A stretch of 64,000 bases of DNA from positions 17,008 through 81,007 of IMG/VR virus record IMGVR_UViG_3300020125_000051. One strand, 5' to 3'. Source of the DNA: a virus. The position numbers and the translations under genes were made by a program. Under the pieces are notes generated by a model. That model searched no databases and was not told where the DNA came from. It worked only from the letters and a program-made list of their open reading frames with translations. Below, one piece after another: positions 1 to 64,000 of this stretch (position 1 is its first letter; the number at the start of each line of letters is the position of its first letter).

Positions 1-114
1 GATGAACGCTTGACGACCGAAGATAAGCGTTGGGTTAAAGAGCACTTAGAGTTGGCTGGTAAAGCTGCACCACCCGTTGATATTTCTTGGATTACACTTA
101 CCTGTGGGGGGTGA
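1..114 (+). CDS. 3' end of an unrecognised gene (partial)
   Basis: An open frame runs from the first base to a TGA at 112-114 and encodes the last 37 residues, ending ISWITLTCGG. The start lies outside the window. It stops four bases before the next ATG (118), as in a co-transcribed late operon. Too little is visible to assign a function. Confidence 0.55.
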   Translation, partial: DERLTTEDKRWVKEHLELAGKAAPPVDISWITLTCGG

Positions 115-117
115 AAT

Positions 118-621
118 ATGTCAGCACGACGTGGACTTAGGGGCGATAACGTAATTTACCGCCGTTCTAATGGTGAAAGCATGGCTGTTATTCTGACTGG
201 TGGTCAGGGTGACCCGCCAGCCGCACCAGCAGGTGTGCAGTCTGGATCTGGTGGAACATTAGCTGCTGCTACATATGTGTACAAGAACACATATGTTAAA
301 GATGGTGTTGAGAGCCAGCTTAGCGCAGCTAGTAATAACAACGTGACATCTGGCTCGACTTCATCTGTGGCGGTTACGGTAGCAACCGTTGCTGGTGCGA
401 CATCTTACAAGATTTATGGTCGTACTGGTGGTACCTTCCTGTTACTGAATACTATTACTGCCCCAACTGTTCTGTATACAGACACAGGTGCGGACACTCC
501 GTCTGGCGCGGCGCCAACGGCTGATTTTAATGCAAGTTTTAGAACACCGTACGCCGGACATGCGTTAACTACTGGTGTTTTGCCAGGCATTGGTGGTAAC
601 CAGTACCAGAAGACAAACTAG
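118..621 (+). CDS. Structural protein with Ig/FN3-like beta domain
   Basis: 167 aa. After a short basic N-terminus and a Gly/Pro linker, residues about 45-135 form a beta-rich module with the pattern TYVYKNTYV...GESQLS-type strands, ATSYKIYGRT and a closing TLYTDTG-like turn. A closely similar module (ATGYKIYRT) is inserted in the tail-tube protein at 10498-11766, so this is probably a virion protein or surface decoration. It lies upstream of terminase in the late operon, followed by Lys-rich micro-proteins. A precise role cannot be assigned. Confidence 0.7.
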   Translation: MSARRGLRGDNVIYRRSNGESMAVILTGGQGDPPAAPAGVQSGSGGTLAAATYVYKNTYVKDGVESQLSAASNNNVTSGSTSSVAVTVATVAGATSYKIYGRTGGTFLLLNTITAPTVLYTDTGADTPSGAAPTADFNASFRTPYAGHALTTGVLPGIGGNQYQKTN

Positions 622-629
622 GAGACAAG

Positions 630-770
630 ATGGCACCTAAGAAGAAGGCAGTACCAGCCAAAAAGGCGATGCCTATGAAGGCTGGTAAAGGTAAAGGTGA
701 TGGCACTGACATGGCCGACAGAATGGCAGCACTGCGCGCGAAGCGTGGTAATGGAAAGGCTGGTAAGTAA
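630..770 (+). CDS. Lys/Ala-rich basic micro-protein 1
   Basis: 46 aa, starting MAPKKKAVPAKKAMPMKAGK. About one residue in four is Lys, with no acidic stretch and no hydrophobic core. It resembles histone H1 tails and basic DNA-condensing peptides. It begins 8 nt after the previous stop behind GGAGAC. Its stop TAA overlaps the next ATG (TAATG), so it is translationally coupled to a second protein of the same kind. Virion DNA packaging is inferred, not shown. Confidence 0.6.
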   Translation: MAPKKKAVPAKKAMPMKAGKGKGDGTDMADRMAALRAKRGNGKAGK

Positions 771-910
771 TGACTATGCCTAAGAAGAAGGCTGTGAAAG
801 CAACAGCCAAGAAGGTAGTAAAGAAGTCTGCCGGTGCAGCAGTAAAGCGTACTGCGGCTAAGGCAGTTCCACCAGCAGCGAAAGGTTCTGCTAACCCAGG
901 CGGTTATTAA
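770..910 (+). CDS. Lys/Ala-rich basic micro-protein 2
   Basis: 46 aa, beginning MTMPKKKAVKATAKKVVKKS and continuing with Ala/Lys/Pro repeats. It shares the PKKKAV core with the protein before it, so the two look like tandem duplicates. The AxKK spacing matches H1-like tails. Start and stop are packed against both neighbours. It may bind DNA in the head; no enzymatic motif is present. Confidence 0.6.
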   Translation: MTMPKKKAVKATAKKVVKKSAGAAVKRTAAKAVPPAAKGSANPGGY

Positions 911-911
911 A

Positions 912-1049
912 ATGGGTGCCTATGTAGGCGGCGGTTCTGGTAGTGGTGATACTCATATTTCGCAGGTAATAAGCAAAGGTAAGAAAGCTGTTAAGAAGAT
1001 TCCCGCGAAAGTGGTGAAGAAAGCAGTTCCTAAGAAGGGAGGTAAGTAA
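912..1049 (+). CDS. Lys-rich basic micro-protein 3
   Basis: 45 aa. A Gly/Ser-rich N-terminus (MGAYVGGGSGSGD) is followed by a basic C-terminal half with KKAVKK, KVVKK and PKKGGK. It is the third member of the basic tandem set. Its stop TAA overlaps the ATG of the next gene (TAATG at 1047-1051). The family is too short to name. Confidence 0.55.
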   Translation: MGAYVGGGSGSGDTHISQVISKGKKAVKKIPAKVVKKAVPKKGGK

Positions 1050-1369
1050 TGCCGATTTGGGCAGTCGTTCGTGATCGACCTCGGGTTTTATTCGAGGACC
1101 ACAGTAATGTTACTACCTCCACTCCAGTAGTTGGAACTTACCAGAAGTTGAACAAAGTTAGCTTTATTCTAACTAAAACCCATACTACTGGAACTTATAC
1201 GGCTACTTTTGACTGGTCACTTGATGGCAGCACCTCAATTTTCCAGACCACGTCGAGCCCAGCCAATAATACTCCAACTACTATTTCCGCAGAAGCACCA
1301 TGGGTGCGGGTGACGATATCTGCCTCCGTGTCTAATTTCACCGCACATGAGACAGTTGTGATGATATGA
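1049..1369 (+). CDS. Small beta-rich structural protein
   Basis: 106 aa, rich in Thr/Ser/Val with alternating hydrophobic strands (VSFILTKTHTTGTYTATFDWSLDG). This suggests a jelly-roll or Ig-like virion protein. It is coupled to the upstream micro-protein by TAATG. Its stop overlaps a 16-codon Cys-rich frame (1366-1416) that may be translated, but I cannot support that separately. Confidence 0.6.
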   Translation: MPIWAVVRDRPRVLFEDHSNVTTSTPVVGTYQKLNKVSFILTKTHTTGTYTATFDWSLDGSTSIFQTTSSPANNTPTTISAEAPWVRVTISASVSNFTAHETVVMI

Positions 1370-1419
1370 AATTTCGTTATTGTAATGAGGCTCGTAATTG
1401 TAGCGATGGATGTTGACAC

Positions 1420-1713
1420 ATGAAAGCTGTTGAGACTTTACAAGATGAAATGCGAAATAAGGGATTAGTAACCGTAGGCGACCTCATTGAGTTGTTGGAG
1501 CAGCACCGGCCGGTAAAGGTGCCAGATAGATTTGCTATTAGTGGTGCGCAGTGGTTAGTTCACTGTAAACCATGTGATGGTGATAATTGGCATACTTGGC
1601 GTGACGGAGATATGCCAAGAGAGTGTTACTACTGGAAAAACTTGCGGCCCGCAGTATTGAAACAATTCAATTTAGTGGAAGTAGATGGAATCTACGATGT
1701 AGTTAGGAGCTAA
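1420..1713 (+). CDS. Hypothetical protein
   Basis: 97 aa, soluble. The N-terminal 35 residues are predicted helical (VETLQDEMRNKGLVTVGDLIELLEQ). Then comes an aromatic section with two Cys (HCKPCDGDNWHTWRDGD) that may bind a metal. Family not recognised. It lies between structural and terminase genes. Confidence 0.6.
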   Translation: MKAVETLQDEMRNKGLVTVGDLIELLEQHRPVKVPDRFAISGAQWLVHCKPCDGDNWHTWRDGDMPRECYYWKNLRPAVLKQFNLVEVDGIYDVVRS

Positions 1714-1718
1714 CTACG

Positions 1719-1880
1719 ATGACCATTACTATTGATTGGGTTTTGTTTTTACTTGCAGCCATTTGCTTCTTGTTGGGTGCTATCAGCGTAGGTGTCGCCT
1801 TTGGGGCCAATAACAGTAAAAGCATTAACTGGATGCTGCTAGGGTTTTTCTTTATTACGGTTACGTTTTTAACACCTTAG
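1719..1880 (+). CDS. Two-helix membrane protein
   Basis: 53 aa. Two hydrophobic segments (about residues 7-29 and 37-51) are separated by a short polar loop GANNSKSIN, giving a hairpin membrane topology. It ends 16 nt before the terminase gene. Small two-helix proteins near packaging or lysis genes are common in actinophages. A holin role is possible, but a second candidate (25746-26090) has better context. Confidence 0.55.
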   Translation: MTITIDWVLFLLAAICFLLGAISVGVAFGANNSKSINWMLLGFFFITVTFLTP

Positions 1881-1896
1881 GAAAGTAGCGACTAAG

Positions 1897-3324
1897 ATGA
1901 CTTCTCCGGATGTAGCACCAACTCTTACTAGGGTTGTCTCTAAGGAGAAGTACTTTGAAAAAATTGGTTACCAGCCGCACCCACGGCAAAAATTGTTCCA
2001 TGATTCAAAAGCACGATTTAAGATTCCTGTCTGTGGGCGGCGGTTCGGTAAAACCGTGATGGGTGCTCGTGAAGCCGAACCTACTCTCATGATACCCAAC
2101 AAAAGAGTATGGATTGTCGGACCAACTTATGACCTTGGTGAGAAGGAATTCCGGGTTATTTGGAACGACATGATTATTAAGCTAGGGCTCGGGCGCGAGA
2201 AAGAAGTTAAAAAAGCGTTTAATAAGCGTTCTGGCGATATGTATATTGAGTTTCCCTGGGGAACTAGAATAGAAGTACGCTCTGCGGATCGCCCAGAAAC
2301 ACTTGTTGGTGATGCTTTAGACTATGTCATCATGGCAGAAGCTGCAAAACATACAAAGGAAACTTGGGATCGGTTTATTCGTCCAGCCTTAGCCGACCGC
2401 AGAGGGTCAGCCACGTTTAGTACAACGCCTGAAGGTCAGAACTGGATTCATGATCTGTGGCAAATGGGGCGCAACCCACTATTTGAAGAATATGAGTCTT
2501 GGCGCTTCCCAGCTTGGGAAAACACATATGTCTATCCAGGTGGCCGGAATGATCCTGAGATAATATCTCAGGAATTAACAATGCCATCTGAGTGGTTCAT
2601 GCAAGAAATTGCGGCTGATTTCACTTCATTCATGGGTAAAATCTACTCAGAATGGGATGAACAAGTACATGTGCAGCCACATAAATATAATCCAGCTTGG
2701 AAAAACTACATTGCGTTTGACTGGGGTTTTGTTAATCCAATGGCCGCAGTAGAATTCCAAGTTGACCCGATGGACCGAGTGCATGTGTGGCGACTTCATT
2801 ACAAATCTCATATTCGGTTAGAGACCTTCCTGTGGGAAATGAAAGAGCGAGCGCAGCCCGATGGTTATAAAATTGATCTTTGCTTCGGCGACGCTGCTGA
2901 TCCTGAGGCTGTTGCCACAGTGTGTGAAAAGTTTGCTCCTTGCATAGCTGATCCTAAGTCTAAGGATAACTGGCGAGAAGGCATAGATTTAGTAAAAGGT
3001 TTTTTGAAGACCCAGACCGTAGGTGAGGCCGATGAATTCGGGACGCCTGTGGATGAGCCATGGCTCACCGTAGACAACACCTGCGGCGACCTGATTAGAG
3101 AATTCAACAACTATCGGGCTGCTGCACCTACAACTGGCAAACCGAGGAATCCTAGAGAAGATGCACAGAAGTATGATGATCACGCTTTAGATGCTTTGCG
3201 TTACGCTTTGATGCACATTTTCAAGCTAGGTTGGACCCAAAGTCTACATGACTTCATTGATGTAAGCGAAATGCACCAAGTTCCATCCACAGGTTACTTC
3301 ACATCTAAGATGAGTTTTTCATGA
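1897..3324 (+). CDS. Terminase large subunit (packaging ATPase/nuclease)
   Basis: 475 aa. It pumps DNA into proheads and cuts the concatemer. The ATPase half has a Walker A motif GRRFGKTV at about residue 48. The Walker B region LDYVIMAEAA at about residue 140 is followed by a coupling-like STTPEG. The C-terminal RNase H-fold nuclease shows FDWGF, then acidic residues in FGDAADPEA, and ends DDHALDALRYAL. Length is normal. No small subunit was recognised upstream in the window. Confidence 0.93.
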   Translation: MTSPDVAPTLTRVVSKEKYFEKIGYQPHPRQKLFHDSKARFKIPVCGRRFGKTVMGAREAEPTLMIPNKRVWIVGPTYDLGEKEFRVIWNDMIIKLGLGREKEVKKAFNKRSGDMYIEFPWGTRIEVRSADRPETLVGDALDYVIMAEAAKHTKETWDRFIRPALADRRGSATFSTTPEGQNWIHDLWQMGRNPLFEEYESWRFPAWENTYVYPGGRNDPEIISQELTMPSEWFMQEIAADFTSFMGKIYSEWDEQVHVQPHKYNPAWKNYIAFDWGFVNPMAAVEFQVDPMDRVHVWRLHYKSHIRLETFLWEMKERAQPDGYKIDLCFGDAADPEAVATVCEKFAPCIADPKSKDNWREGIDLVKGFLKTQTVGEADEFGTPVDEPWLTVDNTCGDLIREFNNYRAAAPTTGKPRNPREDAQKYDDHALDALRYALMHIFKLGWTQSLHDFIDVSEMHQVPSTGYFTSKMSFS

Positions 3325-3434
3325 AACAGACTATTTGGCAACGTTTATCTTATTGGCCGATGTTTGGTTGGAACCACTATGTTATTCGCAGATGCACATG
3401 TCACAAACACTTCTGGCAAAGTTGGAGTGTTTAA
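3321..3434 (+). CDS. Aromatic-rich micro-protein
   Basis: 37 aa (MKQTIWQRLSYWPMFGWNHY, then RRCTCHKHFWQSWSV). It is rich in Trp, His and Cys; CTCHKH could bind a metal. Its ATG overlaps the terminase stop (ATGA) and its TAA overlaps the next ATG, which supports real translation despite the small size. Function unknown. Confidence 0.5.
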   Translation: MKQTIWQRLSYWPMFGWNHYVIRRCTCHKHFWQSWSV

Positions 3435-3538
3435 TGATAAATGCGATTTATGGATTCATGTGTGGTGGTACTTGCGTTGCGCTTATTGTAGCCGCAATCG
3501 TCTATTACTATGCGTATAAGATGTGGAATAACTCATGA
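3434..3538 (+). CDS. Single-span membrane micro-protein
   Basis: 34 aa with one hydrophobic helix (GTCVALIVAAIVYYYAY) and a short polar C-terminus. Start and stop overlap both neighbours (TAATG and ATGA). A longer 67-aa reading from 3335 is possible, but it would overlap the preceding micro-protein in another frame. I prefer the coupled start. Confidence 0.5.
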   Translation: MINAIYGFMCGGTCVALIVAAIVYYYAYKMWNNS

Positions 3539-3891
3539 CTACTTGTCCAAGAAGAATGCAAGAGTGGGGACCATGGGAGAAGGCTGAGAACCTAGACCAT
3601 TGGCGTAAAGATAAGACTTGTTCCTTCTGTGGGAGTCTAAATCCAGATATATTTTTGGATTTACTTGCTAAAGGAAGAGTAGCAGTTACACCTACTGATA
3701 AAAATTATAAAGCTTACGTAGAAGGTCTAGGTGTATTCAGAAAATTTTATTTTCAACATTTCGATTTTGAGCAGCAAGATAAATTTCTCGAGATTTATAA
3801 TACTGATCCTAGACCATTTAGAATGTCTGATCCTGGATATTTTTATGTATTACCGTTTTTTGCTCATAGAAGGGAGGTAGGTCATGAGTGA
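3535..3891 (+). CDS. CxxC zinc-motif protein of the actinophage small-protein type
   Basis: 118 aa. CSFCGSLNPDIFLDLLAKG (residues about 31-49) has a CxxC, followed by a hydrophilic region and an aromatic C-terminus. Proteins with this CSxCGS...F pattern recur beside packaging genes in actinophages; the job is unknown. It starts within the previous stop (ATGA) and ends 8 nt inside the portal gene. Confidence 0.65.
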   Translation: MTTCPRRMQEWGPWEKAENLDHWRKDKTCSFCGSLNPDIFLDLLAKGRVAVTPTDKNYKAYVEGLGVFRKFYFQHFDFEQQDKFLEIYNTDPRPFRMSDPGYFYVLPFFAHRREVGHE

Positions 3892-5458
3892 TAATTCGGA
3901 ATATCTATCCATAATTGCTGAGTTAGAACAGAATGCTGAGACTCGAGAAATTGCAAATACTGCACAATTAACCAAACAAATTACTCTTAACGAAGCGTTG
4001 AATAGTTATGATTTAGTTAAGGCCGTGCATGATCCAGTTAATGGATCTTATGTAGTGATGGCCGAGCGTAACCCTAAATTAGACATAAATACGGCATTCA
4101 AGGAAATGGGTTACGTATCTCCATCTCCATTTACTTCTTGGACTCGTGACGAGCGTGTTCCGGAACTTAGAGATCAAACAGGTATTCGTACTTACTATAA
4201 CATGAAGCGAGCCGACGGCATTATTCGTGGCGCGTTAAGATTACTTAAGACTCCTGTTATGGCAGCTAGATGGTTCATTGAACCAGCTAGTGATAGTACC
4301 TTAGACAAAAGCATTGCGGATTTCGTAGAACGAAACCTGTTTGAAGAGTTAAATGCACCTTGGTATCGTGTTCTTGAAGATGCGCTATTAATGTGTGAAT
4401 ATGGTTACATGCCGTTAGAAAAGGTATATGGACTAAACTCTGATGGTAAAATTGTACTAAAGAAACTAGCTCCACGACACCCACTTGATATTATGCAATG
4501 GGAATATGACACAACAGGTGGGCCAAATGGTATCGTTATGGAACCTACCCAGGCGAACAACTTTGAGTCTATTTTTGTTCCTATTGAGAAGCTAGTTGTC
4601 TTTGTATTAGAGCAAGAAGCTGGTGACATGCGTGGAATTTCAATTCTACGATCTGCCTACAAGCATTACTACTACAAAGATACACTCTACAAAATTGATG
4701 CTATCCAAAAGGAAAGACACGGAATTGGTGTTCCAATCATCAAAATCCCGCTTGGTGCCTCTGATAAGGACCGAGCACTTGCTGATGATTTGGGAAGAAA
4801 CTTGCGTACCAATGAGCGTGCCCACATATCTTTGCCAATGAACTGGGAAGTGATGTTTGCTAAGTTAGAAGGTCAGCCAGTCGACTGCTTACCTTCAATA
4901 GCACATCACAATGATCAGATTATGCAAAATATTTTAGCAAACTTCTACAAAGATCCAAGTGCTAAAGAAGATTCAATGAACATGTTCTACAAGGGAACTC
5001 GTTACATTGCATCTACTCTAGCTGAAACTTTTAATCGTCATGTCATCAAACAACTTGTAGATTTCAATTACAATCGAGGAAAATACCCAATTCTTCGTGT
5101 TCGTAGAATTGGTGAGAACGAAGACCTACGTACATGGTCGTTTGCATTCCGTAACCTAGTTGGCGCTAACGCAATCTTCCCTGATGATCCACTAGAGGAC
5201 TTCTTAAGAACAGAACTCGACCTACCACCAGCCGACAAGAAAACAGCACGTACGCCATTTGATCCTAGACAGCAACGTGCACAAGAACCTGGTCCTCCTG
5301 GTACTGTTGGTAGTCTTCCAACTCAAACATCACCTGGAAATACAACGAATCCAGCAAATAACACTGGATTACCTCATGTTGGTTTGCCTAGACAAAAGGC
5401 ACAACCACCAGTTAAACCTCCACAGAAAAACGCTGGATCTGATAGATCAGGAGGATAG
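3884..5458 (+). CDS. Portal protein (DUF935/Mu gp29-like)
   Basis: 524 aa. It forms the dodecameric portal at one capsid vertex, the channel for DNA and the terminase dock. Typical portal-core text is seen at GIIRGALRLLKTPVMAARW (about residue 109), followed by an ALLMCEYGYMPLEKVY stretch and the clip/stem region. The last about 70 residues are a Pro/Gln/Asn-rich tail. It follows terminase and precedes the minor head and protease genes, the normal order. Confidence 0.88.
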   Translation: MSDNSEYLSIIAELEQNAETREIANTAQLTKQITLNEALNSYDLVKAVHDPVNGSYVVMAERNPKLDINTAFKEMGYVSPSPFTSWTRDERVPELRDQTGIRTYYNMKRADGIIRGALRLLKTPVMAARWFIEPASDSTLDKSIADFVERNLFEELNAPWYRVLEDALLMCEYGYMPLEKVYGLNSDGKIVLKKLAPRHPLDIMQWEYDTTGGPNGIVMEPTQANNFESIFVPIEKLVVFVLEQEAGDMRGISILRSAYKHYYYKDTLYKIDAIQKERHGIGVPIIKIPLGASDKDRALADDLGRNLRTNERAHISLPMNWEVMFAKLEGQPVDCLPSIAHHNDQIMQNILANFYKDPSAKEDSMNMFYKGTRYIASTLAETFNRHVIKQLVDFNYNRGKYPILRVRRIGENEDLRTWSFAFRNLVGANAIFPDDPLEDFLRTELDLPPADKKTARTPFDPRQQRAQEPGPPGTVGSLPTQTSPGNTTNPANNTGLPHVGLPRQKAQPPVKPPQKNAGSDRSGG

Positions 5459-5461
5459 CTA

Positions 5462-5731
5462 ATGCGTGCAGATCCACCTACTTCAGTTAGACAACGCAGA
5501 TTATCTGAATCTAGGCCAGATATTGCGACACATCGTCAGCGGACTGTCATAGAGCTGTCTGACCGAATGGTGAAAGGTTTTAAAAAGAACGCGCAAAGGA
5601 TTGCGGCTAAGCAAGGAATGCCTTACGATCGGGCTGCGGCCATACTAGCTGCCGGTGCCCGGCGTGCGTCATCGGCCGCAAAACGTAAAAATCCTGCTCT
5701 TAAGAAGGTTAAGGGCAAAGCTAAATCATAG
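5462..5731 (+). CDS. Basic minor head protein
   Basis: 89 aa, strongly basic, with a helical middle (DRMVKGFKKNAQRIAAKQGM) and a Lys-rich C-terminus (KKVKGKAKS). It lies between portal and protease, with AGGAGGATAG near its start. The position suggests a minor capsid or DNA-contact protein. Confidence 0.65.
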   Translation: MRADPPTSVRQRRLSESRPDIATHRQRTVIELSDRMVKGFKKNAQRIAAKQGMPYDRAAAILAAGARRASSAAKRKNPALKKVKGKAKS

Positions 5732-5751
5732 GTTTGTCGGAAGGAGGGAAA

Positions 5752-6882
5752 ATGGGAACTAGTTCTAGCTTTCTTGTTGATGCTTTTACATTGACTTTTG
5801 AAGAGTCTGATGGTAAGCAAAGTTCGTGGGTACACGCACTTGGGCTTGGTTCATTCAGGCACCCAACGTACGGAACCATCGATCTAACTACTGATCGTAT
5901 TAAGAACTTTGCAGATAGCGTCAAAAACAAGATTCGTGGAACAGTTGAGCCTAGCATCAACTACGTGCATGACAACAACAATGTCGCCGCTGGTTGGGTT
6001 AAGGACGCCGAGAGTCGTTCCGACGGCCTGTGGGTTTTTGTTGAGTGGGTCAGCGATGCTGCTAAAGCCATTTTAGAAAAGAAATGGCGTTACTTCTCAT
6101 CTGAGTTTACTGATGAGTGGGAAGACCCACAGGGTACTAAGCACAAGGATGTATTCATTGGTGGCGCGCTAACTAACCGTCCATTCATGAAGAACCTTGT
6201 TCCGGTCAACTTGTCGGAAGACACTGTTGATATGGCTCTTGATTTAGTATCACTAATTAGCGGTGTGGACAAGGATTCTTTGAAGGGGGGTAACGGTATG
6301 GAACTTAGCGATGCTGATGTTCAGAAGATAGTTGAAGGATTAGCCACAAAACTAGCTCCGACAACTACTCCACCAGTTCCGCCAGTACCGCAGGTTAGCC
6401 TTATGGATATTCCTGAGCTAAAGGCATTAGCAGAAGAAAACCCAATGGTTAAGCTTTTACTTGACCAGGTTGAGAAGCAGAATGCTGATCTTGCAAAGGG
6501 TGCAACTTCGCTTAAGGAAGCTGAAATTGCCCGCAAACTTACTGAGTTTGACCGGAGCAAGATTGTTCTAACGCCTGTTGCCAAGGAACTTACTGAAAAA
6601 CTGGCAATGGCTATTCCAGAGGCACTTTCAGATGACTTCTGGAAGCTTCTTACTGAAATGAAGCGTGGATCTTCATTCCTAGTAGAGCTTGGCGAGCGCA
6701 CTGGCGCAACCGTAAACTACGGAACGCCAAAGTCTTATGTTAAGCAGTTCGACGAGCTAGCTGCGTCTCTAAAGTCAGAACACAAGCTATCTGATGCAGA
6801 TTCGTACGAGCGTGCAGCCTCACAGAACCCGGCGCTATACGCTAAGTACCGTGCCGAGCTAACGAACAGTGAGGTGAAATAA
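5752..6882 (+). CDS. Prohead protease-scaffold fusion (Mu gpI-like)
   Basis: 376 aa from the ATG at 5752, chosen because AAGGAGG lies 6-12 nt upstream; a TTG at 5734 is in frame. Residues about 60-160 read like Mu-type prohead protease: YVHDNNNVAAGWVKD, then RYFSSEFTDEW and ALTNRPFMKNL. The C-terminal half is charged and helical with a Pro-rich hinge (PTTTPPVPPVPQ), like the assembly scaffold made in one chain in Mu-like heads. Capsid cement and capsid genes follow. Confidence 0.8.
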   Translation: MGTSSSFLVDAFTLTFEESDGKQSSWVHALGLGSFRHPTYGTIDLTTDRIKNFADSVKNKIRGTVEPSINYVHDNNNVAAGWVKDAESRSDGLWVFVEWVSDAAKAILEKKWRYFSSEFTDEWEDPQGTKHKDVFIGGALTNRPFMKNLVPVNLSEDTVDMALDLVSLISGVDKDSLKGGNGMELSDADVQKIVEGLATKLAPTTTPPVPPVPQVSLMDIPELKALAEENPMVKLLLDQVEKQNADLAKGATSLKEAEIARKLTEFDRSKIVLTPVAKELTEKLAMAIPEALSDDFWKLLTEMKRGSSFLVELGERTGATVNYGTPKSYVKQFDELAASLKSEHKLSDADSYERAASQNPALYAKYRAELTNSEVK

Positions 6883-7313
6883 TGGCTGGCTCTGGCGCTA
6901 ATTTCGTTCTTGACAAGGCATTTAACTTACTATCTACTTACAACTCATCTGCTGCCGCAGGTGCACTTGCTAAGAGATTAGTTAAGTTTGCTGCTGGTGG
7001 TACAGTTGACCTTAACGTTGCTTCTAACACTCGTTCCATTGGTATCCTTATGGAGAACGTGGATGCGGTTAAGATTGCAACTGGTAAGGTTATGGCCGAT
7101 GTGCGTATGATTGGTATTGGTACCGTCAACTGCACAACTGCTGCTTCTGTGGTGCTTGGAAGCGTTCTTATGTCATCCACTGTTGGTGGTGTACTACTTG
7201 CAGCTACCTCTGCCAACATCCCAATGGGATTAGCAGTTGGTATCACTGGTACTCTTGCCGATGGTAACGACATTCAGGTGCTATTCCTCGCTGGTCTACC
7301 GGCACTACCGTAA
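6882..7313 (+). CDS. Capsid decoration/cement protein (DUF2190-like)
   Basis: 143 aa of small residues in beta pattern, with the DUF2190-like signature ALAKRLVKFAAGGTVDLN and a terminal IQVLFLAG. Such proteins trimerise on the capsid surface. The start overlaps the protease stop (TAATG). The gene lies immediately before the major capsid gene, the usual place for cement. Confidence 0.75.
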   Translation: MAGSGANFVLDKAFNLLSTYNSSAAAGALAKRLVKFAAGGTVDLNVASNTRSIGILMENVDAVKIATGKVMADVRMIGIGTVNCTTAASVVLGSVLMSSTVGGVLLAATSANIPMGLAVGITGTLADGNDIQVLFLAGLPALP

Positions 7314-7334
7314 TCTGAAGGGAGGGAAATTTAA

Positions 7335-8315
7335 ATGGCAGTTTACAATCCAACTGGATCTGGCAACGTTCACGTTGATAAGATTCTTACCCAGATCAGT
7401 GTGGCTTGGCCAAACACAGGTTTAGTTGGCGAACGCCTAATGCCAAGTGTTGGAGTACTTAAGCAGTCTGATAAGTACTACATCTTTGGACGTGAAGGTT
7501 GGCTTCCAGAAGATGACAACCGTGCACCTGGCACAGTAGCCAATGAGATCGCCGGTCTTGCCGTGTCTACGGACACATACTACGCCCGTGAACACTCTCT
7601 TCAGATCCCGGTAACTGACGAAGAGCGTGATAACGTTGACTCACCACTAGCACCAGATCGTGACGCGACCGAACTAGTTACGTCTAAGATTATGCTAGGC
7701 CGTGAAGTTGCTATTAAGACGCTAGTTACCACTACTTCTAACTATGCATCAGGTTTGAGCACAACTCTTTCTGGTGCTGCACAGTGGAACTCTGCTAACT
7801 ATGCAACTTCCGACCCTATCTCGGACCTTCGCACTGGCAAGGTTGCGGTTAACGCCCGTATCTTCCAGGACCCGAATGTTCTAGTGGTTCCTTATCAGGT
7901 TATGGCTGCGCTGGAAGACCACCCAGACTTCCTAGAGCGTATTAAGTACTCTGAGCGGGCTATCTTCTCGCCTGAGCTTCTTGCAGCAGTTCTTGGTTTC
8001 GAGACTGTTGTTGTGCCTGGTGTTGGTATCAACAATGCTAACCCTGGTGCTTCCGCCTCACTTGGTTACCTGTGGGGTAAGGATGTTGTTATGGCGTGGG
8101 TGCCTCCGCGCGCAGGTCTTAAGATTCCTGCCTTTGGTTATGAATTCACTTGGGGAACACAGTACGTAGATCGTTGGCGTGAGGAACCACGGAAGTCTGA
8201 TCTAATCCGTGCATCTCGTCGCTATGACCTTAAACTGGTTGCTCAGGGTGACCCAGGTTCTTCGGACGCTGGTAAAGCAATTGCCGGATATGTCATCAAG
8301 GCCGCGATTGCCTAG
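7335..8315 (+). CDS. Major capsid protein
   Basis: 326 aa behind a good GGAGGGAAA site. Residues such as VGERLMPSVGVLKQSDKYY, IPVTDEERDN and FQDPNVLVVPYQVMAAL match the phage major-head family. The typical C-terminal ending is DLIRASRRYDLKLVAQ. Codons are biased to C/G-ending choices compared with neighbours, as expected for the most highly expressed virion protein. No cleaved delta domain is obvious. Confidence 0.87.
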   Translation: MAVYNPTGSGNVHVDKILTQISVAWPNTGLVGERLMPSVGVLKQSDKYYIFGREGWLPEDDNRAPGTVANEIAGLAVSTDTYYAREHSLQIPVTDEERDNVDSPLAPDRDATELVTSKIMLGREVAIKTLVTTTSNYASGLSTTLSGAAQWNSANYATSDPISDLRTGKVAVNARIFQDPNVLVVPYQVMAALEDHPDFLERIKYSERAIFSPELLAAVLGFETVVVPGVGINNANPGASASLGYLWGKDVVMAWVPPRAGLKIPAFGYEFTWGTQYVDRWREEPRKSDLIRASRRYDLKLVAQGDPGSSDAGKAIAGYVIKAAIA

Positions 8316-8323
8316 GAGCGATT

Positions 8324-8623
8324 ATGCCTAAGAAAATCTTCGCTGTTACTAATGTACGAGTTGGCCCAGCAGACGACCAATACTTTGCAGCTAATAGTGT
8401 GATTGATCCAGCTAAATTTACTAAAGAGCAATTACTACAGCTGCATGAGTCTGGTGCTATTGAAATTCGTGTTGTGGATGAAGAAGTTGCTCCTGACGGT
8501 ACTGCGGTAACCGACGTAGTTCCTGAATCTACAGAAACAACAGATGCATCCACTTCTACAGAGTCTACAGAGTCAACAGACACAACCGCTTCTATGGATT
8601 CTACGGACGATACAGATAGCTAA
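8324..8623 (+). CDS. Head-associated protein with Ser/Thr/Asp/Glu-rich tail
   Basis: 99 aa. The first 65 residues are a compact domain (KKIFAVTNVRVGPADDQYF). The rest is a low-complexity acidic tail built from ST, TE and STD repeats. It lies directly after the capsid gene and is coupled to the connector gene (TAATG). Probably a capsid accessory protein. Confidence 0.65.
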   Translation: MPKKIFAVTNVRVGPADDQYFAANSVIDPAKFTKEQLLQLHESGAIEIRVVDEEVAPDGTAVTDVVPESTETTDASTSTESTESTDTTASMDSTDDTDS

Positions 8624-9069
8624 TGGCTAGAATACAGAAAGAAGATGCGCAAGGGTGGGTAGAGTCAACTAAGTTGCCTCTATCCTCCCTTGACATTGCC
8701 TTATTAACTCAAATCGAAGGCGAAGTATTAGCAAGATTAGCCACAGCTTATGATACATCAACTTGGCTTGATCAAACTTCTACTCCGCTGGTTGTTCGAG
8801 TCATTATTGCAAAAACATATGTGGCTTGGATTTACGATAGACAGTATAGTGAGAACCAAACTGGTGGAAATGATTACGCAGCTATGTTGCGTACAAATGC
8901 TGAAATGTTAATAGTTGGCTTAGTTAATGGTACAATTGATATTCCAGGTGTTAATCCAACAGGTTCTATTCCAAGCTTCTATCCAAATGATGCATCTTCT
9001 GCACAAGATCCGACACCAGATGATACATCATTAGGACCTGCTGCATTCTCTATGGGAAAAGTATTCTGA
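8623..9069 (+). CDS. Head-tail connector (adaptor)
   Basis: 148 aa, helical. Its pattern (SSLDIALLTQIEGEVLARLATAYDT...VRVIIAKTYVAWIYDRQYSE) fits gp6/gp36-type connector proteins that attach below the portal. It is positioned between capsid and morphogenesis genes. Confidence 0.65.
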   Translation: MARIQKEDAQGWVESTKLPLSSLDIALLTQIEGEVLARLATAYDTSTWLDQTSTPLVVRVIIAKTYVAWIYDRQYSENQTGGNDYAAMLRTNAEMLIVGLVNGTIDIPGVNPTGSIPSFYPNDASSAQDPTPDDTSLGPAAFSMGKVF

Positions 9070-9070
9070 T

Positions 9071-9823
9071 ATGGCGAGTAATTTCCCTAGACCCACGCCA
9101 TTCATGATTTCTGAAGCCGTAGTTCGCGGCTTAGCAATTCCTGCAATTGAAATTGATCCACGATTTAACTTTGTTCGTGGAGCTTATATATTTGCTAGTG
9201 ATATCCAATTACTAGATTTAAAGCTTAGAACATTCAAGGATCCTCTTGAAAAATCTCGAGATTTAGTGATTATTCCTGCAATTAAGCAAAATTTTGTAGA
9301 ACAGGGTCGACCACAATGGAAGCAATTATCTAAGAGAACTCTTTACAATAGACTTATTGAAGGCTATCCGCGTGGTCCAATACTTGATAAAACTGGACGA
9401 TTGAAGCGAGCTGCAACTAAGAAGAATATCTGGGCTATAACTAGTGCAATTGGCCGTCAAGGCTATGATATGTTACAGCTAAGAACAATTTATTTTGATC
9501 AATTAGTTCCATATGGTCAATTTCATCAACTTGGAGCCAGAATTCCATCTGCTAGAAATATTGGTGGTTTGTCTGGACGTTTTGGTTCTACTGGAAATCC
9601 ACTTATACCAACTAATATTAAATTCTCTAAGAGTGTAACTCCAGGTGGATTTGTAGAGCATGGACGTGTTGAATTATTCCCAACTAGTGGTGGTAAGCTT
9701 CCTGCACGCCCATTCATAGCTATAACATTACAAGATGAAGTTGAAATCTACAACCTATTTACTACACACTTAACTACTCAGGTCAATAAATTCTGGGGCA
9801 TGAAGGGTGACAAGGGACTATGA
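9071..9823 (+). CDS. Neck/virion morphogenesis protein (Mu gpG-like)
   Basis: 250 aa. The motif EQGRPQWKQLSKRTLYNR, followed by ILDKTGRLKRA and a late GKLPARPFIAIT, is characteristic of the Mu virion-morphogenesis/tail-completion family. It joins head to tail. Its stop overlaps the next start (ATGA). Confidence 0.75.
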   Translation: MASNFPRPTPFMISEAVVRGLAIPAIEIDPRFNFVRGAYIFASDIQLLDLKLRTFKDPLEKSRDLVIIPAIKQNFVEQGRPQWKQLSKRTLYNRLIEGYPRGPILDKTGRLKRAATKKNIWAITSAIGRQGYDMLQLRTIYFDQLVPYGQFHQLGARIPSARNIGGLSGRFGSTGNPLIPTNIKFSKSVTPGGFVEHGRVELFPTSGGKLPARPFIAITLQDEVEIYNLFTTHLTTQVNKFWGMKGDKGL

Positions 9824-10290
9824 CCGCACCTGGACCACACACTGACACAGACGAAACTGTTGCTGAAGCTATTTTTAATCTTGTTTTTGATGATAAAGAA
9901 GATTTGGAATTAGAAGACGTATTATATGGAAATCATATAATAATTCCTCGTAATAGTGCCGCTGTTATCCAAGCTATGGGTAAAAACAGAGCTTTAGCTG
10001 GTGTCGCTGCACCAGGTGGTAGAACATTAAATACCTTAATGGTTATGATTGATCTTCACTGGTCAAAAGTTGGCGATGAATCTACGCAACGTAGATTATG
10101 CGATGCCAGAGGCACTGCGTTAGAACGTAAAATTCATGAAGATACTACCCTTGGCGGAATTGTAATTCATGGTTTCGTTAATCAGGTTGATCGTGGCGAA
10201 ACTTTATTCAATGGTAGTATGTTCAGAACAGTAAGAATGTCTTACGCTGCTACTACTAAGACATACTTATCTCCTCCTGCTGCACCGTAA
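9820..10290 (+). CDS. Tail terminator/completion protein candidate
   Basis: 156 aa, alpha/beta mix, occupying the usual tail-terminator slot between neck protein and tail tube. NTLMVMIDLHWSKVGDESTQRR is the most distinctive stretch. Assignment rests on synteny and size. Confidence 0.6.
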   Translation: MTAPGPHTDTDETVAEAIFNLVFDDKEDLELEDVLYGNHIIIPRNSAAVIQAMGKNRALAGVAAPGGRTLNTLMVMIDLHWSKVGDESTQRRLCDARGTALERKIHEDTTLGGIVIHGFVNQVDRGETLFNGSMFRTVRMSYAATTKTYLSPPAAP

Positions 10291-10300
10291 AGGGGGCGCC

Positions 10301-10498
10301 ATGCACTTCGAAATAGAATCAGACAGAGAAATTTCTGTCCTTGGTGTTGGTATTTTAACACCTGGCGAGCCTCATCGGTTGACAGATGAGGAGCGCCAGA
10401 TGTTCAAAATTTACTATGGCCAAGATGTAATTGGTGCAAACTTTGCACCATATGTGAAAGTAACCGCAGTTGTTGAAAGTGCCGAGGGAGGTGAATAA
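10301..10498 (+). CDS. Small protein before the tail tube gene
   Basis: 65 aa, acidic, with FEIESDREISVLGVGILTPGEPHRLT. GGGGGC precedes the ATG, and the stop overlaps the ATG of the tail-tube gene (TAATG). Short connector or chaperone-like proteins occur here in siphoviruses; function not known. Confidence 0.6.
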   Translation: MHFEIESDREISVLGVGILTPGEPHRLTDEERQMFKIYYGQDVIGANFAPYVKVTAVVESAEGGE

Positions 10499-11766
10499 TG
10501 GCTAACGTTGGAATTGGTGCTGCTGGTATTGCCGGCGTAGCCGTAGAACAACTGACACCTGTAGTTGCACTTGCTGCTACTCCTGTCGCAGGTGGCGCAC
10601 TTACTGCTGGTACTTACAAATACTACATTACTGCAATTAATGCCAATGGTGAGACCACTAAGTCTAATGAGCTTACTGGTACTACTGCGGCTGGTAACTT
10701 AACGCTAACTCTAACCTGGACAGCAGTAACAGGTGCTACTGGGTATAAGATTTATCGTACTGCGGCCGCTGGTGCCACTGACTCTGAACTCTTGCTTACT
10801 ACTGTTGGAGCAGTTACCACATTCAATGATACTGCCGTTGGTGCACCTGCTGGTGCTTTCCCGACAACTAATACAGCAGTAGCACCAGGTACGTATGTTG
10901 CGCCGACTAAGTTCTTCTCATTCAACAGCGAATCAATTGCTGTAGTGGAAGAAACTGTTTTCCGCCGGCCAATCCGGTTGAGCGCGGACGTTATTAGCGC
11001 TGTTCCTGGTAACTTCCACCCTGAGGGTGAACTCAACCTTGAATCCATGGAAGATGTTATCATCTGGTTCCTGTGGGCTTCGAGAACAGCAATTGTAAAG
11101 ACTGGATCCTCACCTAACTTTACATATACTATTACTCCAACTCCAGCAGCTGTGCCAAATAAAACGCTATCTCTAACGATTGTTAGAAATGGTGTTGTGT
11201 TCGGTTACACTGGAGTTTGTTTAAATAACTTCAAGTTTGGTGTTGACAACGGACTTATGACGTTCAGTACCTCTGTTATTGGACGTGATGAAGCTGTTCA
11301 GTCTCTTCCTGTGCCAACATTCTCAACAGTTCTACCATTCGGTGCAGGTACATATTCTATCGAAATTCCAACAGCTTCGCCAGTGCTTGACACTGACACA
11401 TTCGAATTCTCGGTAGAAGATAACGCTGAAGCTCAATTCAGACTTAAGAACACTGGCCGTGGTGCACAGTTTATTAAGTATGGCGAGCGCAGTTCAACCA
11501 CCACAGTTGAACGTGACTTCGTTGATCGCACTGATTACGATGCGTTCAAAGCTATTACAGCGCAGTCTGTTACAATTACAGCCTCTAAGGGTTCTAACAA
11601 CTCAATTAGCATTCTTGCGCCTGTCTCCATTAAAGATACCTACACTGTGGGCTTGAGTGGTGAAGGTGATTTAGTTCGTGCTTCTATTGCTTACCAGAAC
11701 ATCATTGATGGTACTGGAAAGTCTTGGCAAATTGTAGTTAAGACACAAGAGGACATCATTCCATAG
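10498..11766 (+). CDS. Major tail tube protein with inserted Ig/FN3-like domain
   Basis: 422 aa. An N-terminal tube segment is interrupted at about residues 20-130 by a beta module (LTAGTYKYYITAINANGETT...ATGYKIYRT). The tube fold resumes with FRRPIRLSADVIS and ends with VGLSGEGDLVRASIAYQNII. Ig-like insertions in tube proteins decorate the tail outside. The gene precedes the frameshifted chaperones, as expected. The domain is similar to the one in the protein at 118-621. Confidence 0.8.
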   Translation: MANVGIGAAGIAGVAVEQLTPVVALAATPVAGGALTAGTYKYYITAINANGETTKSNELTGTTAAGNLTLTLTWTAVTGATGYKIYRTAAAGATDSELLLTTVGAVTTFNDTAVGAPAGAFPTTNTAVAPGTYVAPTKFFSFNSESIAVVEETVFRRPIRLSADVISAVPGNFHPEGELNLESMEDVIIWFLWASRTAIVKTGSSPNFTYTITPTPAAVPNKTLSLTIVRNGVVFGYTGVCLNNFKFGVDNGLMTFSTSVIGRDEAVQSLPVPTFSTVLPFGAGTYSIEIPTASPVLDTDTFEFSVEDNAEAQFRLKNTGRGAQFIKYGERSSTTTVERDFVDRTDYDAFKAITAQSVTITASKGSNNSISILAPVSIKDTYTVGLSGEGDLVRASIAYQNIIDGTGKSWQIVVKTQEDIIP

Positions 11767-11775
11767 TGAGTAGAC

Positions 11776-12309
11776 ATGAATCCAATTTTATTTTGGATTT
11801 TATTTTCAATTGCATATTGGGCTCTAGCATTTTTACTAATCAAAAAGAAGATTAAATTCAACTTGGTATTTCCAAGTGCTAAGGAAATGTTTCAGTTATC
11901 TAAGGAGATTAAGGCAATGCCTGTTGGTGTAGTGCTTATTAGTACAAATAAGGTTGAGTTAACTCTATTGCCGGGTGGATACGTAACTGTTCGTCGAATG
12001 AATTACGGTGAAGAGTTAGATCGTACTGGCTTGGCAACAAAGTTTAAGATGGGGTCTACTAAAACCGAAAATGCCAAAGATTCGTTTGCTGGCGAACTAG
12101 ATATTAACACCAAGGAAATTGCTCTATGGGATTTCGCTAATTTAATTGTTGACCACAATATTACAGACGAAAACGAAAGACTATTGAATTTCAAAAACCC
12201 TGCGGACGTAGCTAGACTTCATCCTTTAGTAGGTAAAGAAATTGGTGAAGCAATTGATGCTTGGCAGTCTCAGGCATTAGAAACGAGTGATGAAGTAAAA
12301 AACTCTTAA
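11776..12309 (+). CDS. Tail assembly chaperone, short form (G-like)
   Basis: 177 aa. A hydrophobic N-terminal helix (FWILFSIAYWALAFLLI) precedes the chaperone-like domain (GGYVTVRRMNYGEELDR). It lies between tail tube and tape measure, the invariant place for lambda G homologues. The last codons GTA AAA AAC contain a slippery heptamer that allows a minority of ribosomes to continue into the next frame. Confidence 0.78.
   Translation: MNPILFWILFSIAYWALAFLLIKKKIKFNLVFPSAKEMFQLSKEIKAMPVGVVLISTNKVELTLLPGGYVTVRRMNYGEELDRTGLATKFKMGSTKTENAKDSFAGELDINTKEIALWDFANLIVDHNITDENERLLNFKNPADVARLHPLVGKEIGEAIDAWQSQALETSDEVKNS
12297..12303 (+). promoter_or_regulatory. Programmed -1 frameshift site
   Basis: The heptamer A AAA AAC lies in frame of the short chaperone (codons GTA AAA AAC), two codons before its stop. 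A -1 slip leads into CTC TTA ATT GAG CTA and stays open to 12539. The X XXY YYZ form and the genomic position match tail-chaperone frameshifting (lambda G/GT). Confidence 0.85.
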
Positions 12310-12539
12310 TTGAGCTACGAAAAGCGGTGATGGTACCAAACGCGAAGGTAGCTCAAGAAACACAAGCAATACTTAATACCATTAGAATTTGTGAAAAATT
12401 TAATACATTGCCTAGAGACGGAGGCTATTTTTCACAAGATAGCCTATTCGTTCATATACTACAAAATGTACTAGCTTGGGATGCGCAACGAGCAGAGCTA
12501 GATAGGAGAAAGCAACAATCAAAATTGCCTACCCAATAA
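12303..12539 (+). CDS. Frameshift extension of the tail chaperone (GT-like)
   Basis: About 78 residues added in the -1 frame (LLIELRKAVMVPNAKVAQETQ...), ending with a basic KQQSKLPTQ. Part of it (12327-12539) could start independently at GTG/ATG. The uninterrupted -1 frame from the slippery site favours a fusion product that recruits the tape measure protein. Confidence 0.75.
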   Translation, partial: LLIELRKAVMVPNAKVAQETQAILNTIRICEKFNTLPRDGGYFSQDSLFVHILQNVLAWDAQRAELDRRKQQSKLPTQ

Positions 12540-12560
12540 TTACGAATTGAGTGGGTCAGC

Positions 12561-15500
12561 GTGCCATTTAGTGCAACAAGAGATTTATGGCTCGTCCTTA
12601 AGGCTCGTGATGAAGCATCACGAGCCATGGGTGCTTTCTCACGTGATATTCGCATGGTTGGCGACAGTGTTAAGCTAGCTAACCTACAAGCAGCTAGATC
12701 AGCATTAGTTAATCATCAAGCAATTCAACGTATGACTGGTGCATCCCAACAGGATATTCTAGTAACGCAGAGAAGAATTCAGCAACTTGATCAGCAAATT
12801 GGCCAAATGCGTGTTGCTAAAGCTGCAATGGAAGAACAACGAGTATCATCACAAAGACTCGCTTCGGCCTTGCAAGGTACTGCTGGTGTTGCAACTGCTC
12901 TAGGTACCGGATTAGTTGCTGCTGGCGCTTTTGGTCTAATGGGTCTTAAGAAGCTAGTTGATGCTTCTGTGGACTATCAGAAGCAATCCGCCTTAACTGT
13001 TACTCAGGTTGATAAGTTTGCCATCTCTCTACAAGATATTGAGAAGATTGGTCTTAGAGTAGCTAATGCTGTTGGTGTACCATTCCAGGAAATTCAGCCA
13101 GCGCTATTCGATATCTTCTCATCTATGGAAGTTGGCGCATCTGACGCTGAGAAACTTCTAACTGTATTCTCCAAAGCGGCTGTTGCTGGTCAAACAGATA
13201 TTCAAAGTGCTTCTAAAGCTACCATTGGTATTCTAAACGCTTTCCAATTACCATTAACTAGTATTAACCACTTAATGGATGTTCAGTTCCAACTGGTTAA
13301 GGAAGGTATTGGTAGCTATTCAGACTGGACAGCAAAAATTGGCCAGGTAACACCATCAGCAGTTCGGTTTGGACAGTCAGTTGATATTATGGCAGCCGCG
13401 CTGGCGGCTTCTACCCGTACTGGTCAGTTAGCATCACAGTCGGCTGCTGCTGTTGCTCGTGCAATGGATGCAATGTCCAATCCTACCGCAATAGAAGCAA
13501 TGAAGCAATTTGGAGTTAATGCTGTTGATGCTCAAGGCAACTTCCGTTCCATGATTGATATTCTGTTTGACTTTAGAAAACAACTAGATAAAATTCCAGG
13601 TGAAGCTGCAAAGACAAAAGCAATTGTTGACATCTTCAAAGGTGCTGGTGGTACCATTCAGGCTCGAAGATTCTTGCAAAACATGCTTATGACTCCAGGA
13701 AACCTAGAATTGTTCCAAAACATCTTTAAAACAATGAGTACTGAATCTGGTTCATTTGAACAAGCATATGAAACAATGGCAGGTACAGTTGCAACCCAAT
13801 CTCAACTAGTTGCTAACAAATGGGAAACACTAAAAATCGCAGCCGGAACAGCGTTGACGCCTTCATTCATGAAAGTTTTAGATATAGTTGGTAAAGTATT
13901 AGATAAATTCAACCAACTATCTCCCGCAACTCAAAAAACCATCATGACGATAATTGGATTATCTGTAGTTGGATCAATTGTAATTGGTATGTTGTTACTA
14001 TTTCTTGGGTTATTGGCTGGACTTATTGCGGCTATTACTGTCGCTGGAAGCGCAATATTAGTTGTTACTGGTGTGATGGCTGGGTTAATAGCTGGTATTG
14101 TAGCACTTACAGTGGCTTTAATTTTAGCTTGGAAGAGAAGCCAAGAGTTCCGAGATTTAATAATGAGTGTTGCTGATGTAATTGAACATTTATGGAAAGA
14201 TATAATTGTACCATTTGCACAGGATTTAGCTGCTGGATTTGAAAAGAATATTCTTCCAGCACTAATTAAGTTCCGTGACATTATTAAAAATGATGTTATG
14301 CCACTAGTAACGCATTTTGTTAAAGTTTTTGGTAGCGAATTTCTTGCTAGAGCTAAAGAAGCAGCCAACTTAATAAAAGACAAACTTGTATTTGCATTTG
14401 ACCAAATTGGGCAAGTTTTAAATAAAATTGTTATACCTGCATTCCAGTGGTTAACTAAATTTTATAAGGAACACAAAGAGACTGTTGACCAACTCATTAA
14501 AATCTTCATGCAACTTGCTAAATGGTTGTTCATCATTGGAGCAATCATTACTGGTGTGCTACTTGTAGTTTTTGGTGGTCCAATTGTTGGCATTATAGTT
14601 ACCTTTGCGCTTCTTATAGCTGGTATTGGTATTGCCATAATTTGGGTTGTCGAACGTGTTAAAGACATAATTGATTGGTTCAAGCATTTCGGCGAGCACA
14701 TGAGTTGGCTCGGTGATAGGATCTCTGATGCTTGGAAGTTCATAAAAGATCAGTTTAATCGTGGAATTGATGCCATTCGAGCTGTTTGGGAAGAGTTTTG
14801 GAACAGTAGAATTGGTAGGTTCTTAGCATCAATACTAAATGTTATTAGTTCACTTATAGAATTAGCTGTCACTATTTGGGTTGCGGTATTCAATTTCTTC
14901 CTTGATACTGTAACAACAGCATGGAATACTACTTGGAATGCTCTTTCTAGTGTTGTTCAAGCAGTTTGGGGATTCATTGGTCCATATCTACAAAGTGCTT
15001 GGGAAACCATTAGTGGCTTAGCTGTTAAGATCTGGACTCCAGTTAAGAACTTCTTTGTAGGATTATGGAATGATATTTCTAAATTTGTTACTGATAAAGC
15101 TAGAGAATTAAGAGATAATTTATCTGGCGCTTGGGAAGACATTAAGACTAGAGTTGTAAATGCTTGGAATGATGTTCGGAAATTCTTTGATGATACTGGA
15201 ACTTGGTTAAGAGATGCTGGTAGAAATCTTATTCAAGGTTTCATTGATGGTATGACAGATAAGTTTAATGCCCTTGCGGATAAGATTCGAGAGTTTGCAC
15301 AGTTCATTAAGGATCACTTCCCACACTCTCCAGCCAAGCGTGGACCTTTAGCTGGTAAGGGTGGAATGTTCTACGCAGGTCAAAACATAGTTACTCAACT
15401 AAATGATGGTATTAACAGTAGATTATCAATGGTTGGTTATGGAACTTCGCTATTAGCTAATGCGGCAGGTAACAATGCAATAGCCAGCCAAGCGAATAGT

Positions 15501-15605
15501 GGTGGTGGAAATACCATTAATCAAACCGTTAATGTTAACACTCAAGAATTGAATCCAAGAAGACAAGCAGCAGAATTAGGCTGGTTACTCGCTGGGAGCA
15601 TGTAA
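12561..15605 (+). CDS. Tape measure protein
   Basis: 1014 aa with a GTG start. It sets tail length and is ejected with the DNA. It has an N-terminal coiled coil, a TMP repeat-like core (VGVPFQEIQPALFDIFSSM, QSAAAVARAMDAMSNP) and several hydrophobic segments at about residues 470-530 and 690-740. Amphipathic Trp-rich repeats follow, with the typical C-terminal HFPHSPAKRGPL motif. It is the longest gene of the window. Confidence 0.92.
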   Translation: MPFSATRDLWLVLKARDEASRAMGAFSRDIRMVGDSVKLANLQAARSALVNHQAIQRMTGASQQDILVTQRRIQQLDQQIGQMRVAKAAMEEQRVSSQRLASALQGTAGVATALGTGLVAAGAFGLMGLKKLVDASVDYQKQSALTVTQVDKFAISLQDIEKIGLRVANAVGVPFQEIQPALFDIFSSMEVGASDAEKLLTVFSKAAVAGQTDIQSASKATIGILNAFQLPLTSINHLMDVQFQLVKEGIGSYSDWTAKIGQVTPSAVRFGQSVDIMAAALAASTRTGQLASQSAAAVARAMDAMSNPTAIEAMKQFGVNAVDAQGNFRSMIDILFDFRKQLDKIPGEAAKTKAIVDIFKGAGGTIQARRFLQNMLMTPGNLELFQNIFKTMSTESGSFEQAYETMAGTVATQSQLVANKWETLKIAAGTALTPSFMKVLDIVGKVLDKFNQLSPATQKTIMTIIGLSVVGSIVIGMLLLFLGLLAGLIAAITVAGSAILVVTGVMAGLIAGIVALTVALILAWKRSQEFRDLIMSVADVIEHLWKDIIVPFAQDLAAGFEKNILPALIKFRDIIKNDVMPLVTHFVKVFGSEFLARAKEAANLIKDKLVFAFDQIGQVLNKIVIPAFQWLTKFYKEHKETVDQLIKIFMQLAKWLFIIGAIITGVLLVVFGGPIVGIIVTFALLIAGIGIAIIWVVERVKDIIDWFKHFGEHMSWLGDRISDAWKFIKDQFNRGIDAIRAVWEEFWNSRIGRFLASILNVISSLIELAVTIWVAVFNFFLDTVTTAWNTTWNALSSVVQAVWGFIGPYLQSAWETISGLAVKIWTPVKNFFVGLWNDISKFVTDKARELRDNLSGAWEDIKTRVVNAWNDVRKFFDDTGTWLRDAGRNLIQGFIDGMTDKFNALADKIREFAQFIKDHFPHSPAKRGPLAGKGGMFYAGQNIVTQLNDGINSRLSMVGYGTSLLANAAGNNAIASQANSGGGNTINQTVNVNTQELNPRRQAAELGWLLAGSM

Positions 15606-17110
15606 TGTCGATTGGACTTAGCGATTACGAGTTTCAACTCGGTGATACTGGTGTGCGTCTTAATTCTGGATCGACTGTGCCTTTTGTGGACATAAGTAAA
15701 GTATCCGGTTTAGACAATGCTCCGTATCGAGAAACCATTAGAGATCATGAAGGCGCAGATGGTGGTTTCATTGATGCAGAATTTGAAAAAGGTAGAGATA
15801 TAATTCTTGAAGGTATGGTTTATGGAGACCTTACAAATGTAGAAAGTATTTTAGATTCTCTAAAATTAAATTTTGCTCCAGTTACTTCGCCAATTCCTTT
15901 TTATATCAAGCCAGGTACAGTTAACGAACGTTTAGTATTTGTTAAGTCTCGTGGGGCTCGATATGATTGGGATACTGCCAGAAGAATTGGTTGTACTGAA
16001 ATTCAATTCTTACTATTTGCTGAGGATCCACGTATATATGATGCAAACCTTTCCTCAGTAATAATTGGCTTTGGTGGTATTGCTGGTAATGGATTAGCTT
16101 TTACAACTTATTTGGATACGTTTACTCGTGTTACATCGAGTGGTTTTGGAACTTCAAACTCTGGAAATACATATACACTTACCGGAACAGCCGCAGACTT
16201 CTCCACAGATGGTACTAAAGCTAAGATTACTCTAAATGCGTCCACTACGACGGTGTACACAGCACAGCCTAACGTAACAGCAGTAGTAAACCAGTACGCA
16301 TATATTCAAGGTGCATTTTTATCTGCTACACCTACAGGTGGTAGTATCTCTGCACTGTTTGACCTACGTGCAGTAGACGCGAGCAATTATTATCGAGCCG
16401 AACTTATTTGGACAACCTCGAATACTATTCAGATAGCTCTGAGCAAGACGGTAGCAAGCGTCAATTCTTCTCTCGTCGCTGCGACTACTGTTGGTGGATT
16501 AACCTCAGCTTCGCTCATTAACGTAAGAGTTGAGGTTACACAAGGCCAGAGCGTATCAACAACTAGTGCTTTTCGTGCAAAGGTTTGGGCACAAGGTACG
16601 GCTGAACCTACAGCTTTCAACGTTGAAGCATTTGATGGTGCTGTTACAGCTGCTGGTGGATTTAAGATTAATGCTGTTCGTAACGCAGGCAATACTAACT
16701 CAGCACCCATTATATCTTTTGATCAAACTGAATTAGACGAAGGAATAGGATTTAATCTAGACTTTGGTGGTGGCGCTGCTCCCAGTGGTACTAACGTAAC
16801 TAATATTGGGAATCGTGCTACACCAATCAATTTCATTTTGCAAGGACCAATTGATAATCCAGTTATTTTTAATAACACTAGTAGTCATAATTTACAATTT
16901 GCAATTTCATTGAGTGCTAGCGATACTCTCACTATTAATACTCGGGATCGTACAGTTTATCTAAACGGAAATATAAATAGACGTAGTACTCTTGTAAATC
17001 CAGATTGGTTCTTTTTAGATCCAGGCACTAGCAATATTACATTTGGAGGATCTAGTGGTACTCCAGGTACAACTCAATTAACCATGCAATTTAGATCAGC
17101 TTGGCGGTAG
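15605..17110 (+). CDS. Distal tail protein (Dit-like) with beta insertion
   Basis: 501 aa, overlapping the tape-measure stop (TAATG). The first about 150 residues resemble the siphovirus Dit N-terminus (RETIRDHEGADGGFIDAEFEKGRDIILEGMVYG...FLLFAEDPRIYD). Residues about 175-370 look like a concanavalin/lectin-type insertion. The C-terminus returns to the Dit beta fold (IDNPVIFNNTS, TINTRDRTVYLNG). Dit rings link tail tube and baseplate; the insertion may bind host glycan. Confidence 0.77.
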   Translation: MSIGLSDYEFQLGDTGVRLNSGSTVPFVDISKVSGLDNAPYRETIRDHEGADGGFIDAEFEKGRDIILEGMVYGDLTNVESILDSLKLNFAPVTSPIPFYIKPGTVNERLVFVKSRGARYDWDTARRIGCTEIQFLLFAEDPRIYDANLSSVIIGFGGIAGNGLAFTTYLDTFTRVTSSGFGTSNSGNTYTLTGTAADFSTDGTKAKITLNASTTTVYTAQPNVTAVVNQYAYIQGAFLSATPTGGSISALFDLRAVDASNYYRAELIWTTSNTIQIALSKTVASVNSSLVAATTVGGLTSASLINVRVEVTQGQSVSTTSAFRAKVWAQGTAEPTAFNVEAFDGAVTAAGGFKINAVRNAGNTNSAPIISFDQTELDEGIGFNLDFGGGAAPSGTNVTNIGNRATPINFILQGPIDNPVIFNNTSSHNLQFAISLSASDTLTINTRDRTVYLNGNINRRSTLVNPDWFFLDPGTSNITFGGSSGTPGTTQLTMQFRSAWR

Positions 17111-18232
17111 ATGATGGCAGTTATTAATCCTTGTGGATTCTTACAAAATGCTGGTGCGACTCACACAGCGGAACAGGTGCGCAACTGGCATGGACTGCTG
17201 ACTGCTGGCCGAGCTAGTTCAACAAGTCTTGTTTCTCGTGGTGGTGTTAATCCTGCTTTAGGTAATCAATTACTTGTTACCCAAACTGGATCACCTTCAA
17301 TGGCAGTTATCGTAAAATCTGGACAAGCAACTATTGGTGGTTCTGAAGGTTCTAAGCAAGGCGTATACAGTGTACTAAATGATGCTGATGTTACGTTGAG
17401 CATTAGCGCAGCCCATGCAACCTTAAATAGAATTGACCTTGTTTGTTTTAAGGTTGAAGATCAAGCTTATTCAGGTTCGGTAAATTCTAGTTCATTAGTA
17501 GTTGTTACAGGTACACCAGCTAGTTCACCTTCTCCACCGACAGCCCCAAATAACTCAATAACATTGGCGCAGGTATCGATTGTTGCCAATGATACTTCTA
17601 TTACTAATAACGAGATAACGGATAAGCGCCCGTTTATGGCTGCAACGGGTGGTGTTATTGTTTGTGCAAGTACCACGCGACCTACTGCTGGTACAGTTAG
17701 TGCTGGTCAGCTTATCTATGAGACCGACACAACTAGCATTTTGCAAACAGACAATGACGGTACATCCTGGAAGAAAATTGGACCAAAGGGTGTAATCGCG
17801 CGCGTACAGCGTACCACTACGTATAGCTCGACAGGCGCTGAGATCGGCGTCCTTAGATTAGATAATGTTCCTGTAATTTCAGGAAATATCTACTTATTGC
17901 AAGTACATGGTATGAACTTTACAGGTGGAGCAGCCAACCTGAGCGTTGCAGGACGTCTTCGGGTTAACTCGGCAGGTACGGCGACTACTGGTTCTACGCA
18001 GATTGCTGATACCGGTGATGAAGTCTCAACCTCATTTGCACCATATCAAGGTACACCACTAGCCGGTATCTACGTGCCCGGAGCTAACCAATCTCTGTCC
18101 GCATTGTTCTCAGTTGCGATTACAGGTGGTACAGGTACGGCGAGCTTTACAGGGTCTGCAACTAACCCTGTGAATTTCTTAATTACTGATCTAGGTACTG
18201 ATCCTGGTACTAGCCTAGGAACGATTCTGTAG
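17111..18232 (+). CDS. Minor tail/baseplate protein
   Basis: 373 aa. The N-terminus (NPCGFLQNAGATHTAEQVRN) and ISAAHATLNRIDLVCFKV with TDKRPFM resemble actinophage minor-tail proteins that form the base of fibres. The C-terminal about 130 residues are a beta-rich jelly-roll-like domain. It directly follows the distal tail gene. Confidence 0.7.
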   Translation: MMAVINPCGFLQNAGATHTAEQVRNWHGLLTAGRASSTSLVSRGGVNPALGNQLLVTQTGSPSMAVIVKSGQATIGGSEGSKQGVYSVLNDADVTLSISAAHATLNRIDLVCFKVEDQAYSGSVNSSSLVVVTGTPASSPSPPTAPNNSITLAQVSIVANDTSITNNEITDKRPFMAATGGVIVCASTTRPTAGTVSAGQLIYETDTTSILQTDNDGTSWKKIGPKGVIARVQRTTTYSSTGAEIGVLRLDNVPVISGNIYLLQVHGMNFTGGAANLSVAGRLRVNSAGTATTGSTQIADTGDEVSTSFAPYQGTPLAGIYVPGANQSLSALFSVAITGGTGTASFTGSATNPVNFLITDLGTDPGTSLGTIL

Positions 18233-18240
18233 GTGATAAG

Positions 18241-18417
18241 ATGTATCATTTAGTTAAAGAAGGCCAAACAGAAGCATTATGTGGACAATATGATGAAGAA
18301 AAGGATCAATTAGTTCCAGAAGCAGAAGCTAGAGATCCTAACGGTAGACACTTCAACTGTCCAAACTGTGACTATGTTCTACATGATGGTAAACGACATG
18401 TGGAGTCACCACAATGA
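18241..18417 (+). CDS. Small zinc-motif protein
   Basis: 58 aa, with CGQYDEEKD and FNCPNCDYVLHDGKRH, so one CxxC plus flanking Cys/His could hold zinc. It fills the gap between the tail gene and endolysin, and its TGA overlaps the endolysin ATG (ATGA). Function unknown. Confidence 0.6.
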   Translation: MYHLVKEGQTEALCGQYDEEKDQLVPEAEARDPNGRHFNCPNCDYVLHDGKRHVESPQ

Positions 18418-19370
18418 CTACTGTCTATGGTTGGGATACCTCATCCCATGACGATACACCTACTAGTTTAGATGGATTGTCATTCTTTACCTGTAAGATT
18501 ACCGATGGCGACCATTGGTATGAAAACTCAACTGCAACCGCTAAGCTTACGGCGATGCGTGATTTTGGTTGTCCCATTCTTGGCACTTACCACGTCCTGT
18601 GGGGTAATGCGTCAATAGCCAACCAAGCTGCTTGGTATATTCAAACAATGGATAAAAGAATACCATGGTGGCGTGATTTTCCATATTGGATTTGTCAATC
18701 AGATAATGAACCATTTGGTTATAATGTAAAACCAACAATATCACAAATTAATGAATTTCATGATAGAGTTATAGACTTATCCAATGGAAAATTACCATTC
18801 GAACGACACATGGGTTATACTCCACAGTGGGTATATGGTGCTGGTGTAGCACAACAAAAGGTAGCTTGGTGGCAGTCTAACTATGGTACAAATCCCACAG
18901 GATGGTATCAAACTGTCTACAATAACACAGTTGGAAATAGTTCTTCAAAGTGGAATGGTCCTAAAGAAATAATGTTTTTGCAGTATGGATCAAACACCAC
19001 TATCGCTGGTCAAACGACAAGCGATGCTAACGCTTTTCGTGGTAGCCTAGAAGATTTGAAGAAAGTATTAGGAGGAGGAGAAGACGATATGACTCCCGAA
19101 CAGAACACGATGCTATACAATACTGCCCAGCTAACCTATGAGGCTTTAATTTTGGGTAACGATACCATGGGTGCCTCATTATTCCTTGGTAATCCACCAG
19201 TACAAACTGATGCAATACCGATTAAATTAGTACGCAAGGTAAACGATTTAATGACGAAAGTGACGGAACTCGAAGCCAAGATTGACGCTTTGCAAGCTGG
19301 CAGTGGTCTTACTTATGAGCAAACCGTACAGGCGGCTTTTGAGGGTGCACAAAAGGCTGAAACTGAGTAG
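18414..19370 (+). CDS. Endolysin/tail lysin, GH25-type lysozyme
   Basis: 318 aa. The N-terminal 215 residues resemble GH25 muramidases: an opening GWDTSSHDD, then FFTCKITDGD, GTYHVLWG and the acidic pair in ICQSDNEP. It cleaves the glycan backbone of peptidoglycan. A linker DDMTPEQNTML leads to a helical C-terminus with a coiled-coil stretch (VTELEAKIDALQ) that may oligomerise or bind the wall. It sits among tail genes, so it could be a virion lysin. The holin candidate is on the other strand. Confidence 0.78.
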   Translation: MTTVYGWDTSSHDDTPTSLDGLSFFTCKITDGDHWYENSTATAKLTAMRDFGCPILGTYHVLWGNASIANQAAWYIQTMDKRIPWWRDFPYWICQSDNEPFGYNVKPTISQINEFHDRVIDLSNGKLPFERHMGYTPQWVYGAGVAQQKVAWWQSNYGTNPTGWYQTVYNNTVGNSSSKWNGPKEIMFLQYGSNTTIAGQTTSDANAFRGSLEDLKKVLGGGEDDMTPEQNTMLYNTAQLTYEALILGNDTMGASLFLGNPPVQTDAIPIKLVRKVNDLMTKVTELEAKIDALQAGSGLTYEQTVQAAFEGAQKAETE

Positions 19371-19372
19371 GA

Positions 19373-20461
19373 ATGACTACATACCGTTACATTTTTGGAA
19401 CGTTAGGCACCGAGCAGGTTATCGAAGAGATACCCTGCTATGGTGTCACTATGGATATGCAAATGAACCACGGAGGCCAATGGCAGGGTACTTTTCAATT
19501 AGACCAAACAGGTAAACAAAATGTAGACTTATTAGCTGCAACTGTTCCTGGACGTTGTTGGGTAGCAGCAGAACGTAATGGTATTCCAGTTTGGCTTGGA
19601 TATATTTGGAGTAGAGTTTACTCTGCACAGTCAAAGTCAGTTCAAATGTTTGCACTAAGTTTTGAACATTATCCAGAAAAAAGATTGGTGAGACAAGATA
19701 TTACATTTGCAGCTACCGAACAACGTAACATTTATAGGTCATTGTGGACTCAGATGCAATCTGATTTTGGAAGTAACTTAAATATCAATGTACCCGGCTC
19801 ATTTACAACTGTAATTACTAAGGATCTTACTGTACTTGCTACAGACTTCAAGTACTATGACAATGTCATGTCAGGTATTGCAGACGCAGTAGATGGATTT
19901 GACTGGTACATTGCAATTTCAAAGGATGGTACTAACTACCGAAAAGATTTGCTAATTGGTTATCCAACTCTCGGTAGTGGTGTAAGTGCTTCTATGAATG
20001 TATTCGAGTACCCTGGTAATATAACACAATACTATTTGACTGAGTACATGTCTGATGCTGCAACTAACTTATTTGTGTTAGGTGCAGGTGAAGGATCAGA
20101 TATGTTAGTTTCAGAATATGTAAATAGTCCATTGTTAATATCTGGATTTCCACGGTGGGATATTACAGTTAGTCGCAAAGATCTGAACGATCAAACAACC
20201 GTAGATGCTATAGCCAATCAACTTGGACAAATTAATGCACCACCCATTAATGTTATAAAAATAACTGTAAAGGGAAATTTAACTCCTGAGTTTGGAAGCT
20301 ACACTCTTGGTGATGTATGTAAGATAGTAATTAAAGATCCAAGATGGCCTAACAATGGATTTAAAGGAAATAAGAGATTATTAAAATGGACTCTAACTCC
20401 TCAATCTTCAGATAATACTGAAGAAGCCGAACTAGTATTCCAAGGTGATCCAGATGTCTGA
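19373..20461 (+). CDS. Baseplate/minor tail protein
   Basis: 362 aa. Its pattern (ERNGIPVWLGYIWSRVYSAQ, ADAVDGFDWYIAI, TLGDVCKIVI near the C-terminus) matches an actinophage minor-tail family related to gp27/Tal hub domains. The C-terminal aspartate-rich end overlaps the next gene. Confidence 0.7.
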   Translation: MTTYRYIFGTLGTEQVIEEIPCYGVTMDMQMNHGGQWQGTFQLDQTGKQNVDLLAATVPGRCWVAAERNGIPVWLGYIWSRVYSAQSKSVQMFALSFEHYPEKRLVRQDITFAATEQRNIYRSLWTQMQSDFGSNLNINVPGSFTTVITKDLTVLATDFKYYDNVMSGIADAVDGFDWYIAISKDGTNYRKDLLIGYPTLGSGVSASMNVFEYPGNITQYYLTEYMSDAATNLFVLGAGEGSDMLVSEYVNSPLLISGFPRWDITVSRKDLNDQTTVDAIANQLGQINAPPINVIKITVKGNLTPEFGSYTLGDVCKIVIKDPRWPNNGFKGNKRLLKWTLTPQSSDNTEEAELVFQGDPDV

Positions 20462-21149
20462 TAAATATAATACTGGACCAGACGATATTGTTAAGCGAAT
20501 TTCAGACCTAGAAGCGAGAATATCTACGCTTGAACGTGTGCCTAGTTTAAGCAGTGCTTCTATTGATGCCGGTGGTCTTACTGTAAAGGGTGGCAACATT
20601 CGGGTAACTGACCCTAGTGGAGTTGTACAAGTAATACTTGGGTTACAATCCGATGGTTCATATGGATTAGGTGTATTAGAATCTGGTGCAGGATTTCACC
20701 AAGTACCCTATGTATATAGTGATTTTATTCAAACAGGTGAAACTGCAACTAGCACTTCCTATCAAGATTTAGCTACTGTTGGTCCTCAAGTTACCGTTCC
20801 AGTTAGATCAAGTGGCCGAATAGTTGTATTTGCTACTGCACAGATGCAATATTTGAGTTCTACTGGTGCCAATATAACTCAAGGTGGCGTATTTAACGTA
20901 GCTATGTCAGGTGCTAATACTAGAAGTCCTGTTGATGCAAGTGACCCATTAGTGGGTGTATGGACGCAGAACATGATTGTTAGTGCTGGTACTGATACCT
21001 TTACAAATATTATTGATATTACAGCACAGGCTACTTTTATAGGATTAACTCCTGGACTAACTACTGTTACTTTGAAATATCGTAGATCAGCCACAGCAGC
21101 ATCAAATACAGATTTTTTCCGTCGTGGGTTAACTGTAATAGCCATTTAG
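20454..21149 (+). CDS. Fibre-type tail protein
   Basis: 231 aa from the ATG at 20454, chosen because it overlaps the upstream stop by 8 nt. A coiled-coil trimerisation stretch (IVKRISDLEARISTLERV) is followed by a GGLTVKGGNIRVTDPSGVVQ beta-prism motif common at the foot of actinophage fibres. The rest is a beta-rich tip domain. Confidence 0.68.
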   Translation: MSDKYNTGPDDIVKRISDLEARISTLERVPSLSSASIDAGGLTVKGGNIRVTDPSGVVQVILGLQSDGSYGLGVLESGAGFHQVPYVYSDFIQTGETATSTSYQDLATVGPQVTVPVRSSGRIVVFATAQMQYLSSTGANITQGGVFNVAMSGANTRSPVDASDPLVGVWTQNMIVSAGTDTFTNIIDITAQATFIGLTPGLTTVTLKYRRSATAASNTDFFRRGLTVIAI

Positions 21150-21162
21150 GAGGTGATAAGAG

Positions 21163-21513
21163 ATGCCAACTACGAGACATGATATAACTGTCAATCAAGG
21201 AGCTGAGTTTACACTTAATGTACAAGCATTGAATGCTGATAGAACAGTTATGGACCTAACTGGATACACCGCAAAAATGCAAGTAAGAGATTCAAAAGGT
21301 GGCTCAACAATATACATGACCGCAAGTACTGCTGCGGGTACAATAACTATAAATGCTCCTGGTGGCATAGTTATGGTCAACGTAGGGGCGGATCTTACCA
21401 CACCTATGACATGGAATAGCGGTTGGTACGATTTAATAGTTACTGCAAGTTCAACTAATGTAAAAAGACTCGTTGAAGGTTTCGCCTCACTGAGTAAGGA
21501 AGTGACAGTCTAA
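21163..21513 (+). CDS. Baseplate upper-protein-like Ig domain protein
   Basis: 116 aa. VNQGAEFTLNVQALNADRTVMDLTGYTAKMQVRD resembles the N-terminal domain of phage baseplate upper (BppU-like) proteins. AGGAGGTGATAAG precedes the ATG. It likely anchors the following fibre proteins. Confidence 0.65.
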   Translation: MPTTRHDITVNQGAEFTLNVQALNADRTVMDLTGYTAKMQVRDSKGGSTIYMTASTAAGTITINAPGGIVMVNVGADLTTPMTWNSGWYDLIVTASSTNVKRLVEGFASLSKEVTV

Positions 21514-22391
21514 TGGCTAATGCGTTGTTCGAACAAGCTCGTCAGAAGTTTTTGGGTGCCACCATTGACTGGGATGGCCAAACCTTCTCCGCAGTTCTAA
21601 TGGATTTGACACCATCAACTTCTGATGCTGGTATTCGACAGATTACTTCATCTACTAACGCAACTCCTATCGTTGTTACTACTGCTGTGGCGCATGGCTT
21701 CAGCAATGGTGATCTCGTTTATGTAGATGGAATTGCCACAGGAACAAGTGGCAATGGATTATGGACAATTACCGCAGCTTCTGGATCTGTGTTTAGTTTA
21801 ACAGATCCAGTTTCGGGCGCTAACGCTGTAGGTAATGGCGTCGGCGCAGGTGGTTACTGTGTCAATTACGGTCAAACCGCATCCACAGTAAGTGATTTTT
21901 GGGATGACTTTGACGCATCACTTGTTGGTGGTGCATCTGGTAAGGTTAACCTTACAGGTGCTACTATTGCTGCTGGTGTGGCAGATGCTAACGATGTTAC
22001 CTTTACTGCAATTTCTGGTAACACAGTAGAAGCTATCGGTATCATTCGTGATACTGGTACAGCGTCTACTTCTGAAATGGTAGCAATCATTACCGGCAAG
22101 CAGATTGTTACCTGTAATACTACACTATCTGCTGGTACTGCGTTACTTGTAGAACCGATTAAATACGGTATCCCGAACGGCACTGTGCTGGCCTTCTCAG
22201 GTGGGCAGAATGCTACACTGACCGCCTTGGCTAACGCTGGTGATCGAGTTTTGACCGTATCGTCAACTACAGTTAACATTGGTACACGAGCACTTGCCCC
22301 GGCTACTGGCTCAGGTCTTCCTGTTACTCCTAATGGTGGCAACATTGTAGTAACATGGGACAATGGTGTCAACAAGATCTTTAAGCTATAG
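21513..22391 (+). CDS. Tail-associated structural protein
   Basis: 292 aa, overlapping the previous stop (TAATG). It opens NALFEQARQKFLGATIDWDGQTFSAVLMD, a form seen in phage minor tail proteins, followed by Gly/Ser/Thr-rich beta sections (TTAVAHGFSNGDLVYVDG). It is probably a fibre or tip subunit. Confidence 0.6.
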   Translation: MANALFEQARQKFLGATIDWDGQTFSAVLMDLTPSTSDAGIRQITSSTNATPIVVTTAVAHGFSNGDLVYVDGIATGTSGNGLWTITAASGSVFSLTDPVSGANAVGNGVGAGGYCVNYGQTASTVSDFWDDFDASLVGGASGKVNLTGATIAAGVADANDVTFTAISGNTVEAIGIIRDTGTASTSEMVAIITGKQIVTCNTTLSAGTALLVEPIKYGIPNGTVLAFSGGQNATLTALANAGDRVLTVSSTTVNIGTRALAPATGSGLPVTPNGGNIVVTWDNGVNKIFKL

Positions 22392-22399
22392 GAGTATAA

Positions 22400-22990
22400 A
22401 TGAGTCTTCAGACTTGGGAAGAAACGCTTGTTTCCCAACGTGTCGATAGTCCACTACAAACTACTTTCACTACAGCCAAATCAATTTTTGGTGTTGATGG
22501 TACTGACCAGTCTGCGCACTGTAAGTATACAGTACCACCAAACTTTTTTGTGCCAGGAAAAGCACTTAACATTCAGCTTCGTGGTGATATTTCCAATATT
22601 GTTACTACTCCTGGAACGATTACGTTTCAGGTAATGCTTGGTGCAGTGATTGCCTTCACGTCTGGTGCAATCAACCTCTCGACTACTGCTCACACCACGT
22701 TACCATTCTGGCTTGATTTTGATTTAACATGTCAAGTTGATGGTGGTGGTACCCAAGCTAAACTTATGGGTCAGGGCATGATGATTTCAAATACAATTGC
22801 CAACACTTCCGTTGCAGACTCAGTTGCTAACACACTACCAACATTGCTGCTACCAAATACTACACCTGCACAGGGCACTGGCTTTGATTCAACTACATCA
22901 CAAAAAATAGACATCTTCGTTGGATTCTCAGTTTCTAATGCTGGTAATGGTGTTCGGGCTCGGCAGTATCGCCTTCGCGCAATGAATTAA
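22400..22990 (+). CDS. Structural (tail) protein
   Basis: 196 aa, beta-rich, with the hydrophobic alternating pattern VPGKALNIQLRGDISNIVTT, and GTITFQVMLGAVIAF. The context of fibre genes makes it a tail or adsorption component. Family not recognised. Confidence 0.58.
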   Translation: MSLQTWEETLVSQRVDSPLQTTFTTAKSIFGVDGTDQSAHCKYTVPPNFFVPGKALNIQLRGDISNIVTTPGTITFQVMLGAVIAFTSGAINLSTTAHTTLPFWLDFDLTCQVDGGGTQAKLMGQGMMISNTIANTSVADSVANTLPTLLLPNTTPAQGTGFDSTTSQKIDIFVGFSVSNAGNGVRARQYRLRAMN

Positions 22991-23032
22991 GATGTTATCT
23001 TATTTGGCGGTGATAGGATAGGAGGTTAAGCA

Positions 23033-25030
23033 GTGACCTCAATCTCTAGTATTACCACCGCCACCAATAATGGTACATCAGCTACCATTTCGGTAACTAC
23101 TAGTGAATCACCAGTTACCACTAAAGTCGGCGACTTAGTTATCGTCATACACAGCAATGACTTCTATACATTATCAGCCATGCCAACACCGACGGCAACT
23201 GGATCTCCCACATTAACTAATATTGTCGACGCTGATGGTGGAACTAATCAGGCACATATTCGATCATGGCGTTATGTAGCTAATACTGCTGGTGCGCAAA
23301 CAGTTTCTGTAACGGAAACTGGTGCGCATGATGAAGAAAAATTCATGGCTGTGTACGTGCTTTCGGGTGCAAATACCAGCAACCCGATTGATGGCACACC
23401 AGCTAGCAACTTCTCAACGACTCAACAAACCAATCAAGTCTGTAATGGTATTACAGTTACTAATTCTGATTCATTTTGTATACAATCATTGGCTGCTGGT
23501 ACTGGTGTCGCTGCACCTAGCTATACTCCACCAGGTGGTACGACTAAACAATATGATCAAAATGTTGGTGGTGGTTCTCACGGTGGTGGAACCATTCAAC
23601 TGTCTGCTTCTGGTGCTACTGGTAACTTTACGTGGACTATTCCGCCATCTGGTACACCATATGCTTCAGTTACGTTTGCAATTGCTAATGGCACAACACC
23701 AGCTGTATTGGGAATGCAATCTACTAATAGACACCCAGGACGTGGAACTGGTGTAGCAAGATTCATTCAAACCAGAGCATCATTCGAAACTGTTCAAACC
23801 GCAGTTGATCAAACTGTAACTGCTAATGGTATATCCGGTTCGGAAATACTAGGTAACACCTTAACAGCGCCCGCAATTCCAGCAAACGCAATACCAGGGT
23901 CTGAAAGATTTGGCGCTGCGCTTACTGCGCCCAGCATTACCACAGGTATAACTACATCTGAAGGTCTTGGTTCACCAACTATAACACTTACCGTTACATC
24001 CAACTCAATTACTTCTAATGAAACTTTCGGTGCTGCTACTGTAGCTCAGGGTGTTTCTGACAATAGCATTACTAGCAATGAGGTTTTTGGGGCTGCCTCT
24101 GTTTCATTGACAGTTCCGGCAAATAGTATAACAAGCAGCGAACGTGTCGGTTCACCTGTGGTGTCTCTGACAGTAACCCCACAGGCAATAACAACGAATG
24201 AGCAATTTGGTAGCGCCAGTGTCTCAATTGGAGTAAATCCACAAGGTATTACATCTAATGAGCGACTTGGTTCTCCAACAATAACACTTACGGTTACTGC
24301 TAATAGTATTTCAAGTTCTGAGATAGCTGGCAATCCGAATATCGCGGCCGCTAGCTCCGTTACGCCACAGGCAATTAACAGCGCTGAGCAGGTCGGTCAG
24401 CCGGCCGTAACGGCTACCTACACGATAAATGCTCATGGTATTCCGTCTAGTGAGTCAATTGGTAATTCAACTGTTACATTAACAGTCGCAGCTAATAACA
24501 TATCAAGCAACGAACGTGTTGGTAATCCTGGTATCCAAGTTATCGTAGCAGCTAACGCAGGTAGTATTTCGTCTAGTGAAACGTTTGGTAATGCTACTGT
24601 ATCTAGTACATATACTGTAACTGCAAATGGTATTACTAGCGAAAACAAAATTGGAAATGCGAGTGTAGCTGCGGCAGCCGTTATAACTGCTGGTTCAATT
24701 ACTTCAAGTGAAACTTTCGGAAAACCTGCTGTAACAACTGGTGCTGTCACAGTACAAGTACAAAGTATTTCATCAAGTGAACAATTCGGTAGATCCATTG
24801 TTTCACTAGGTTTACTTGCTTCAACCATTCAGGCACAAAGTATAACTAGTGAGAATAGATTTGGAACTCCATTTGTTGGACCAGAGGTAGATGACGCTAT
24901 TATCTGGCGTGCTGATAGAAACGTTGTTTATGTAGAAGATGCAGATGTAGATTCTACTGTGGCAATCGATGTTGTTGTTTATGAACGAGATGACTTAATA
25001 GATGCAATTACTGGACCTGATGTAATTTAG
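23033..25030 (+). CDS. Repeat-rich tail fibre/adsorption protein
   Basis: 665 aa with a GTG start behind AGGAGG. Residues about 1-220 are a beta domain with SVTFAIANG. From about residue 255 to 600 the chain is a run of at least a dozen repeats of about 21-27 aa with core ITSNE-x-FG-x-P-x-V-x-LTV (variants ISSSE, ITTNE, IPSSE). The C-terminal about 45 residues are charged (VVYERDDLIDAITG). It closes the late operon. Such repeats give a long fibrous rod and are prone to recombination and length change. Confidence 0.75.
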   Translation: MTSISSITTATNNGTSATISVTTSESPVTTKVGDLVIVIHSNDFYTLSAMPTPTATGSPTLTNIVDADGGTNQAHIRSWRYVANTAGAQTVSVTETGAHDEEKFMAVYVLSGANTSNPIDGTPASNFSTTQQTNQVCNGITVTNSDSFCIQSLAAGTGVAAPSYTPPGGTTKQYDQNVGGGSHGGGTIQLSASGATGNFTWTIPPSGTPYASVTFAIANGTTPAVLGMQSTNRHPGRGTGVARFIQTRASFETVQTAVDQTVTANGISGSEILGNTLTAPAIPANAIPGSERFGAALTAPSITTGITTSEGLGSPTITLTVTSNSITSNETFGAATVAQGVSDNSITSNEVFGAASVSLTVPANSITSSERVGSPVVSLTVTPQAITTNEQFGSASVSIGVNPQGITSNERLGSPTITLTVTANSISSSEIAGNPNIAAASSVTPQAINSAEQVGQPAVTATYTINAHGIPSSESIGNSTVTLTVAANNISSNERVGNPGIQVIVAANAGSISSSETFGNATVSSTYTVTANGITSENKIGNASVAAAAVITAGSITSSETFGKPAVTTGAVTVQVQSISSSEQFGRSIVSLGLLASTIQAQSITSENRFGTPFVGPEVDDAIIWRADRNVVYVEDADVDSTVAIDVVVYERDDLIDAITGPDVI

Positions 25031-25039
25031 CACAAACAC

Positions 25040-25080
25040 GAAAAGGGCGGTCTTCCTCTAATGGAAGCCGCCCTTTTCTT
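25040..25080. terminator. Bidirectional rho-independent terminator
   Basis: A 10-bp stem AAAAGGGCGG/CCGCCCTTTT continues through a one-base bulge into CTTCC/GGAAG with loop TCTAAT. A-rich and T-rich flanks make it work on both strands. It lies exactly between the convergent late operon (+) and the early/middle genes (-). Confidence 0.9.
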
Positions 25081-25520
25081 TACAAAGATTTTAGTTTTTC
25101 TGTTGCTTCTTCCATCCATATCTTGTTCTTCATTCGATGTCGGAATAAAAGTCTCATCGCATCGTTTCCATGTGGATGACCAATATTATATACACCCATT
25201 ACCTTGAGTTTTTTATCATCCCAGAAGCCTTTGCCATCACTTGGTGTTATCTTAATCACTTCTAAACAATTTAGTTGTGCATAAAGTTCAATCACACCAA
25301 TATACTCAACGCCGGTGAACACAACACCTTTCATGTTCTGGCGGAAGTGAAAAGCTTCGTAGATTATGGTTTTAGGTTGAAGTGCTGATAATACATCATA
25401 TAAAGTTTCATGCGGATGTGGATAAAGGTCTGCTCTTACTTCAAATGATCTATATTCATCACTTGTCTTGGTAGCGAATCCTGTGGTGGTTCCTGGGTCT
25501 AGCGCGCAAATGTCAGCCAT
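25080..25520 (-). CDS. RuvC-like Holliday-junction resolvase
   Basis: 146 aa with RNase H fold features: ALDPGTTTGFA at the N-terminus (first Asp), then IIYEAFHF (Glu after a hydrophobic strand), and HGNDAMRLLFRH with the terminal Asp in HxxDA. It resolves branched DNA before packaging. It is the last gene of the leftward module. Confidence 0.8.
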   Translation of the reverse strand: MADICALDPGTTTGFATKTSDEYRSFEVRADLYPHPHETLYDVLSALQPKTIIYEAFHFRQNMKGVVFTGVEYIGVIELYAQLNCLEVIKITPSDGKGFWDDKKLKVMGVYNIGHPHGNDAMRLLFRHRMKNKIWMEEATEKLKSL

Positions 25521-25743
25521 TTAGGTTTAATCCACCTCGCATTTTCTTTTTAGCTAAACTAAGTTTTACACGCTCTAAAAAGTCATCAGCCTTAGCTTTG
25601 CAGTTGCCACATCCACATAAATCTTCTATTGGTATGTTGATATGACAGGTATGACAATGAGCTGAATCGGCTAAACAGCACTTACAATTTGTACATAAGG
25701 CTGTTAGAACTTCATTGTTAAGCTTAGTTAGTGATGCTGCCAT
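25513..25743 (-). CDS. Cys-rich zinc-binding small protein
   Basis: 76 aa with nine Cys (CTNCKCCLADSAHCHTCHINIP...CGCGNC), arranged as at least two zinc sites, then a basic C-terminus KKKMRGG. It overlaps the resolvase start by 8 nt. DNA or RNA binding is plausible but unproven. Confidence 0.65.
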   Translation of the reverse strand: MAASLTKLNNEVLTALCTNCKCCLADSAHCHTCHINIPIEDLCGCGNCKAKADDFLERVKLSLAKKKMRGGLNLNG

Positions 25744-25745
25744 AA

Positions 25746-26090
25746 TTATTCCTTGGGATTGGTGGTTGCTGCACTAACTATATCCTTATCTGGTGCAGTC
25801 GTGATGGCTTCACCAGCAGCTACTATTTGAGGGTTATTAATTGGGTCAGGTACGTAGACTGCTACCCTCGCGTTTGGAGTAACAGCCGGTCGTGTCCAAA
25901 CGGCTTGAATTACTGCAAGTATCGCGGCAATAAATCCAATTAACGAGTTTGGCACCTCAGGCGATAAAACTATGCCAATTGAAGATAGTAATAGTACTAA
26001 CGCCATTATGGCACCACGCAATAATGCTGGGTCAAGATGAACTAACTTCCACCAAAAATTATCCTTAGGATTTTCCTGTGGATTCGTCAT
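25746..26090 (-). CDS. Holin candidate, two-span membrane protein
   Basis: 114 aa. Residues about 23-43 (GAIMALVLLLSSIGIVLS) and 47-64 (SLIGFIAAILAVIQAVW) form two transmembrane helices, with a charged N-terminus and a long polar C-terminal tail. This is the common actinophage holin layout. It sits across the terminator from the late region, so lysis timing would follow the leftward transcript. Confidence 0.65.
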   Translation of the reverse strand: MTNPQENPKDNFWWKLVHLDPALLRGAIMALVLLLSSIGIVLSPEVPNSLIGFIAAILAVIQAVWTRPAVTPNARVAVYVPDPINNPQIVAAGEAITTAPDKDIVSAATTNPKE

Positions 26091-26092
26091 TA

Positions 26093-26302
26093 TTACTCCT
26101 GTCCACGGTATATGGTTGGTAAATCTCTTCTCTTAATCTGTGATGGTGGATCTAATTCATTTGCAATAGACCGTAGAGTGTCAGCAACTACTTTTGCACT
26201 TTCAGAAGTAAAGTCATAAATAGTTTGCATATAAGAGGTAGCTCTTGGTTCATCTGGCGTTTCATCTGGAGTAAGTCGTTGAACTATTACTTTATACATC
26301 AT
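26093..26302 (-). CDS. Small hypothetical protein
   Basis: 69 aa, soluble, with a helical middle (DFTSESAKVVADTLRSIANEL). The start overlaps the previous stop (ATGA), within a run of coupled small genes. Family not recognised. Confidence 0.6.
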   Translation of the reverse strand: MMYKVIVQRLTPDETPDEPRATSYMQTIYDFTSESAKVVADTLRSIANELDPPSQIKRRDLPTIYRGQE

Positions 26303-26757
26303 GCCAAACCATCTATTCTTGTTTCATAGTAGATTACTGGCTTACCAAAATTACTTGGAAATGCAACTTTGGCATGTGGAAACATTGCTCTTGGTTCAAT
26401 GGTAACTTCAAACTCTACTTCATGGGAAAGTCTTTTGAATCTTACTTTCTTAAATGGCATCCACCATCTACTAATATAAGTATATTTAAAGTGATCCCAC
26501 CAAGTACAATAATGTGTTGACGTTACAGTTTTAGTTCTTCTTATTGTTTGAGGTTCACCAGTTGCCGCAGTTAGCACATATGCTTTTAATGTTATAACGA
26601 GTTGATCTAAAGATTGATCAAGCACAATCTTTGGATCTACACATACTTCTAGTTCTCTTCTGCTGACTAGTTTAGTAAACCCGACATTTTTCCATTGAGC
26701 TAATTGTTCATGTGGCATTGTTGCTTCAGTTGGAGATTTATCCATTGTCATTGCCAT
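26299..26757 (-). CDS. Hypothetical protein
   Basis: 152 aa from the first ATG; in-frame ATGs at 26751 and 26745 are equally possible. Alternating basic and hydrophobic strands (TKTVTSTHYCTWWDHFKYTYISRWW) suggest a beta-rich soluble fold. No family recognised. Confidence 0.6.
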   Translation of the reverse strand: MAMTMDKSPTEATMPHEQLAQWKNVGFTKLVSRRELEVCVDPKIVLDQSLDQLVITLKAYVLTAATGEPQTIRRTKTVTSTHYCTWWDHFKYTYISRWWMPFKKVRFKRLSHEVEFEVTIEPRAMFPHAKVAFPSNFGKPVIYYETRIDGLA

Positions 26758-27016
26758 CAAGCATCAATCTATCTGCCAACTTGCGATGAATTTCGATAAT
26801 ACCAATTATCTTGTACCAAGGCAAATCACCGTCTGTGAATAACACAGGATGGTTAGTCAGTACTACTCCGTCATCAGTTATACGCTGAGACACTGACAAT
26901 ATTACATACTCTTGCAGCATTTCACCTGGATCTACAACTCCATATGCTTCAAGAGCATTTTGAATTGCAGCAGTAAGTGCTTCATCGGCTTTAACTTGCG
27001 CATCAGTTCTGTTCAT
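26738..27016 (-). CDS. Conserved actinophage hypothetical protein
   Basis: 92 aa from the ATG at 27016; longer in-frame starts to 27061 exist. The text HPVLFTDGDLPWYKIIGIIEI resembles a widespread actinophage family ending in a short 'DGD-P-Y-x-I-G' element. The N-terminal half is a helix (DAQVKADEALTAAIQNALEAYG). Role unknown. Confidence 0.68.
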   Translation of the reverse strand: MNRTDAQVKADEALTAAIQNALEAYGVVDPGEMLQEYVILSVSQRITDDGVVLTNHPVLFTDGDLPWYKIIGIIEIHRKLADRLMLDGNDNG

Positions 27017-27335
27017 TAACATTTTTCCTAGTTCCATCCTCATTGAATAGTGAGCAATCACCTGGACAACACTGGTGATAGTCAGGCATACACTCTGTGC
27101 ATGACCATTGATTTTTTGCTTTATGTTTTGTATAGTGTAATTTCATTTGTACATTACAAAGTCGCCAGAAATGACCTTGCGTATTATTGCCAGTGTGATG
27201 ACCACATCTAGCACATATTAGACAACGACAGGTATATCCACCATGACCGTCACTATAAACAGGTGGACGTTCTGCGTCACATCCTTCTACTCTTGGTACA
27301 CCATGTTTATCTTTGATCAAATTGTTTGAACTCAT
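27003..27335 (-). CDS. Cys/His-rich zinc protein
   Basis: 110 aa with 12 Cys and several His in pairs (CRCLICARCGHHTG, CTECMPDYHQCCPGDC), which suggests two or three structural zinc sites. It overlaps both neighbours by about 14-29 nt. Nucleic-acid binding is a guess. Confidence 0.62.
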   Translation of the reverse strand: MSSNNLIKDKHGVPRVEGCDAERPPVYSDGHGGYTCRCLICARCGHHTGNNTQGHFWRLCNVQMKLHYTKHKAKNQWSCTECMPDYHQCCPGDCSLFNEDGTRKNVNEQN

Positions 27336-27678
27336 CTAACAATTCCTTCGCAAAATCTTCTTCACCAAAGAATGCACGTTCAAGTGTATCAAGTGGCATT
27401 ACACATTCATTTAATTCAAAATCCCATAGAGATCCTTCCTTAGTACAGAAGAGTCCAAATGGATGATACATCTTGATTAGTTCTGGTGATATAGAATTTT
27501 CATGTTGTTGACAGGCGAGTACACCTGGGTAAAAACCTTGACCATCTAATGTATTCAACATAAAATGTCTTGTTACTGGAGATTTGTTACATTCGTATTC
27601 TGATTCAAAATTTGGACTTGAATTATAACCACAACTATTTCCATTCCAACCTCGCATAGGACCTACTCGGTCATCCAT
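27307..27678 (-). CDS. Hypothetical protein with conserved Cys/His
   Basis: 123 aa. Five scattered Cys plus CQQHENS and SLWDFELNECV resemble a recurrent actinophage small-protein family that probably binds zinc. The acidic C-terminus is helical. Both ends overlap neighbours. Confidence 0.6.
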   Translation of the reverse strand: MDDRVGPMRGWNGNSCGYNSSPNFESEYECNKSPVTRHFMLNTLDGQGFYPGVLACQQHENSISPELIKMYHPFGLFCTKEGSLWDFELNECVMPLDTLERAFFGEEDFAKELLDEFKQFDQR

Positions 27679-27854
27679 GGTTCATCCCAATCAAGTACTG
27701 GAATATCTTTGTGAAATCCTTGCAGCGAATTAACTACCCAATCAAGTTTGTCTGTCGGACATGTAGCTATTAATTCCGGCTCACGCATATAATTTTCGGT
27801 GTATATCTCGTTGCCTTTAACTCTGAAGCATTTCAATGGTGTCATAGCTACCAT
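27663..27854 (-). CDS. Small hypothetical protein
   Basis: 63 aa, acidic C-terminus (VLDWDEPWMTE). It is packed between overlapping genes, with no recognisable domain. Confidence 0.55.
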   Translation of the reverse strand: MVAMTPLKCFRVKGNEIYTENYMREPELIATCPTDKLDWVVNSLQGFHKDIPVLDWDEPWMTE

Positions 27855-28051
27855 GGCAGTCCTCGCAAATCTGATTCATGTGCCCAATCTTGGGTATAGT
27901 TACATTTTTCAGTTGGACAAATCCAACCATCAACCGTAGCTTCTAGTACGTGGCTGCTATCATATCCACAGGTGTATGGATGCCTACGATAATCCCGTTG
28001 GGATTCGTTTAAATTGTAGACTTGTTGCTCAGTCCACGGTGCTCGTGTCAT
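27848..28051 (-). CDS. Zinc-ribbon protein of the 'HPYTC' actinophage type
   Basis: 67 aa from the ATG at 28051. APWTEQQVYNLNESQRDYRRHPYTCG matches a very common actinophage small protein in which the His-Pro-x-Thr-Cys element opens a zinc site, here closed by CPTEKC. Its leader (28049-28072) duplicates the region before thyX. Confidence 0.72.
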   Translation of the reverse strand: MTRAPWTEQQVYNLNESQRDYRRHPYTCGYDSSHVLEATVDGWICPTEKCNYTQDWAHESDLRGLPW

Positions 28052-28070
28052 CACCAAGGCCACTTTCCTA

Positions 28071-28763
28071 TTATATAAAATCTTGCATAGTGTTTGGAGC
28101 CACAGCAATTAGTTGTTTTAGTATTTGTTTCGCCAATTCTTGAATTTCACCATCAGCAGCAGGATGATTTCGTTTTTGAATCACTTCGCGCCAAGCTCGC
28201 ATGTTTCCAGTGACAATTAATTTAGTTTCTGTAGCATTTGGTAATACCGATCTAGCAACTTGACGTGCGTATTTGCGTGAGACACCTTGTTGACTTAACA
28301 ATTCGACAATAGACGAATATTTGCGTTTAGCATCTTCCATTGTATTTCTTAGTACTGTATCAAGAATATCATAGGTAGTTGATGAATTTAAATTTGGAGG
28401 AATAATATATTTTGCTGCTGATTCATCTACATAACGCTGAGATAATTGCGAATAAGAAAGATGTCTGTGTCTAATTAATTCATGAGTTAGTGATCTTGAT
28501 ATTTCAGCAATATAGAATGAAGCTGAAGCGTGCTCTAGCACCGATGCATGGTTACTACTAATAATGTTGGCTAAATAATTTTTATTGAGTTTTGTCTTTT
28601 CATTAGGTCTATCCCATGATTGATAACATAGTCTGCCTGCAAATTCGGCCAATAAATCTGCATCAGTAATATCACTATCAATTGGAAATTCCTGCGGAAT
28701 CCAACCAGCAATTGGAAGTACTGGTAAATTTACCATTGTATAGGCTACTAATGTTACAATCAT
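28071..28763 (-). CDS. thyX: Flavin-dependent thymidylate synthase ThyX
   Basis: 230 aa. It methylates dUMP to dTMP using FAD and methylene-THF, supplying dTTP for phage DNA. The ThyX signature RHRHLSYSQLSQRYVDES (RHRxxSxxxxSxRY) is at about residue 82. EHASASFYI precedes it, and RSVLPNATETKLIVTGN with NMRAW follows. The start is the ATG at 28763, which overlaps the upstream TAA (TAATG). Confidence 0.95.
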   Translation of the reverse strand: MIVTLVAYTMVNLPVLPIAGWIPQEFPIDSDITDADLLAEFAGRLCYQSWDRPNEKTKLNKNYLANIISSNHASVLEHASASFYIAEISRSLTHELIRHRHLSYSQLSQRYVDESAAKYIIPPNLNSSTTYDILDTVLRNTMEDAKRKYSSIVELLSQQGVSRKYARQVARSVLPNATETKLIVTGNMRAWREVIQKRNHPAADGEIQELAKQILKQLIAVAPNTMQDFI

Positions 28764-29089
28764 TACCAAGGCCACTTTCCTATTAACCAGCTAGGACGTT
28801 GTTCTTCATTGCTTGCTGCTCTAGGGTTATCTGGATTTAAACCCCATTCGTAACTCCAGTTGCAATCTTCATTTTCACAATATAGGTCACCAGCAGAACC
28901 ACAGTTCATGCAAGATACCCAATGTCCATCGCCTCGCTGATAAGTGTGACAAGAGTTACCAACCCAAATTGGTGAAGTTCCACATTTTGGACATGGTGCA
29001 TCTATATATGGATCATATTTTCCTTCAACAAAAATCATTTGTGTTCGTTCTGGTTCTTGTTTTGTAGTCCTCTTTAAAAAATTCAACAT
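28763..29089 (-). CDS. Zinc-ribbon protein
   Basis: 108 aa with paired CPKCG, CMNCGSAGDLYC and CEN-x2-C motifs that make two zinc ribbons. A Trp-rich C-terminus follows. It is coupled at both ends (TAATG) to the polymerase and thyX genes, so it is part of the replication/nucleotide operon. Exact role unknown. Confidence 0.65.
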   Translation of the reverse strand: MLNFLKRTTKQEPERTQMIFVEGKYDPYIDAPCPKCGTSPIWVGNSCHTYQRGDGHWVSCMNCGSAGDLYCENEDCNWSYEWGLNPDNPRAASNEEQRPSWLIGKWPW

Positions 29090-31419
29090 TACAGATCACT
29101 CCATCGCTTTCCAATCGAAACATCTACTGCGAATGGTACGTAATCAGTAAATGTAGTAGCTGCTTTAACCATTGATTCACGAGCGATCTCAATTACTTCA
29201 TCTGCATTTTCTTCTTTACATTCAAAGATCATCGCGTCGTGAATAGTTAATCTAGTAATTGCTCGACCACGAAGCTTTGGCTGTAAATCAATGAGTGAAG
29301 TCAGGCAGATATCACTTGCAATTGATTGTGGTAGAAAGCTCAATCCTTCATTGAGAACGTCATGTCTGTTTTGATCAGTGATCAGCCAGAACGAACGTTT
29401 ACGTCCAAATGGCGTGAGAAGATCATCACCATTAAGAATTTGGTTTTTAACGGCTGTTTGCCACTGGATAACCTTAGAAATTAGCGTGTTAAACTCACGC
29501 ATTAGAATCTTGGTTTCCGTGAGAGAAATGCTAGAGCCTTGTTGTTGTAGCTCCTGGCAAATAGCTTCTACACCGCGACCATAAGCATTGCCATAGAAGA
29601 TGGACTTCATGCTTACGCGATTTTCTTTACTCCATTTACCTACACCGTAGATATCATTGCAAAGTTCATTGAAGATATCACGATCTGGGTCGCGGAAGAT
29701 ATTAGCTAAATACTCGTCTTGCGCCAAAGTCGTAATAACACGACCTTCTGCTTGTTTGTAGTCAAGCTGAATAAGCACATTCGCTTCATCTTCCACGGTG
29801 AATTGATGCTTGATCCGCTTATCCCTGACAATATTTTGCATGTTCGGGTTCTTAGAAGCAAGACGGCCTGACGTCGTACCATGGAGTGTGTACGTGGTGA
29901 ATACCTTATCACCGTATATTCTTTTTTGGAAGCCTTTGACATACGTACCATTAAGCTTCGTTCTACGGCGATGTAAGAGAAGTTGACTAATGAATGTTCT
30001 AACGGTTCCTGAGATTGCATCTTTTTGAAGTAGTCTTTCTAGGAGATCCTTATTTGTAGAAGGTAGAATCATACCTTGTTCGGCAAACCATCTAGTGATT
30101 TGCAACGGTGAACGCGGGTTTAGTGCCCTACCTGTGGTGTTTGCTATCTCACCTTCGAATTCAAATAGTTCTTTTTCTAAGATTGCTTGCAGTTCTATAC
30201 TGTATTTTTCATCAAATGACATTCCAGCACGTTCTAAGAACATCAACGCATTGGATGCCTTGATTAAGAAATCGTGTTCGAAACGTTCTCTTTCGGTGAA
30301 CCGCTCACTAAACAAACGCCACAGATCGTAGGTGACCGTGACATCATAAGCGTTATATTTGTATAGAACACTCCTCGGGATGTCAGCATAGTTTCCACCT
30401 CTTGGAATATATTTGTGAATCTCCGACTCCCAGTCCGGAGTGCCCAACAACTCAATCCCAAGCTTTTTAAGTCCATGCTGTCCGGGTCGTTCGTCAAGAC
30501 AATAAGACATGAGCATTGTGTCGGCATAGGCTTCTAACTCACCGAAGTGGGGGTACAATCCTGCCAGGTCAAATTTAGCATTGTGCGCAATAATAGGACG
30601 GGATCGTAAATATCTTGCGAACAAAGGCGAAACTTTTGCATCCGTAAGTCCACGTCCAGAGAATACGACTGCTTTTCCGGGTCTATAGCAGATACCCACG
30701 CATAGCAAACCATATTGATCTGGGTGGACGTAAGTGTTGTCTTTTTCAATGCCACACTCAATATCGATAACGATAGGTCCCTCAACTGTTTCCAGTCTTT
30801 GGATTGCTTCTCTAGTCGCATCTGGAGAGTCAAACGAAACGAATTGAGGCTCACTCCAATTTGCATATGTTGTTCCTCGTAATTTGGCCGTATCTGATAC
30901 AAATGATGGGAATGCGTCTGGCGCACGCAAGCAATATGCTGGATGCCAAGTTGCAACTACAGACACACGTTCGTCTTCTATATATGGTTTTGGCGCACCG
31001 ATACGCAAAGATGATATTTTCTTCTTTGGATTAATTAAAGCGCTGGCTGCGGTACCTCCGACCGCTAAAATCTTTTCTACGCCGCTGTGAGCTAGCTCGG
31101 CATCGAGCCTAGGCTTGCACGCGGCGACCGCAGCTTTCGGTGGATCATCGTTATTCTCTGGTCTACACAAACAAATGTTGGTAACCATGACATCTTGTCG
31201 ATGATACCCATTGTGTTGAAGTACTTGATCTAGTAATTTACCAGATGGACCAGTAAATGGAATACCTCGAACAGCCTCATATGCGCCCGGCGCTTCTCCT
31301 ATGATGGCGAGCTTAGCTCTTGGCTGTGGGTTTTGGGTAGGCACGAATGGTGCGGTTTGAAAAGGACATTCCCAACATTTAGCATATGGCGCCTTGGAAT
31401 GGCGCATCTCATCAGGCAT
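29089..31419 (-). CDS. Uracil-DNA glycosylase - DNA polymerase A fusion
   Basis: 776 aa. Residues about 1-195 are a family-4-like uracil-DNA glycosylase: paired N-terminal Cys (CWEC), GEAPGAYEAVRGIPFTGPSGKLLD, TNICLCRPE and TWHPAYC. Residues about 210-390 are a DEDDy proofreading exonuclease (VIDIECG, HNAKFDL, YNAYD). The rest is a family A polymerase with motif A DYKQAEGRV, motif B RVSMKSIFYGNAYG and motif C IHDAMIFE. In motif C the usual HDE reads HDA. It replicates phage DNA and may sense uracil ahead of the fork; SPO1-type polymerases carry a comparable N-terminal domain. Confidence 0.92.
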   Translation of the reverse strand: MPDEMRHSKAPYAKCWECPFQTAPFVPTQNPQPRAKLAIIGEAPGAYEAVRGIPFTGPSGKLLDQVLQHNGYHRQDVMVTNICLCRPENNDDPPKAAVAACKPRLDAELAHSGVEKILAVGGTAASALINPKKKISSLRIGAPKPYIEDERVSVVATWHPAYCLRAPDAFPSFVSDTAKLRGTTYANWSEPQFVSFDSPDATREAIQRLETVEGPIVIDIECGIEKDNTYVHPDQYGLLCVGICYRPGKAVVFSGRGLTDAKVSPLFARYLRSRPIIAHNAKFDLAGLYPHFGELEAYADTMLMSYCLDERPGQHGLKKLGIELLGTPDWESEIHKYIPRGGNYADIPRSVLYKYNAYDVTVTYDLWRLFSERFTERERFEHDFLIKASNALMFLERAGMSFDEKYSIELQAILEKELFEFEGEIANTTGRALNPRSPLQITRWFAEQGMILPSTNKDLLERLLQKDAISGTVRTFISQLLLHRRRTKLNGTYVKGFQKRIYGDKVFTTYTLHGTTSGRLASKNPNMQNIVRDKRIKHQFTVEDEANVLIQLDYKQAEGRVITTLAQDEYLANIFRDPDRDIFNELCNDIYGVGKWSKENRVSMKSIFYGNAYGRGVEAICQELQQQGSSISLTETKILMREFNTLISKVIQWQTAVKNQILNGDDLLTPFGRKRSFWLITDQNRHDVLNEGLSFLPQSIASDICLTSLIDLQPKLRGRAITRLTIHDAMIFECKEENADEVIEIARESMVKAATTFTDYVPFAVDVSIGKRWSDL

Positions 31420-31426
31420 TAACTAC

Positions 31427-31723
31427 CTACTGTTCTACTAAAATTTTCTCCGCTGTAGAACCAAAAATCAAATCATTAGATCCTAGTAACTCAACATCAA
31501 CCCATAATAATTCATGGCCATCGCAGTAGACATAGTTTAATTCATTAGAAAGATCTTTAACAACTTGAGGTAGATTTGCACCCTCTCTTACGTTATCTTT
31601 CAACCATGCATTAACCTTTTCTTTCAAGGTTACTGTGTTGAATGGAATAGTGTCTAATGGTCCATGAAATTTAACAGTTATTCGATGTGTTCCGTGGGTA
31701 ACTCTTATTCCTATATAAGGCAT
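31427..31723 (-). CDS. Hypothetical protein
   Basis: 98 aa, alpha/beta, no cysteine cluster. VNAWLKDNVREGANLPQVVKDLSNELNYV is helical and the C-terminus is hydrophobic. It is coupled to the primase-helicase stop (TAATG), which implies a replication accessory role. Confidence 0.58.
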   Translation of the reverse strand: MPYIGIRVTHGTHRITVKFHGPLDTIPFNTVTLKEKVNAWLKDNVREGANLPQVVKDLSNELNYVYCDGHELLWVDVELLGSNDLIFGSTAEKILVEQ

Positions 31724-33954
31724 TATACATTTCCAATGTATCTCGGTTGTCCACCCATGTTGACAGCATAGGCAAGCCGACGCTGGACAATGGTAGTCAT
31801 TAAAGACTCCATTCTCTTAGCATCCAACTTGAAGATTCTCATTATTTCAGATCTGGAAATTCCATTAGATCCAGCCTTGTTGATTATCTCCAGAATTGAA
31901 TCAACCATACGTTCGTCTTGACTCTTGCCAACTCCATTAACGATCTCACTAGCGTATGTATACCAGTGACGACCATAGTAAATTGCATGTAGTATGTCAT
32001 CTAATTCAACTACTATATCTCCAGTCTCACCCTGACGCGACGCAGCTATTAACAATGCTGCTTTTAGTATTGATTTAGCTAGTCGGTCATACATTGGTGT
32101 TAAATGACTTAATCCTGTTTCCATAGCAGCATTTGTAAGCGTTGTTTCTAATTCGTTGTATCTATCCCATGCCTGTGGGGTTAGCGTTGCATTAAATTCA
32201 GGTTTGATATTAGCAGATCTATTACCATCAGGCATTGCAACTAATCTAGGTGAATTAAAGTTCACATCTAATGTGAATAATTCTTCCTTGATCTTTTCTT
32301 TTTCTTCCATGTTGATTGCTACCGGCGGACCCACAGGACGTACTCTAGTGGGATCAGCCTTAGCGGTAATGAAGATAAATCTTGGTACGAAACCGCTATT
32401 AATGTGTTCGTCATTAAGAATGGATACCATTTTGGTTTTGGTTGCACCAGCATAAATTATGAAGATTGGATTCTTAATGATGATCTCTTCTTTACGAAGA
32501 AGACGCTTTAGATTATCTCCATCATATAGCTTAGTTAGATGTTCTGCCATGCCAGCCATATAATCTTTGTGAGCCATGGCATCTAGCAAACCATTGAATT
32601 CATCACGGTGATAAATCGATGGCTTACCAGTACGATCCTTCATTGCTGAAAGAATACCTTCTGGTGAACCATCGGTACCCATGATGGCATCCGGATTAAT
32701 TTCATAAAGTAGGTTTAAAGCCAACTTCATTGAAGTGGTTTTTCTGGTGAGCGTTGTGTCTGCAACGATCATGAACCACATGTTTGGGATTACAGTTCCG
32801 AATGACGTAGGTAGGCGAACTGAGCCAGAAATGATAGCGCTCAATATGATGAACGCACCAGCTTGGTGATATTGTGGTGCTGAGTCTGTTAAGCTTGATG
32901 CCCAATCTATATATCTTTCGATGAAAGTTTTGCGAGCTTGTACTTTGCGTGTTTCTTCATCACTTATTAAGTCAGGTATTACTGCTGTGGGAGTTGGTAC
33001 TAAATTGTGAAATTCAGCTTCTTTTACAAAGATTTTTTGAACTTCACTCCACATGTTACTTTGTGGTCGACCATCGCGCTTGTATTTATTACACTTGGCA
33101 TCCCACATGATAACGAATGTCTCTTCTTGAGACATTCCAGCTTCAGCACAAAGATTTCCTAGCTTCCATTGTGCTGCACTCCAGTCCTCATCGGTTTCTG
33201 GAACTAAGTCGAATAAGCCAAAGGCTTGTGGATTAAGGGTTCGACGATAGCGCTGGAGAATATCAATTGCTGACTCTTGTGGCAAGTCCTTAGGACTCGG
33301 CATAGAAGCTGTAGTGTGAGCAAGCGCTTTGTACATGGGATAAACGTCAAAATCTTTTGGTCTATATAGTGCAGTATTTGTTGCCTGCACAATGACCATT
33401 GGAGCATTTTGAATATCACCATATTTGTAGTTTGGTGTATATGGGACTCTTAGTAGTTGTGTTAAATCCCAACCGCTACGGTCTGCTCCTTTATTTGCAT
33501 GGAAATAAGCAATTCTCATGCAAATTGATTCGGCTTCATGTGGGTCCATTGGTGACGCTAAACGCCACAGAGCCTGCCATCTTCCAGCACTTGTTTGCAT
33601 TACAATGGAGGCCGGAACTTGCAAGAGATCAGGGCTACATTCGTCTAGGTCCGCCCATAACGATGTGCATTCAGAGACATCGTCCTTCTTGCGTCTTTGT
33701 ACTTTTAGTAGTTGAGGACAAAAGTAGACGTGAGTTAGAGTATTAGCTTTTTCATTGATATCCTCACACATTTCGTGTAGTTGCTCAGGATAATGAAAAA
33801 ACTTCTCTTCGAAACTCCTATCTAAATGGCTTTTATACGCAATACAAACATAGCCAGATTCATCTCCAAATACTAATCTAAAGAAATCGCGCCGACGCTC
33901 TCGTGTAATTTCAACTGCGTCTCGGAAGGTGGAGTATGCTTGCATTTTTTGCAC
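31723..33954 (-). CDS. Primase-polymerase/helicase (AEP + DUF3987-like)
   Basis: 743 aa. The N-terminal part has an archaeo-eukaryotic primase/RepB-like signature: LWADLDEC (DxD), RWQALWRL and a downstream DLTQLLRVPYTPNYKY. The middle is a PriCT-like helical domain. The C-terminal half is a DUF3987-type helicase with MIVADTTLTRKTTSMKLAL at the Walker A position, where the usual Gly residues are replaced, and HRDEFNGLLDAM as Walker B-like. It probably primes and unwinds at the fork, beside polymerase. Confidence 0.82.
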   Translation of the reverse strand: MQKMQAYSTFRDAVEITRERRRDFFRLVFGDESGYVCIAYKSHLDRSFEEKFFHYPEQLHEMCEDINEKANTLTHVYFCPQLLKVQRRKKDDVSECTSLWADLDECSPDLLQVPASIVMQTSAGRWQALWRLASPMDPHEAESICMRIAYFHANKGADRSGWDLTQLLRVPYTPNYKYGDIQNAPMVIVQATNTALYRPKDFDVYPMYKALAHTTASMPSPKDLPQESAIDILQRYRRTLNPQAFGLFDLVPETDEDWSAAQWKLGNLCAEAGMSQEETFVIMWDAKCNKYKRDGRPQSNMWSEVQKIFVKEAEFHNLVPTPTAVIPDLISDEETRKVQARKTFIERYIDWASSLTDSAPQYHQAGAFIILSAIISGSVRLPTSFGTVIPNMWFMIVADTTLTRKTTSMKLALNLLYEINPDAIMGTDGSPEGILSAMKDRTGKPSIYHRDEFNGLLDAMAHKDYMAGMAEHLTKLYDGDNLKRLLRKEEIIIKNPIFIIYAGATKTKMVSILNDEHINSGFVPRFIFITAKADPTRVRPVGPPVAINMEEKEKIKEELFTLDVNFNSPRLVAMPDGNRSANIKPEFNATLTPQAWDRYNELETTLTNAAMETGLSHLTPMYDRLAKSILKAALLIAASRQGETGDIVVELDDILHAIYYGRHWYTYASEIVNGVGKSQDERMVDSILEIINKAGSNGISRSEIMRIFKLDAKRMESLMTTIVQRRLAYAVNMGGQPRYIGNV

Positions 33955-33983
33955 GCCTACCCCTTAGTATAAAACACAGCCAC

Positions 33984-34008
33984 CAATAGCTCTAGGTTAG
34001 AGCTATTG
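33984..34008. promoter_or_regulatory. Perfect 11-bp hairpin between ssDNA-binding and primase genes
   Basis: CAATAGCTCTA-GGT-TAGAGCTATTG forms 11 pairs with a three-base loop. It lies in the only clear gap (33955-34029) of this operon. No T-run follows on the - strand, so an mRNA-stability, attenuation or processing role is more likely than termination. Confidence 0.6.
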
Positions 34009-34029
34009 ATGACTGCGTTGAACTAATTA

Positions 34030-34497
34030 TTATTTAGGAAGAAGAGTATTTCCGCTAGACTTACTCTTCACGTCGGCTGCCTTTTTGAAACCCTTAACCT
34101 CAAAACGCTCTGATAGTTCTGTACCATCATCCAATGTTCTTGCTGGCTGCTTGAATCCCTTAACTACAACTGATTCCCCTAGCAGCTTCTCAAGTGGTGG
34201 AACAGTAAAATCACCAGCGTTAGGATCATATCCAAGTGCCCGCATTAGCTGAGCAAGTGTGTAGAGAGAACCATCAAAAAGCATGATTGAGGAAAGAAGA
34301 CTAGTACCAGCGTAGGCGCCTTCTTGAATGACTAGGGTTAGCTGCCAAAATGGCTTGCCAACATTGGGCTTACCCGGCTTAACGTACTTAATCTTACCAT
34401 CCGTGATATTAACTAAATACTCACCAGATGGAGGAACTTCGCGTACCTTGGAAGTTGCTTCTTCATTAGTAAAATTAACTTTCAATGGCTGTGTCAT
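34030..34497 (-). CDS. ssDNA-binding protein partner of Sak4 (DUF669-like)
   Basis: 155 aa. PPSGEYLVNITDGKIKYVKP and KPFWQLTLVIQEGAYAGTSL resemble the DUF669/OB-type single-strand binding proteins that accompany phage recombinases. A basic, flexible C-terminus ends NTLLPK. The start overlaps the Sak4 stop. Confidence 0.72.
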   Translation of the reverse strand: MTQPLKVNFTNEEATSKVREVPPSGEYLVNITDGKIKYVKPGKPNVGKPFWQLTLVIQEGAYAGTSLLSSIMLFDGSLYTLAQLMRALGYDPNAGDFTVPPLEKLLGESVVVKGFKQPARTLDDGTELSERFEVKGFKKAADVKSKSSGNTLLPK

Positions 34498-35236
34498 TAA
34501 CCTTTAGTCCTTTGACTGCGTTCCAGATGGCTGACATTGTTGGTTTTTGTATGACCTGAGCTAGTTTGTTAGTTCTATCTTTAGCTACAGTGTCTTGAGT
34601 GGCCCCACACAGTAACGCTCGTATATTATCTCCTTCATGTTCTATGTTGTAGAGATAAGCCACGATGTCTAGGAATCCAGCAACCTCATCGGCCACCTTG
34701 CCTGATAAATATGGCTTTCTTCTTATAGCACCTGTCATTTGATTTCTGTCTGTTTTGCCAAGTGCCGTAAAAATGGTGTTTACTGGTAAATCACGGAAAG
34801 CTCTTACAAATTTGCGGGTTTGCTCAATGTTGATATTCCATTCTCGAATACCAGGAACATCGGCGTCACGCTCTTGATGTTCTTCTACCAGTCTCTTCAT
34901 GATTTTGTCCATTGACATCTTCTGTACCTCAGTAAGACTGTCAATGACAATTGTGTTGAATCCATGATTACCCGCATATAGCTCGTCATACACTAGTTGC
35001 ATGTCTGACCAGGATTTAATTCTTATGGATTCAACATCTGGGTAGAAGTCTTTCAACGATAACATTCCGCCTTCAATGTCAAGGAATAATACCCTGCGCA
35101 TTTCAGGCACATCATCTGATGATCCGGCCAGTGTAGTCTTACCAACACCACTATCACCATATACTAACATATTAAAGTGTGGTGGTTGATCAGATACTTT
35201 TGTAACTGGCAAACCTGCGATTTTAGTCAAAGACAT
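34475..35236 (-). CDS. Sak4-type RecA-like recombinase ATPase
   Basis: 253 aa. Walker A GDSGVGKTTLAG is at about residue 29, Walker B-like FNTIVIDSLTE at about residue 95, and a downstream IFTALGKTDR sensor. Sak4 proteins promote single-strand annealing or exchange together with an SSB, which is the next gene. Confidence 0.83.
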   Translation of the reverse strand: MSLTKIAGLPVTKVSDQPPHFNMLVYGDSGVGKTTLAGSSDDVPEMRRVLFLDIEGGMLSLKDFYPDVESIRIKSWSDMQLVYDELYAGNHGFNTIVIDSLTEVQKMSMDKIMKRLVEEHQERDADVPGIREWNINIEQTRKFVRAFRDLPVNTIFTALGKTDRNQMTGAIRRKPYLSGKVADEVAGFLDIVAYLYNIEHEGDNIRALLCGATQDTVAKDRTNKLAQVIQKPTMSAIWNAVKGLKVNDTAIES

Positions 35237-35297
35237 CCAATATCCTTAATGTACCATTTGTCCGAATTGGTTGCTTTGTCTGTAATTTTCGTTGAAT

Positions 35298-35328
35298 AGC
35301 TTAGTGTATCACCGCAGGTCAGCCAGCA
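35298..35328 (-). promoter_or_regulatory. Candidate sigma70-like promoter upstream of the recombination genes
   Basis: On the - strand TTGTGC is followed by 17 bases and TACACT. It lies in the roughly 125-nt gap between the acidic protein (35364) and the Sak4 gene (35236), facing the recombination-replication genes. Both boxes deviate from consensus, so this is tentative. Confidence 0.4.
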
Positions 35329-35363
35329 CAAGCCGTCTAGAGATCAGACTTCGTCAATTTTCA

Positions 35364-35516
35364 CTATTCGTTATCGTCGTATTCTTCTTCGTTTTCATCA
35401 TCGTCATCGTCCTCATCTTCTTCGTTATCGAAGTCATAAGGACCGTCAGTATCCTCTTCTAGGTCGAAGTTGTCACTATCGACCATGGTCTTTACGTTCT
35501 CTTCTGGTTCATTCAT
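35364..35516 (-). CDS. Acidic micro-protein
   Basis: 50 aa. The C-terminal half is almost entirely Asp/Glu/Asn (DFDNEEDEDDDDDENEEEYD), a DNA-mimic-like composition. Its ATG overlaps the upstream stop. It could antagonise DNA-binding proteins or be a flexible tail; there is no direct evidence. Confidence 0.55.
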   Translation of the reverse strand: MNEPEENVKTMVDSDNFDLEEDTDGPYDFDNEEDEDDDDDENEEEYDDNE

Positions 35517-35647
35517 TTGGTTTCTTCTTTCTCTTTGTATATTTCTCTTACTGGACGGTGGCCGCAGTCACACCAAGTGCCACCCTTACAACGTACAGGT
35601 TGATAATCATGATCATAATTGCGGCAATGCTCACATACAAAATTCAT
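35513..35647 (-). CDS. Zinc-ribbon micro-protein
   Basis: 44 aa with CEHC, RC, and WCDCGH (four or five Cys and three His), enough for one zinc finger, followed by a charged helix. It overlaps the acidic micro-protein start by 4 nt. Confidence 0.55.
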   Translation of the reverse strand: MNFVCEHCRNYDHDYQPVRCKGGTWCDCGHRPVREIYKEKEETK

Positions 35648-35662
35648 ATCATGATCCCACCA

Positions 35663-35902
35663 TTACTCATTAGTGAGTATTACCTTGACGTAATAAAGTG
35701 TTACATCACTTAGAACGTCTGCATACACATGCTCAACATTAGTAACTCTAAAGGTGCGTCGTGTGTGTCTAATTTGATCTAAGGTTACTAATTCATCAAC
35801 TCTTGGAATTGGTCGATAAATAGAATCCGCACTGATTGGTGTTTTAGCTATTTCATTAAGTTTGGAATTTTCTTTGTCTAATGTGTAAAAGATTATTTGC
35901 AT
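35663..35902 (-). CDS. Small hypothetical protein
   Basis: 79 aa, beta/alpha mix (VDELVTLDQIRHTRRTFRVTNVEHVYADV), reading like a small beta-barrel adaptor. Family not recognised. Confidence 0.55.
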   Translation of the reverse strand: MQIIFYTLDKENSKLNEIAKTPISADSIYRPIPRVDELVTLDQIRHTRRTFRVTNVEHVYADVLSDVTLYYVKVILTNE

Positions 35903-35914
35903 TAATCAGTTTCC

Positions 35915-36193
35915 TCAGGTTTTGTTTCCCATGATTCCGGTAGGGTAGTGTCGGGTGAGCCATGTGTTAATGCGCGCCGCTTCAAGATGATCGTAATAGA
36001 GACCACGACAAACGAGATGACTCCAGCAATAAGTCCCGTCCTTAGCATACGAAGCTTTAAGGGCACGGAACTTCCAGTAGGCTTTAAACTTGCATCTTCC
36101 CGATTTTCCATCACACTGCCTCGGCACTTTCAGTTGAGTTACCCATGGCATTTCAGAAGCTACTCGCTTCCTCACTACTAAGGTTGAATTCAT
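35915..36193 (-). CDS. Cys/His small protein
   Basis: 92 aa. CDGKSGRCKFKAYW and TYCWSHLVC with downstream His resemble actinophage zinc proteins. An alternative frame over nearly the same bases (35902-36114, 70 aa with one membrane helix) is also open. I prefer this one because its start overlaps the upstream stop region and its residues look metal-binding, but both may be made. Confidence 0.5.
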   Translation of the reverse strand: MNSTLVVRKRVASEMPWVTQLKVPRQCDGKSGRCKFKAYWKFRALKASYAKDGTYCWSHLVCRGLYYDHLEAARINTWLTRHYPTGIMGNKT

Positions 36194-36620
36194 CTTTTAT
36201 AGATCCATCTGGGTAAAAGATTCTGAGTTTACGTTTTGTTTGTCGAGCATAGTTGATGGTATACCAAGTACCAGAGTGAAGTTTTGGGCTCATACTGTCT
36301 GGAAATGCAAGTAGTCTTTCACAATCATCAACTATAGCTCTATTTCTGGCTAGATATCCACGAGCAGTCATTAAATCATTCGAAAGATCAACGGCTATTG
36401 TTGATAAATAAGTTTTGTTAAGTGGTGGATATCCTATTATCCAAGTATAACCAACACCATTTAATAAAATTGTTAATTCTTCATCTACACCAACACAACA
36501 GCCTTGGCGAAATGTTATTGGTTGTGAATGAATACTTAACACTCCACAATAATTCTCAGCTCCTGAGCGCTGTAGTTGGTTCATACCATGACGAGAACCA
36601 GTAACGCCTAGGTTAATCAT
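36153..36620 (-). CDS. SLOG/DprA-fold nucleotide-binding protein
   Basis: 155 aa. The pattern NLGVTGSRHGM, CCVGVDEEL, GYPPLN, ARNRAIVDDCERLLAFPDS and SGTWYTINYAR is that of Rossmann-type SLOG proteins (LOG, DprA and YspA relatives). They bind nucleotide-derived ligands. In phages their function is unclear; sensing of a nucleotide signal is possible. Confidence 0.7.
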   Translation of the reverse strand: MINLGVTGSRHGMNQLQRSGAENYCGVLSIHSQPITFRQGCCVGVDEELTILLNGVGYTWIIGYPPLNKTYLSTIAVDLSNDLMTARGYLARNRAIVDDCERLLAFPDSMSPKLHSGTWYTINYARQTKRKLRIFYPDGSIKDEFNLSSEEASSF

Positions 36621-36691
36621 TTTGTTATCCTAAGCACCTTAATGATAAAGTCAAGAATCTTGTTAACGATATAAAGTAACCAAAGCTTCAT
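36617..36691 (-). CDS. Amphipathic micro-peptide
   Basis: 24 aa (MKLWLLYIVNKILDFIIKVL then RITK), one hydrophobic-cationic helix. Its ATG overlaps the MazG stop and its TGA overlaps the next ATG (ATGA at both ends), which argues that it is translated. Confidence 0.45.
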   Translation of the reverse strand: MKLWLLYIVNKILDFIIKVLRITK

Positions 36692-37035
36692 TCCGCACTG
36701 TCCGCGTAATCCTGTGAGATTCCATGTCCAATCGGATTAGCTTTGAAATCACGTTTCTTGACTTCTGTCCAGCGTGATTGAATTACTGTACTAAGATCAA
36801 TGTCTGCTTCATTGGCAACATCACAAATCTTAATAAACACGTCGCCAAGTTCTTTCTTGATTTCTTCTTGCCATTCAGTGTATGAGCCACGAACTTGTTG
36901 GTATTGTTTGAGAATGGCTCGACATAGCTCACCAACTTCTTCCGCTAGTCCTACTACGGCTGACATTGGTGTACCCTTGCCAAAGTTATGTTCTACCCAT
37001 TTTTCTACTTCGAATTGGTAATCTTCAATGTTCAT
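36688..37035 (-). CDS. MazG-like nucleotide pyrophosphohydrolase
   Basis: 115 aa. GLAEEVGELCRAILK and EIKKELGDVFIKICDVANE give the ExxE-12-28-ExxD metal site of MazG/dUTPase-like all-alpha enzymes. It hydrolyses NTP or dNTP, or lowers ppGpp-related signals; phage MazG often tunes host metabolism. Confidence 0.82.
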   Translation of the reverse strand: MNIEDYQFEVEKWVEHNFGKGTPMSAVVGLAEEVGELCRAILKQYQQVRGSYTEWQEEIKKELGDVFIKICDVANEADIDLSTVIQSRWTEVKKRDFKANPIGHGISQDYADSAE

Positions 37036-37171
37036 CTTTATCCTTAGGAGCTAACAATGGACGAAGCCTAGCTATTTGATGGTCTGTCAAAGGTGGCGCG
37101 TTATCAACCAACTTCTTGATATACTCATCAATGTCTATTACAGGCTTAGGCTTTGGCTTTGTCACGATCAT
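37025..37171 (-). CDS. Small conserved actinophage protein ('APPLT' type)
   Basis: 48 aa (…DEYIKKLVDNAPPLTDHQIARLRPLL…). The APPLT-x2-Q-x2-RL-x2-LL pattern is very common in actinophages, of unknown function. It overlaps the MazG start by 11 nt. Confidence 0.6.
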   Translation of the reverse strand: MIVTKPKPKPVIDIDEYIKKLVDNAPPLTDHQIARLRPLLAPKDKDEH

Positions 37172-37179
37172 CCCAACGC

Positions 37180-37302
37180 TTATTTGTCAGACGCTGAATC
37201 ACGCTTACCACCTGGATCCTTTATATCTTGATCCGTTCTACGTGGATTATCTTTCTTACCATCAGTTCTGGTGTGGTCTGGCTTCGGGTCTTTACTCATC
37301 AT
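37180..37302 (-). CDS. Charged disordered micro-protein
   Basis: 40 aa, nearly all Lys/Asp/Arg/Pro/Gly (MMSKDPKPDHTRTDGKKD...). GAGGTGAA lies just before ATGATG. It is probably disordered; function unknown. Confidence 0.45.
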   Translation of the reverse strand: MMSKDPKPDHTRTDGKKDNPRRTDQDIKDPGGKRDSASDK

Positions 37303-37303
37303 T

Positions 37304-37402
37304 TCACCTCACAACAAATAAGAGCATTCCAACATACACCACTAGTCCTCCACATCCCACAGTTAAGATGAGAGCAAGTATGAAGGATGCTACGTATTTC
37401 AC
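37304..37402 (-). CDS. Single-span membrane micro-protein
   Basis: 32 aa from a GTG that overlaps the preceding TGA (GTGA), with one helix (SFILALILTVGCGGLVVYVGMLLFVV). It ends 1 nt before the next ATG. The tight packing supports it. Confidence 0.42.
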   Translation of the reverse strand: MKYVASFILALILTVGCGGLVVYVGMLLFVVR

Positions 37403-37593
37403 TGAGATAGGGATTTTTCTGTCAATGCGCTTAATAACACTTTAACCATAGTAGCTAATGTAGATTCAATGGTTGGGCCAATTGCTTCCCAACCGTTATC
37501 ATTAGTACGGGCATAAGCATACCAATAACCATGCGGATATTGGTTAGATGATGCTGGATCAAAATCTAATTTAAAAGAATTAAATTCTGTCAT
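37399..37593 (-). CDS. Small hypothetical protein
   Basis: 64 aa from the ATG at 37593; an upstream extension to 37707 would overlap the nuclease gene by 86 nt. GYWYAYARTNDNGWEAIGPT suggests a small beta fold. Family not recognised. Confidence 0.5.
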   Translation of the reverse strand: MTEFNSFKLDFDPASSNQYPHGYWYAYARTNDNGWEAIGPTIESTLATMVKVLLSALTEKSLSQ

Positions 37594-37621
37594 GTCTTTT
37601 ATGTCATCCTTAACTATAAAC

Positions 37622-38887
37622 TCACTCAGTACTCGCTTCTTTTTCCTCGTAATAATGTAGTTCTTTCTTCTCAAACATTGTACTAAGTGTATACAGGTAA
37701 TCTTCACCCATATTTTGACCTAGACAAGGTTGTCTAAAAGAACACCAAGTACAAGAGAATCGTCCTGGCTGTGGATAAACCCGAGGTTCATCAATCATAT
37801 CTAACGCTTCAAGTGCAATGACCTTACCGGCATTCTCAACTTCAGCTTCATTCTTATGAATTTGATGGCGCTGCGTAAATCCTGGACCTTCACTAGATAA
37901 CCAATGTAGGTATTCATCGTATAGACCCATTTGCCAACCGTTAATATCATGTTTTTGTATTGTCTTAAGCGCTAGTTCTGGCGTGGTCATCGTCAGCTTG
38001 TTGGTCGAGACTAGCCGACCTTTGTAGGCTCGTTTAAGCACCTCAGGTGCTTGTGGGAACGTCTTTTTTATCTCGACGTAGACGAATCCGGCCACGGAAA
38101 TTCCAAGCGTAGATAATGCCCAAATGTAAGAGACTATCTGGTCATCTAGCTGTAGGAAAGAAGCTTCTTGGTCTTCATCTAATAAACGTGCGGTTGTTTT
38201 CCAGTCGACAATCCAGTATCGTCCTAGTTCATCTTGGAATAATGCGTCGAGTCGACCGCCATACGTTACTGGCAAACCTTTCCAATATTTAGAATTTTTA
38301 CCAAGATCCAATAATGTTACAGTTTTACCATTATGATCAATATATTGTATATCCAAATCTTCCTTAGAAGATTCATGTTTAATGAATTTGGTCCAGCACT
38401 GACTACACTTACACCACAATTGTTCATTGGTGTCAGGATGCTTAATAGGAACTTCAAATCCTACTTCAACTCTGATTGGTGTCCAGCGCTTGTCATAGTG
38501 AGGTGACATGTTGTTACAGTAATACCGAATCATGTTCAAGCCTAGATCAACTCTAGTCTTATATGATTCGAGAATTGTCACATCTGGATCTGAATTCATT
38601 TTTTGATAAGCTTTTAGCTGCTTGCTGCATCTCGTGCGAAATGCAACAAGCGCTAAATCAGTCCGAATTTCTAATGGAGACATCCAAGTTCGAGGTTCAT
38701 AGAAAATCTCCATAGCTTCATGGAATGCGACTCCAAACTCCAGTGGTTCCGCTGTTACCTGTGGGTAGTACATGTCACGGTACACCCAATGCCAACGACG
38801 TCGACACGCACGAAAAGCTCGTCGCTCGGATGTATGTATCTGGTGAGTAAGCTTGTTATCAATATACCACTGGATGTCTTGAGTCAC
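37622..38887 (-). CDS. RecB/Cas4-like PD-(D/E)XK nuclease
   Basis: 421 aa. RRAFRACRRRWHWVYRDMYYP and EFGVAFHEAMEIFY open the domain. GGRLDALFQDELGRYWIVDWKT provides the D…D-x-K active site. QLDDQIVSYIWALS is the conserved Q-x3-Y helix. Cys (FSCTWCSFRQPC with C at about 180 and 183) suggests an Fe-S cluster as in Cas4/AddB. It likely processes DNA ends in recombination with Sak4/SSB. Confidence 0.85.
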   Translation of the reverse strand: MTQDIQWYIDNKLTHQIHTSERRAFRACRRRWHWVYRDMYYPQVTAEPLEFGVAFHEAMEIFYEPRTWMSPLEIRTDLALVAFRTRCSKQLKAYQKMNSDPDVTILESYKTRVDLGLNMIRYYCNNMSPHYDKRWTPIRVEVGFEVPIKHPDTNEQLWCKCSQCWTKFIKHESSKEDLDIQYIDHNGKTVTLLDLGKNSKYWKGLPVTYGGRLDALFQDELGRYWIVDWKTTARLLDEDQEASFLQLDDQIVSYIWALSTLGISVAGFVYVEIKKTFPQAPEVLKRAYKGRLVSTNKLTMTTPELALKTIQKHDINGWQMGLYDEYLHWLSSEGPGFTQRHQIHKNEAEVENAGKVIALEALDMIDEPRVYPQPGRFSCTWCSFRQPCLGQNMGEDYLYTLSTMFEKKELHYYEEKEASTE

Positions 38888-39093
38888 TAATCTGGCCTTC
38901 CATAATTACCATCAACACGCGGATACAAGTGAACGTAATCTTCCCAAACTCTACCATAATTATTGGTTGACCATAGACAATATTCATCAGGTCTAAGTTC
39001 ATATAGATCAATGAGTTTGACAGCACTTACAAAGTGCTCATCACCATCGTTTCGTGATATAACAAATCCACCATGTAATGCGTACTTAGGCAT
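38887..39093 (-). CDS. Small conserved actinophage protein
   Basis: 68 aa from the ATG at 39093 (MPKYALHGGFVISRNDGDEHFVSAVKL...). FVISRNDGDEHFVSA with LYEL is a familiar actinophage small-protein pattern of unknown function. Confidence 0.6.
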   Translation of the reverse strand: MPKYALHGGFVISRNDGDEHFVSAVKLIDLYELRPDEYCLWSTNNYGRVWEDYVHLYPRVDGNYGRPD

Positions 39094-39146
39094 GTTGCTC
39101 CTAGTTATATTTATGTCATTGCTCACCGAAATGAGCAATCACAAAA

Positions 39147-39329
39147 TTATAACCCTCTTGCTTCTATCCTAATTCTTGCTTGTCCTTCACTACCAAAATC
39201 ATAGTTAATGTTTTCAACAATAAATACAATTTCTGGATAATGCACAAAAGTAAGCCTTTGAAAGATGCCGTGTAGCATGATAATAGGCATTTGATTTGGT
39301 GTTAGTTTCTTTTTCTTAAATGGCCACAT
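39147..39329 (-). CDS. Small hypothetical protein
   Basis: 60 aa, basic N-terminus then beta strands (IVFIVENINYDFG). It overlaps the neighbouring start. Unrecognised. Confidence 0.5.
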   Translation of the reverse strand: MWPFKKKKLTPNQMPIIMLHGIFQRLTFVHYPEIVFIVENINYDFGSEGQARIRIEARGL

Positions 39330-39586
39330 CAGTATAACTCACTGTGATCGTCAAACGATCTTGGAGTTTCAATCGGCTCTGAAATTGGCACTACCTTAAT
39401 AAATTCTTGTGGAATGATTTCGAAATTGTCTACGTATTGCAGAGCCTTAACGAAGTCTTCCCATTCGTTTTCGCGAAAAGTAAGTGTACCATTGCGGCCA
39501 TGAGTTGTTAGTTCATCAGTACCAGACCATACATTAACATGTACGTGTCCACCCAATTTTTGCCATCTAAGTCGAAAGTGTGTCAT
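39329..39586 (-). CDS. Small hypothetical protein
   Basis: 85 aa. HFRLRWQKLGGHVHVNVWSG and GTLTFRENEWEDFVKAL resemble a beta-hairpin/helix fold common in actinophage ORFans. It is closely spaced after the 55-aa gene upstream. Confidence 0.55.
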   Translation of the reverse strand: MTHFRLRWQKLGGHVHVNVWSGTDELTTHGRNGTLTFRENEWEDFVKALQYVDNFEIIPQEFIKVVPISEPIETPRSFDDHSELY

Positions 39587-39588
39587 TA

Positions 39589-39756
39589 TTAAGCTTCCTT
39601 ACCTCTATTAAACCAAGCTGTCCTACGTTTAGTTGCTGTTTCAAAAGCGGCTAAACAAGACATTAAATACTTAGCTAAGATTATGTCTGGTGTATCTGAA
39701 AAGCTTTCTCTACTGTGTTTATTAAGTAAGTCTCTAAGCTCTTCTTCAAGAGGCAT
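39589..39756 (-). CDS. Small conserved actinophage protein
   Basis: 55 aa (PLEEELRDLLNKHSRESFSD, then TPDIILAKYLMSCLAAFETA). The helix-rich 'ES-x-SDTPDxxLAxxL' pattern recurs in actinophages. It overlaps the next gene upstream by 11 nt and stops 2 nt before the gene at 39586. Confidence 0.62.
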   Translation of the reverse strand: MPLEEELRDLLNKHSRESFSDTPDIILAKYLMSCLAAFETATKRRTAWFNRGKEA

Positions 39757-39991
39757 CTTCAACATCATCCAATTCTTCTATAGTTTCACCAATGCAATCA
39801 TCTTTAGAGTTAGCAGTTTGTGATCTACCGCAAATACTACAAACCCAATTATGTTCGAGTGGAGGCTTATAAGTTTTACGTAGTGCTATTAATATAATAT
39901 CTGTTAGTGGCAACATTTCGTCCTCTGCCACATTTTTATAAAATGATAGTTCTCTTTCGTCAATTCTAAATGAATATACTTTTTTAGTCAT
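39746..39991 (-). CDS. Zn-finger and RHH-like small protein
   Basis: 81 aa from the ATG at 39991. The N-terminus (KKVYSFRIDERELSFYKNVA...LTDIILIALRKTY) looks like a ribbon-helix-helix DNA-binding unit. A C-terminal CSICGRSQTANSKDDC could bind zinc. It may be a transcription regulator. Confidence 0.55.
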   Translation of the reverse strand: MTKKVYSFRIDERELSFYKNVAEDEMLPLTDIILIALRKTYKPPLEHNWVCSICGRSQTANSKDDCIGETIEELDDVEDAS

Positions 39992-40247
39992 CGTCGCTAG
40001 GTTCTCCTGGACACTTAGATCCAATGCTTGAGTACCACATCTGGTCACAATGAAAACACATTGGACCTTCTATTGTAAGAAGATTTTCAGTATCAAAGTT
40101 TTGTTGTGATCTTGCTGGTTCTTCTACTTTGAATACAGCAACAAAAATCCAAAGATGGCGACCCGCGTATTCAGGCATGGTAGCATGAATTTTACGCGGG
40201 TCGCCTCTCTGAATAATTCCTGAATTTGTAATAAAAGCTTTATTCAT
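39984..40247 (-). CDS. Small hypothetical protein with CxxC
   Basis: 87 aa from the ATG at 40247. HLWIFVAVFKVEEPARS then MCFHCDQMWYSSIGSKCPG gives three Cys and one His. The start overlaps the helicase stop by 8 nt. Confidence 0.55.
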   Translation of the reverse strand: MNKAFITNSGIIQRGDPRKIHATMPEYAGRHLWIFVAVFKVEEPARSQQNFDTENLLTIEGPMCFHCDQMWYSSIGSKCPGEPSDDD

Positions 40248-41631
40248 CGTCATCCTCATCTAACTCTTCAAACGTTGGATCGATTTTGGTGTCACCAATT
40301 AGTCGCTTGATCCAAGACCACTTCTGCTGAATTACCTTAATTCGCTTAGCATCAATGGTATCATTAGCGAGAATGTCAATTACTTGGACGGCACTTCGTT
40401 GTCCGATTCGGTGGAGTCGGTCTTCGGCCTGGAGGTTAAGAGCATTTGACCATGACCGATCAATGAATACAACGGTACTTGCCGCAGTAAGCGTAATTCC
40501 AACCCCACCGGCAGATATAGTTCCAGCAAATACTTGAATTTTGCCCTCTTGAAAATTGGTAATAATTCTTGCCCTCTCATCGTTAGGGGTTTCACCAATG
40601 AACTTCCCACAGGTAATACCTTTCTTTTCGAGTCGAGTGGCTAGAAGCTTAATAACTTGGGCAAACTGACTGAAAACTACAATCTGCTCATTAGTTGATT
40701 GAATTATCTCAACTAATGCGTCAATTTTGGCTGAAGGTTCGGACAAAAACATTTTGCCCTTATCTTCATCAAACTCAGCAAATGCGCAAGCAAATTGCTG
40801 CAATCTGGTGAGTTGGGCAATCACCACAGGAGCAACTACAGCTTCATGTTCGTGCTCACCAATCCAAGCAAGCATGTTCTCTTTCATGGAATTGTAGGCA
40901 CGACGTTGCTGTGGATGAAGATCAACTCTTACTTCTGTGTAATACTTTTCGGGAAGGTCGAACAGAACTTCTTCTTTGCGACGACGTACGTAAAAACCTT
41001 CCATTTGCCGCTGTAGTTCTTCGGCGTTGTTCACACCAATAATAGTCTTGTAACCGTTGAAGTTATCAAAGATGATATGGTTGTTGTAGTACTTCCAATA
41101 GCTACTCCAGAAATTCGGATATAGCCAATTCAAAATACTCCAAAGATCATCCGGTTTATCAAATGCAGGCGTTCCGGTTAGTGCTGTCTTGTAGCCTGTG
41201 GGAATTGCCTTCAAATGAACAGATTGCTTCGATTTTCTATTTTGTAATGCATGTGCTTCATCTGCAATAATATGGAACCACTTTACGTCTTCAAGTTCTG
41301 GAATTAAACGTAATGCTGGCCAATGCATAATGAATACATCATAAACATCATCTTCAAGCTCACTAGTGAAGTGAGTACGATCTTTGTTGTTTATAGGTAA
41401 AATTCTAAGATCAGGTGCCCACTGGAACCATGCTTTCGTCCAGGTGGACACCATGGCCAGTGGGCACACGATCAAAGTCTTTAGTTTGTAATTAGGAAAC
41501 TCTGCCCGGCGACGTAAATCAAGTGCAATAGCTTCGTGAGTCTTACCAAGACCCATATCATCACCGATGAGCACAGATTGTACGCGCTGTAGTTTGTTTA
41601 CTGCTTCTTCTTGAAATGGAAAAAGTTTCAT
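40240..41631 (-). CDS. SNF2-family DNA translocase/helicase
   Basis: 463 aa with motif I DDMGLGKT (about residue 24), Ia LIVCPLAMVSTW, II ADEAH, III TALTGTP, IV FSQFAQVI, V GGVGITLTAASTVVFID and VI QAEDRLHRIGQ. Both RecA lobes are complete; this is a compact SNF2 helicase. It may drive branch migration or replication restart. Confidence 0.93.
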   Translation of the reverse strand: MKLFPFQEEAVNKLQRVQSVLIGDDMGLGKTHEAIALDLRRRAEFPNYKLKTLIVCPLAMVSTWTKAWFQWAPDLRILPINNKDRTHFTSELEDDVYDVFIMHWPALRLIPELEDVKWFHIIADEAHALQNRKSKQSVHLKAIPTGYKTALTGTPAFDKPDDLWSILNWLYPNFWSSYWKYYNNHIIFDNFNGYKTIIGVNNAEELQRQMEGFYVRRRKEEVLFDLPEKYYTEVRVDLHPQQRRAYNSMKENMLAWIGEHEHEAVVAPVVIAQLTRLQQFACAFAEFDEDKGKMFLSEPSAKIDALVEIIQSTNEQIVVFSQFAQVIKLLATRLEKKGITCGKFIGETPNDERARIITNFQEGKIQVFAGTISAGGVGITLTAASTVVFIDRSWSNALNLQAEDRLHRIGQRSAVQVIDILANDTIDAKRIKVIQQKWSWIKRLIGDTKIDPTFEELDEDDDE

Positions 41632-41650
41632 GGTTGTCTCACCTCCTAAT

Positions 41651-41965
41651 TTATCTTGTTTCCCCTCCGGTTAGTTGCTGTGATAATAGTGCTTGGTTTG
41701 CACGTTCTACAGCCTCATCGGAACGAGGTGGTAGTTTTGGAAAACTTTTAGCTCTATTGGTAGATGGTGGTGGCACTGTACCATCACGATTTACCGTGAT
41801 TACATAGGTTGTGTCGTACCATCTACATCTATTGTTCATGCACCTAAAAGTGTGCAATGTATTGCCGCGTGATCCTGGTTTTACACTCTCAGCTACGCCG
41901 GGAGTTTCACAAATAGGACAACGTCTGGCTTCATCGTATGTCGTGTCCACTATGAGAATGTCCAT
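41651..41965 (-). CDS. Zinc-ribbon protein
   Basis: 104 aa from the ATG at 41965. CPICETPG and FRCMNNRCRWYDTTYVITVN form a zinc ribbon, a type often found in actinophage genomes. The polar C-terminus has a helix (SDEAVERANQALLSQQ). Confidence 0.58.
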   Translation of the reverse strand: MDILIVDTTYDEARRCPICETPGVAESVKPGSRGNTLHTFRCMNNRCRWYDTTYVITVNRDGTVPPPSTNRAKSFPKLPPRSDEAVERANQALLSQQLTGGETR

Positions 41966-42428
41966 CCAATTCCGCTGAAACAATTTTAATCGCAGCTTCC
42001 AAATTAGATACTCTAATTCGAAGATCAGCTAATTCTTGTAACGTTTGTTGCCATTTATTTGGCGCAATCCTCGAATTTGTGGAACCTTGACCTTCTCTAA
42101 AAGCGTTAAACTGTTCTACTGTTGGCTTATAGTGTAGCAGATAAACACTTTTGGAACTAGGTCCACCTCTTTTCAAAGAGGTGAAACAGCGCATTGTATT
42201 TAGTAGAACTGAGGCATCGTTAACAGCCGAACTTGATAATCCAATTTCTTTTGATATACCATTACCTCTAACGTTTCCAATAAAAAGCTGGATCAATTCA
42301 TTTGGATTTTCTACTGGAAATCCATATTCAAGTAGATATTCGGCTTTAACTTCTCTACTGTTAGCAAACATATAGTTTATAATGTCTAATGCATTTCTAA
42401 ATGCAACAGTGGTGCCATCTGGGCTCAT
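41931..42428 (-). CDS. Putative DNA-binding protein with C-terminal coiled coil
   Basis: 165 aa. NGISKEIGLSSSAVNDASVLLNTM reads like a winged-helix recognition unit. The C-terminus (LQELADLRIRVSNLEAAIKIV) is a coiled coil. A regulatory role is suggested by this combination but not shown. Confidence 0.5.
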   Translation of the reverse strand: MSPDGTTVAFRNALDIINYMFANSREVKAEYLLEYGFPVENPNELIQLFIGNVRGNGISKEIGLSSSAVNDASVLLNTMRCFTSLKRGGPSSKSVYLLHYKPTVEQFNAFREGQGSTNSRIAPNKWQQTLQELADLRIRVSNLEAAIKIVSAELDGHSHSGHDIR

Positions 42429-43298
42429 TTACTTTTCCTTTGTAAAGGGAACCGGGAATGGCTCACCACTACGCCATGAAATGGCACTACGACGTGTTCC
42501 ATTGACAAAATCATTCCAGGTTTTGATATAGTAAGCAAGATGCAAAACGGCATCTCTTCTAACACCAGTAGTACCCTTTGACCTAATTAGGTAATTTCTA
42601 AGTACTAGAATTGGACTATCCTTGGTTAGATTCTCGCCTGTTCTAAGCGATTCCAAGAAATCTTCATGCTGTCCTTCTGGATAAGCACGCTCACACACGT
42701 AATATCCTACAGTAGCGGCAGATGCAATCATGCCAACACCTACTAGTGGTGTACAATATGGAAGATATTCATCAATTCGAGACATCTGAACAGTTTTGAG
42801 AATCTGCTCGTTTGGTACCTTAACTCGCTTCCAGAACTTAAACTCATGCTCATCAAACAAGTAAAGCAAACGAGCACAAGCGGCTAGATGGAGTTGATTT
42901 GCATATCCAGCGATTGCAAGAATTTGCTGTGCAGACCGCGCAAGACCCATATCTAGATATTTGAAGATATCTTCATCTAGACCCCAAGTTACTTGGAATT
43001 GAATCTTAATCTTCGGTTGTGGTGGATATACGGTATCACCTTCGGTTGCACCTTCTTCGGCTGCCTGCACTAATGCAAGTAGTCGATGCTGTCCATCCGC
43101 CAAATGAGCTTTCTTGTTAAAGCCAATGCCTTGATGAGTTAGGCGCCAATTTCCCTTAAGCATTTCAAGTGCATAATTGTTTACTATTCTTATACTAACT
43201 GGTCGGTTTGTGCCATCTACTCCACGCTCGTAGGGTAGATTAGCTGCAAGAAATTCTTTAGCCTTATTAACGTCTATTACTGTAGTTTCTGTTTTCAC
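42429..43298 (-). CDS. ParB/Srx-fold phage protein
   Basis: 289 aa. IGFNKKAHLADGQHRLLALVQA contains the ParB-like DGQHR motif (about residue 66), followed by a helical C-terminus. ParB-fold proteins may be CTP-binding clamps or nucleases; in phages the function is open. It is co-oriented with a 79-aa HTH protein that overlaps its start. Confidence 0.65.
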   Translation of the reverse strand: MKTETTVIDVNKAKEFLAANLPYERGVDGTNRPVSIRIVNNYALEMLKGNWRLTHQGIGFNKKAHLADGQHRLLALVQAAEEGATEGDTVYPPQPKIKIQFQVTWGLDEDIFKYLDMGLARSAQQILAIAGYANQLHLAACARLLYLFDEHEFKFWKRVKVPNEQILKTVQMSRIDEYLPYCTPLVGVGMIASAATVGYYVCERAYPEGQHEDFLESLRTGENLTKDSPILVLRNYLIRSKGTTGVRRDAVLHLAYYIKTWNDFVNGTRRSAISWRSGEPFPVPFTKEK

Positions 43299-43506
43299 TA
43301 TTTGTACTCCATGTACGCATTAACCAATAAATTGTAGTTCTGCCTATTCCAGTCATCATAGCTAAACCTGTTACTGGTTGAGTTTTTGCGGCTAGAACGA
43401 ATAAATTTGCAACTTGTTCTCTGGCTTCTATAACTTCAGTTTCTGCTGTCTTTAATCGATTTACCGCCTCCATAAGAGCCTGATTAACACTCATATTAGG
43501 CTCCAA
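43267..43506 (-). CDS. Small HTH protein
   Basis: 79 aa. The N-terminal helix (LMEAVNRLKTAETEVIEAREQ) and LAMMTGIGRTTIYWLMRTW match a helix-turn-helix of the recombinase/regulator type. It likely controls or accompanies the ParB-fold protein. Confidence 0.55.
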   Translation of the reverse strand: MEPNMSVNQALMEAVNRLKTAETEVIEAREQVANLFVLAAKTQPVTGLAMMTGIGRTTIYWLMRTWSTNSENRNYSNRR

Positions 43507-44221
43507 AATTCTTGATTATATTAGTTGAATTGACGTTTAGCCAGGAATACTGAAACCAAGCACGAGTAGCTGTGGTACTAATACCACCAGATAGTGGATT
43601 ACCAAAATTCAGATAAGCATTGTTTGCTGAAATTGGATTAGCCATGCCCTCTATGTATATCTGAACATTTTGTTCGTGCCGCTTTTTTGCTGCTTCTTCT
43701 TCTTGCTTTTCTTTTGCCCAAGCCAGAAGTTCCTCATCTGGTGGGAAGTTTTTGCATAATGTAGCAAAATTATTATAAAATGGTATATTATATACGTGCG
43801 CAACATCTAACAATGTTGTAAATGCCGGATCTGAATGCATTGGAAATCGAGCTATTGCTAGTATTTCTGCTTTTTCGGCTCGGAAACCTCTAGTACCTCT
43901 AGCAATTGTGCCAGTACCTTCAACCACACCAATTACCAAATGATCAGTGCTTAAACTTATACTACCGTAGGCTAAATCAGCTAAATCATCTGGTGAGTAT
44001 CTAGCATAAAAACCACAGGTACATTTTGGCTCGAATTTGTGATTTGCAATTTCACCACATACAGTGGTGACTTTATTACACATTGCGTGATTCAGTCCTG
44101 GCTGCCAAGTATACCCAGCATTAATGGCATGTAAACCTGTCGCATTGACATGCCAAAACCGGTAGCCACGTAAGCTACCGGCAACTAGTGGTTTATCATC
44201 ACTATACTCGTTCGAGGACAA
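43496..44221 (-). CDS. Conserved actinophage protein with Cys/His cluster
   Basis: 241 aa. YRFWHVNATGLHAINAGYTWQPGLNHAMC with CTCGFYARY and HLVIGVVEGTG is a widespread actinobacterial phage pattern. A helical, Glu/Lys-rich middle (LAWAKEKQEEEAAKKRHEQN) follows. Function unknown. Confidence 0.65.
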   Translation of the reverse strand: MSSNEYSDDKPLVAGSLRGYRFWHVNATGLHAINAGYTWQPGLNHAMCNKVTTVCGEIANHKFEPKCTCGFYARYSPDDLADLAYGSISLSTDHLVIGVVEGTGTIARGTRGFRAEKAEILAIARFPMHSDPAFTTLLDVAHVYNIPFYNNFATLCKNFPPDEELLAWAKEKQEEEAAKKRHEQNVQIYIEGMANPISANNAYLNFGNPLSGGISTTATRAWFQYSWLNVNSTNIIKNFGA

Positions 44222-44330
44222 TGGGTTCCTCCTGAGGTACTTTTTCTAACCGCTCAGGTTCTACAGGTGCAGGAGTAGCATCTAGCTTTTCATAAACTGC
44301 AACTTGAACTACTTCTCCAATGTCACACAT
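44202..44330 (-). CDS. Acidic micro-protein
   Basis: 42 aa (MCDIGEVVQVAVYEKLDATP, then Glu/Pro/Val-rich PQEEPIVLERV). AAAGGAATGAA lies before the ATG. It overlaps the following gene's start by 20 nt. Confidence 0.42.
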   Translation of the reverse strand: MCDIGEVVQVAVYEKLDATPAPVEPERLEKVPQEEPIVLERV

Positions 44331-44353
44331 TTCATTCCTTTCTAAATATTATG

Positions 44354-44425
44354 TGGACCAGGCAGGAATCGAACCTACGACACGAAGATTAAGAGTCATC
44401 TGCTCTACCATTGAGCTACTGGTCC
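44354..44425 (-). tRNA. tRNA-Lys (CTT)
   Basis: Acceptor GGACCAG/CTGGTCC, T loop TTCGATT and anticodon loop CTCTTAA. One T·T mismatch is in the anticodon stem. The 3' end is not CCA. It is the first tRNA of the array in map order. Confidence 0.9.
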
Positions 44426-44486
44426 AATGTTAGCCTACTGCCATGATCATGTCAATAGCCTAACATACATTGATTAATTTAAATAC

Positions 44487-44960
44487 TTAAAACCATGTGT
44501 AGTAGTCCCAGCGCTTTTCATACATAATAAGCGATGGTACGTAATTAGCTTCAATTTGATGCTTCCACATTAGCATTCGGCCAGTTCGACCGTTACCATC
44601 AACAAATGGATGTATATGCTCAAACCTTACATGTTCATGAATTGGATCTAAGGTGAACCAATTCAACATGTGTGTCAGCCAATCATCCATTCTTTCTTGA
44701 ATTTCACGCCAATGTGGACACATTCTGCCACCAACAGTAACATTGTTGACACGGTATGATCCTGCGCCACCAGTTCTAGCCGGTAGTAGATTCTTCATGA
44801 TAAGACCATGAAGATGGAGAATCATTTCTCCGGTAAATGGCATTGATTGCTTAATAAGCCATTGCCATGCGACTAAGCTTTGTTCTATTTCTCTTGGATC
44901 TGTAACACTCTCGATTAAATTCGATTGCGTGATATGTTCACGCATATCGAACTCACTCAT
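44487..44960 (-). CDS. Fic-domain protein (AMPylase-like)
   Basis: 157 aa from the ATG at 44960, which overlaps the upstream stop (ATGAGTGA). The catalytic Fic motif HPFVDGNGRTGR (HPFx(D/E)GNGRxxR) is intact. An N-terminal SNLIESV resembles the (S/T)xxxE(G/N) inhibitory helix, but with Ser instead of Gly/Asn. It could AMPylate a host protein; length is typical for a minimal Fic. The enzyme target is unknown. Confidence 0.88.
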   Translation of the reverse strand: MSEFDMREHITQSNLIESVTDPREIEQSLVAWQWLIKQSMPFTGEMILHLHGLIMKNLLPARTGGAGSYRVNNVTVGGRMCPHWREIQERMDDWLTHMLNWFTLDPIHEHVRFEHIHPFVDGNGRTGRMLMWKHQIEANYVPSLIMYEKRWDYYTWF

Positions 44961-45243
44961 CATCGTCGTCGTCATCTGGATCCCAACCTAGTTCATCTTC
45001 GATTTCTTGTTTAGCTTCATAAAACTGTTCTTTGGCATAGATATCATCCATTTTAGATTGAACACGTATGGGTTCAATACCAAGTACTAGTCTTTCGTAG
45101 TTCATCTTAGATGGCTTACGACATCTACTACAAACCCACAGACCTGATGAAACGTCTAGCGTAAAACCATCTTGTTTCTGCCATACACCTCTGATGATAC
45201 AGTTACACCACGGGTGGATGTTCATTTCCAGTCTGTACACCAT
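44953..45243 (-). CDS. Small Cys-rich zinc protein
   Basis: 96 aa from the ATG at 45243; an ATG at 45225 is also possible. NIHPWCNCI and WVCSRCRKPSK give a four-Cys zinc site familiar in actinophages. The C-terminus is acidic and ends in a run of Asp. It is coupled to Fic. Confidence 0.6.
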   Translation of the reverse strand: MVYRLEMNIHPWCNCIIRGVWQKQDGFTLDVSSGLWVCSRCRKPSKMNYERLVLGIEPIRVQSKMDDIYAKEQFYEAKQEIEDELGWDPDDDDDDE

Positions 45244-45258
45244 CAATAATGTCCAATT

Positions 45259-45318
45259 CTATTTTTGCCCAATAAGTTTTTGTAGTTCTAGTGTAATGAT
45301 CAAATCTACTTTCAACAT
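45259..45318 (-). CDS. 19-codon peptide abutting tRNA-Arg
   Basis: 19 codons, starting at an ATG exactly two bases downstream of the tRNA-Arg discriminator base. The peptide MLKVDLIITLELQKLIGQK is a predicted amphipathic helix. It would be nearly leaderless after tRNA 3' maturation. Small size keeps confidence low; see the tRNA punctuation finding. Confidence 0.35.
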   Translation of the reverse strand: MLKVDLIITLELQKLIGQK

Positions 45319-45319
45319 G

Positions 45320-45392
45320 CACCCGTAACTGGATTCGAACCAGCAACCTCATCCTTAGAAGGGATTTGCTCTATCCATTGAGCTATACGGGC
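45320..45392 (-). tRNA. tRNA-Arg (TCT)
   Basis: Acceptor GCCCGTA/TACGGGT, D arm GCTC/GAGC, T arm CTGG-type with TTCGAAT and anticodon loop CTTCTAA. Its U8-A9-G10 is the stop codon of the gene at 45383-45562, and an ATG follows two bases after its 3' base. Confidence 0.9.
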
Positions 45393-45562
45393 TTTTTATT
45401 TAGCATTGCAATTTGTTCTTTACGCAGTTTATTGTCTGGCTTATGACCTTTTGCATAACCATCACATTTGTTGCTACCAAGTTCATCTTTCCATTTAGTG
45501 CCATCCCACCAAATATCAATGGTACATTGCACACATTCTCTAGGTTTCTGTGTGCGTGACAT
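45383..45562 (-). CDS. Small Cys protein ending in a tRNA
   Basis: 59 aa (MSRTQKPRECVQCTIDIWWD...). It starts at 45562 within the promoter-proximal part of the neighbouring gene. Its stop is the TAG at tRNA-Arg positions 8-10, so the mRNA and tRNA overlap by 10 nt and exclude each other after processing. Two CxxC-like Cys (ECVQC) and a downstream CDGYAKGH suggest zinc binding. Confidence 0.58.
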   Translation of the reverse strand: MSRTQKPRECVQCTIDIWWDGTKWKDELGSNKCDGYAKGHKPDNKLRKEQIAMLNKKPV

Positions 45563-45848
45563 TTTCAGGCAAACCTACTAATCTTCTCAATCGTCTAACT
45601 TCTTCAATCGAAAGTACATTTGGTATTACGTAACGACTATTTCTACACAATTCTTTACATTCAGCGCAACGACAACCGTGAGTTTTGTAACAAGTTAAAC
45701 TTGGATGGATGTGTTGTAACACCTTTGGCTCAGATTTTCCGAATTTTCGCTTTTCTCTTTTTGTCGAGGCTAATTTTTTACATTCTATACAACGACAACC
45801 ATGACTCTCATAACAAGTCACGCTTGGGTGTCTATGTGGAAGTCCCAT
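45540..45848 (-). CDS. Tandem 'HGCRCxxC' zinc-motif protein
   Basis: 102 aa with two copies of a unit H-P-S-x-T-C-Y-x3-HGCRC-x2-C-K about 40 residues apart, then a helical tail (EEVRRLRRLVGLPE). Each copy has four Cys and flanking His, apt for one zinc. The same motif recurs in three other proteins of this array. Possibly an RNA- or DNA-binding module. Confidence 0.62.
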   Translation of the reverse strand: MGLPHRHPSVTCYESHGCRCIECKKLASTKREKRKFGKSEPKVLQHIHPSLTCYKTHGCRCAECKELCRNSRYVIPNVLSIEEVRRLRRLVGLPENVTHTET

Positions 45849-45996
45849 TTTTTGGTTCCCGTGCTCTCGGACGTGTCAAAATAATTCCGGCCCGCTCGCG
45901 CTTCCTAGCAGCCGTGTTGAGCGCGCGGCACGCGACACATCGGCAGCCATGTTTCTTATAGCATGTTTCACTAGGATGTTTGTGTTTTCTTGGCAC
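45832..45996 (-). CDS. Single 'HGCRC' motif protein starting at a tRNA 3' end
   Basis: 54 aa from the GTG at 45996, two bases after the tRNA-Leu(CAA) discriminator base. Longer in-frame readings run through the tRNA and are rejected. It has HPSETCYKKHGCRCVACR, then a basic Arg-rich tail (RKRERAGIILTRPRAREP). Confidence 0.5.
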   Translation of the reverse strand: MPRKHKHPSETCYKKHGCRCVACRALNTAARKRERAGIILTRPRAREPKNGTST

Positions 45997-45997
45997 G

Positions 45998-46070
45998 TAT
46001 GGATGATGGGAGTCGAACCCATAACTAACAGTTTTTGAAACTGTTTCCTCTTCCATTGGGATACATCCAT
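45998..46070 (-). tRNA. tRNA-Leu-like (CAA), short variable loop
   Basis: Acceptor ATGGATG/CATCCAT, T arm ATGGG-TTCGACT-CCCAT. Anticodon stem ACAGT/ACTGT has loop TTCAAAA, giving CAA. The variable region is only about 5 nt, unlike bacterial tRNA-Leu. The D stem is weak. A GTG starts two bases after the 3' base. Confidence 0.68.
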
Positions 46071-46208
46071 ATAACCAACAGACAGCTAGAATACGTAACG
46101 CATCCAACCCGGTGGCTGCCTGTTGGAGTATTCAATTTGTTTTACATCCAGACGAAGTCATTTGGGTCGAACATTTTTCCTCATCCTTTCTACTAATTTT
46201 TTGGTGGT

Positions 46209-46322
46209 GGGGACAGAGCCGACCTGATCACCTTCATTGTAGCTCAGACAGATACTCTCAACTAATAGCGCTATTTATTGAAAATAGAGCTGAACAGCCT
46301 ATGACACTACAATGTTATCCCC
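46209..46322 (-). ncRNA. Structured RNA candidate (double-stem, 114 nt)
   Basis: Outer stem GGGGATA/TGTCCCC (7 bp), inner stem CATTGTAG/CTACAATG (8 bp) and a terminal hairpin CTATTT-TCAAT-AAATAG. The asymmetric joining segments resemble the layout of the Y-like RNAs in this window but lack their sequence. It lies between two tRNAs, outside any convincing ORF. Family unknown. Confidence 0.5.
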
Positions 46323-46345
46323 TTATTACATCGGCTAGGGCACCG

Positions 46346-46416
46346 CTCCATGACCTAGGTTCGAACTAAGACTACCGCATCCAGAGCGCAGCGTGCTACC
46401 ATTACACCATCATGGA
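46346..46416 (-). tRNA. tRNA-Gln (CTG)
   Basis: Acceptor TCCATGA/TCATGGA, anticodon loop CTCTGGA, T arm CTTAG-TTCGAAC-CTAGG. D arm GTGT/GCAC with AATGGTA. Confidence 0.9.
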
Positions 46417-46424
46417 ATATTTAG

Positions 46425-46745
46425 TTATTCTGGTTCATAGAAATCACATTCAGGATCGCCTGGATCACATTCGTGTCCACAATAATCACAAGCTACATCA
46501 TCTGCTTGGATGTGTCCATAGCCAGGTTCACGCTCCTGTGGTGCTTTGGGATTGACTGGCAATGGTGGACTCTGATTTAAAGTATTGTGCTTACAGATAC
46601 AACACTCTCGACACAAAGGCATACCCATGAGCATGTACTCTTCGTCTCTACAGATGTAGCAACTTACATAATAAACTTTGGGTTGTGAATAAATATTAGG
46701 TGATTCTAGCATCCAATATGCTGGATCGCTAGATTGCATTTTCAT
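46425..46745 (-). CDS. Zinc-ribbon protein
   Basis: 106 aa with SCYICRDEEYM, CRECCICKHN and CDYCGHECDPGDPEC. About ten Cys make two to three zinc sites. It overlaps the next gene (46742) by 4 nt. Confidence 0.6.
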   Translation of the reverse strand: MKMQSSDPAYWMLESPNIYSQPKVYYVSCYICRDEEYMLMGMPLCRECCICKHNTLNQSPPLPVNPKAPQEREPGYGHIQADDVACDYCGHECDPGDPECDFYEPE

Positions 46746-46993
46746 AGTACATCCAAATCTGTAATATCTGGAATATGTTTATTTGGCACAATGCCCTGTT
46801 CATGATGAATTATAGCAACTTCAACTAACTGTTTTAGAATTTGTACTTCATCCCATGGTAACTGCAACATCTTGGCATAACCCTTTTTGTCACTCCATAA
46901 TAAAGCATATACATTTGGGTTTCCAGCACGTTCAATTAAGTCTACACTTTTATTGCGAACTCTATCACTGAAGAGATTTGTTTGCTTATCCAC
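46742..46993 (-). CDS. Small hypothetical protein starting at a tRNA 3' end
   Basis: 83 aa, GTG start exactly two bases after the tRNA-Thr discriminator. NVYALLWSDKKGYAKMLQLPWDEVQILKQLVEVAIIHHE gives an alpha/beta soluble protein. Family not recognised. Confidence 0.6.
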   Translation of the reverse strand: MDKQTNLFSDRVRNKSVDLIERAGNPNVYALLWSDKKGYAKMLQLPWDEVQILKQLVEVAIIHHEQGIVPNKHIPDITDLDVL

Positions 46994-46994
46994 G

Positions 46995-47067
46995 AGCCGA
47001 CAGGAGGAATCGAACCCCCGACATTCTCATTACAAGTGAGACACTCTTCCAACTGAGTTATGCCGGC
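46995..47067 (-). tRNA. tRNA-Thr (TGT)
   Basis: Acceptor GCCGGCA/TGTCGGC, anticodon arm TCTCA-CTTGTAA-TGAGA, T loop TTCGATT. A GTG begins two bases past the discriminator base and opens an 83-aa ORF. Confidence 0.92.
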
Positions 47068-47078
47068 ATATTAAGTTA

Positions 47079-47624
47079 TTATTCCATTGCTACAAGATAA
47101 TCCTTCGGCAAATTCCAACCTAGAAGTGCAAGCCGGCGAATGCCATTTTTAACCATACCACTTCCTTGACCATTCATTGGTACGTTAGCTTTGGCATCAA
47201 CTAAAATTGCACTAAACTTATTTTGTCCCTCGGACGTCATATATTGTACAGTATTGTGTAATACCACAACAATAGATGCACCTGAGATGGTCCAACGCTT
47301 AGTTGGCATTAACTCTTTACGATTATCTTCGTAATCATTAACATGAACATGTGGAGTTGGACAATGAATGTCACAACTGCGGCGATCAAATTTAGTAAGT
47401 GGTCTTTGCGATTTTGGCTCTACTTTTTGTCCTGTTAGAGTACAAAGACGATTTACTATTTCAAGTTGTCTAGTATCTACATATAAACTTACCTGTGGTG
47501 TTTTGCGTGCTGCGTGTGTCTTCTTGGTAATACCAGCCTTTACTTCTATTACGGCTGCAAACCAAGCAAGTTCACCAATTGTCAAGTTAGGATTTTCTAT
47601 TACTGTATTTTTTCTTATTGCCAT
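47079..47624 (-). CDS. Possible diverged LAGLIDADG-like protein
   Basis: 181 aa. Its ATG begins two bases after the tRNA-Ile(TAT) discriminator. TIGELAWFAAVIEVKAG followed by VSLYVDTRQLEIVNRLCTLTG recalls the single LAGLIDADG unit of actinophage homing endonucleases, but the acidic catalytic positions are not clear. A homing origin fits its place next to a tRNA. Inference only. Confidence 0.5.
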   Translation of the reverse strand: MAIRKNTVIENPNLTIGELAWFAAVIEVKAGITKKTHAARKTPQVSLYVDTRQLEIVNRLCTLTGQKVEPKSQRPLTKFDRRSCDIHCPTPHVHVNDYEDNRKELMPTKRWTISGASIVVVLHNTVQYMTSEGQNKFSAILVDAKANVPMNGQGSGMVKNGIRRLALLGWNLPKDYLVAME

Positions 47625-47625
47625 G

Positions 47626-47699
47626 TACCAGCGATGGGACTCGAACCCATAACCACCAATTTATAAGATTGGCTGCTCTAACCATTAGCATACGCTGGC
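47626..47699 (-). tRNA. tRNA-Ile (TAT)
   Basis: Acceptor GCCAGCG/CGCTGGT, anticodon arm CCAAT-CTTATAA-ATTGG, T loop TTCGAGT. An ATG follows two bases after the 3' base. Confidence 0.9.
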
Positions 47700-47721
47700 T
47701 CAGCCCTTGCGGGCCTTTGTG

Positions 47722-47796
47722 TTATTTAGTTGGTTTCGGTGGTGGTGGCGGCGGTGGTTTCGGTGGACGTGGCAATGGGTTGTCAATCGGTGTCAT
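47722..47796 (-). CDS. Pro-rich micro-peptide
   Basis: 24 codons, MTPIDNPLPRPP then poly-Pro to KPTK. It follows a second proline-rich peptide with the same PKPTK ending. It has TAGGAATT upstream. Both lie between tRNA-Ile and tRNA-Gln. Confidence 0.4.
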   Translation of the reverse strand: MTPIDNPLPRPPKPPPPPPPKPTK

Positions 47797-47801
47797 AATT
47801 C

Positions 47802-47894
47802 CTACTTAGTTGGTTTCGGTGAATTTGGTGCCGGTCTTGGATCTATTGGTTTAACTGGATCTCTCGGTGGATATGGTGGATTTGGATTTGTCAT
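47802..47894 (-). CDS. Pro-rich micro-peptide starting at a tRNA 3' end
   Basis: 30 codons (MTNPNPPYPPRDPVKPIDPR...KPTK). ATG is two bases after the tRNA-Gln(TTG) discriminator. Ribosome-targeting proline-rich antimicrobials look somewhat similar, but I have no direct support for such a role. Confidence 0.45.
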   Translation of the reverse strand: MTNPNPPYPPRDPVKPIDPRPAPNSPKPTK

Positions 47895-47895
47895 G

Positions 47896-47966
47896 CTGAA
47901 CCACTAGGATTCGAACCTAGATTCATGGAACCAAAATCCATTGGCCTGCCGTTAGCCGATGGTTCA
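47896..47966 (-). tRNA. tRNA-Gln (TTG)
   Basis: Acceptor TGAACCA/TGGTTCA, D arm GGCT/GGCC with AACGGCA, anticodon arm ATGGA-TTTTGGT-TCCAT, T arm CTAGG-TTCGAAT-CCTAG. Confidence 0.9.
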
Positions 47967-47977
47967 ATGCTATTGCG

Positions 47978-48050
47978 TGATCCATCTCGGGCTCGAACCG
48001 AGGACATGCGGATTAAAAGTCCGCCACTCTACCAACTGAGTTAATGGATC
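47978..48050 (-). tRNA. tRNA-Lys (TTT)
   Basis: Acceptor GATCCAT/ATGGATC, anticodon arm GCGGA-CTTTTAA-TCCGC, T loop TTCGAGC. All stems are well paired; an orthodox tRNA. Confidence 0.93.
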
Positions 48051-48058
48051 TCTCATTT

Positions 48059-48244
48059 TCATTTGTATTTCTTAGGAAGATAGGAAGTCATATTTACTTC
48101 CGATGCTATACGTACCCATTTATTATGGATAGCACGTAATTCACTTTCAGTAGCACGCGGTTCGTTGATATGTGCATCTAGAAAAAACTGCCAAATTTCA
48201 GGATAGTTTTTCCCAATGCACGCACCAGATTGCATGTTTGGCAT
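48059..48244 (-). CDS. Small protein with WhiB-like N-terminal motif
   Basis: 61 aa. SGACIGKNYPEIWQFF recalls the first-cysteine segment of WhiB ((A)CxGxDxxxFF), but the other three iron-sulfur Cys are absent. It may be a decayed or repurposed WhiB-like regulator, or the likeness is coincidental. Confidence 0.45.
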   Translation of the reverse strand: MPNMQSGACIGKNYPEIWQFFLDAHINEPRATESELRAIHNKWVRIASEVNMTSYLPKKYK

Positions 48245-48570
48245 TATGAACCTACTTTACTTCCATCATCTTGCCAATAAAATTCACCATTAACACCCAC
48301 TGGTCGATGAACACCACAGTGTACACAATAAGTGGCGCCATAGAAACCAGGATTACGCGCGTAAGTTTCCGCAATCGGTTGACTCATTCTTGTTTCAGTA
48401 CCACAGTACTCGTGGATATAAGTACGTCGTACTGGACGAACGAATCCTTTAGCTCTTTCTTCCTCAGAAAGAACCAAATAAATTTCTGCTTGTGGAATAG
48501 CTGGACCATCTAATGATTCAGCACCATGTGTGAGGCGCGGGTCATTAGGGTCTGAAGTTACATTACCCAT
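48244..48570 (-). CDS. Conserved actinophage 'YLVLSEEERAKGFVRP' protein
   Basis: 108 aa from the ATG at 48570 (TGATG overlap). IYLVLSEEERAKGFVRPVRR, IAETYARNPGFYGATYCVHCG and GEFYWQDDGSKVG form a highly characteristic small-protein family seen in actinophages. A conserved CxxC suggests zinc. Function unknown. Confidence 0.75.
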   Translation of the reverse strand: MGNVTSDPNDPRLTHGAESLDGPAIPQAEIYLVLSEEERAKGFVRPVRRTYIHEYCGTETRMSQPIAETYARNPGFYGATYCVHCGVHRPVGVNGEFYWQDDGSKVGS

Positions 48571-48905
48571 CAGAATGCATCCCAAAGTGCAGAGTGACGA
48601 TGAGGGAAATTCTGGAAATCATAATCTTCTAATTCCTCAATAGGCATTTTTAGCATTTCACTTGCTGCTAAACGCCACCGAGTGCGATCTTTACCATTTG
48701 CTTTAGCGCGATATACTTGCTCACTCTTTGGACGACCATAGATACCACTAGTGTAGTAATGTTCTCTGGTGAAGTTAAATTCACACCAGTACTGTACACC
48801 ATCAAAATCACAAACACCCTTACGGTGATCGTGGTCTTCCACTCTCATCTGTGGGTTTTGCCGAAGCCTAACTTCCCACGGAGTAGTCTTATCGGTTTTA
48901 GACAT
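48570..48905 (-). CDS. Conserved actinophage protein ('DHDHRKGVCDF')
   Basis: 111 aa from the ATG at 48905. PWEVRLRQNPQMRVEDHDHRKGVCDF resembles a widespread actinophage family starting TPW-x-VR. It is coupled to the protein above and overlaps the next ORF by about 60 nt. Confidence 0.62.
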   Translation of the reverse strand: MSKTDKTTPWEVRLRQNPQMRVEDHDHRKGVCDFDGVQYWCEFNFTREHYYTSGIYGRPKSEQVYRAKANGKDRTRWRLAASEMLKMPIEELEDYDFQNFPHRHSALWDAF

Positions 48906-49294
48906 GTTAGTTTGCACCAATCTGCAAACTGGACCATCCAGTTTACTATAACATGTCTTCTCCTCTCCTCATAAGCATCACCTGATACATGATACTCACA
49001 ATCATCTTTCCAACAAAGATTGTCGGATCCATATAGTTTAGAGCTAGCTTCACAACTATTTGCTATTGGTACTGAATAAACTTCTGGCTCAAACTTAAGC
49101 ATAACACGACTGGTCCGATTTGACAAGCCGTATATAACGTTACCAAGCCACTCAAATCGGGATAATTGGGACATAACGCCACAGCACGGACAAAAGCGAT
49201 GCCAAATAAACTCATATATTGGCATCCACCACGGTACTCTAACAATCGCTAGTTTGTCACCATCTTTATGTGACAAGACATGAACTTGTAACAT
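48845..49294 (-). CDS. Hypothetical protein
   Basis: 149 aa, aromatic, with CPCCG, several isolated Cys and a hydrophobic N-terminal third. The basic C-terminus (RLLRGKLGFGKTHR) overlaps the next gene by 61 nt, more than its neighbours do. Possibly metal-binding. Confidence 0.5.
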   Translation of the reverse strand: MLQVHVLSHKDGDKLAIVRVPWWMPIYEFIWHRFCPCCGVMSQLSRFEWLGNVIYGLSNRTSRVMLKFEPEVYSVPIANSCEASSKLYGSDNLCWKDDCEYHVSGDAYEERRRHVIVNWMVQFADWCKLTCLKPIRLLRGKLGFGKTHR

Positions 49295-49320
49295 ATGTCC
49301 TCCTCGGACCTAGATACTGT

Positions 49321-49563
49321 TCATGTCTGTTTCCTTTCTGCTTGATTCGGAGTTAACTTCATACACCATAAACAAAAATCATGTTCTGGACGACCACATT
49401 GATCTGCTTCTGGACTATGACCGAAGAAGAAACAAATAGTACTTTGAATTCGATCATAGATCCAACCCAAAGAGTCGACTGTTCTAGTAGATTTTTCAAA
49501 TTGATCATATCTATGTTCAAACCAGAACATGATTTTTTGTTGAAATCTTTCTTTCTTATTCAC
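49321..49563 (-). CDS. Small protein starting at a tRNA 3' end
   Basis: 80 aa, GTG start two bases after tRNA-Asn's discriminator. MNKKERFQQKIMFWFEHRYD then STICFFFGHSP and HDFCLWCMK suggest a Cys-containing, partly aromatic soluble protein. Unrecognised. Confidence 0.58.
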   Translation of the reverse strand: MNKKERFQQKIMFWFEHRYDQFEKSTRTVDSLGWIYDRIQSTICFFFGHSPEADQCGRPEHDFCLWCMKLTPNQAERKQT

Positions 49564-49564
49564 G

Positions 49565-49635
49565 CTCCACCACCAGGATTCGAACCTAGATCAACCGATT
49601 AACAGTCGGTCGCACTGCCCTTGTGCTATGGTGGA
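49565..49635 (-). tRNA. tRNA-Asn (GTT)
   Basis: Acceptor TCCACCA/TGGTGGA, anticodon arm CCGA-CTGTTAA-TCGG, T arm CTAGG-TTCGAAT-CCTGG. A second Asn-anticodon arm appears inside the Y-like RNA at 60727-60840. Confidence 0.9.
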
Positions 49636-49642
49636 ATGATCT

Positions 49643-49978
49643 TTATATTTTGAAGAAACTTTTTATCTTTACGATAATGTCATATAATATTTCTTGGTTT
49701 TGAACTTGAAATTTAATTAGTTTTATTACGCGCCACCAAATTACAAAAGCAATGGCGCCAATTACTATTGTCCAACCTTTAATAGCATCCATTCGTTCGA
49801 GGTGTGGAGCTACAAGTGAATAAATGAATGCTACCGCAAGCGCTAACATGAAGAAGAGTACATGCTTACCCATAGAATCACGCCATGGTTTTAACAGCGC
49901 GTACAATATGCAAAACGTTACGAATCCAGCAACAACAATCCAAACCAGAATCATCAACACAATCTCAGGGAGAGCCAT
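49643..49978 (-). CDS. Three-span membrane protein
   Basis: 111 aa with hydrophobic segments at about 5-27, 39-58 and 66-84, then a basic amphipathic tail. KPWRDSMGKHVLFFMLALAVAF resembles a common actinophage membrane family near lysis cassettes. It overlaps the start of the next gene. Confidence 0.6.
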   Translation of the reverse strand: MALPEIVLMILVWIVVAGFVTFCILYALLKPWRDSMGKHVLFFMLALAVAFIYSLVAPHLERMDAIKGWTIVIGAIAFVIWWRVIKLIKFQVQNQEILYDIIVKIKSFFKI

Positions 49979-50210
49979 GGTTATTCCTTCTAAGCATGCT
50001 GTCGTTCATGGCTGCTGTAAAACTATCTACGCGGTACTTCACACGTCGAGCGCTCGCTACAGCTTTTGCTAGTTCTGGTAATTGTTGCTTTGTCTCAGCC
50101 AATTTTGTTTGGGCATTTTGCAATTTCTCATCTACTGAATCCTCATCAGTAAATGATGCTGCGGATCTCTCGGCTATCTTACGTTTTGTTAACCAATTCC
50201 ATAGCTTCAT
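49965..50210 (-). CDS. Coiled-coil small protein
   Basis: 81 aa. VDEKLQNAQTKLAETKQQLPELAKAVASARRV is a long helix; NDSMLRRN follows. Similar proteins accompany the membrane proteins on either side in actinophages, possibly as lysis or spanin-like partners. Confidence 0.55.
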   Translation of the reverse strand: MKLWNWLTKRKIAERSAASFTDEDSVDEKLQNAQTKLAETKQQLPELAKAVASARRVKYRVDSFTAAMNDSMLRRNNHGSP

Positions 50211-50521
50211 TATAAAACCTTCTCAACCGTTTGTGGCGGTAAGGCAGCTATCATTCCTTGCGCCCGGGAGACCTCTAGAATCTGTTCTATTTTTGAAGCT
50301 AGTAAATCATTTCGTTCATCTTGCAGTTTGTTAATTGTTTCAAGCTTATCGATGTATTTGTCTTTGTCTTGCAAAGACCTTTCATATAAAGCAACTATCT
50401 TATCTACTGCTGATTTTGTATATATTGCACCACTTCGAAGACCCAGGAATAAAAGAGCCAGAAATGCACCAGCCATGCCAAATTGAAGCCATGGCACAAT
50501 GTCGATGCCATTCGGTCCCAT
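50210..50521 (-). CDS. Membrane-anchored coiled-coil protein
   Basis: 103 aa. One N-terminal membrane helix (FGMAGAFLALLFLGLRSG) is followed by a continuous coiled coil (YERSLQDKDKYIDKLETINKLQD). This architecture resembles actinophage lysis accessory or holin-like partners. Coupled at both ends. Confidence 0.58.
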   Translation of the reverse strand: MGPNGIDIVPWLQFGMAGAFLALLFLGLRSGAIYTKSAVDKIVALYERSLQDKDKYIDKLETINKLQDERNDLLASKIEQILEVSRAQGMIAALPPQTVEKVL

Positions 50522-50591
50522 TTTTGCCTCATCTTGAATTGGTGCTCAACCGACCCCTCAGAGATTACGTCATAAAGGGCCGGCGAGACAA

Positions 50592-50849
50592 CTAATCAGC
50601 ACCATTTAATACCTCATAGCACTTCTGACAATCAAAATACACATCGTTGTCAGGATTTTGTGCATCTTCTAATGTGATGGCACGATCGCCCATGACCGCA
50701 TCACCACAGAAGCTGTTCATTGTTTCTAAGTTAATAACATGTGTAGTTGGTTCATTAATTTCTGTCATGTTATTCCTTAATTGAGGTTCTAATTGTCCAG
50801 GAGTTTCCCATGGTAATGCATATCTCCATGCTGGGTTCCTAGTAATCAC
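50592..50849 (-). CDS. Small protein starting at a tRNA 3' end
   Basis: 85 aa from a GTG exactly two bases beyond the tRNA discriminator; an internal ATG at 50768 would give 58 aa (MTEINEPTTHVINLETMNSF...). Two Cys at the end (FDCQKCYE) may bind zinc. The leaderless start is inferred from the recurring spacing. Confidence 0.52.
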   Translation of the reverse strand: MITRNPAWRYALPWETPGQLEPQLRNNMTEINEPTTHVINLETMNSFCGDAVMGDRAITLEDAQNPDNDVYFDCQKCYEVLNGAD

Positions 50850-50850
50850 G

Positions 50851-50921
50851 GTTCCACAGTAGGATTCGAACCTACACTATCACCGTTACCGGGCTGCCTC
50901 TACCAATTGGGCTATATGGAA
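50851..50921 (-). tRNA. tRNA with degenerate anticodon arm
   Basis: Acceptor TTCCATA/TGTGGAA and T arm GTAGG-TTCGAAT-CCTAC are good. The anticodon stem has only about three pairs around CGGTAAC, whose position would read GTA (Tyr). A separate orthodox tRNA-Tyr exists at 51645, so identity is unsettled; it may be decaying or a mimic. Confidence 0.55.
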
Positions 50922-50929
50922 CTTTATAG

Positions 50930-51055
50930 GATATGGTTACTGTTCGTTTCGAGTTGCTTTCAGTGTATACCCTAGCTGACCCTGACGAACCTGACCCATT
51001 TACTCATCTACCATCGTGGGATTTAAATCGTCGACTCCCACTCCCTCACCATATC
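50930..51055 (-). ncRNA. Structured inter-tRNA RNA candidate
   Basis: An 8-bp outer stem GATATGGT/ACCATATC encloses 110 nt with an internal hairpin GTGGGA/TCCCAC. No convincing ORF. It follows tRNA-Asp by 6 nt, so it would be released by tRNA processing. Family unknown. Confidence 0.4.
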
Positions 51056-51060
51056 TTACG

Positions 51061-51133
51061 CGATACCGACGGGATTCGAACCCGCATAATCCACCGTGAC
51101 AGGGTGGTGCACTGACCATTATGCTACGGTACC
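51061..51133 (-). tRNA. tRNA-Asp (GTC)
   Basis: Acceptor GGTACCG/CGGTATC, anticodon arm CCACC-CTGTCAC-GGTGG, T loop TTCGAAT. Two bases after its 3' base is GTA, a near-miss of the punctuation rule. Confidence 0.92.
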
Positions 51134-51141
51134 TTATTTAG

Positions 51142-51438
51142 TTATTTGCGAATATCTATCTTATGAGAACGCAATCTGGCAACTACTGAGTTTCTAGTCC
51201 AAACTATGCCAGTTGAATTAAAATCATCTATTATTTCATTAATGACTGCGTTACGCACATTAGCTTCAATACGTGTATGATAAGCAGCTAGTACAGGTTC
51301 CATGGCTTCGATCATTTGTCCACCGACACCTGCAAAGAAATCCGCCATAGCAGATGCTTCTTCGGGAGTAAGTGTGCCATTCATGTATACACTTGCTAGG
51401 AACTTATTACGAATTGCATCGTGCGATACAACAGTCAT
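51142..51438 (-). CDS. Hypothetical protein
   Basis: 98 aa, mostly helical (RNKFLASVYMNGTLTPEEASAMADFFAGVG), basic C-terminus. It has its own Shine-Dalgarno-like GGAAGAAC. Unrecognised. Confidence 0.55.
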   Translation of the reverse strand: MTVVSHDAIRNKFLASVYMNGTLTPEEASAMADFFAGVGGQMIEAMEPVLAAYHTRIEANVRNAVINEIIDDFNSTGIVWTRNSVVARLRSHKIDIRK

Positions 51439-51477
51439 CTTAGTTCTTCCTGTGGTGTTTATTATTGATGGTACATG

Positions 51478-51550
51478 TGGAGAATATCGGATTCGAACCG
51501 ATCACCTCTGCCTTGCAAAAGCAGCGCTCTACCAAATGAGCTAATCCCCC
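51478..51550 (-). tRNA. tRNA-Ala (TGC)
   Basis: Acceptor GGGGGAT/ATTCTCC with G·T pairs, anticodon arm CTGCT-TTTGCAA-GGCAG, T loop TTCGAAT. An ATG two bases later opens only a four-codon frame (MYHQ). Confidence 0.9.
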
Positions 51551-51552
51551 AA

Positions 51553-51634
51553 TGACATATTGGGTGTGGTCCCATACCAGAATTCTAAACCCCTATCCAC
51601 AAAAGGGGTACTCTTGGCAGCGGTGCATATGTCA
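51553..51634 (-). ncRNA. Structured RNA candidate with cloverleaf-like arms
   Basis: Outer stem TGACATAT/ATATGTCA (8 bp), hairpin ACCCC/GGGGT and hairpin TGGT-ATGGG-ACCA. The size (82 nt) and layout are tRNA-like, but it lacks TTCGA and a 7-nt anticodon loop. It sits between tRNA-Ala and tRNA-Tyr. Confidence 0.42.
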
Positions 51635-51644
51635 GACACCTCAG

Positions 51645-51725
51645 TGGGCATGGTTGGTATCGAACCAACTTTGCGTTATACGCATCGGTTTTACAGACCG
51701 ATCCCTGGACCTCCAGGACACACCC
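51645..51725 (-). tRNA. tRNA-Tyr (GTA), long variable arm
   Basis: Acceptor GGGTGTG/CATGCCC, anticodon arm TCGGT-CTGTAAA-ACCGA, variable arm TGCG-TATAA-CGCA, T loop TTCGATA. A normal bacterial class II tRNA. Confidence 0.93.
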
Positions 51726-51736
51726 ATATTCAATTA

Positions 51737-52006
51737 TTATTCTCTTGATTTATTATTTGGATGTTCTGGACATTTATATTGATGTTCGAATCCGCGACAA
51801 CCTAAGCAATCATTGAACCAAGCTTCAATGTATCCATACCATCCACCTTTAGATCTAGATATGGTAGCATCTATCCTTTTAGCATTAGTGAATTCATCTG
51901 ATCTGATAACAACAGATACAATCGAAGACATTTGTAAGAATGTTTCGGTTGGTTCATCGCTGTACCATTCGCCCCATGTTCCATCTTTTATTATTCTTGT
52001 AGCCAT
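51737..52006 (-). CDS. Hypothetical protein with Cys
   Basis: 89 aa from the ATG at 52006. GTWGEWYSDEPTETFLQ is followed by a beta section (VVIRSDEFTNAKRIDATISRSKGGW) and NDCLGCRGFEHQYKCPEH, three Cys plus His that suggest zinc. Overlaps the gene upstream. Confidence 0.57.
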   Translation of the reverse strand: MATRIIKDGTWGEWYSDEPTETFLQMSSIVSVVIRSDEFTNAKRIDATISRSKGGWYGYIEAWFNDCLGCRGFEHQYKCPEHPNNKSRE

Positions 52007-52149
52007 GTCGGGATATGCCTCAGTTCCCATCTAGCATTGGCTGATGCTCTCTTACAATCATCACATCTACAACCATATCTATACTTAGTTGTAGTTCCAT
52101 GTGCAGGATCTCCATATTCTTTTTGTTCTAGCTTAGTTCTCATTGGCAT
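51991..52149 (-). CDS. 'GCRCxxC' motif micro-protein
   Basis: 52 aa from the ATG at 52149; in-frame extension would run into tRNA-Pro. EYGDPAHGTTTKYRYGCRCDDCKRAS has the array's recurring motif. The tail is basic/hydrophobic. Probably zinc-binding. Confidence 0.55.
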   Translation of the reverse strand: MPMRTKLEQKEYGDPAHGTTTKYRYGCRCDDCKRASANARWELRHIPTWLQE

Positions 52150-52189
52150 TGTAATAATCTCCAATGCTATACATATATACAATTTTTGG

Positions 52190-52264
52190 TCGGGATAGTA
52201 GGATTTGAACCTACGGCCCCTGCGTCCCAAACGCAGTGCTCGTACCAAACTGAGCTATATCCCG
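52190..52264 (-). tRNA. tRNA-Pro (TGG)
   Basis: Acceptor CGGGATA/TATCCCG, anticodon arm CTGCG-TTTGGGA-CGCAG, T loop TTCAAAT. Unusually for this array, CCA is encoded after the discriminator. Confidence 0.92.
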
Positions 52265-52273
52265 TTGACTGGT

Positions 52274-52353
52274 GCAATGTTAGATAACGGAGGCGTAGGC
52301 ACATTAGGTGACTAGACTAATGCACGGCGTTTCTATTTGCATCTAAACATTGC
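52274..52353 (-). ncRNA. Structured RNA candidate
   Basis: The - strand can form GCAATGTTTAGAT/ATCTAACATTGC with one bulge, an apical hairpin CATTAG/CTAATG and no ORF. It starts 10 nt upstream of tRNA-Pro, matching how the Y-like RNAs sit 2-6 nt before tRNAs. Confidence 0.42.
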
Positions 52354-52358
52354 GGTGA

Positions 52359-52437
52359 TTGTAGTTGGTAATGGCTTCTGCTGTCGAGCATTATTAACAG
52401 TACCTACTACAACACTTTTACCAGTTGTTGGCTACAA
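52359..52437 (-). ncRNA. Structured RNA candidate (two-stem)
   Basis: Outer TTGTAG/CTACAA and inner TGGTAA/TTACCA stems are separated by an 8-nt bulge on one side. The shape is like the Y-type architecture but without its sequence. It lies between the element above and tRNA-Glu(TTC). Confidence 0.35.
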
Positions 52438-52462
52438 ACCCATGCATTGATTTATAGCTACG

Positions 52463-52534
52463 TAGTCTCGGAGGGAGTCGAGCCCTCTTCACAGCGGTGA
52501 AAGCGCTGTATCCTAACCCATAGACGACGAGACC
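52463..52534 (-). tRNA. tRNA-Glu (TTC)
   Basis: Acceptor GGTCTCG/CGAGACT, anticodon arm CAGCG-CTTTCAC-CGCTG, T arm GAGGG-CTCGACT-CCCTC. Confidence 0.9.
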
Positions 52535-52547
52535 TTATTTAATTGGT

Positions 52548-52686
52548 GATAGGTTGGTAGTTTCCTTAACACTACCGGTGCCACATTTTGAGCACATATC
52601 CGCAACTCAATATGTAGTCCACCACTGCCCTTTGTGTACTGTATTTATGCGGCCCATACAGCCTTACTGGATAGGCTACCCCTATC
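52548..52686 (-). ncRNA. Structured spacer candidate
   Basis: GATAGG/CCTATC ends, an inner hairpin GGTAGT/ACTACC, and ACATAT/ATATGT plus TTGAG/CTCAA in the middle. No ORF. It bridges tRNA-Ile(GAT) and tRNA-Glu(TTC); its ends lie 2 and 13 nt from them. Confidence 0.33.
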
Positions 52687-52687
52687 G

Positions 52688-52761
52688 TTGGACACCACAG
52701 GATCGAACTGTGCACCTCTACGTTATCGGCGTAGCGCTCTAACCAAATGAGCTAGTGTCCA
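52688..52761 (-). tRNA. tRNA-Ile (GAT)
   Basis: Acceptor TGGACAC/GTGTCCA, anticodon arm CTACG-CCGATAA-CGTAG, T loop TTCGATC. Position 33 is C rather than T. Confidence 0.88.
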
Positions 52762-52864
52762 ATAACCCTCACCCTAGACAACTGGCATTGCTAGAGACTC
52801 TTGGGCTACGCACCTGCCAGGGCACTTGCATCGCAACGAGATTAACGAGTCCCGCCCAATACCG

Positions 52865-52935
52865 TACAGACAGAGAGGATCGAACTCTCGCTAGTAGATT
52901 GAGAATCTACCGGTCTGCCATTAACCTATGCCTGC
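52865..52935 (-). tRNA. tRNA-Glu (CTC)
   Basis: Acceptor GCAGGCA/TGTCTGT, anticodon arm GTAGA-TTCTCAA-TCTAC, T arm GAGAG-TTCGATC-CTCTC. Its U8-A9-G10 supplies the stop of the gene at 52926-53102. Confidence 0.9.
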
Positions 52936-53102
52936 TCACTACCAACTAACTTAATTGATAATACTTCATTTTCTTGGGCCATGAAAATACAAACTCCACC
53001 AGCGATGAACCTAAACCAACCACCTAATTGCTTATATTCATCAGCAATTACTATAGTAGGGATAGATGGTGTCTTAACATATCTTACATCATATTTATTC
53101 AT
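52926..53102 (-). CDS. ORF framed by two tRNAs
   Basis: 58 aa (MNKYDVRYVKTPSIPTIVIA...). Its ATG is two bases after the tRNA-Leu(TAA) discriminator and its stop TAG is tRNA-Glu(CTC) positions 8-10. So the CDS exactly fills the space between two tRNAs and must be released by processing. WFRFIAGGVCIFMAQE gives a hydrophobic core. Function unknown. Confidence 0.62.
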   Translation of the reverse strand: MNKYDVRYVKTPSIPTIVIADEYKQLGGWFRFIAGGVCIFMAQENEVLSIKLVGSEQA

Positions 53103-53103
53103 G

Positions 53104-53176
53104 TGCTTCCGGTGAGATTCGAACTCACACTTAAAGGATTTTAAGTCCTTCGCCTCTGCCATTGGGCTACGAAAGC
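53104..53176 (-). tRNA. tRNA-Leu (TAA), short variable loop
   Basis: Acceptor GCTTTCG/CGGAAGC, D arm GCCC/AGGC with AATGGCAG, anticodon arm AAGGA-CTTAAAA-TCCTT, variable region TAAGT only. Bacterial tRNA-Leu normally has a long variable arm. Confidence 0.85.
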
Positions 53177-53230
53177 TAGGTGACTATCCTTTACGGCGAT
53201 AGTCGTTCCGCTTCCTGTCGGGAAGTTATA

Positions 53231-54820
53231 TTAGATTCTACCTGCGCTAAACGCAGAAACCAATTTAGGCAAGTTTGAATCTGCGCCCGCTACGTCTAGC
53301 ATACCACTATCTGTGGGATTTGCAATAGAAAATCGCGTTGGAGTACATGCAACAACAATCAACTTTGCGTCATGACCTATAAACCTGCGATAATCCTTCA
53401 ATGCAACATGAGGATGTACATTACCAGCCCATGTTTCACTATCAGTCATTACCACAAAGGTATCAACGTCGATGCCACGTTCCTTGGCATATACCATTGG
53501 CAGTGAACAATCTGTACTACCAAAATTGCGATCCTTAGTTCTTTGCATTACTTCAGCTAGTGACATATTAGGTGCTATTCCCAAATCAACAAAATTCTGG
53601 GAGAATCCCATGATTTGGTAGAATGGCTCAGTTCTGGCAATCGTCATTGACATAGCTGCGCAAACTTCGGCAGCAGTTAAGTCAATGCCAGCCATCGACT
53701 GAGACATAGAACCAGAAACATCAAGAGCTATCATGGTACGCTTGTTAGCTGGTTCTACGTACTTAAAGGCACGATAGAAACCATCATCAAGTGCATTTAC
53801 GATAACAGGATTAGTTGCCCAATTCTTTTCATAGGTGTGACTCCATGCGTACTTACGATCACGCTGACCACGCTGATGCACAGTAGATGCTAGCAAATAC
53901 TGGAAAGGATGCAAGCGCGTACGCTGAATCATTTCCTCATCTACAAGCTTATCTGCATATGCACGAGCAAAGTGCATGTCCTCGAAAGCACCAATACGAG
54001 CAAGTCTAGTGATATTACGTACTAGAGCCTGACCGTTAAGCTGTCCATTACCGAAAAGCATCTTCCATACATCAGGAACCTTTAGGAATTGAGTAGGAAT
54101 GGCTTCCCAGGGAAGATTTGGATAACGCTCTAGTGCTGAAAGCACATGTCCTATCATGGTAGATGCTTGCATCCGCTTGAATCCAGCAATTATCAGCGGA
54201 TCTACATTAACTTCATTATCAAAGCCATGCACGAAATCGCCAATTGCCTTATTCAATCCCACAGGATGTGAAAGCATGAGCAAACCCTTGTGGGTCCAGC
54301 CGTTCCGTTGACGGTACTTTACCACCTGATACGCAAGGCTGTCAACATCCTTGCTAATGTACCAATCGGCAATCGCGCGCCGCTTTGCTCGTCCCCAACC
54401 ACCTAGAAGTTTGATATATTCAGCAAACTCGAATAGATGAGTTGACGTGCGACACACCTTAGCTAAGTCCTGCGAAGATTTTGCCTTGCCAAAGGTAAAC
54501 AGCGCGGCCAAACAAAAAATTGCAGGACTATTGCGGAAAGCACGGCCAGACTGTGAGATTTCAACTACAGTATCACGAACTAACTGCTCATCACGCTCAA
54601 TTAGTTCGCGTAGAAAGTTGATGTTATCCTTAGTAAGCTTCTGCTCGTCAACATAGTATGTTCCACCTTCGGTACCCAAAATAAGAAAACGCTCTAGGCG
54701 AGTCTTATCTGTTACCTCAAACGTAAAACCACCAGCATTGTTAGCAACCTGCCGAGGATCTTCTTGCTCTGACTGTGGTATTGGTGTTCCTAGTGTTCTT
54801 GAAAATACGTTGTTTGCCAT
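53231..54820 (-). CDS. rsr: Ro60/TROVE-domain RNA-binding protein (Rsr)
   Basis: 529 aa. Residues about 25-340 form the helical-repeat TROVE ring: FLILGTEGGTYYVDEQKLTKDN, IFCLAALFTFGKA, and LLMLSHPVGLNKAIGDFVHGFDNE. The vWA domain follows with the MIDAS motif ALDVSGSMSQS at about residue 365, with VVMTDSETW near the end. Ro holds misfolded RNA ends and Y RNAs; in bacteria it tethers PNPase. Two tRNA-like genes, a Y-like RNA and seven more such RNAs lie upstream. Its own leader (54828-54850) has Y-like sequence. Tandem hairpins follow the stop. Confidence 0.93.
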   Translation of the reverse strand: MANNVFSRTLGTPIPQSEQEDPRQVANNAGGFTFEVTDKTRLERFLILGTEGGTYYVDEQKLTKDNINFLRELIERDEQLVRDTVVEISQSGRAFRNSPAIFCLAALFTFGKAKSSQDLAKVCRTSTHLFEFAEYIKLLGGWGRAKRRAIADWYISKDVDSLAYQVVKYRQRNGWTHKGLLMLSHPVGLNKAIGDFVHGFDNEVNVDPLIIAGFKRMQASTMIGHVLSALERYPNLPWEAIPTQFLKVPDVWKMLFGNGQLNGQALVRNITRLARIGAFEDMHFARAYADKLVDEEMIQRTRLHPFQYLLASTVHQRGQRDRKYAWSHTYEKNWATNPVIVNALDDGFYRAFKYVEPANKRTMIALDVSGSMSQSMAGIDLTAAEVCAAMSMTIARTEPFYQIMGFSQNFVDLGIAPNMSLAEVMQRTKDRNFGSTDCSLPMVYAKERGIDVDTFVVMTDSETWAGNVHPHVALKDYRRFIGHDAKLIVVACTPTRFSIANPTDSGMLDVAGADSNLPKLVSAFSAGRI

Positions 54821-54827
54821 TTTTGAA

Positions 54828-54850
54828 CGACCCCTTTCAAGGGATATATT
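54828..54850 (-). promoter_or_regulatory. Y-RNA-like element in the Ro 5' leader
   Basis: The leader contains AATATATCCC-TTGA-AAGGGGTCG. It joins the two strands of the conserved Y internal loop (TATATCC and GGGTCG) across a CCC/GGG hairpin that also holds the AAAGGGG ribosome-binding site. Ro could bind it to repress its own translation. This is inference; no second copy exists elsewhere in the leader. Confidence 0.4.
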
Positions 54851-54863
54851 GTGTTACATTACG

Positions 54864-54932
54864 TGGCATGGGTAGGATTCGAACCTACTTCCCTAGGACT
54901 GCGTAGCTTTTCCAATTAAGCCAATCCATGCC
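54864..54932 (-). tRNA. tRNA-like element, anticodon arm not formed
   Basis: Acceptor GGCATGG/CCATGCC and T arm GTAGG-TTCGAAT-CCTAC are perfect; total length is only 69 nt. The segment CGCAGTCCTAGGGAA does not form a 5-bp anticodon stem. It lies directly upstream of the Ro gene. Confidence 0.6.
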
Positions 54933-54935
54933 AAG

Positions 54936-55024
54936 TGGGGACACATGGAGTCGAACCATGTCAACTCAGACTGATCAATCTGAGGGCTAGTTTTGATCAG
55001 TATATACTAGCGTCCAAAGTCCCC
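54936..55024 (-). tRNA. Unusual tRNA-like RNA next to Ro
   Basis: Acceptor GGGGAC/GTCCCC (6 bp) and T arm CATGG-TTCGACT-CCATG are sound. The D arm is expanded (GCTAG with a 16-nt loop) and the anticodon arm has an 8-nt loop. The D loop ACTGATCAA is perfectly complementary to TTGATCAGT in the anticodon loop. This suggests a switch or pseudoknot rather than a normal adaptor. Confidence 0.55.
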
Positions 55025-55030
55025 TTGAAT

Positions 55031-55161
55031 GTTGGATATAGTTTGATAATCGGGGTTTTTGATAGCTCTTGGGCTCCGAATCGAACGGAGACCTTATACT
55101 TTTCAAGTATATATGCTACCTTTTACACTACCCTAGATAACCGACTATCGATCGACCCAAC
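55031..55161 (-). ncRNA. Y-like RNA 1 with embedded tRNA-Phe-like domain
   Basis: 131 nt. Outer stem GTTGG/CCAAC, conserved loop GGGTCGA opposite TATATCC, inner stem GATAGTCGG/CCGATTATC, then GGTTATC. A full tRNA-Phe-like cloverleaf lies on top. It starts 9 nt after the stop of the beta-helix gene and ends 6 nt before a tRNA-like 5' end. Confidence 0.85.
55066..55137 (-). tRNA. tRNA-Phe-like (GAA) inside Y-like RNA 1
   Basis: Acceptor TCTAGGG/CCCAAGA with one A·A mismatch, D arm with GTGT/GCAT wobbles, anticodon arm TATAC-TTGAAAA-GTATA, T arm CTCCG-TTCGATT-CGGAG. Its 5' strand overlaps the conserved Y GGTTATC. It may be a mimic, not a decoding tRNA. Confidence 0.65.
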
Positions 55162-55170
55162 AAAAATCTA

Positions 55171-56397
55171 TTAACCTTCTGCCATGATCTGATTATCTAT
55201 GTTTGCACCAGATGAATCTAGCACATTTCCAGAAATTGATAATCCGCCGCAGCCATCAGTGTGCTTAGCTGGAAAACCAGTACCAGGGAAAATAGGTCCA
55301 AATCTGTTGTTTAACAACGAACCGCGGTTCTGAGCACAGTAAACTGTGTACGAACCACCAACAAGTAAGTTGTTAGTAATTGTTAAGTTAGACTGAATTC
55401 CATGCCCAAAGTTTGGATCATTTGGGGGTCCAGAAGTAAATGTAGCATTGTCATCAGTCATTAAAACTGTGTTATGAATATACTGAATGTTGCTTTCGGA
55501 AGCAGAGCGCGCTGGCCAAACCTGAATACCATCAGTATGTGGATCTGGCGCTACACTATCACCCTTGAACATTCCATGTATATAAGAATCACGAATCGTG
55601 AAAACTGAGTTTGCGTCGCCACCGTTTTCGCAATTGCTAATATCGGCGCCAGTTACAAACAAAAATTCATCACCAAAAGCAGTACCACCATGCATACTAG
55701 GACCACAGAAAACAGACACATGATCCATAGTAGTTACGCCGCCACTATCGGCTGCACCAGCGGTTTCTACAACATAACCTGGAACATTGCAATTAACTGC
55801 AACATTCCTAAATGTTACATTTTGAGCTGTAATTACAGGACATCCAACAATAGTAACGTCATGAATTACTGCACCAGCAGTACCAAAGGTTAATGAGCCA
55901 CTATATGCTGGTAGACTTCCATGCGCGCCTGCCGTTGTGGCATCAGGGAAACCACAGGAACCAGGATTAGCCGCGCAATTGTTACCAGAAGGTGGTGGAC
56001 TCGTAGTAGTCGGAGGTGGAGTTGTCGTTGGTGGTGGATTAGTGGTAGTAGGTGGTGGAGTAGTAGTAGGTGGAACAGTCACCGTTGGTGATGGTGACGG
56101 AGAACCTGTTACTGTAGAACTAGGTGTTGGTGTTGGTGTTGCGGTTAGTCCTGCAATAACCTTTTGCTTGATTATAATACATTGTTGTGCTCTTGTCCGC
56201 TCAGCGGATGTAGTTGCAAATTGTAGGTCTAACTGACATTGTCTTAATAATCGTTGTGCATCGGTTAAATCTGAACTAGCATCCGCTGACGCTCGTTCAT
56301 TATTTGTAAAGATAACTAATGCACCAGTAATTAATGCCATAACTGCAAACCAAATTGCAATTTTCTGCCTTGTTGAACTTATGTGCGTTTCGAGCAT
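55171..56397 (-). CDS. Secreted/membrane-anchored beta-helix protein with Pro/Thr linker
   Basis: 408 aa. A signal-anchor helix lies at residues 12-32 (IAIWFAVMALITGALVIFT), then a helical stretch. Next is a Pro/Thr/Ser linker at about 85-145 (TPTPTPSSTV, PPPTTTNPPP), typical of secreted actinobacterial proteins. The C-terminal about 260 residues form a parallel beta-helix with repeating strands and Asn ladders (MDHVSVFCGPSMHG, IRDSYIHG, IHNTVLMTDDN). Pectate-lyase-like folds bind or cut polysaccharide. It could alter the host surface. AGGAGG-like GGAGGTAC precedes the ATG. Confidence 0.75.
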   Translation of the reverse strand: MLETHISSTRQKIAIWFAVMALITGALVIFTNNERASADASSDLTDAQRLLRQCQLDLQFATTSAERTRAQQCIIIKQKVIAGLTATPTPTPSSTVTGSPSPSPTVTVPPTTTPPPTTTNPPPTTTPPPTTTSPPPSGNNCAANPGSCGFPDATTAGAHGSLPAYSGSLTFGTAGAVIHDVTIVGCPVITAQNVTFRNVAVNCNVPGYVVETAGAADSGGVTTMDHVSVFCGPSMHGGTAFGDEFLFVTGADISNCENGGDANSVFTIRDSYIHGMFKGDSVAPDPHTDGIQVWPARSASESNIQYIHNTVLMTDDNATFTSGPPNDPNFGHGIQSNLTITNNLLVGGSYTVYCAQNRGSLLNNRFGPIFPGTGFPAKHTDGCGGLSISGNVLDSSGANIDNQIMAEG

Positions 56398-56465
56398 TGT
56401 ACCTCCACTAGAAGAACTAACCGGAGATCAATGTCCAAATTATCACTTCCATTCATTTTAGCACG

Positions 56466-56548
56466 CGGAAGCTAAAGGAGTCGAACCCTTAGGTATTACC
56501 CTAGCCAGATTTTCAAGACCTGTTGCCCACCACTGAGCGCTAGCTTCC
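56466..56548 (-). tRNA. tRNA-Ser (TGA)
   Basis: Acceptor GGAAGCT/AGCTTCC, anticodon arm CAGGT-CTTGAAA-ATCTG, long variable arm TAGG/CCTA, T loop TTCGACT. A GTG two bases after the 3' base opens a three-codon frame (MLK). Confidence 0.92.
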
Positions 56549-56553
56549 TTGAG

Positions 56554-56625
56554 ATATCGGATATATTTGCGTTAATTGGATGGTCTGCAGAAACAGTTGA
56601 TAACCAATTAGCTTTGACCCGATAT
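56554..56625 (-). ncRNA. Y-like RNA 2 (short form)
   Basis: 72 nt. Outer stem ATATCGG/CCGATAT, loop GGGTCAA opposite ATATATCC, inner stem TAATTGG/CCAATTA and GGTTATC with a small head. It starts 5 nt after the stop of the 64-aa gene and ends 5 nt before tRNA-Ser. Confidence 0.87.
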
Positions 56626-56630
56626 TTAAA

Positions 56631-56825
56631 TTAGAGTAGTTCTCCTGCTAACTTTGTCATTGCTGATTTTGCTTCATGCAGTTTAACACATAGCGGAGAA
56701 TATAGAACTTTACCTGAACAATGTTGGGCAGCGTTTGCTTCTGAGTTTCTTTCCTCACGTACTATTGCCCAAATTAGTGCTTCATGTACCTTGTCAATTT
56801 CACGAATGATATCTGCTCTGTCCAA
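56631..56825 (-). CDS. Small helical protein
   Basis: 64 aa from a TTG start next to the NlpC/P60 stop. DIIREIDKVHEALIWAIVREER is a long helix; Cys at 36 and 45. Unrecognised. Its stop is followed 5 nt later by Y-like RNA 2. Confidence 0.5.
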   Translation of the reverse strand: MDRADIIREIDKVHEALIWAIVREERNSEANAAQHCSGKVLYSPLCVKLHEAKSAMTKLAGELL

Positions 56826-57590
56826 TTATACAAACCTCTTAGCGGCATAGAATGAATACAAGTTGTTAATGATTACACCTTGCTTGTATCCGGCAGCTTC
56901 GACAATCTTACCATTACCAATATAGACAAACACATGACCAATGAACGGCCAAACTATATCTCCAGGTTGTAGATTGTTGCGAGACACCCGAACACCTTGG
57001 TTAGAATAAAGGATCTGTGCATCTTGATGAGGCACATTAATTCCAACCTGAGCTAGTGACATCATCACAAGACCAGAACAATCAAATGCATATGGTCCAG
57101 CAGCAGCCCAAGAATAACGCTTGCCAACCTGAGCTAATGCGTAGTTGACAATTCTTTGCGCTCTTGAAGTGTTAGCTGATGCTACTGTGGTGGTTGCCTT
57201 AATTACTGGCTTAGTTACTGGTGCCGTGGCAGGTACCGAACTAACCACAGGTGCAGTAGGTACAAAAATTTGCTGACCTACACCAAGCTGATTGCAGTTG
57301 GCAAGTTTATTATACTGACAAATACCTGGCCAATACCCAGGATTCGAATAGACAGCGTTGGAAATACCAAAAAGACTTCCATAAGGAGAAGGATACTTTT
57401 GAGTAGTAATCCAAGTGCCAATTGGCTTCGCTACGGCCACCGATTCAACAGCTTTTGCTGTTTCTGTTGCTGCCACTACCTTCTGGTCGACTATTGTCGT
57501 CGCTCCCGCAGGAGTTGCAATGGCAAAAACGCTAATACTTATGAGTAGGCTGCCTAATGAAGCTTTTATGGCAGACTTGGATCTAGACAT
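56826..57590 (-). CDS. Secreted LysM-NlpC/P60 peptidoglycan hydrolase
   Basis: 254 aa. The signal peptide runs to ATPAGA (about residue 30). A LysM-like segment ends LGVGQQIFVP at about 110, followed by a Pro/Val/Thr linker. The NlpC/P60 domain is residues about 145-254 with catalytic Cys in YAFDCSGLVMMSL and His in GHVFVYIGNGKIVEAAG. It cleaves peptide cross-links. In a phage this may aid lysis or modify the wall, beside the GH25 enzyme. Confidence 0.88.
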   Translation of the reverse strand: MSRSKSAIKASLGSLLISISVFAIATPAGATTIVDQKVVAATETAKAVESVAVAKPIGTWITTQKYPSPYGSLFGISNAVYSNPGYWPGICQYNKLANCNQLGVGQQIFVPTAPVVSSVPATAPVTKPVIKATTTVASANTSRAQRIVNYALAQVGKRYSWAAAGPYAFDCSGLVMMSLAQVGINVPHQDAQILYSNQGVRVSRNNLQPGDIVWPFIGHVFVYIGNGKIVEAAGYKQGVIINNLYSFYAAKRFV

Positions 57591-57764
57591 TTATATCCTA
57601 TCTCTTTGCGAAAACAGACAGGATGAGCTAGTTAGAGTTTAAAGTCTGTTTTCGCCCCTGTTTGAATATTAAATTGTATTTTAGATGCATGTTAGCTTTG
57701 TTTCACCACCCTTTTAGAGGCAAGTATACGGATCTCCCGTATCACCATACGCTAACATGCAACG

Positions 57765-57836
57765 TGCCAAGAGCAGGACTCGAACCTGCGCATCATGTTC
57801 TTCAGACATGCGCTCTGCCAACTGAGCTATCGAGGC
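57765..57836 (-). tRNA. tRNA-Phe (GAA)
   Basis: Anticodon arm CATGT-CTGAAGA-ACATG and T arm GCAGG-TTCGAGT-CCTGC are good. The acceptor GCCTCGA/TCTTGGC has two mismatches. This is the more normal of two Phe-anticodon genes. Confidence 0.83.
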
Positions 57837-57839
57837 AAT

Positions 57840-57901
57840 GATAAGGATATATTTTTGTCATCGTTATTTGCTGTGATAACCGATGAACTTTGACCCTTAT
57901 C
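57840..57901 (-). ncRNA. Y-like RNA 3 (shortest)
   Basis: 62 nt. Outer stem GATAAGG/CCTTATC, loop GGGTCAA opposite AATATATCC, inner stem CATCG/CGATG and GGTTATC capped by ACAGCAAATAA. It begins 7 nt after the stop of the gene at 57909 and ends 3 nt before tRNA-Phe. It gives the minimal Ro-binding core. Confidence 0.87.
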
Positions 57902-57908
57902 TCAAAAC

Positions 57909-58313
57909 TTAAATTCCGTCTAGAATGTCTGGTGCGGCTGTTTCTTCTGCTGTTGGTGCTGTCGTCGCTGGTGGCTCTGGCGATGCTGCCTCAACGGCAG
58001 TGTCGAGTGTAGTAAGTTGATTGCTCGCATCAGTTAGTGCAGTCTCGGCATCACTGAGTGCTGAAAGTGCACCAGTAACATCTGGCGAAGCCTGGCTAAG
58101 TAGCCGAGTAACATCCTTAACTAATTCAATCGTGTTTTTGAGCACTGTCTGAGTAGCTGTAGAAACTTCAGCTACCTTAGCAGTTAGTTCGTCGACGCCT
58201 GCCATTACCTGATCCACCTTTGCTGGTAGTTCTGGATCACTTACCACGGTAGTGTGGAAGTGTATGGTAGTAACGGATGATGGGATTCCATCTAGATGGA
58301 AGAAAACATCCAT
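57909..58313 (-). CDS. Coiled-coil/helical repeat protein
   Basis: 134 aa, almost entirely helical (DQVMAGVDELTAKVAEVSTA, LLSQASPDVTGALSALSDAE) with an Ala/Thr/Pro-rich C-terminus. Codon use is richer in G/C-ending codons than its neighbours. Unrecognised. Confidence 0.55.
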   Translation of the reverse strand: MDVFFHLDGIPSSVTTIHFHTTVVSDPELPAKVDQVMAGVDELTAKVAEVSTATQTVLKNTIELVKDVTRLLSQASPDVTGALSALSDAETALTDASNQLTTLDTAVEAASPEPPATTAPTAEETAAPDILDGI

Positions 58314-58336
58314 TTGACCAACTTTCTTTAGTGCAG

Positions 58337-58409
58337 AGCCACAGGTAGGAATTGAACCTACGAAAACAGGTTTTGCAGACCTGCGCCTTTACCATTCGGC
58401 CACAGTGGC
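58337..58409 (-). tRNA. tRNA-Cys (GCA)
   Basis: Acceptor GCCACTG/CTGTGGC with one mismatch, anticodon arm CAGGT-CTGCAAA-ACCTG, T arm GTAGG-TTCAATT-CCTAC. Confidence 0.9.
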
Positions 58410-58413
58410 GTGG

Positions 58414-58487
58414 GGTGTATGACGGGATTTGAACCCGCGAATGACTAGAGTCACATTCTAGCTCCTGATGCCTCCGGATCATACACC
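58414..58487 (-). tRNA. tRNA-His (GTG)
   Basis: Acceptor GTGTATG/CATACAC with an extra 5' G (G-1) opposite C73, as needed by HisRS. Anticodon arm CTAGA-ATGTGAC-TCTAG, T loop TTCAAAT. A CCA is encoded after the discriminator. Confidence 0.9.
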
Positions 58488-58489
58488 AG

Positions 58490-58562
58490 TACCAACGAGG
58501 GGAGTCGAACCCCTAACAACTAGAACCTAAATCTAGCGCCTCTGCCATTGGGCTACGTTGGC
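58490..58562 (-). tRNA. tRNA-Leu (TAG), short variable loop
   Basis: Acceptor GCCAACG/CGTTGGT, D arm GCCC/AGGC with AATGGCAG, anticodon arm CTAGA-TTTAGGT-TCTAG, variable TTGTT only. U8-A9-G10 is the stop codon of the gene at 58553-58852. Confidence 0.85.
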
Positions 58563-58852
58563 AAGTTATTAGGATTCCATTCATGGTATGTTACAGTTGA
58601 AATCCTTTTGATTGTACGAGTTAACACAGTTCTATTGCTAAATTGCAACATACATTCATCACAAATATTAATCATTAACTGGTGAATATTAGACATTGGA
58701 TCCCAGACCGTACTACCATATTGTCCACTTGAGTAAAATGTAGTAGCTTCTTGTGGTTGGAAATTCCATCGGTTAGTATCTCTATCCGAGTCAGGTTTAA
58801 AGACAGGTTCCAATTCTTTATCACATTTGAAACAATTAACTGGTAGCTTCAT
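58553..58852 (-). CDS. Conserved small protein ending on a tRNA
   Basis: 99 aa from the ATG at 58852. PVNCFKCDKELEPVF, TFYSSGQYGSTVWDPM and NICDECMLQF give two CxxC pairs and a YGST motif seen in phage/bacterial small zinc proteins. Its stop is TAG at tRNA-Leu positions 8-10, so it ends 10 nt inside the tRNA. Confidence 0.7.
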   Translation of the reverse strand: MKLPVNCFKCDKELEPVFKPDSDRDTNRWNFQPQEATTFYSSGQYGSTVWDPMSNIHQLMINICDECMLQFSNRTVLTRTIKRISTVTYHEWNPNNLPT

Positions 58853-58917
58853 TTTTGTCTCCAGACATAAAAAGATGGTTCCTTTTGTTATCAAGAGTAG
58901 GAACCAAAAAGCTCTCC

Positions 58918-58970
58918 GTCAACAAGGAATTTTTTCAGCCCGGTTACGTCTGGCTTAAAATTATGTTGAC
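58918..58970 (-). ncRNA. Hairpin downstream of the lipoprotein gene
   Basis: Outer GTCAACA/TGTTGAC (7 bp) and inner AGCC/GGCT with 8- and 12-nt sides. The geometry is close to the minimal Y-like RNA but lacks its sequence. A second hairpin GTTACCT/AGGTAAC lies between it and the lipoprotein stop. Probably 3' UTR structure. Confidence 0.35.
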
Positions 58971-59015
58971 TCAAACGTTTCGACGGTTACCTTTATACCG
59001 AGGTAACAGCGGTTG

Positions 59016-64000: not shown

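Follow-up and report, generated by a model that had tools for sequence, protein, structure and literature searches.

The Ro locus of a tRNA-rich virus and its RNA genes

The window considered here is the whole stretch of 64,000 nucleotides that was analyzed, and it belongs to the record of an 81-kb, tRNA-rich virus with a bacterial host. Among its genes is one coding for a Ro60 (Rsr) protein, which shares 50-57% identity with the Ro proteins of Stanwilliamsviridae phages of Streptomyces and 47% with that of Rhodococcus phage Trina. Two tRNA-like elements, A and B, lie on the minus strand directly upstream of the Ro ORF, exactly where a sequence-only reading of this DNA had placed them, and are embedded in a cluster of tRNA genes and predicted Y RNAs (Table 1), a setting that the earlier reading left unmentioned. 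ARAGORN recovers 29 tRNAs from the region. It misses a tRNA-His(GTG) on the minus strand (58415-58487), in which the acceptor, anticodon and T arms are good and the D arm is odd; with this gene counted, the tRNAs other than A and B cover all 20 amino acids. A second tRNA-Phe(GAA), also on the minus strand (57764-57836), has two acceptor mismatches and folds no better than its shuffled versions, unlike the tRNA-Phe that is nested in Y1.

Table 1. Ro gene, tRNA-like elements and predicted Y RNAs in the window
Feature	Position	Strand	Remarks
Ro60 (Rsr) gene	53231..54820	-	TROVE, E=1.7e-33; vWA_Ro60, E=5e-59
Hairpin ATCCCT-TGAA-AGGGGT	54831..54846	-	covers the likely Ro Shine-Dalgarno sequence AAAGGGG (predicted fold, pair probabilities)
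Element A, tRNA-like	54864..54933	-	acceptor 7-8 bp, D arm with GG, T arm; anticodon arm absent
Element B, tRNA-like	54936..55024	-	acceptor/T-arm stack, rebuilt D arm, 8-nt loop on the anticodon hairpin
Spacer between Y1 and B, 5 nt	55025..55029	-	would remain as a 3' tail on Y1 once RNase P has cut (from the spacing rule)
Y1	55030..55162	-	predicted Ro-binding module with stems of 8 bp (outer) and 9 bp (inner); lies just 5' of B
tRNA-Phe(GAA)-like domain within Y1	55065..55137	-	55.9 bits to RF00005; arms in normal tRNA order
Y2, short	56554..56625	-	5 nt before tRNA-Ser(TGA)
Y3, short	57840..57901	-	3 nt before tRNA-Phe
Y4	60291..60421	-	2 nt before tRNA-Gly(TCC)
Y5	60726..60839	-	directly 3' of tRNA-Trp; effector part with anticodon-arm-like hairpin and T arm
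Y6	61098..61233	-	4 nt before tRNA-Arg(ACG); parts ordered as in YrlA (T arm, closing hairpin, D arm)
Y7, short	61566..61637	-	motif and stems

Anatomy of elements A and B

Element A runs from TGGCATGG to CCATGCCA and ends 43 nt before the ATG of Ro. Its acceptor stem of 7 bp may be extended by one additional pair, and its T arm (GTAGG-TTCGAAT-CCTAC) is as perfect as had been claimed from the sequence; there is also a D arm (GCTT-AATTGGAA-AAGC). The D and T arms are separated by a linker of only 17 nt, so that a 5-bp anticodon stem is impossible. Element B combines an acceptor stem, GGGGAC/GTCCCC, and a T arm of 6 bp with an arm in the D position (GCTAG..CTAGC) that carries a 16-nt loop, and with an anticodon hairpin, CTCAGA-TTGATCAG-TCTGAG, whose loop has the 8 nt noted earlier; in the minimum free energy fold the hairpin closes further, giving 8 bp around a GAUC tetraloop. 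As regards the parts that form the tRNA elbow, A has both the GG of the D loop and the T loop; B has the T loop and a D loop devoid of GG. Comparison with shuffled sequences gave fold z-scores of -2.2 for A and -3.9 for B. Combinations of a T arm with an acceptor stem, of the kind seen in both elements, number 33 on the minus strand and none on the plus strand, against an expectation of 0.4 per strand, and thus exceed chance.

Several observations support the earlier view that neither element could serve as a normal adaptor. Of the canonical anticodon arm, with its 5-bp stem and 7-nt loop, A has nothing at all, and B has an 8-nt loop in addition to lacking a normal D arm. ARAGORN calls neither of them, A scores 23.7 bits against the Rfam tRNA model RF00005 (cut-off 29), and B has no match to this model at E<=1 and falls in no named Rfam family. 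An 8-nt anticodon loop with U33 is nevertheless the size seen in +1 suppressor tRNAs, and the loop of B does have U33. One might hence conceive of B (or A) as a working, if odd, adaptor, with the B loop UU-GAUC-AG reading, for example, a four-base codon. We consider this very unlikely in light of the missing D arm with GG, the 7-nt linker between the acceptor and D positions, the 16-nt loop that follows it, the silence of both ARAGORN and Rfam, and the want of any anticodon arm in A.

The complementarity that had been noticed between the two loops of B is real: ACTGATCAA (55001-54993), in the loop of the D position, matches TTGATCAGT (54978-54970), at the anticodon loop, over all 9 nt. On this basis B had been suggested to switch between its tRNA-like fold and one held together by the ACTGATCAA-TTGATCAGT pairing. 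The final T of TTGATCAGT belongs to the stem, however, and the complementary core, TGATCA, is a palindrome, two copies of which are always complementary; furthermore, a loop of 8 nt is too small for 9 loop-loop pairs. When the 9-bp helix was forced, the fold lost 6.1 kcal/mol (-27.3 versus -33.4), and a switch of this type appears scarcely credible. Homodimer energies of A and B were set aside, because hairpins generally gain in such a comparison.

Seven predicted Y RNAs adjoin the tRNA-like elements

The neighborhood of A and B is marked by a recurrent module with the layout outer stem-GGGTCGA...inner stem-GGTTATC ... CCGAT...TATATCC, at least seven copies of which are interleaved with the tRNAs of the cluster. 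The signature GGTC(A/G)A-N5-9-GGTTATC has seven matches in the window, all on the minus strand and hence in the orientation of Ro, where 0.017 would be expected by chance. Such an arrangement is that of Y RNAs, and the motif is similar to the site at which animal Y RNAs bind Ro. The outer and inner stems of each module are beaten by 0 to 2 of 200 shuffled sequences, and on the 3' side TAT-ATCC is conserved (once as TAT-ATCT), with TATATCC forming the end of six of the seven. Judged from these sequence features, Y1-Y7, which adjoin A and B, are likely ligands of the Ro protein.

In modules that combine a T arm with a D-arm motif, the T arm comes first as a rule, which is the order of YrlA RNAs; Y1 departs from it with its arms in normal tRNA order. 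From the positions of the matches, two further apparent exceptions are short D-motif matches that are not D-arm-like. Y6 scores 24.6 bits against the YrlA family RF02553, below the cut-off of 69, and Y2 gives 28.5 bits, also under the cut-off, with a nematode sRNA family that is presumably that of the stem-bulge RNAs (sbRNAs). The stretch at about 61690-61800, likewise on the minus strand, shows after AGTCGAATTGAATCGATTATC a T arm (ACAGG-TTCGAAT-CCTGT, 61743-61766), then a hairpin and then a D-arm-like sequence; it may represent an eighth, degenerate Y RNA with the layout of YrlA, for which an outer stem was not found.

The sequence-only reading had further proposed that A and B themselves are ligands of Ro or effector modules of such ligands. 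It was well guided in connecting the elements with Ro, and it is the seven neighbors that bear the Ro-binding motif TCGA..GGTTATC, which is lacking in A and B. A version of the proposal would have the two elements form the effector part of an unusual eighth Y RNA, or bind Ro in some other manner: TTCAAGGG (55022-55029), ahead of B, is predicted to pair perfectly with CCCTTGAA (54836-54843), as an alternative pairing of the latter, in an 8-bp stem that would enclose both A and B, and the motif with which six of the seven Y RNAs end, TATATCC, recurs at 54842-54848. The 5' half of the module with TCGA and GGTTATC, as well as the inner stem, is nonetheless absent from 54836-55029, and the enclosing stem competes with both the acceptor of B and the hairpin over the Ro Shine-Dalgarno sequence; its computed probability ranges from 0.07 to at least 0.95 depending on the stretch folded. 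We therefore regard A and B as improbable Ro ligands.

A constant gap between Y RNAs and the following tRNAs

Related phages carry the same Y RNA modules near Ro. Considering this phage together with its relatives, at least 21 of some 45 Y RNAs have a tRNA-like start 2-6 nt beyond their outer stem (mode 4), a count that is not of fully independent cases given that some of the source phages are closely related. Of random positions in these regions, 1.2% have a tRNA-like start 2-5 nt further downstream. On the other side, upstream tRNAs often finish 0-3 nt ahead of the Y RNA, so that Y RNAs are flanked by tRNAs on both sides. The simplest reason for this spacing would be that tRNA processing makes the ends of the Y RNAs. 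Several Y RNAs, among them Y5, Y7 and the Ro-adjacent one of Trina, have no tRNA behind them, which implies that other routes to a 3' end exist. In practical terms, the succession of a Y RNA, 4-5 nt and a tRNA offers a simple guide to detecting the Y RNAs of phages, which are unannotated in the genome records examined.

Between the end of Y1 (55030) and the start of B (55024) there is a gap of 5 nt, which places B in the slot usually taken by the tRNA behind a Y RNA. A comparable arrangement is found in L005, a 55-kb viral contig of a distant phage, which has no Rfam tRNA match. Here about six Y RNAs stand in a row directly before Ro (3900-4970), with the motif GAGCCGGA..GGTTATC..CTTACGCCC; one module of this contig matches YrlA RF02553 with 35.2 bits (E=1e-5), below the cut-off of 69. 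A single non-decoding tRNA-like element (4252-4321) begins exactly 4 nt past the Y RNA at 4148-4247, and has an anticodon stem of 4 bp with a 6-nt loop, a T loop of 8 nt and a fold z-score of -3.3. The slot rule and this parallel element make an assembly error an unlikely source of the defects of B.

Several other RNA genes of these phages are worth recording. In Trina, at least nine Y RNAs lie upstream of Ro (8213-11903), and a pseudogene annotated as 'tRNA-OTHER' (11634-11842) overlaps Y RNA modules. L006 has, at 2802-2875, a tRNA with the anticodon CTA, labeled tRNA-Pyl by ARAGORN and amber-suppressor-like, with similar genes in L002 and L004. Two Coruscant-type phages possess tRNA-like genes with a 6-nt anticodon loop (L011, 16000-16072, and L019, 16028-16101; 'tRNA-???' and 'tRNA-OTHER').

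Origin of A and B: decayed tRNAs or retained cleavage marks

Element A aligns with the tRNA-Asn(GTT) of Trina with a score of 67.5, where shuffled sequences reach at most 49, over the D and T arms and with a single 6-nt gap in the anticodon arm; going by this alignment, it looks like a phage tRNA-Asn from which part of the anticodon arm was deleted. For B, a search for descent from a known tRNA gave a best score of 54.5, not above that of shuffled sequences (56.5), and all that can be told of its origin from such comparisons is an acceptor 5' strand, GGGGACT, in common with the tRNA-Phe of two relatives (L002 and L003). No near relative carrying both A and B was found. The sole exact match in IMG/VR to the 20-nt anticodon hairpin of B, in L016, is a chance match within a coding gene.

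These data bear on the main rival to the explanation that we prefer, namely that A and B are phage tRNA genes which lately lost their anticodon or D arms, are functionless, and inherited their position after Y1. The one-step loss that would derive A from tRNA-Asn is in keeping with this, as are the acceptor strand of B and the fact that every amino acid is served by other tRNAs, including the tRNA-His missed by ARAGORN. Mere decay is less easily reconciled with the state of the stems, in that those retained are all nearly perfect and the decoding parts are gone in both elements. Nor has B only lost structure: it gained an arm of 5-6 bp with a 16-nt loop and a longer anticodon stem, and folds well, as its z-score indicates. 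L005, moreover, holds a second non-decoding element in the equivalent slot. Decay is a serious possibility, albeit one that we hold to be somewhat doubtful.

The arms that cleavage needs are kept in A and B, and those that decoding needs are lost. We tentatively favor, at somewhat short of an even chance, the explanation that both derive from tRNAs, have ceased to decode and would act chiefly as marks for RNase P and the 3' tRNA processing machinery, whose cuts would set free Y1 and the Ro mRNA. It is consistent with what is directly observed, namely how the elements are built, the modules of the Y RNAs, the spacing rule, and the fit of B to the slot. It also agrees with the independent parallel of the non-decoding element 4 nt after a Y RNA in L005, and with human mascRNA, which operates in this manner. 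The mechanism may be pictured as follows: 1) Y1, B, A and Ro would be part of one transcript. 2) Host RNase P would cut before G55024 of B, thereby setting the 3' end of Y1 and leaving it a short tail. 3) Since A retains the acceptor/T-arm stack and the elbow between the D and T loops, RNase P and 3' processing could cut on both of its flanks. 4) The cut 3' of A would provide the Ro mRNA with a new 5' end and a 43-nt leader. 5) This cutting would be the reason for which A and B are kept. Some features count against cleavage marks: in B the U7-U66 position is unpaired and the GG of the D loop is missing, A directly follows no Y RNA, lying instead after B, and one deletion in a working tRNA would also yield A.

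A different use for a tRNA body without its anticodon target would be that of a decoy or inhibitor of host nucleases or toxins that attack tRNAs. Phage tRNAs that evade tRNA-targeting defenses have been discussed (PMC10264068), the tRNA-like domain of YrlA was proposed to be a competitive inhibitor of an anticodon nuclease (PMC7790460), and related phages carry an RNA ligase and a polynucleotide kinase. Such a role leaves the 5-nt spacing after Y1 unexplained, and strikes us as decidedly improbable.

Extending the cleavage-mark explanation to the group, one might imagine that these phages have a Y RNA/tRNA/Ro operon in which tRNAs, along with tRNA shells stripped of decoding parts, set the ends of the Y RNA array and of the Ro mRNA, with Y1 containing a whole tRNA-Phe so that processing would choose between Y RNA and tRNA. 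This wider scheme is speculative, and we give it the lesser chance of being right. If true, it would show how phage Y RNAs acquire their ends, explain why tRNA-rich phages retain non-decoding tRNA genes, and supply a counterpart of mascRNA in the viruses of bacteria. The naming of RNA partners also makes the function of the phage Ro testable.

Comparison with known systems

The closest analogs of A and B are mascRNA and menRNA of the MALAT1 and NEAT1 transcripts, which likewise keep acceptor and T arms, have degenerate D and anticodon arms and do not decode, and which stem from the terminal part of a long RNA that owes its 3' end to RNase P (PMC11693755). In MALAT1, a single RNase P cut makes both the 3' end of MALAT1 and the 5' end of mascRNA, the anticodon arm of which has a long stem and a small loop and which is not aminoacylated (PMC11693755). 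In the manner of a mascRNA-like element, B keeps its acceptor and T arms, has lost its decoding arm and comes right after a structured RNA, 5 nt past Y1. The differences are that mascRNA and menRNA derive from human nuclear lncRNAs, whereas here we have a phage operon with a predicted Y RNA upstream, the Ro mRNA downstream, and cleavage that is predicted.

Y1-Y7, in turn, are comparable to the YrlA-class Y RNAs that accompany Rsr/Ro60, with which they share the long end-to-end stem, the Ro-type motif and the adjoining Ro gene, and Y6 matches the YrlA layout of T arm, hairpin and D arm, as that class is described in PMC8394870 and PMC12282133. A and B differ in having no Ro-binding module and in keeping the tRNA arms in normal order, and Y1 in enclosing a whole tRNA-Phe-like domain of normal order. 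Y RNAs of mycobacteriophages were already reported (PMC12282133), so that the presence of Y RNAs in phages is not itself new.

Phage Y RNAs by Ro, tRNA mimicry of the YrlA type and mascRNA-like processing are thus each known separately. In the literature consulted we found no account of tRNAs and Y RNAs packed at a constant gap, of non-decoding shells in the tRNA slot or of a normal-order tRNA within a Y RNA, part of which the key Y RNA papers may describe. A final parallel is the way in which tRNAs punctuate polycistronic transcripts, for instance those of mitochondria, where tRNAs closely bound other RNAs and their processing defines the ends of the latter. The phage arrangement would differ from it in that it is Y RNAs that would be liberated, and in that some of the punctuation marks are tRNAs no longer usable as such.

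What the first reader, a model, noticed from the sequence alone, without database searches (positions are those of the whole stretch)
55066..55137. A tRNA-Phe-like cloverleaf sitting on a Y-RNA stem
The embedded Phe(GAA) domain is in normal order, with its acceptor continuing into the Y stem (GGTTATC overlaps it), while a separate tRNA-Phe is at 57765. This is a different mode of tRNA fusion from the permuted domains of RNAs 6 and 8, so the head module seems to be exchangeable.
Basis: partly seen in the sequence, partly recalled or inferred. Interest (0 to 1): 0.72.

Follow-up and report, generated by a model that had tools for sequence, protein, structure and literature searches.

The report
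Phage Y RNA with unpermuted tRNA head
A phage that carries its own copy of the Ro60 protein also encodes eight small Ro-partner RNAs ("Y RNAs"), and the one next to the Ro gene carries a whole tRNA-shaped domain in normal order, joined through its acceptor stem, whereas the tRNA-like domains described so far in bacterial Y RNAs are circularly rearranged; this makes the tRNA-mimic part of these particles look like a pluggable module.

Summary
On the minus strand, 55162-55030 is a Y RNA: two helices, UGUUGG/CCAACA and GAUAGUCGG/CCGAUUAUC, with the motifs GGUCGA, UUAUC and AUAUCC. Its head is a cloverleaf in normal D-AC-T order, called tRNA-Phe(GAA) (ARAGORN; Rfam 55.9 bits). The acceptor begins with the UC of UUAUC. 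No shuffled sequence (192 kb) gave such a stem, and none of the other 28 tRNAs has comparable flanks. A Ro60/Rsr gene lies 210 nt downstream, and the window holds seven more Y RNAs. Two Ro relatives, L248 and L266, carry such an RNA at the same place; a covariance model made from those two alone finds this element as its best new match (49 bits). Sixteen of 36 pairs show compensatory changes. Anticodon loops and even the T loop are not conserved. This copy has G73, U1-A72 and an A.A acceptor mismatch, and a separate tRNA-Phe with A73 lies at 57764. Best reading: a Y RNA with an unpermuted tRNA-like head, not primarily a chargeable tRNA-Phe. The solved YrlA head is permuted, so this is a new variant. 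Expression, Ro binding and function are inferred; the minimum-energy fold of this copy favours a different acceptor/D pairing.

The parts
55030..55162 (-). Y RNA A (whole element: Ro-binding-type stem plus unpermuted tRNA-like head)
55157..55162 (-). lower Y helix, 5' strand UGUUGG (pairs with 55030-55035 CCAACA), followed by GUCGA at 55152-55156
55141..55149 (-). upper Y helix, 5' strand GAUAGUCGG (pairs with 55045-55053 CCGAUUAUC)
55136..55142 (-). GGUUAUC motif; its last two bases (UC) are acceptor positions 1-2
55066..55137 (-). tRNA-like head, normal order (acceptor UCUAGGG/CCCAAGA with one A.A mismatch, D arm, AC arm UAUAC-UUGAAAA-GUAUA, T arm CUCCG-UUCGAUU-CGGAG, G73)
55054..55065 (-). 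3' linker between head and upper Y helix (12 nt, CUAUCAAAAACC; no CCA)
55030..55053 (-). 3' strand of Y stem: CCGAUUAUC-AAACUAUAU-CCAACA
53231..54820 (-). Ro60/Rsr protein (TROVE + Ro60 vWA, DxSGS motif), 529 aa; E 1.4e-104 to D. radiodurans Rsr 2NVO
56554..56625 (-). Y RNA H, small 19-nt head
57840..57901 (-). Y RNA G, minimal 11-nt head
60291..60421 (-). Y RNA B, head = capped hairpin, D-like arm, AC-like arm (T arm absent; tentative)
60726..60839 (-). Y RNA C, head = AC arm (CUGUUAA loop), T arm, short cap (D arm absent)
61098..61233 (-). Y RNA D, YrlA-type permuted head T - capped acceptor - D (Rfam YrlA, 24.6 bits, below cut-off)
61567..61636 (-). Y RNA E, minimal 16-nt head
61645..61798 (-). 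Y RNA F, permuted head T - capped acceptor - D plus a further hairpin; counterpart at L248:4576-4737
57764..57836 (-). separate ordinary tRNA-Phe(GAA), A73, two acceptor mismatches

Best explanation
The element is a phage-encoded Y RNA: a Ro60/Rsr-binding stem whose effector module is a tRNA-like cloverleaf in normal order, attached through its acceptor stem. It most likely works as other bacterial Y RNAs are thought to: the phage Rsr, encoded just downstream, binds the stem and is thereby stabilised, gated or tethered, while the tRNA-shaped head faces outward and recruits or mimics something that recognises tRNA (host PNPase as in RYPER, a tRNA-modifying or tRNA-handling enzyme, or a tRNA-targeting nuclease). 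In this phage the stem is constant and the head is swapped among eight Y RNAs, so each RNA could bring Rsr to a different partner. Shown here: the stem, the head, their nesting, compensatory changes, conserved position next to Ro in three phages, and loss of decoding features in the relatives. Inferred: transcription as one RNA, Rsr binding, and the partner of the head.
For: Stem descriptor hits with none in shuffled DNA. Flank score unique among 29 tRNAs. Rsr gene 210 nt downstream. Seven sister Y RNAs. Counterparts 338 and 677 nt before the Ro genes of L248 (Ro 61% identical) and L266 (60%), found with the descriptor and ARAGORN. Model R1, made only from L248+L266, ranks this site first among new sequence in 64 kb and in 1.5 Mb: 49 bits, full length, E 3.7e-10 in the window; best ordinary tRNA there 38.3 bits. 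Three-sequence alignment: 92.6% of cells paired, 16 of 36 pairs changed on both sides, 0/500 shuffles as high, slid versions 2-4. L248 folds by minimum energy into Y stem plus complete cloverleaf, z -2.9. The order of Y RNAs (F, E, C, short, A, Ro) is kept in L248. Anticodon and T loop not conserved; G73; the L266 head has no Rfam tRNA match.
Against: RNAfold of this copy prefers another pairing of the D and acceptor parts (GGUAGC/GCUAUC); cloverleaf -29.4 against MFE -36.7 kcal/mol; acceptor pair probabilities near 0. The anticodon arm of this copy is a perfect tRNA-Phe loop and its Rfam tRNA score is high, which a pure mimic does not need. Only three clear members plus one looser case (L195). 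The alignment was fitted to the model, so the pair counts lean towards it. No expression data.
Confidence: 0.75

Rival explanations
1. It is an ordinary phage tRNA-Phe gene whose leader and trailer happen to pair; RNase P and 3' nucleases release a working tRNA and the Y stem is a by-product.
For: ARAGORN and Rfam call it; AC loop UUGAAAA is a textbook Phe loop; it sits in an array of about 30 tRNA genes; nearly all tRNAs of the array lack an encoded CCA, so its lack says nothing.
Against: Y motifs and both helices; conserved place next to Ro; counterparts with non-decoding loops; G73, U1-A72, A4.A69; another tRNA-Phe with A73 at 57764.
Confidence: 0.1
2. Both: a Ro-bound RNA whose head can also be matured or charged as tRNA-Phe, so that the phage keeps a protected store of tRNA or a chargeable Y RNA.
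For: This copy alone keeps an intact Phe anticodon arm and canonical T loop; the acceptor sits at an asymmetric internal loop (3/13 nt) that RNase P might cut.
Against: Phe identity base 73 missing; not kept in relatives.
Confidence: 0.08
3. The head is a decoy for host anticodon nucleases or other tRNA-cutting defences, held on Rsr.
For: Wolin and co-workers proposed that the YrlA tRNA-like domain might competitively inhibit an anticodon nuclease (PMC7790460); phage tRNAs do evade tRNA-targeting defences (PMC10264068, PMC11555353, abstracts); heads A and C carry intact-looking anticodon arms with Phe and Asn loops.
Against: Anticodon loops are not conserved between counterparts and are closed or damaged in L248 and L266; many permuted heads have no anticodon arm. 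This is a sub-case of the best explanation, with no direct evidence.
Confidence: 0.12
4. In this copy the head is not a cloverleaf but an AC-T two-arm head closed by GGUAGC/GCUAUC, and the tRNA resemblance is vestigial.
For: Minimum-energy fold.
Against: The alternative helix is absent in L248 and L266, whose D arms and acceptors covary with the cloverleaf; nearest-neighbour folding often misses real tRNA cloverleaves.
Confidence: 0.15

Closest known systems
YrlA / bacterial Y RNA (Rfam RF02553; Salmonella YrlA, PDB 6CU1)
   Same: Ro/Rsr-binding basal stem, tRNA-like effector domain, gene next to rsr, several Y RNAs per genome.
   Different: The known tRNA-like domain aligns with tRNA only after a circular permutation (PMC11472068) and resembles the D, T and acceptor arms (PMC8394870); here the order is normal, an anticodon arm is present and the acceptor leads into the Y stem. 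No YrlA match for this element at E up to 5.
Deinococcus radiodurans Y RNA in RYPER (Rsr - Y RNA - PNPase)
   Same: Proposed logic: stem binds Rsr, head tethers a partner.
   Different: Partner unknown here; phage rather than host gene.
tmRNA tRNA-like domain
   Same: An unpermuted tRNA-like part within a longer RNA.
   Different: tmRNA is charged with Ala and encodes a tag; here the ends form a Ro-type stem, and there is no tag sequence or CCA.
Phage-encoded tRNA-Phe genes
   Same: Cloverleaf, GAA anticodon, location within a tRNA array.
   Different: G73, U1-A72, mismatched acceptor, Y stem, non-decoding counterparts in relatives.

Membership tests
Y RNA (Ro-associated, bacterial/phage) | 5' and 3' ends form a stem with conserved motifs (GGUCGA ... 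UUAUC, ... AUAUCC) shared with sister Y RNAs | tested here: met
Y RNA (Ro-associated, bacterial/phage) | encoded near a Ro60/Rsr gene | tested here: met
   Rsr 210 nt downstream; also in L248 and L266
Y RNA (Ro-associated, bacterial/phage) | bound by Ro/Rsr protein | not testable with these tools
   needs pull-down
YrlA (RF02553) | matches the Rfam covariance model at its gathering score | tested here: not met
   no match for this element up to E 5; sister D only 24.6 of 69 bits. The other phage Y RNAs scanned also fail, so the model is narrow
YrlA (RF02553) | circularly permuted tRNA-like head (T - capped acceptor - D) | tested here: not met
   head order D-AC-T with open acceptor
tRNA-Phe | tRNA cloverleaf with GAA anticodon | tested here: met
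tRNA-Phe | Phe identity elements such as A73, G27-C43, G28-C42 | tested here: not met
   G73, U27-A43, A28-U42; identity set from general knowledge of E. coli tRNA-Phe
tRNA-Phe | anticodon conserved in counterparts | tested here: not met
   AUU (C33) in L248, GCG (U37) in L266
tRNA-Phe | released, matured and charged | not testable with these tools
   needs Northern, RNase P assay, aminoacylation

The most novel reading that the evidence does not exclude
The tRNA-like four-arm junction is a universal plug: in one phage the Ro-binding stem replaces or extends each of the four cloverleaf arms in different Y RNAs (AC in D and F, D in C, T in B, acceptor in A), so the same 3D shape is shown to partners in every orientation, and at least one (A) may still be chargeable or act as an anticodon-nuclease decoy.
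Probability: 0.25. Interest if true: 0.85.

Novelty: new variant of a known kind. Interest (0 to 1): 0.6.

Why it matters
How bacterial Y RNAs came to mimic tRNA, and what their heads bind, is open. An unpermuted tRNA grafted on the same Ro stem, next to permuted ones in the same genome, suggests that heads are taken from or evolve through tRNAs and are exchanged as modules, and it gives a natural set of RNAs with one stem and different heads with which to find the partner of each head. It also suggests that some 'tRNA genes' in phage arrays are really parts of Ro RNPs and would be miscounted in codon-usage studies.

Tried and rejected
Rfam scan for YrlA (too narrow). First strict stem script required GUCRA and missed many relatives (GUCGG, GCCGA); replaced by looser ones. 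Broad DNA patterns in viral contigs and genome contigs gave many chance matches; after filtering only L195 and the known L248 contig had normal-order heads, and none of the pattern loci held a new member. L245 (tRNA-Val after GGTCGA..GGTTATC) was rejected: no 3' stem. Blastn of the element against phages found nothing relevant. Four-sequence MAFFT alignment misaligned the arms, so the model was built from L248+L266. The nearest ordinary tRNA to the head in the window is Met or Gln, not Phe, too distant to name an origin. T-opened class: the automatic calls were mostly wrong, so B and L250:2394 rest on inspection. The genome search with R1 on the own record found nothing although the site is there, so its empty answer says nothing. 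No S1-domain or RtcB gene was found in the own record; the T4-type RNA ligase search was uninformative because its controls were silent too. Chen 2014, Wang 2018 and Sim and Wolin 2018 were not held, so they could not be checked for an earlier mention of unpermuted heads.

Full report
Setting. The window is bases 17008-81007 of an 81-kb virus record. Its nearest named relatives by the Ro gene are Streptomyces phages of the Stanwilliamsviridae. It carries an array of about 30 tRNA genes, all on the minus strand, and a 529-aa Ro60/Rsr protein at 53231-54820(-) with TROVE and Ro60-vWA domains, matching D. radiodurans Rsr 2NVO at 1.4e-104.

Observation. ARAGORN and Rfam both call tRNA-Phe(GAA) at 55065/55066-55137(-), 55.9 bits. 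Read 5' to 3' on the minus strand, the sequence is UGUUGG GUCGAUC GAUAGUCGG UUA [UCUAGGG UA GUGU AAAAGGUA GCAU A UAUAC UUGAAAA GUAUA AGGU CUCCG UUCGAUU CGGAG CCCAAGA] GCUAUCAAAAACC CCGAUUAUC AAACUAUAU CCAACA, 55162-55030. UGUUGG/CCAACA and GAUAGUCGG/CCGAUUAUC are the lower and upper Y helices; the UC of the UUAUC motif is also acceptor positions 1-2. A script that demands both helices and the motifs finds eight such elements in the window and none in 192 kb of shuffled sequence. A control that ignores motifs and scores only nested pairing of the flanks gives 18.1 for this tRNA and at most 12.9 for the 28 others.

The set of Y RNAs. F 61798-61645, E 61636-61567, D 61233-61098, C 60839-60726, B 60421-60291, G 57901-57840, H 56625-56554, A 55162-55030. 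D and F have the YrlA order T - capped acceptor - D; C has AC - T - cap; B folds as capped hairpin - D-like - AC-like; E, G and H have heads of 11-19 nt. In about 100 mostly Ro-bearing loci a looser script found 187 Y RNA candidates, 120 with heads of 45 nt or more (some redundancy). 44 were classed as T-Acc-D, 20 as AC-T-Acc (about half of these fit T-Acc-D as well), and two by strict rules as normal order: this element and L248. Shuffled heads gave none in normal order in 20 rounds. L266 is a third, by eye, ARAGORN and pairing.

Counterparts. The Ro relatives L248 (61% identical) and L266 (60%) carry Y RNAs with normal-order heads 338 and 677 nt before their Ro genes. A fourth, looser case, L195, lies 143 nt after a distant Ro gene. 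The order F, E, C, short, A, Ro is shared between the window and L248. A covariance model of L248 and L266 only finds the window element as its top new match: 49 bits, full length, E 3.7e-10 in the window, 8.7e-9 in 1.5 Mb; ordinary tRNAs reach at most 38.3 bits there, and 39.2 bits in a later set of unrelated contigs. On the three sequences 92.6% of pair cells are standard, 16 of 36 pairs have compensatory changes, no shuffle of 500 reaches this, and sliding the partner drops it to 2-4 pairs. All six helices take part, although the acceptor is the weakest (85.7%). The alignment was fitted to the model, so these counts lean towards it.

Is it a tRNA-Phe? The head of this copy has G73, U1-A72, A4.A69, U27-A43 and A28-U42, against the A73, G27-C43 and G28-C42 used by PheRS in E. 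coli (general knowledge). The head of L248 has loop UCAUUGA (C33) that folds shut as a 7-bp hairpin. L266 has CUGCGUG (U37) and T loop UUGGAGU, and gets no Rfam tRNA match. A separate tRNA-Phe with A73 lies at 57764, itself with two acceptor mismatches. So the conserved thing is the shape and its place, not the decoding. The intact Phe anticodon loop of this one copy stays unexplained by a pure mimic.

Caveat on the fold. RNAfold gives the Y helices and the AC and T arms high probability but prefers GGUAGC/GCUAUC to the D arm and acceptor of this copy (-36.7 against -29.4 kcal/mol). Taken alone, the 73-mer folds as a cloverleaf, and the L248 RNA folds as Y stem plus full cloverleaf. Probing is needed.

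Known background. Bacterial Y RNAs have a basal stem that binds Rsr and a tRNA-like domain resembling the D, T and acceptor arms; in D. radiodurans the RNA tethers Rsr to PNPase (PMC8394870; PMC8058203). The solved YrlA domain superposes on tRNA with a circular permutation (PMC11472068). Wolin and co-workers raised the idea that the YrlA head competes for an anticodon nuclease (PMC7790460). I found no report of an unpermuted tRNA head, but the primary papers were not held, so prior mention is not excluded.

Verdict. A real, conserved Y RNA with a tRNA-like head in normal order attached at the acceptor: a new variant of a known kind. The reading that all four arms are used as grafting points in one phage is attractive, but it rests on inspection for the T-opened case and is kept as the novel case.

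Noticed in passing
window 54936-55028 (-); L248 9671-9762: Between Y RNA A and Ro lies a tRNA-like RNA missed by ARAGORN, with an enlarged D arm (loop with CUGAUCA) and an AC-like arm with a 10-nt loop (UGAUCAG); the two loops are perfectly complementary over 7 nt in both phages, which suggests a kissing-loop. A pattern search of viral contigs found only the L248 contig besides the window.
   Followed up: partly
window 54866-54930 (-): tRNA-like RNA with shrunken anticodon arm just before the Ro gene (Rfam tRNA 23.7 bits, below cut-off).
   Followed up: no
window 57764-57836 (-): The ordinary tRNA-Phe has two adjacent acceptor mismatches (U4.U69, C5.U68), unlike almost all other tRNAs of the array.
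   Followed up: no
window 58414-58487 (-): Likely tRNA-His (GUG loop) missed by ARAGORN and matched only weakly, as tRNA-Sec.
   Followed up: no
L258 7951-8094, L277 7953-8096, L010 18068-17926 (-), L251 4682-4826: Another head type: T arm first, then a GGAU/AUCC-type helix that encloses a D-like and an AC-like arm.
   Followed up: no
window 44353-62504 (-): Only tRNA-Pro of the array appears to encode CCA; the others called by ARAGORN have C at position 74 but no CCA, and several abut the start codon of the next ORF.
   Followed up: no
window, e.g. 61020-61093 (+): Rfam RF04354 'Plastid-ycf2' matches the antisense strand of ordinary tRNAs below its cut-off, so the family looks like antisense tRNA.
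   Followed up: no
window 55171-56397 (-): 408-aa ORF with Pro/Thr-rich linker and no Pfam match, upstream of Y RNA A; next to an NlpC/P60 protein at 56826-57590.
   Followed up: no
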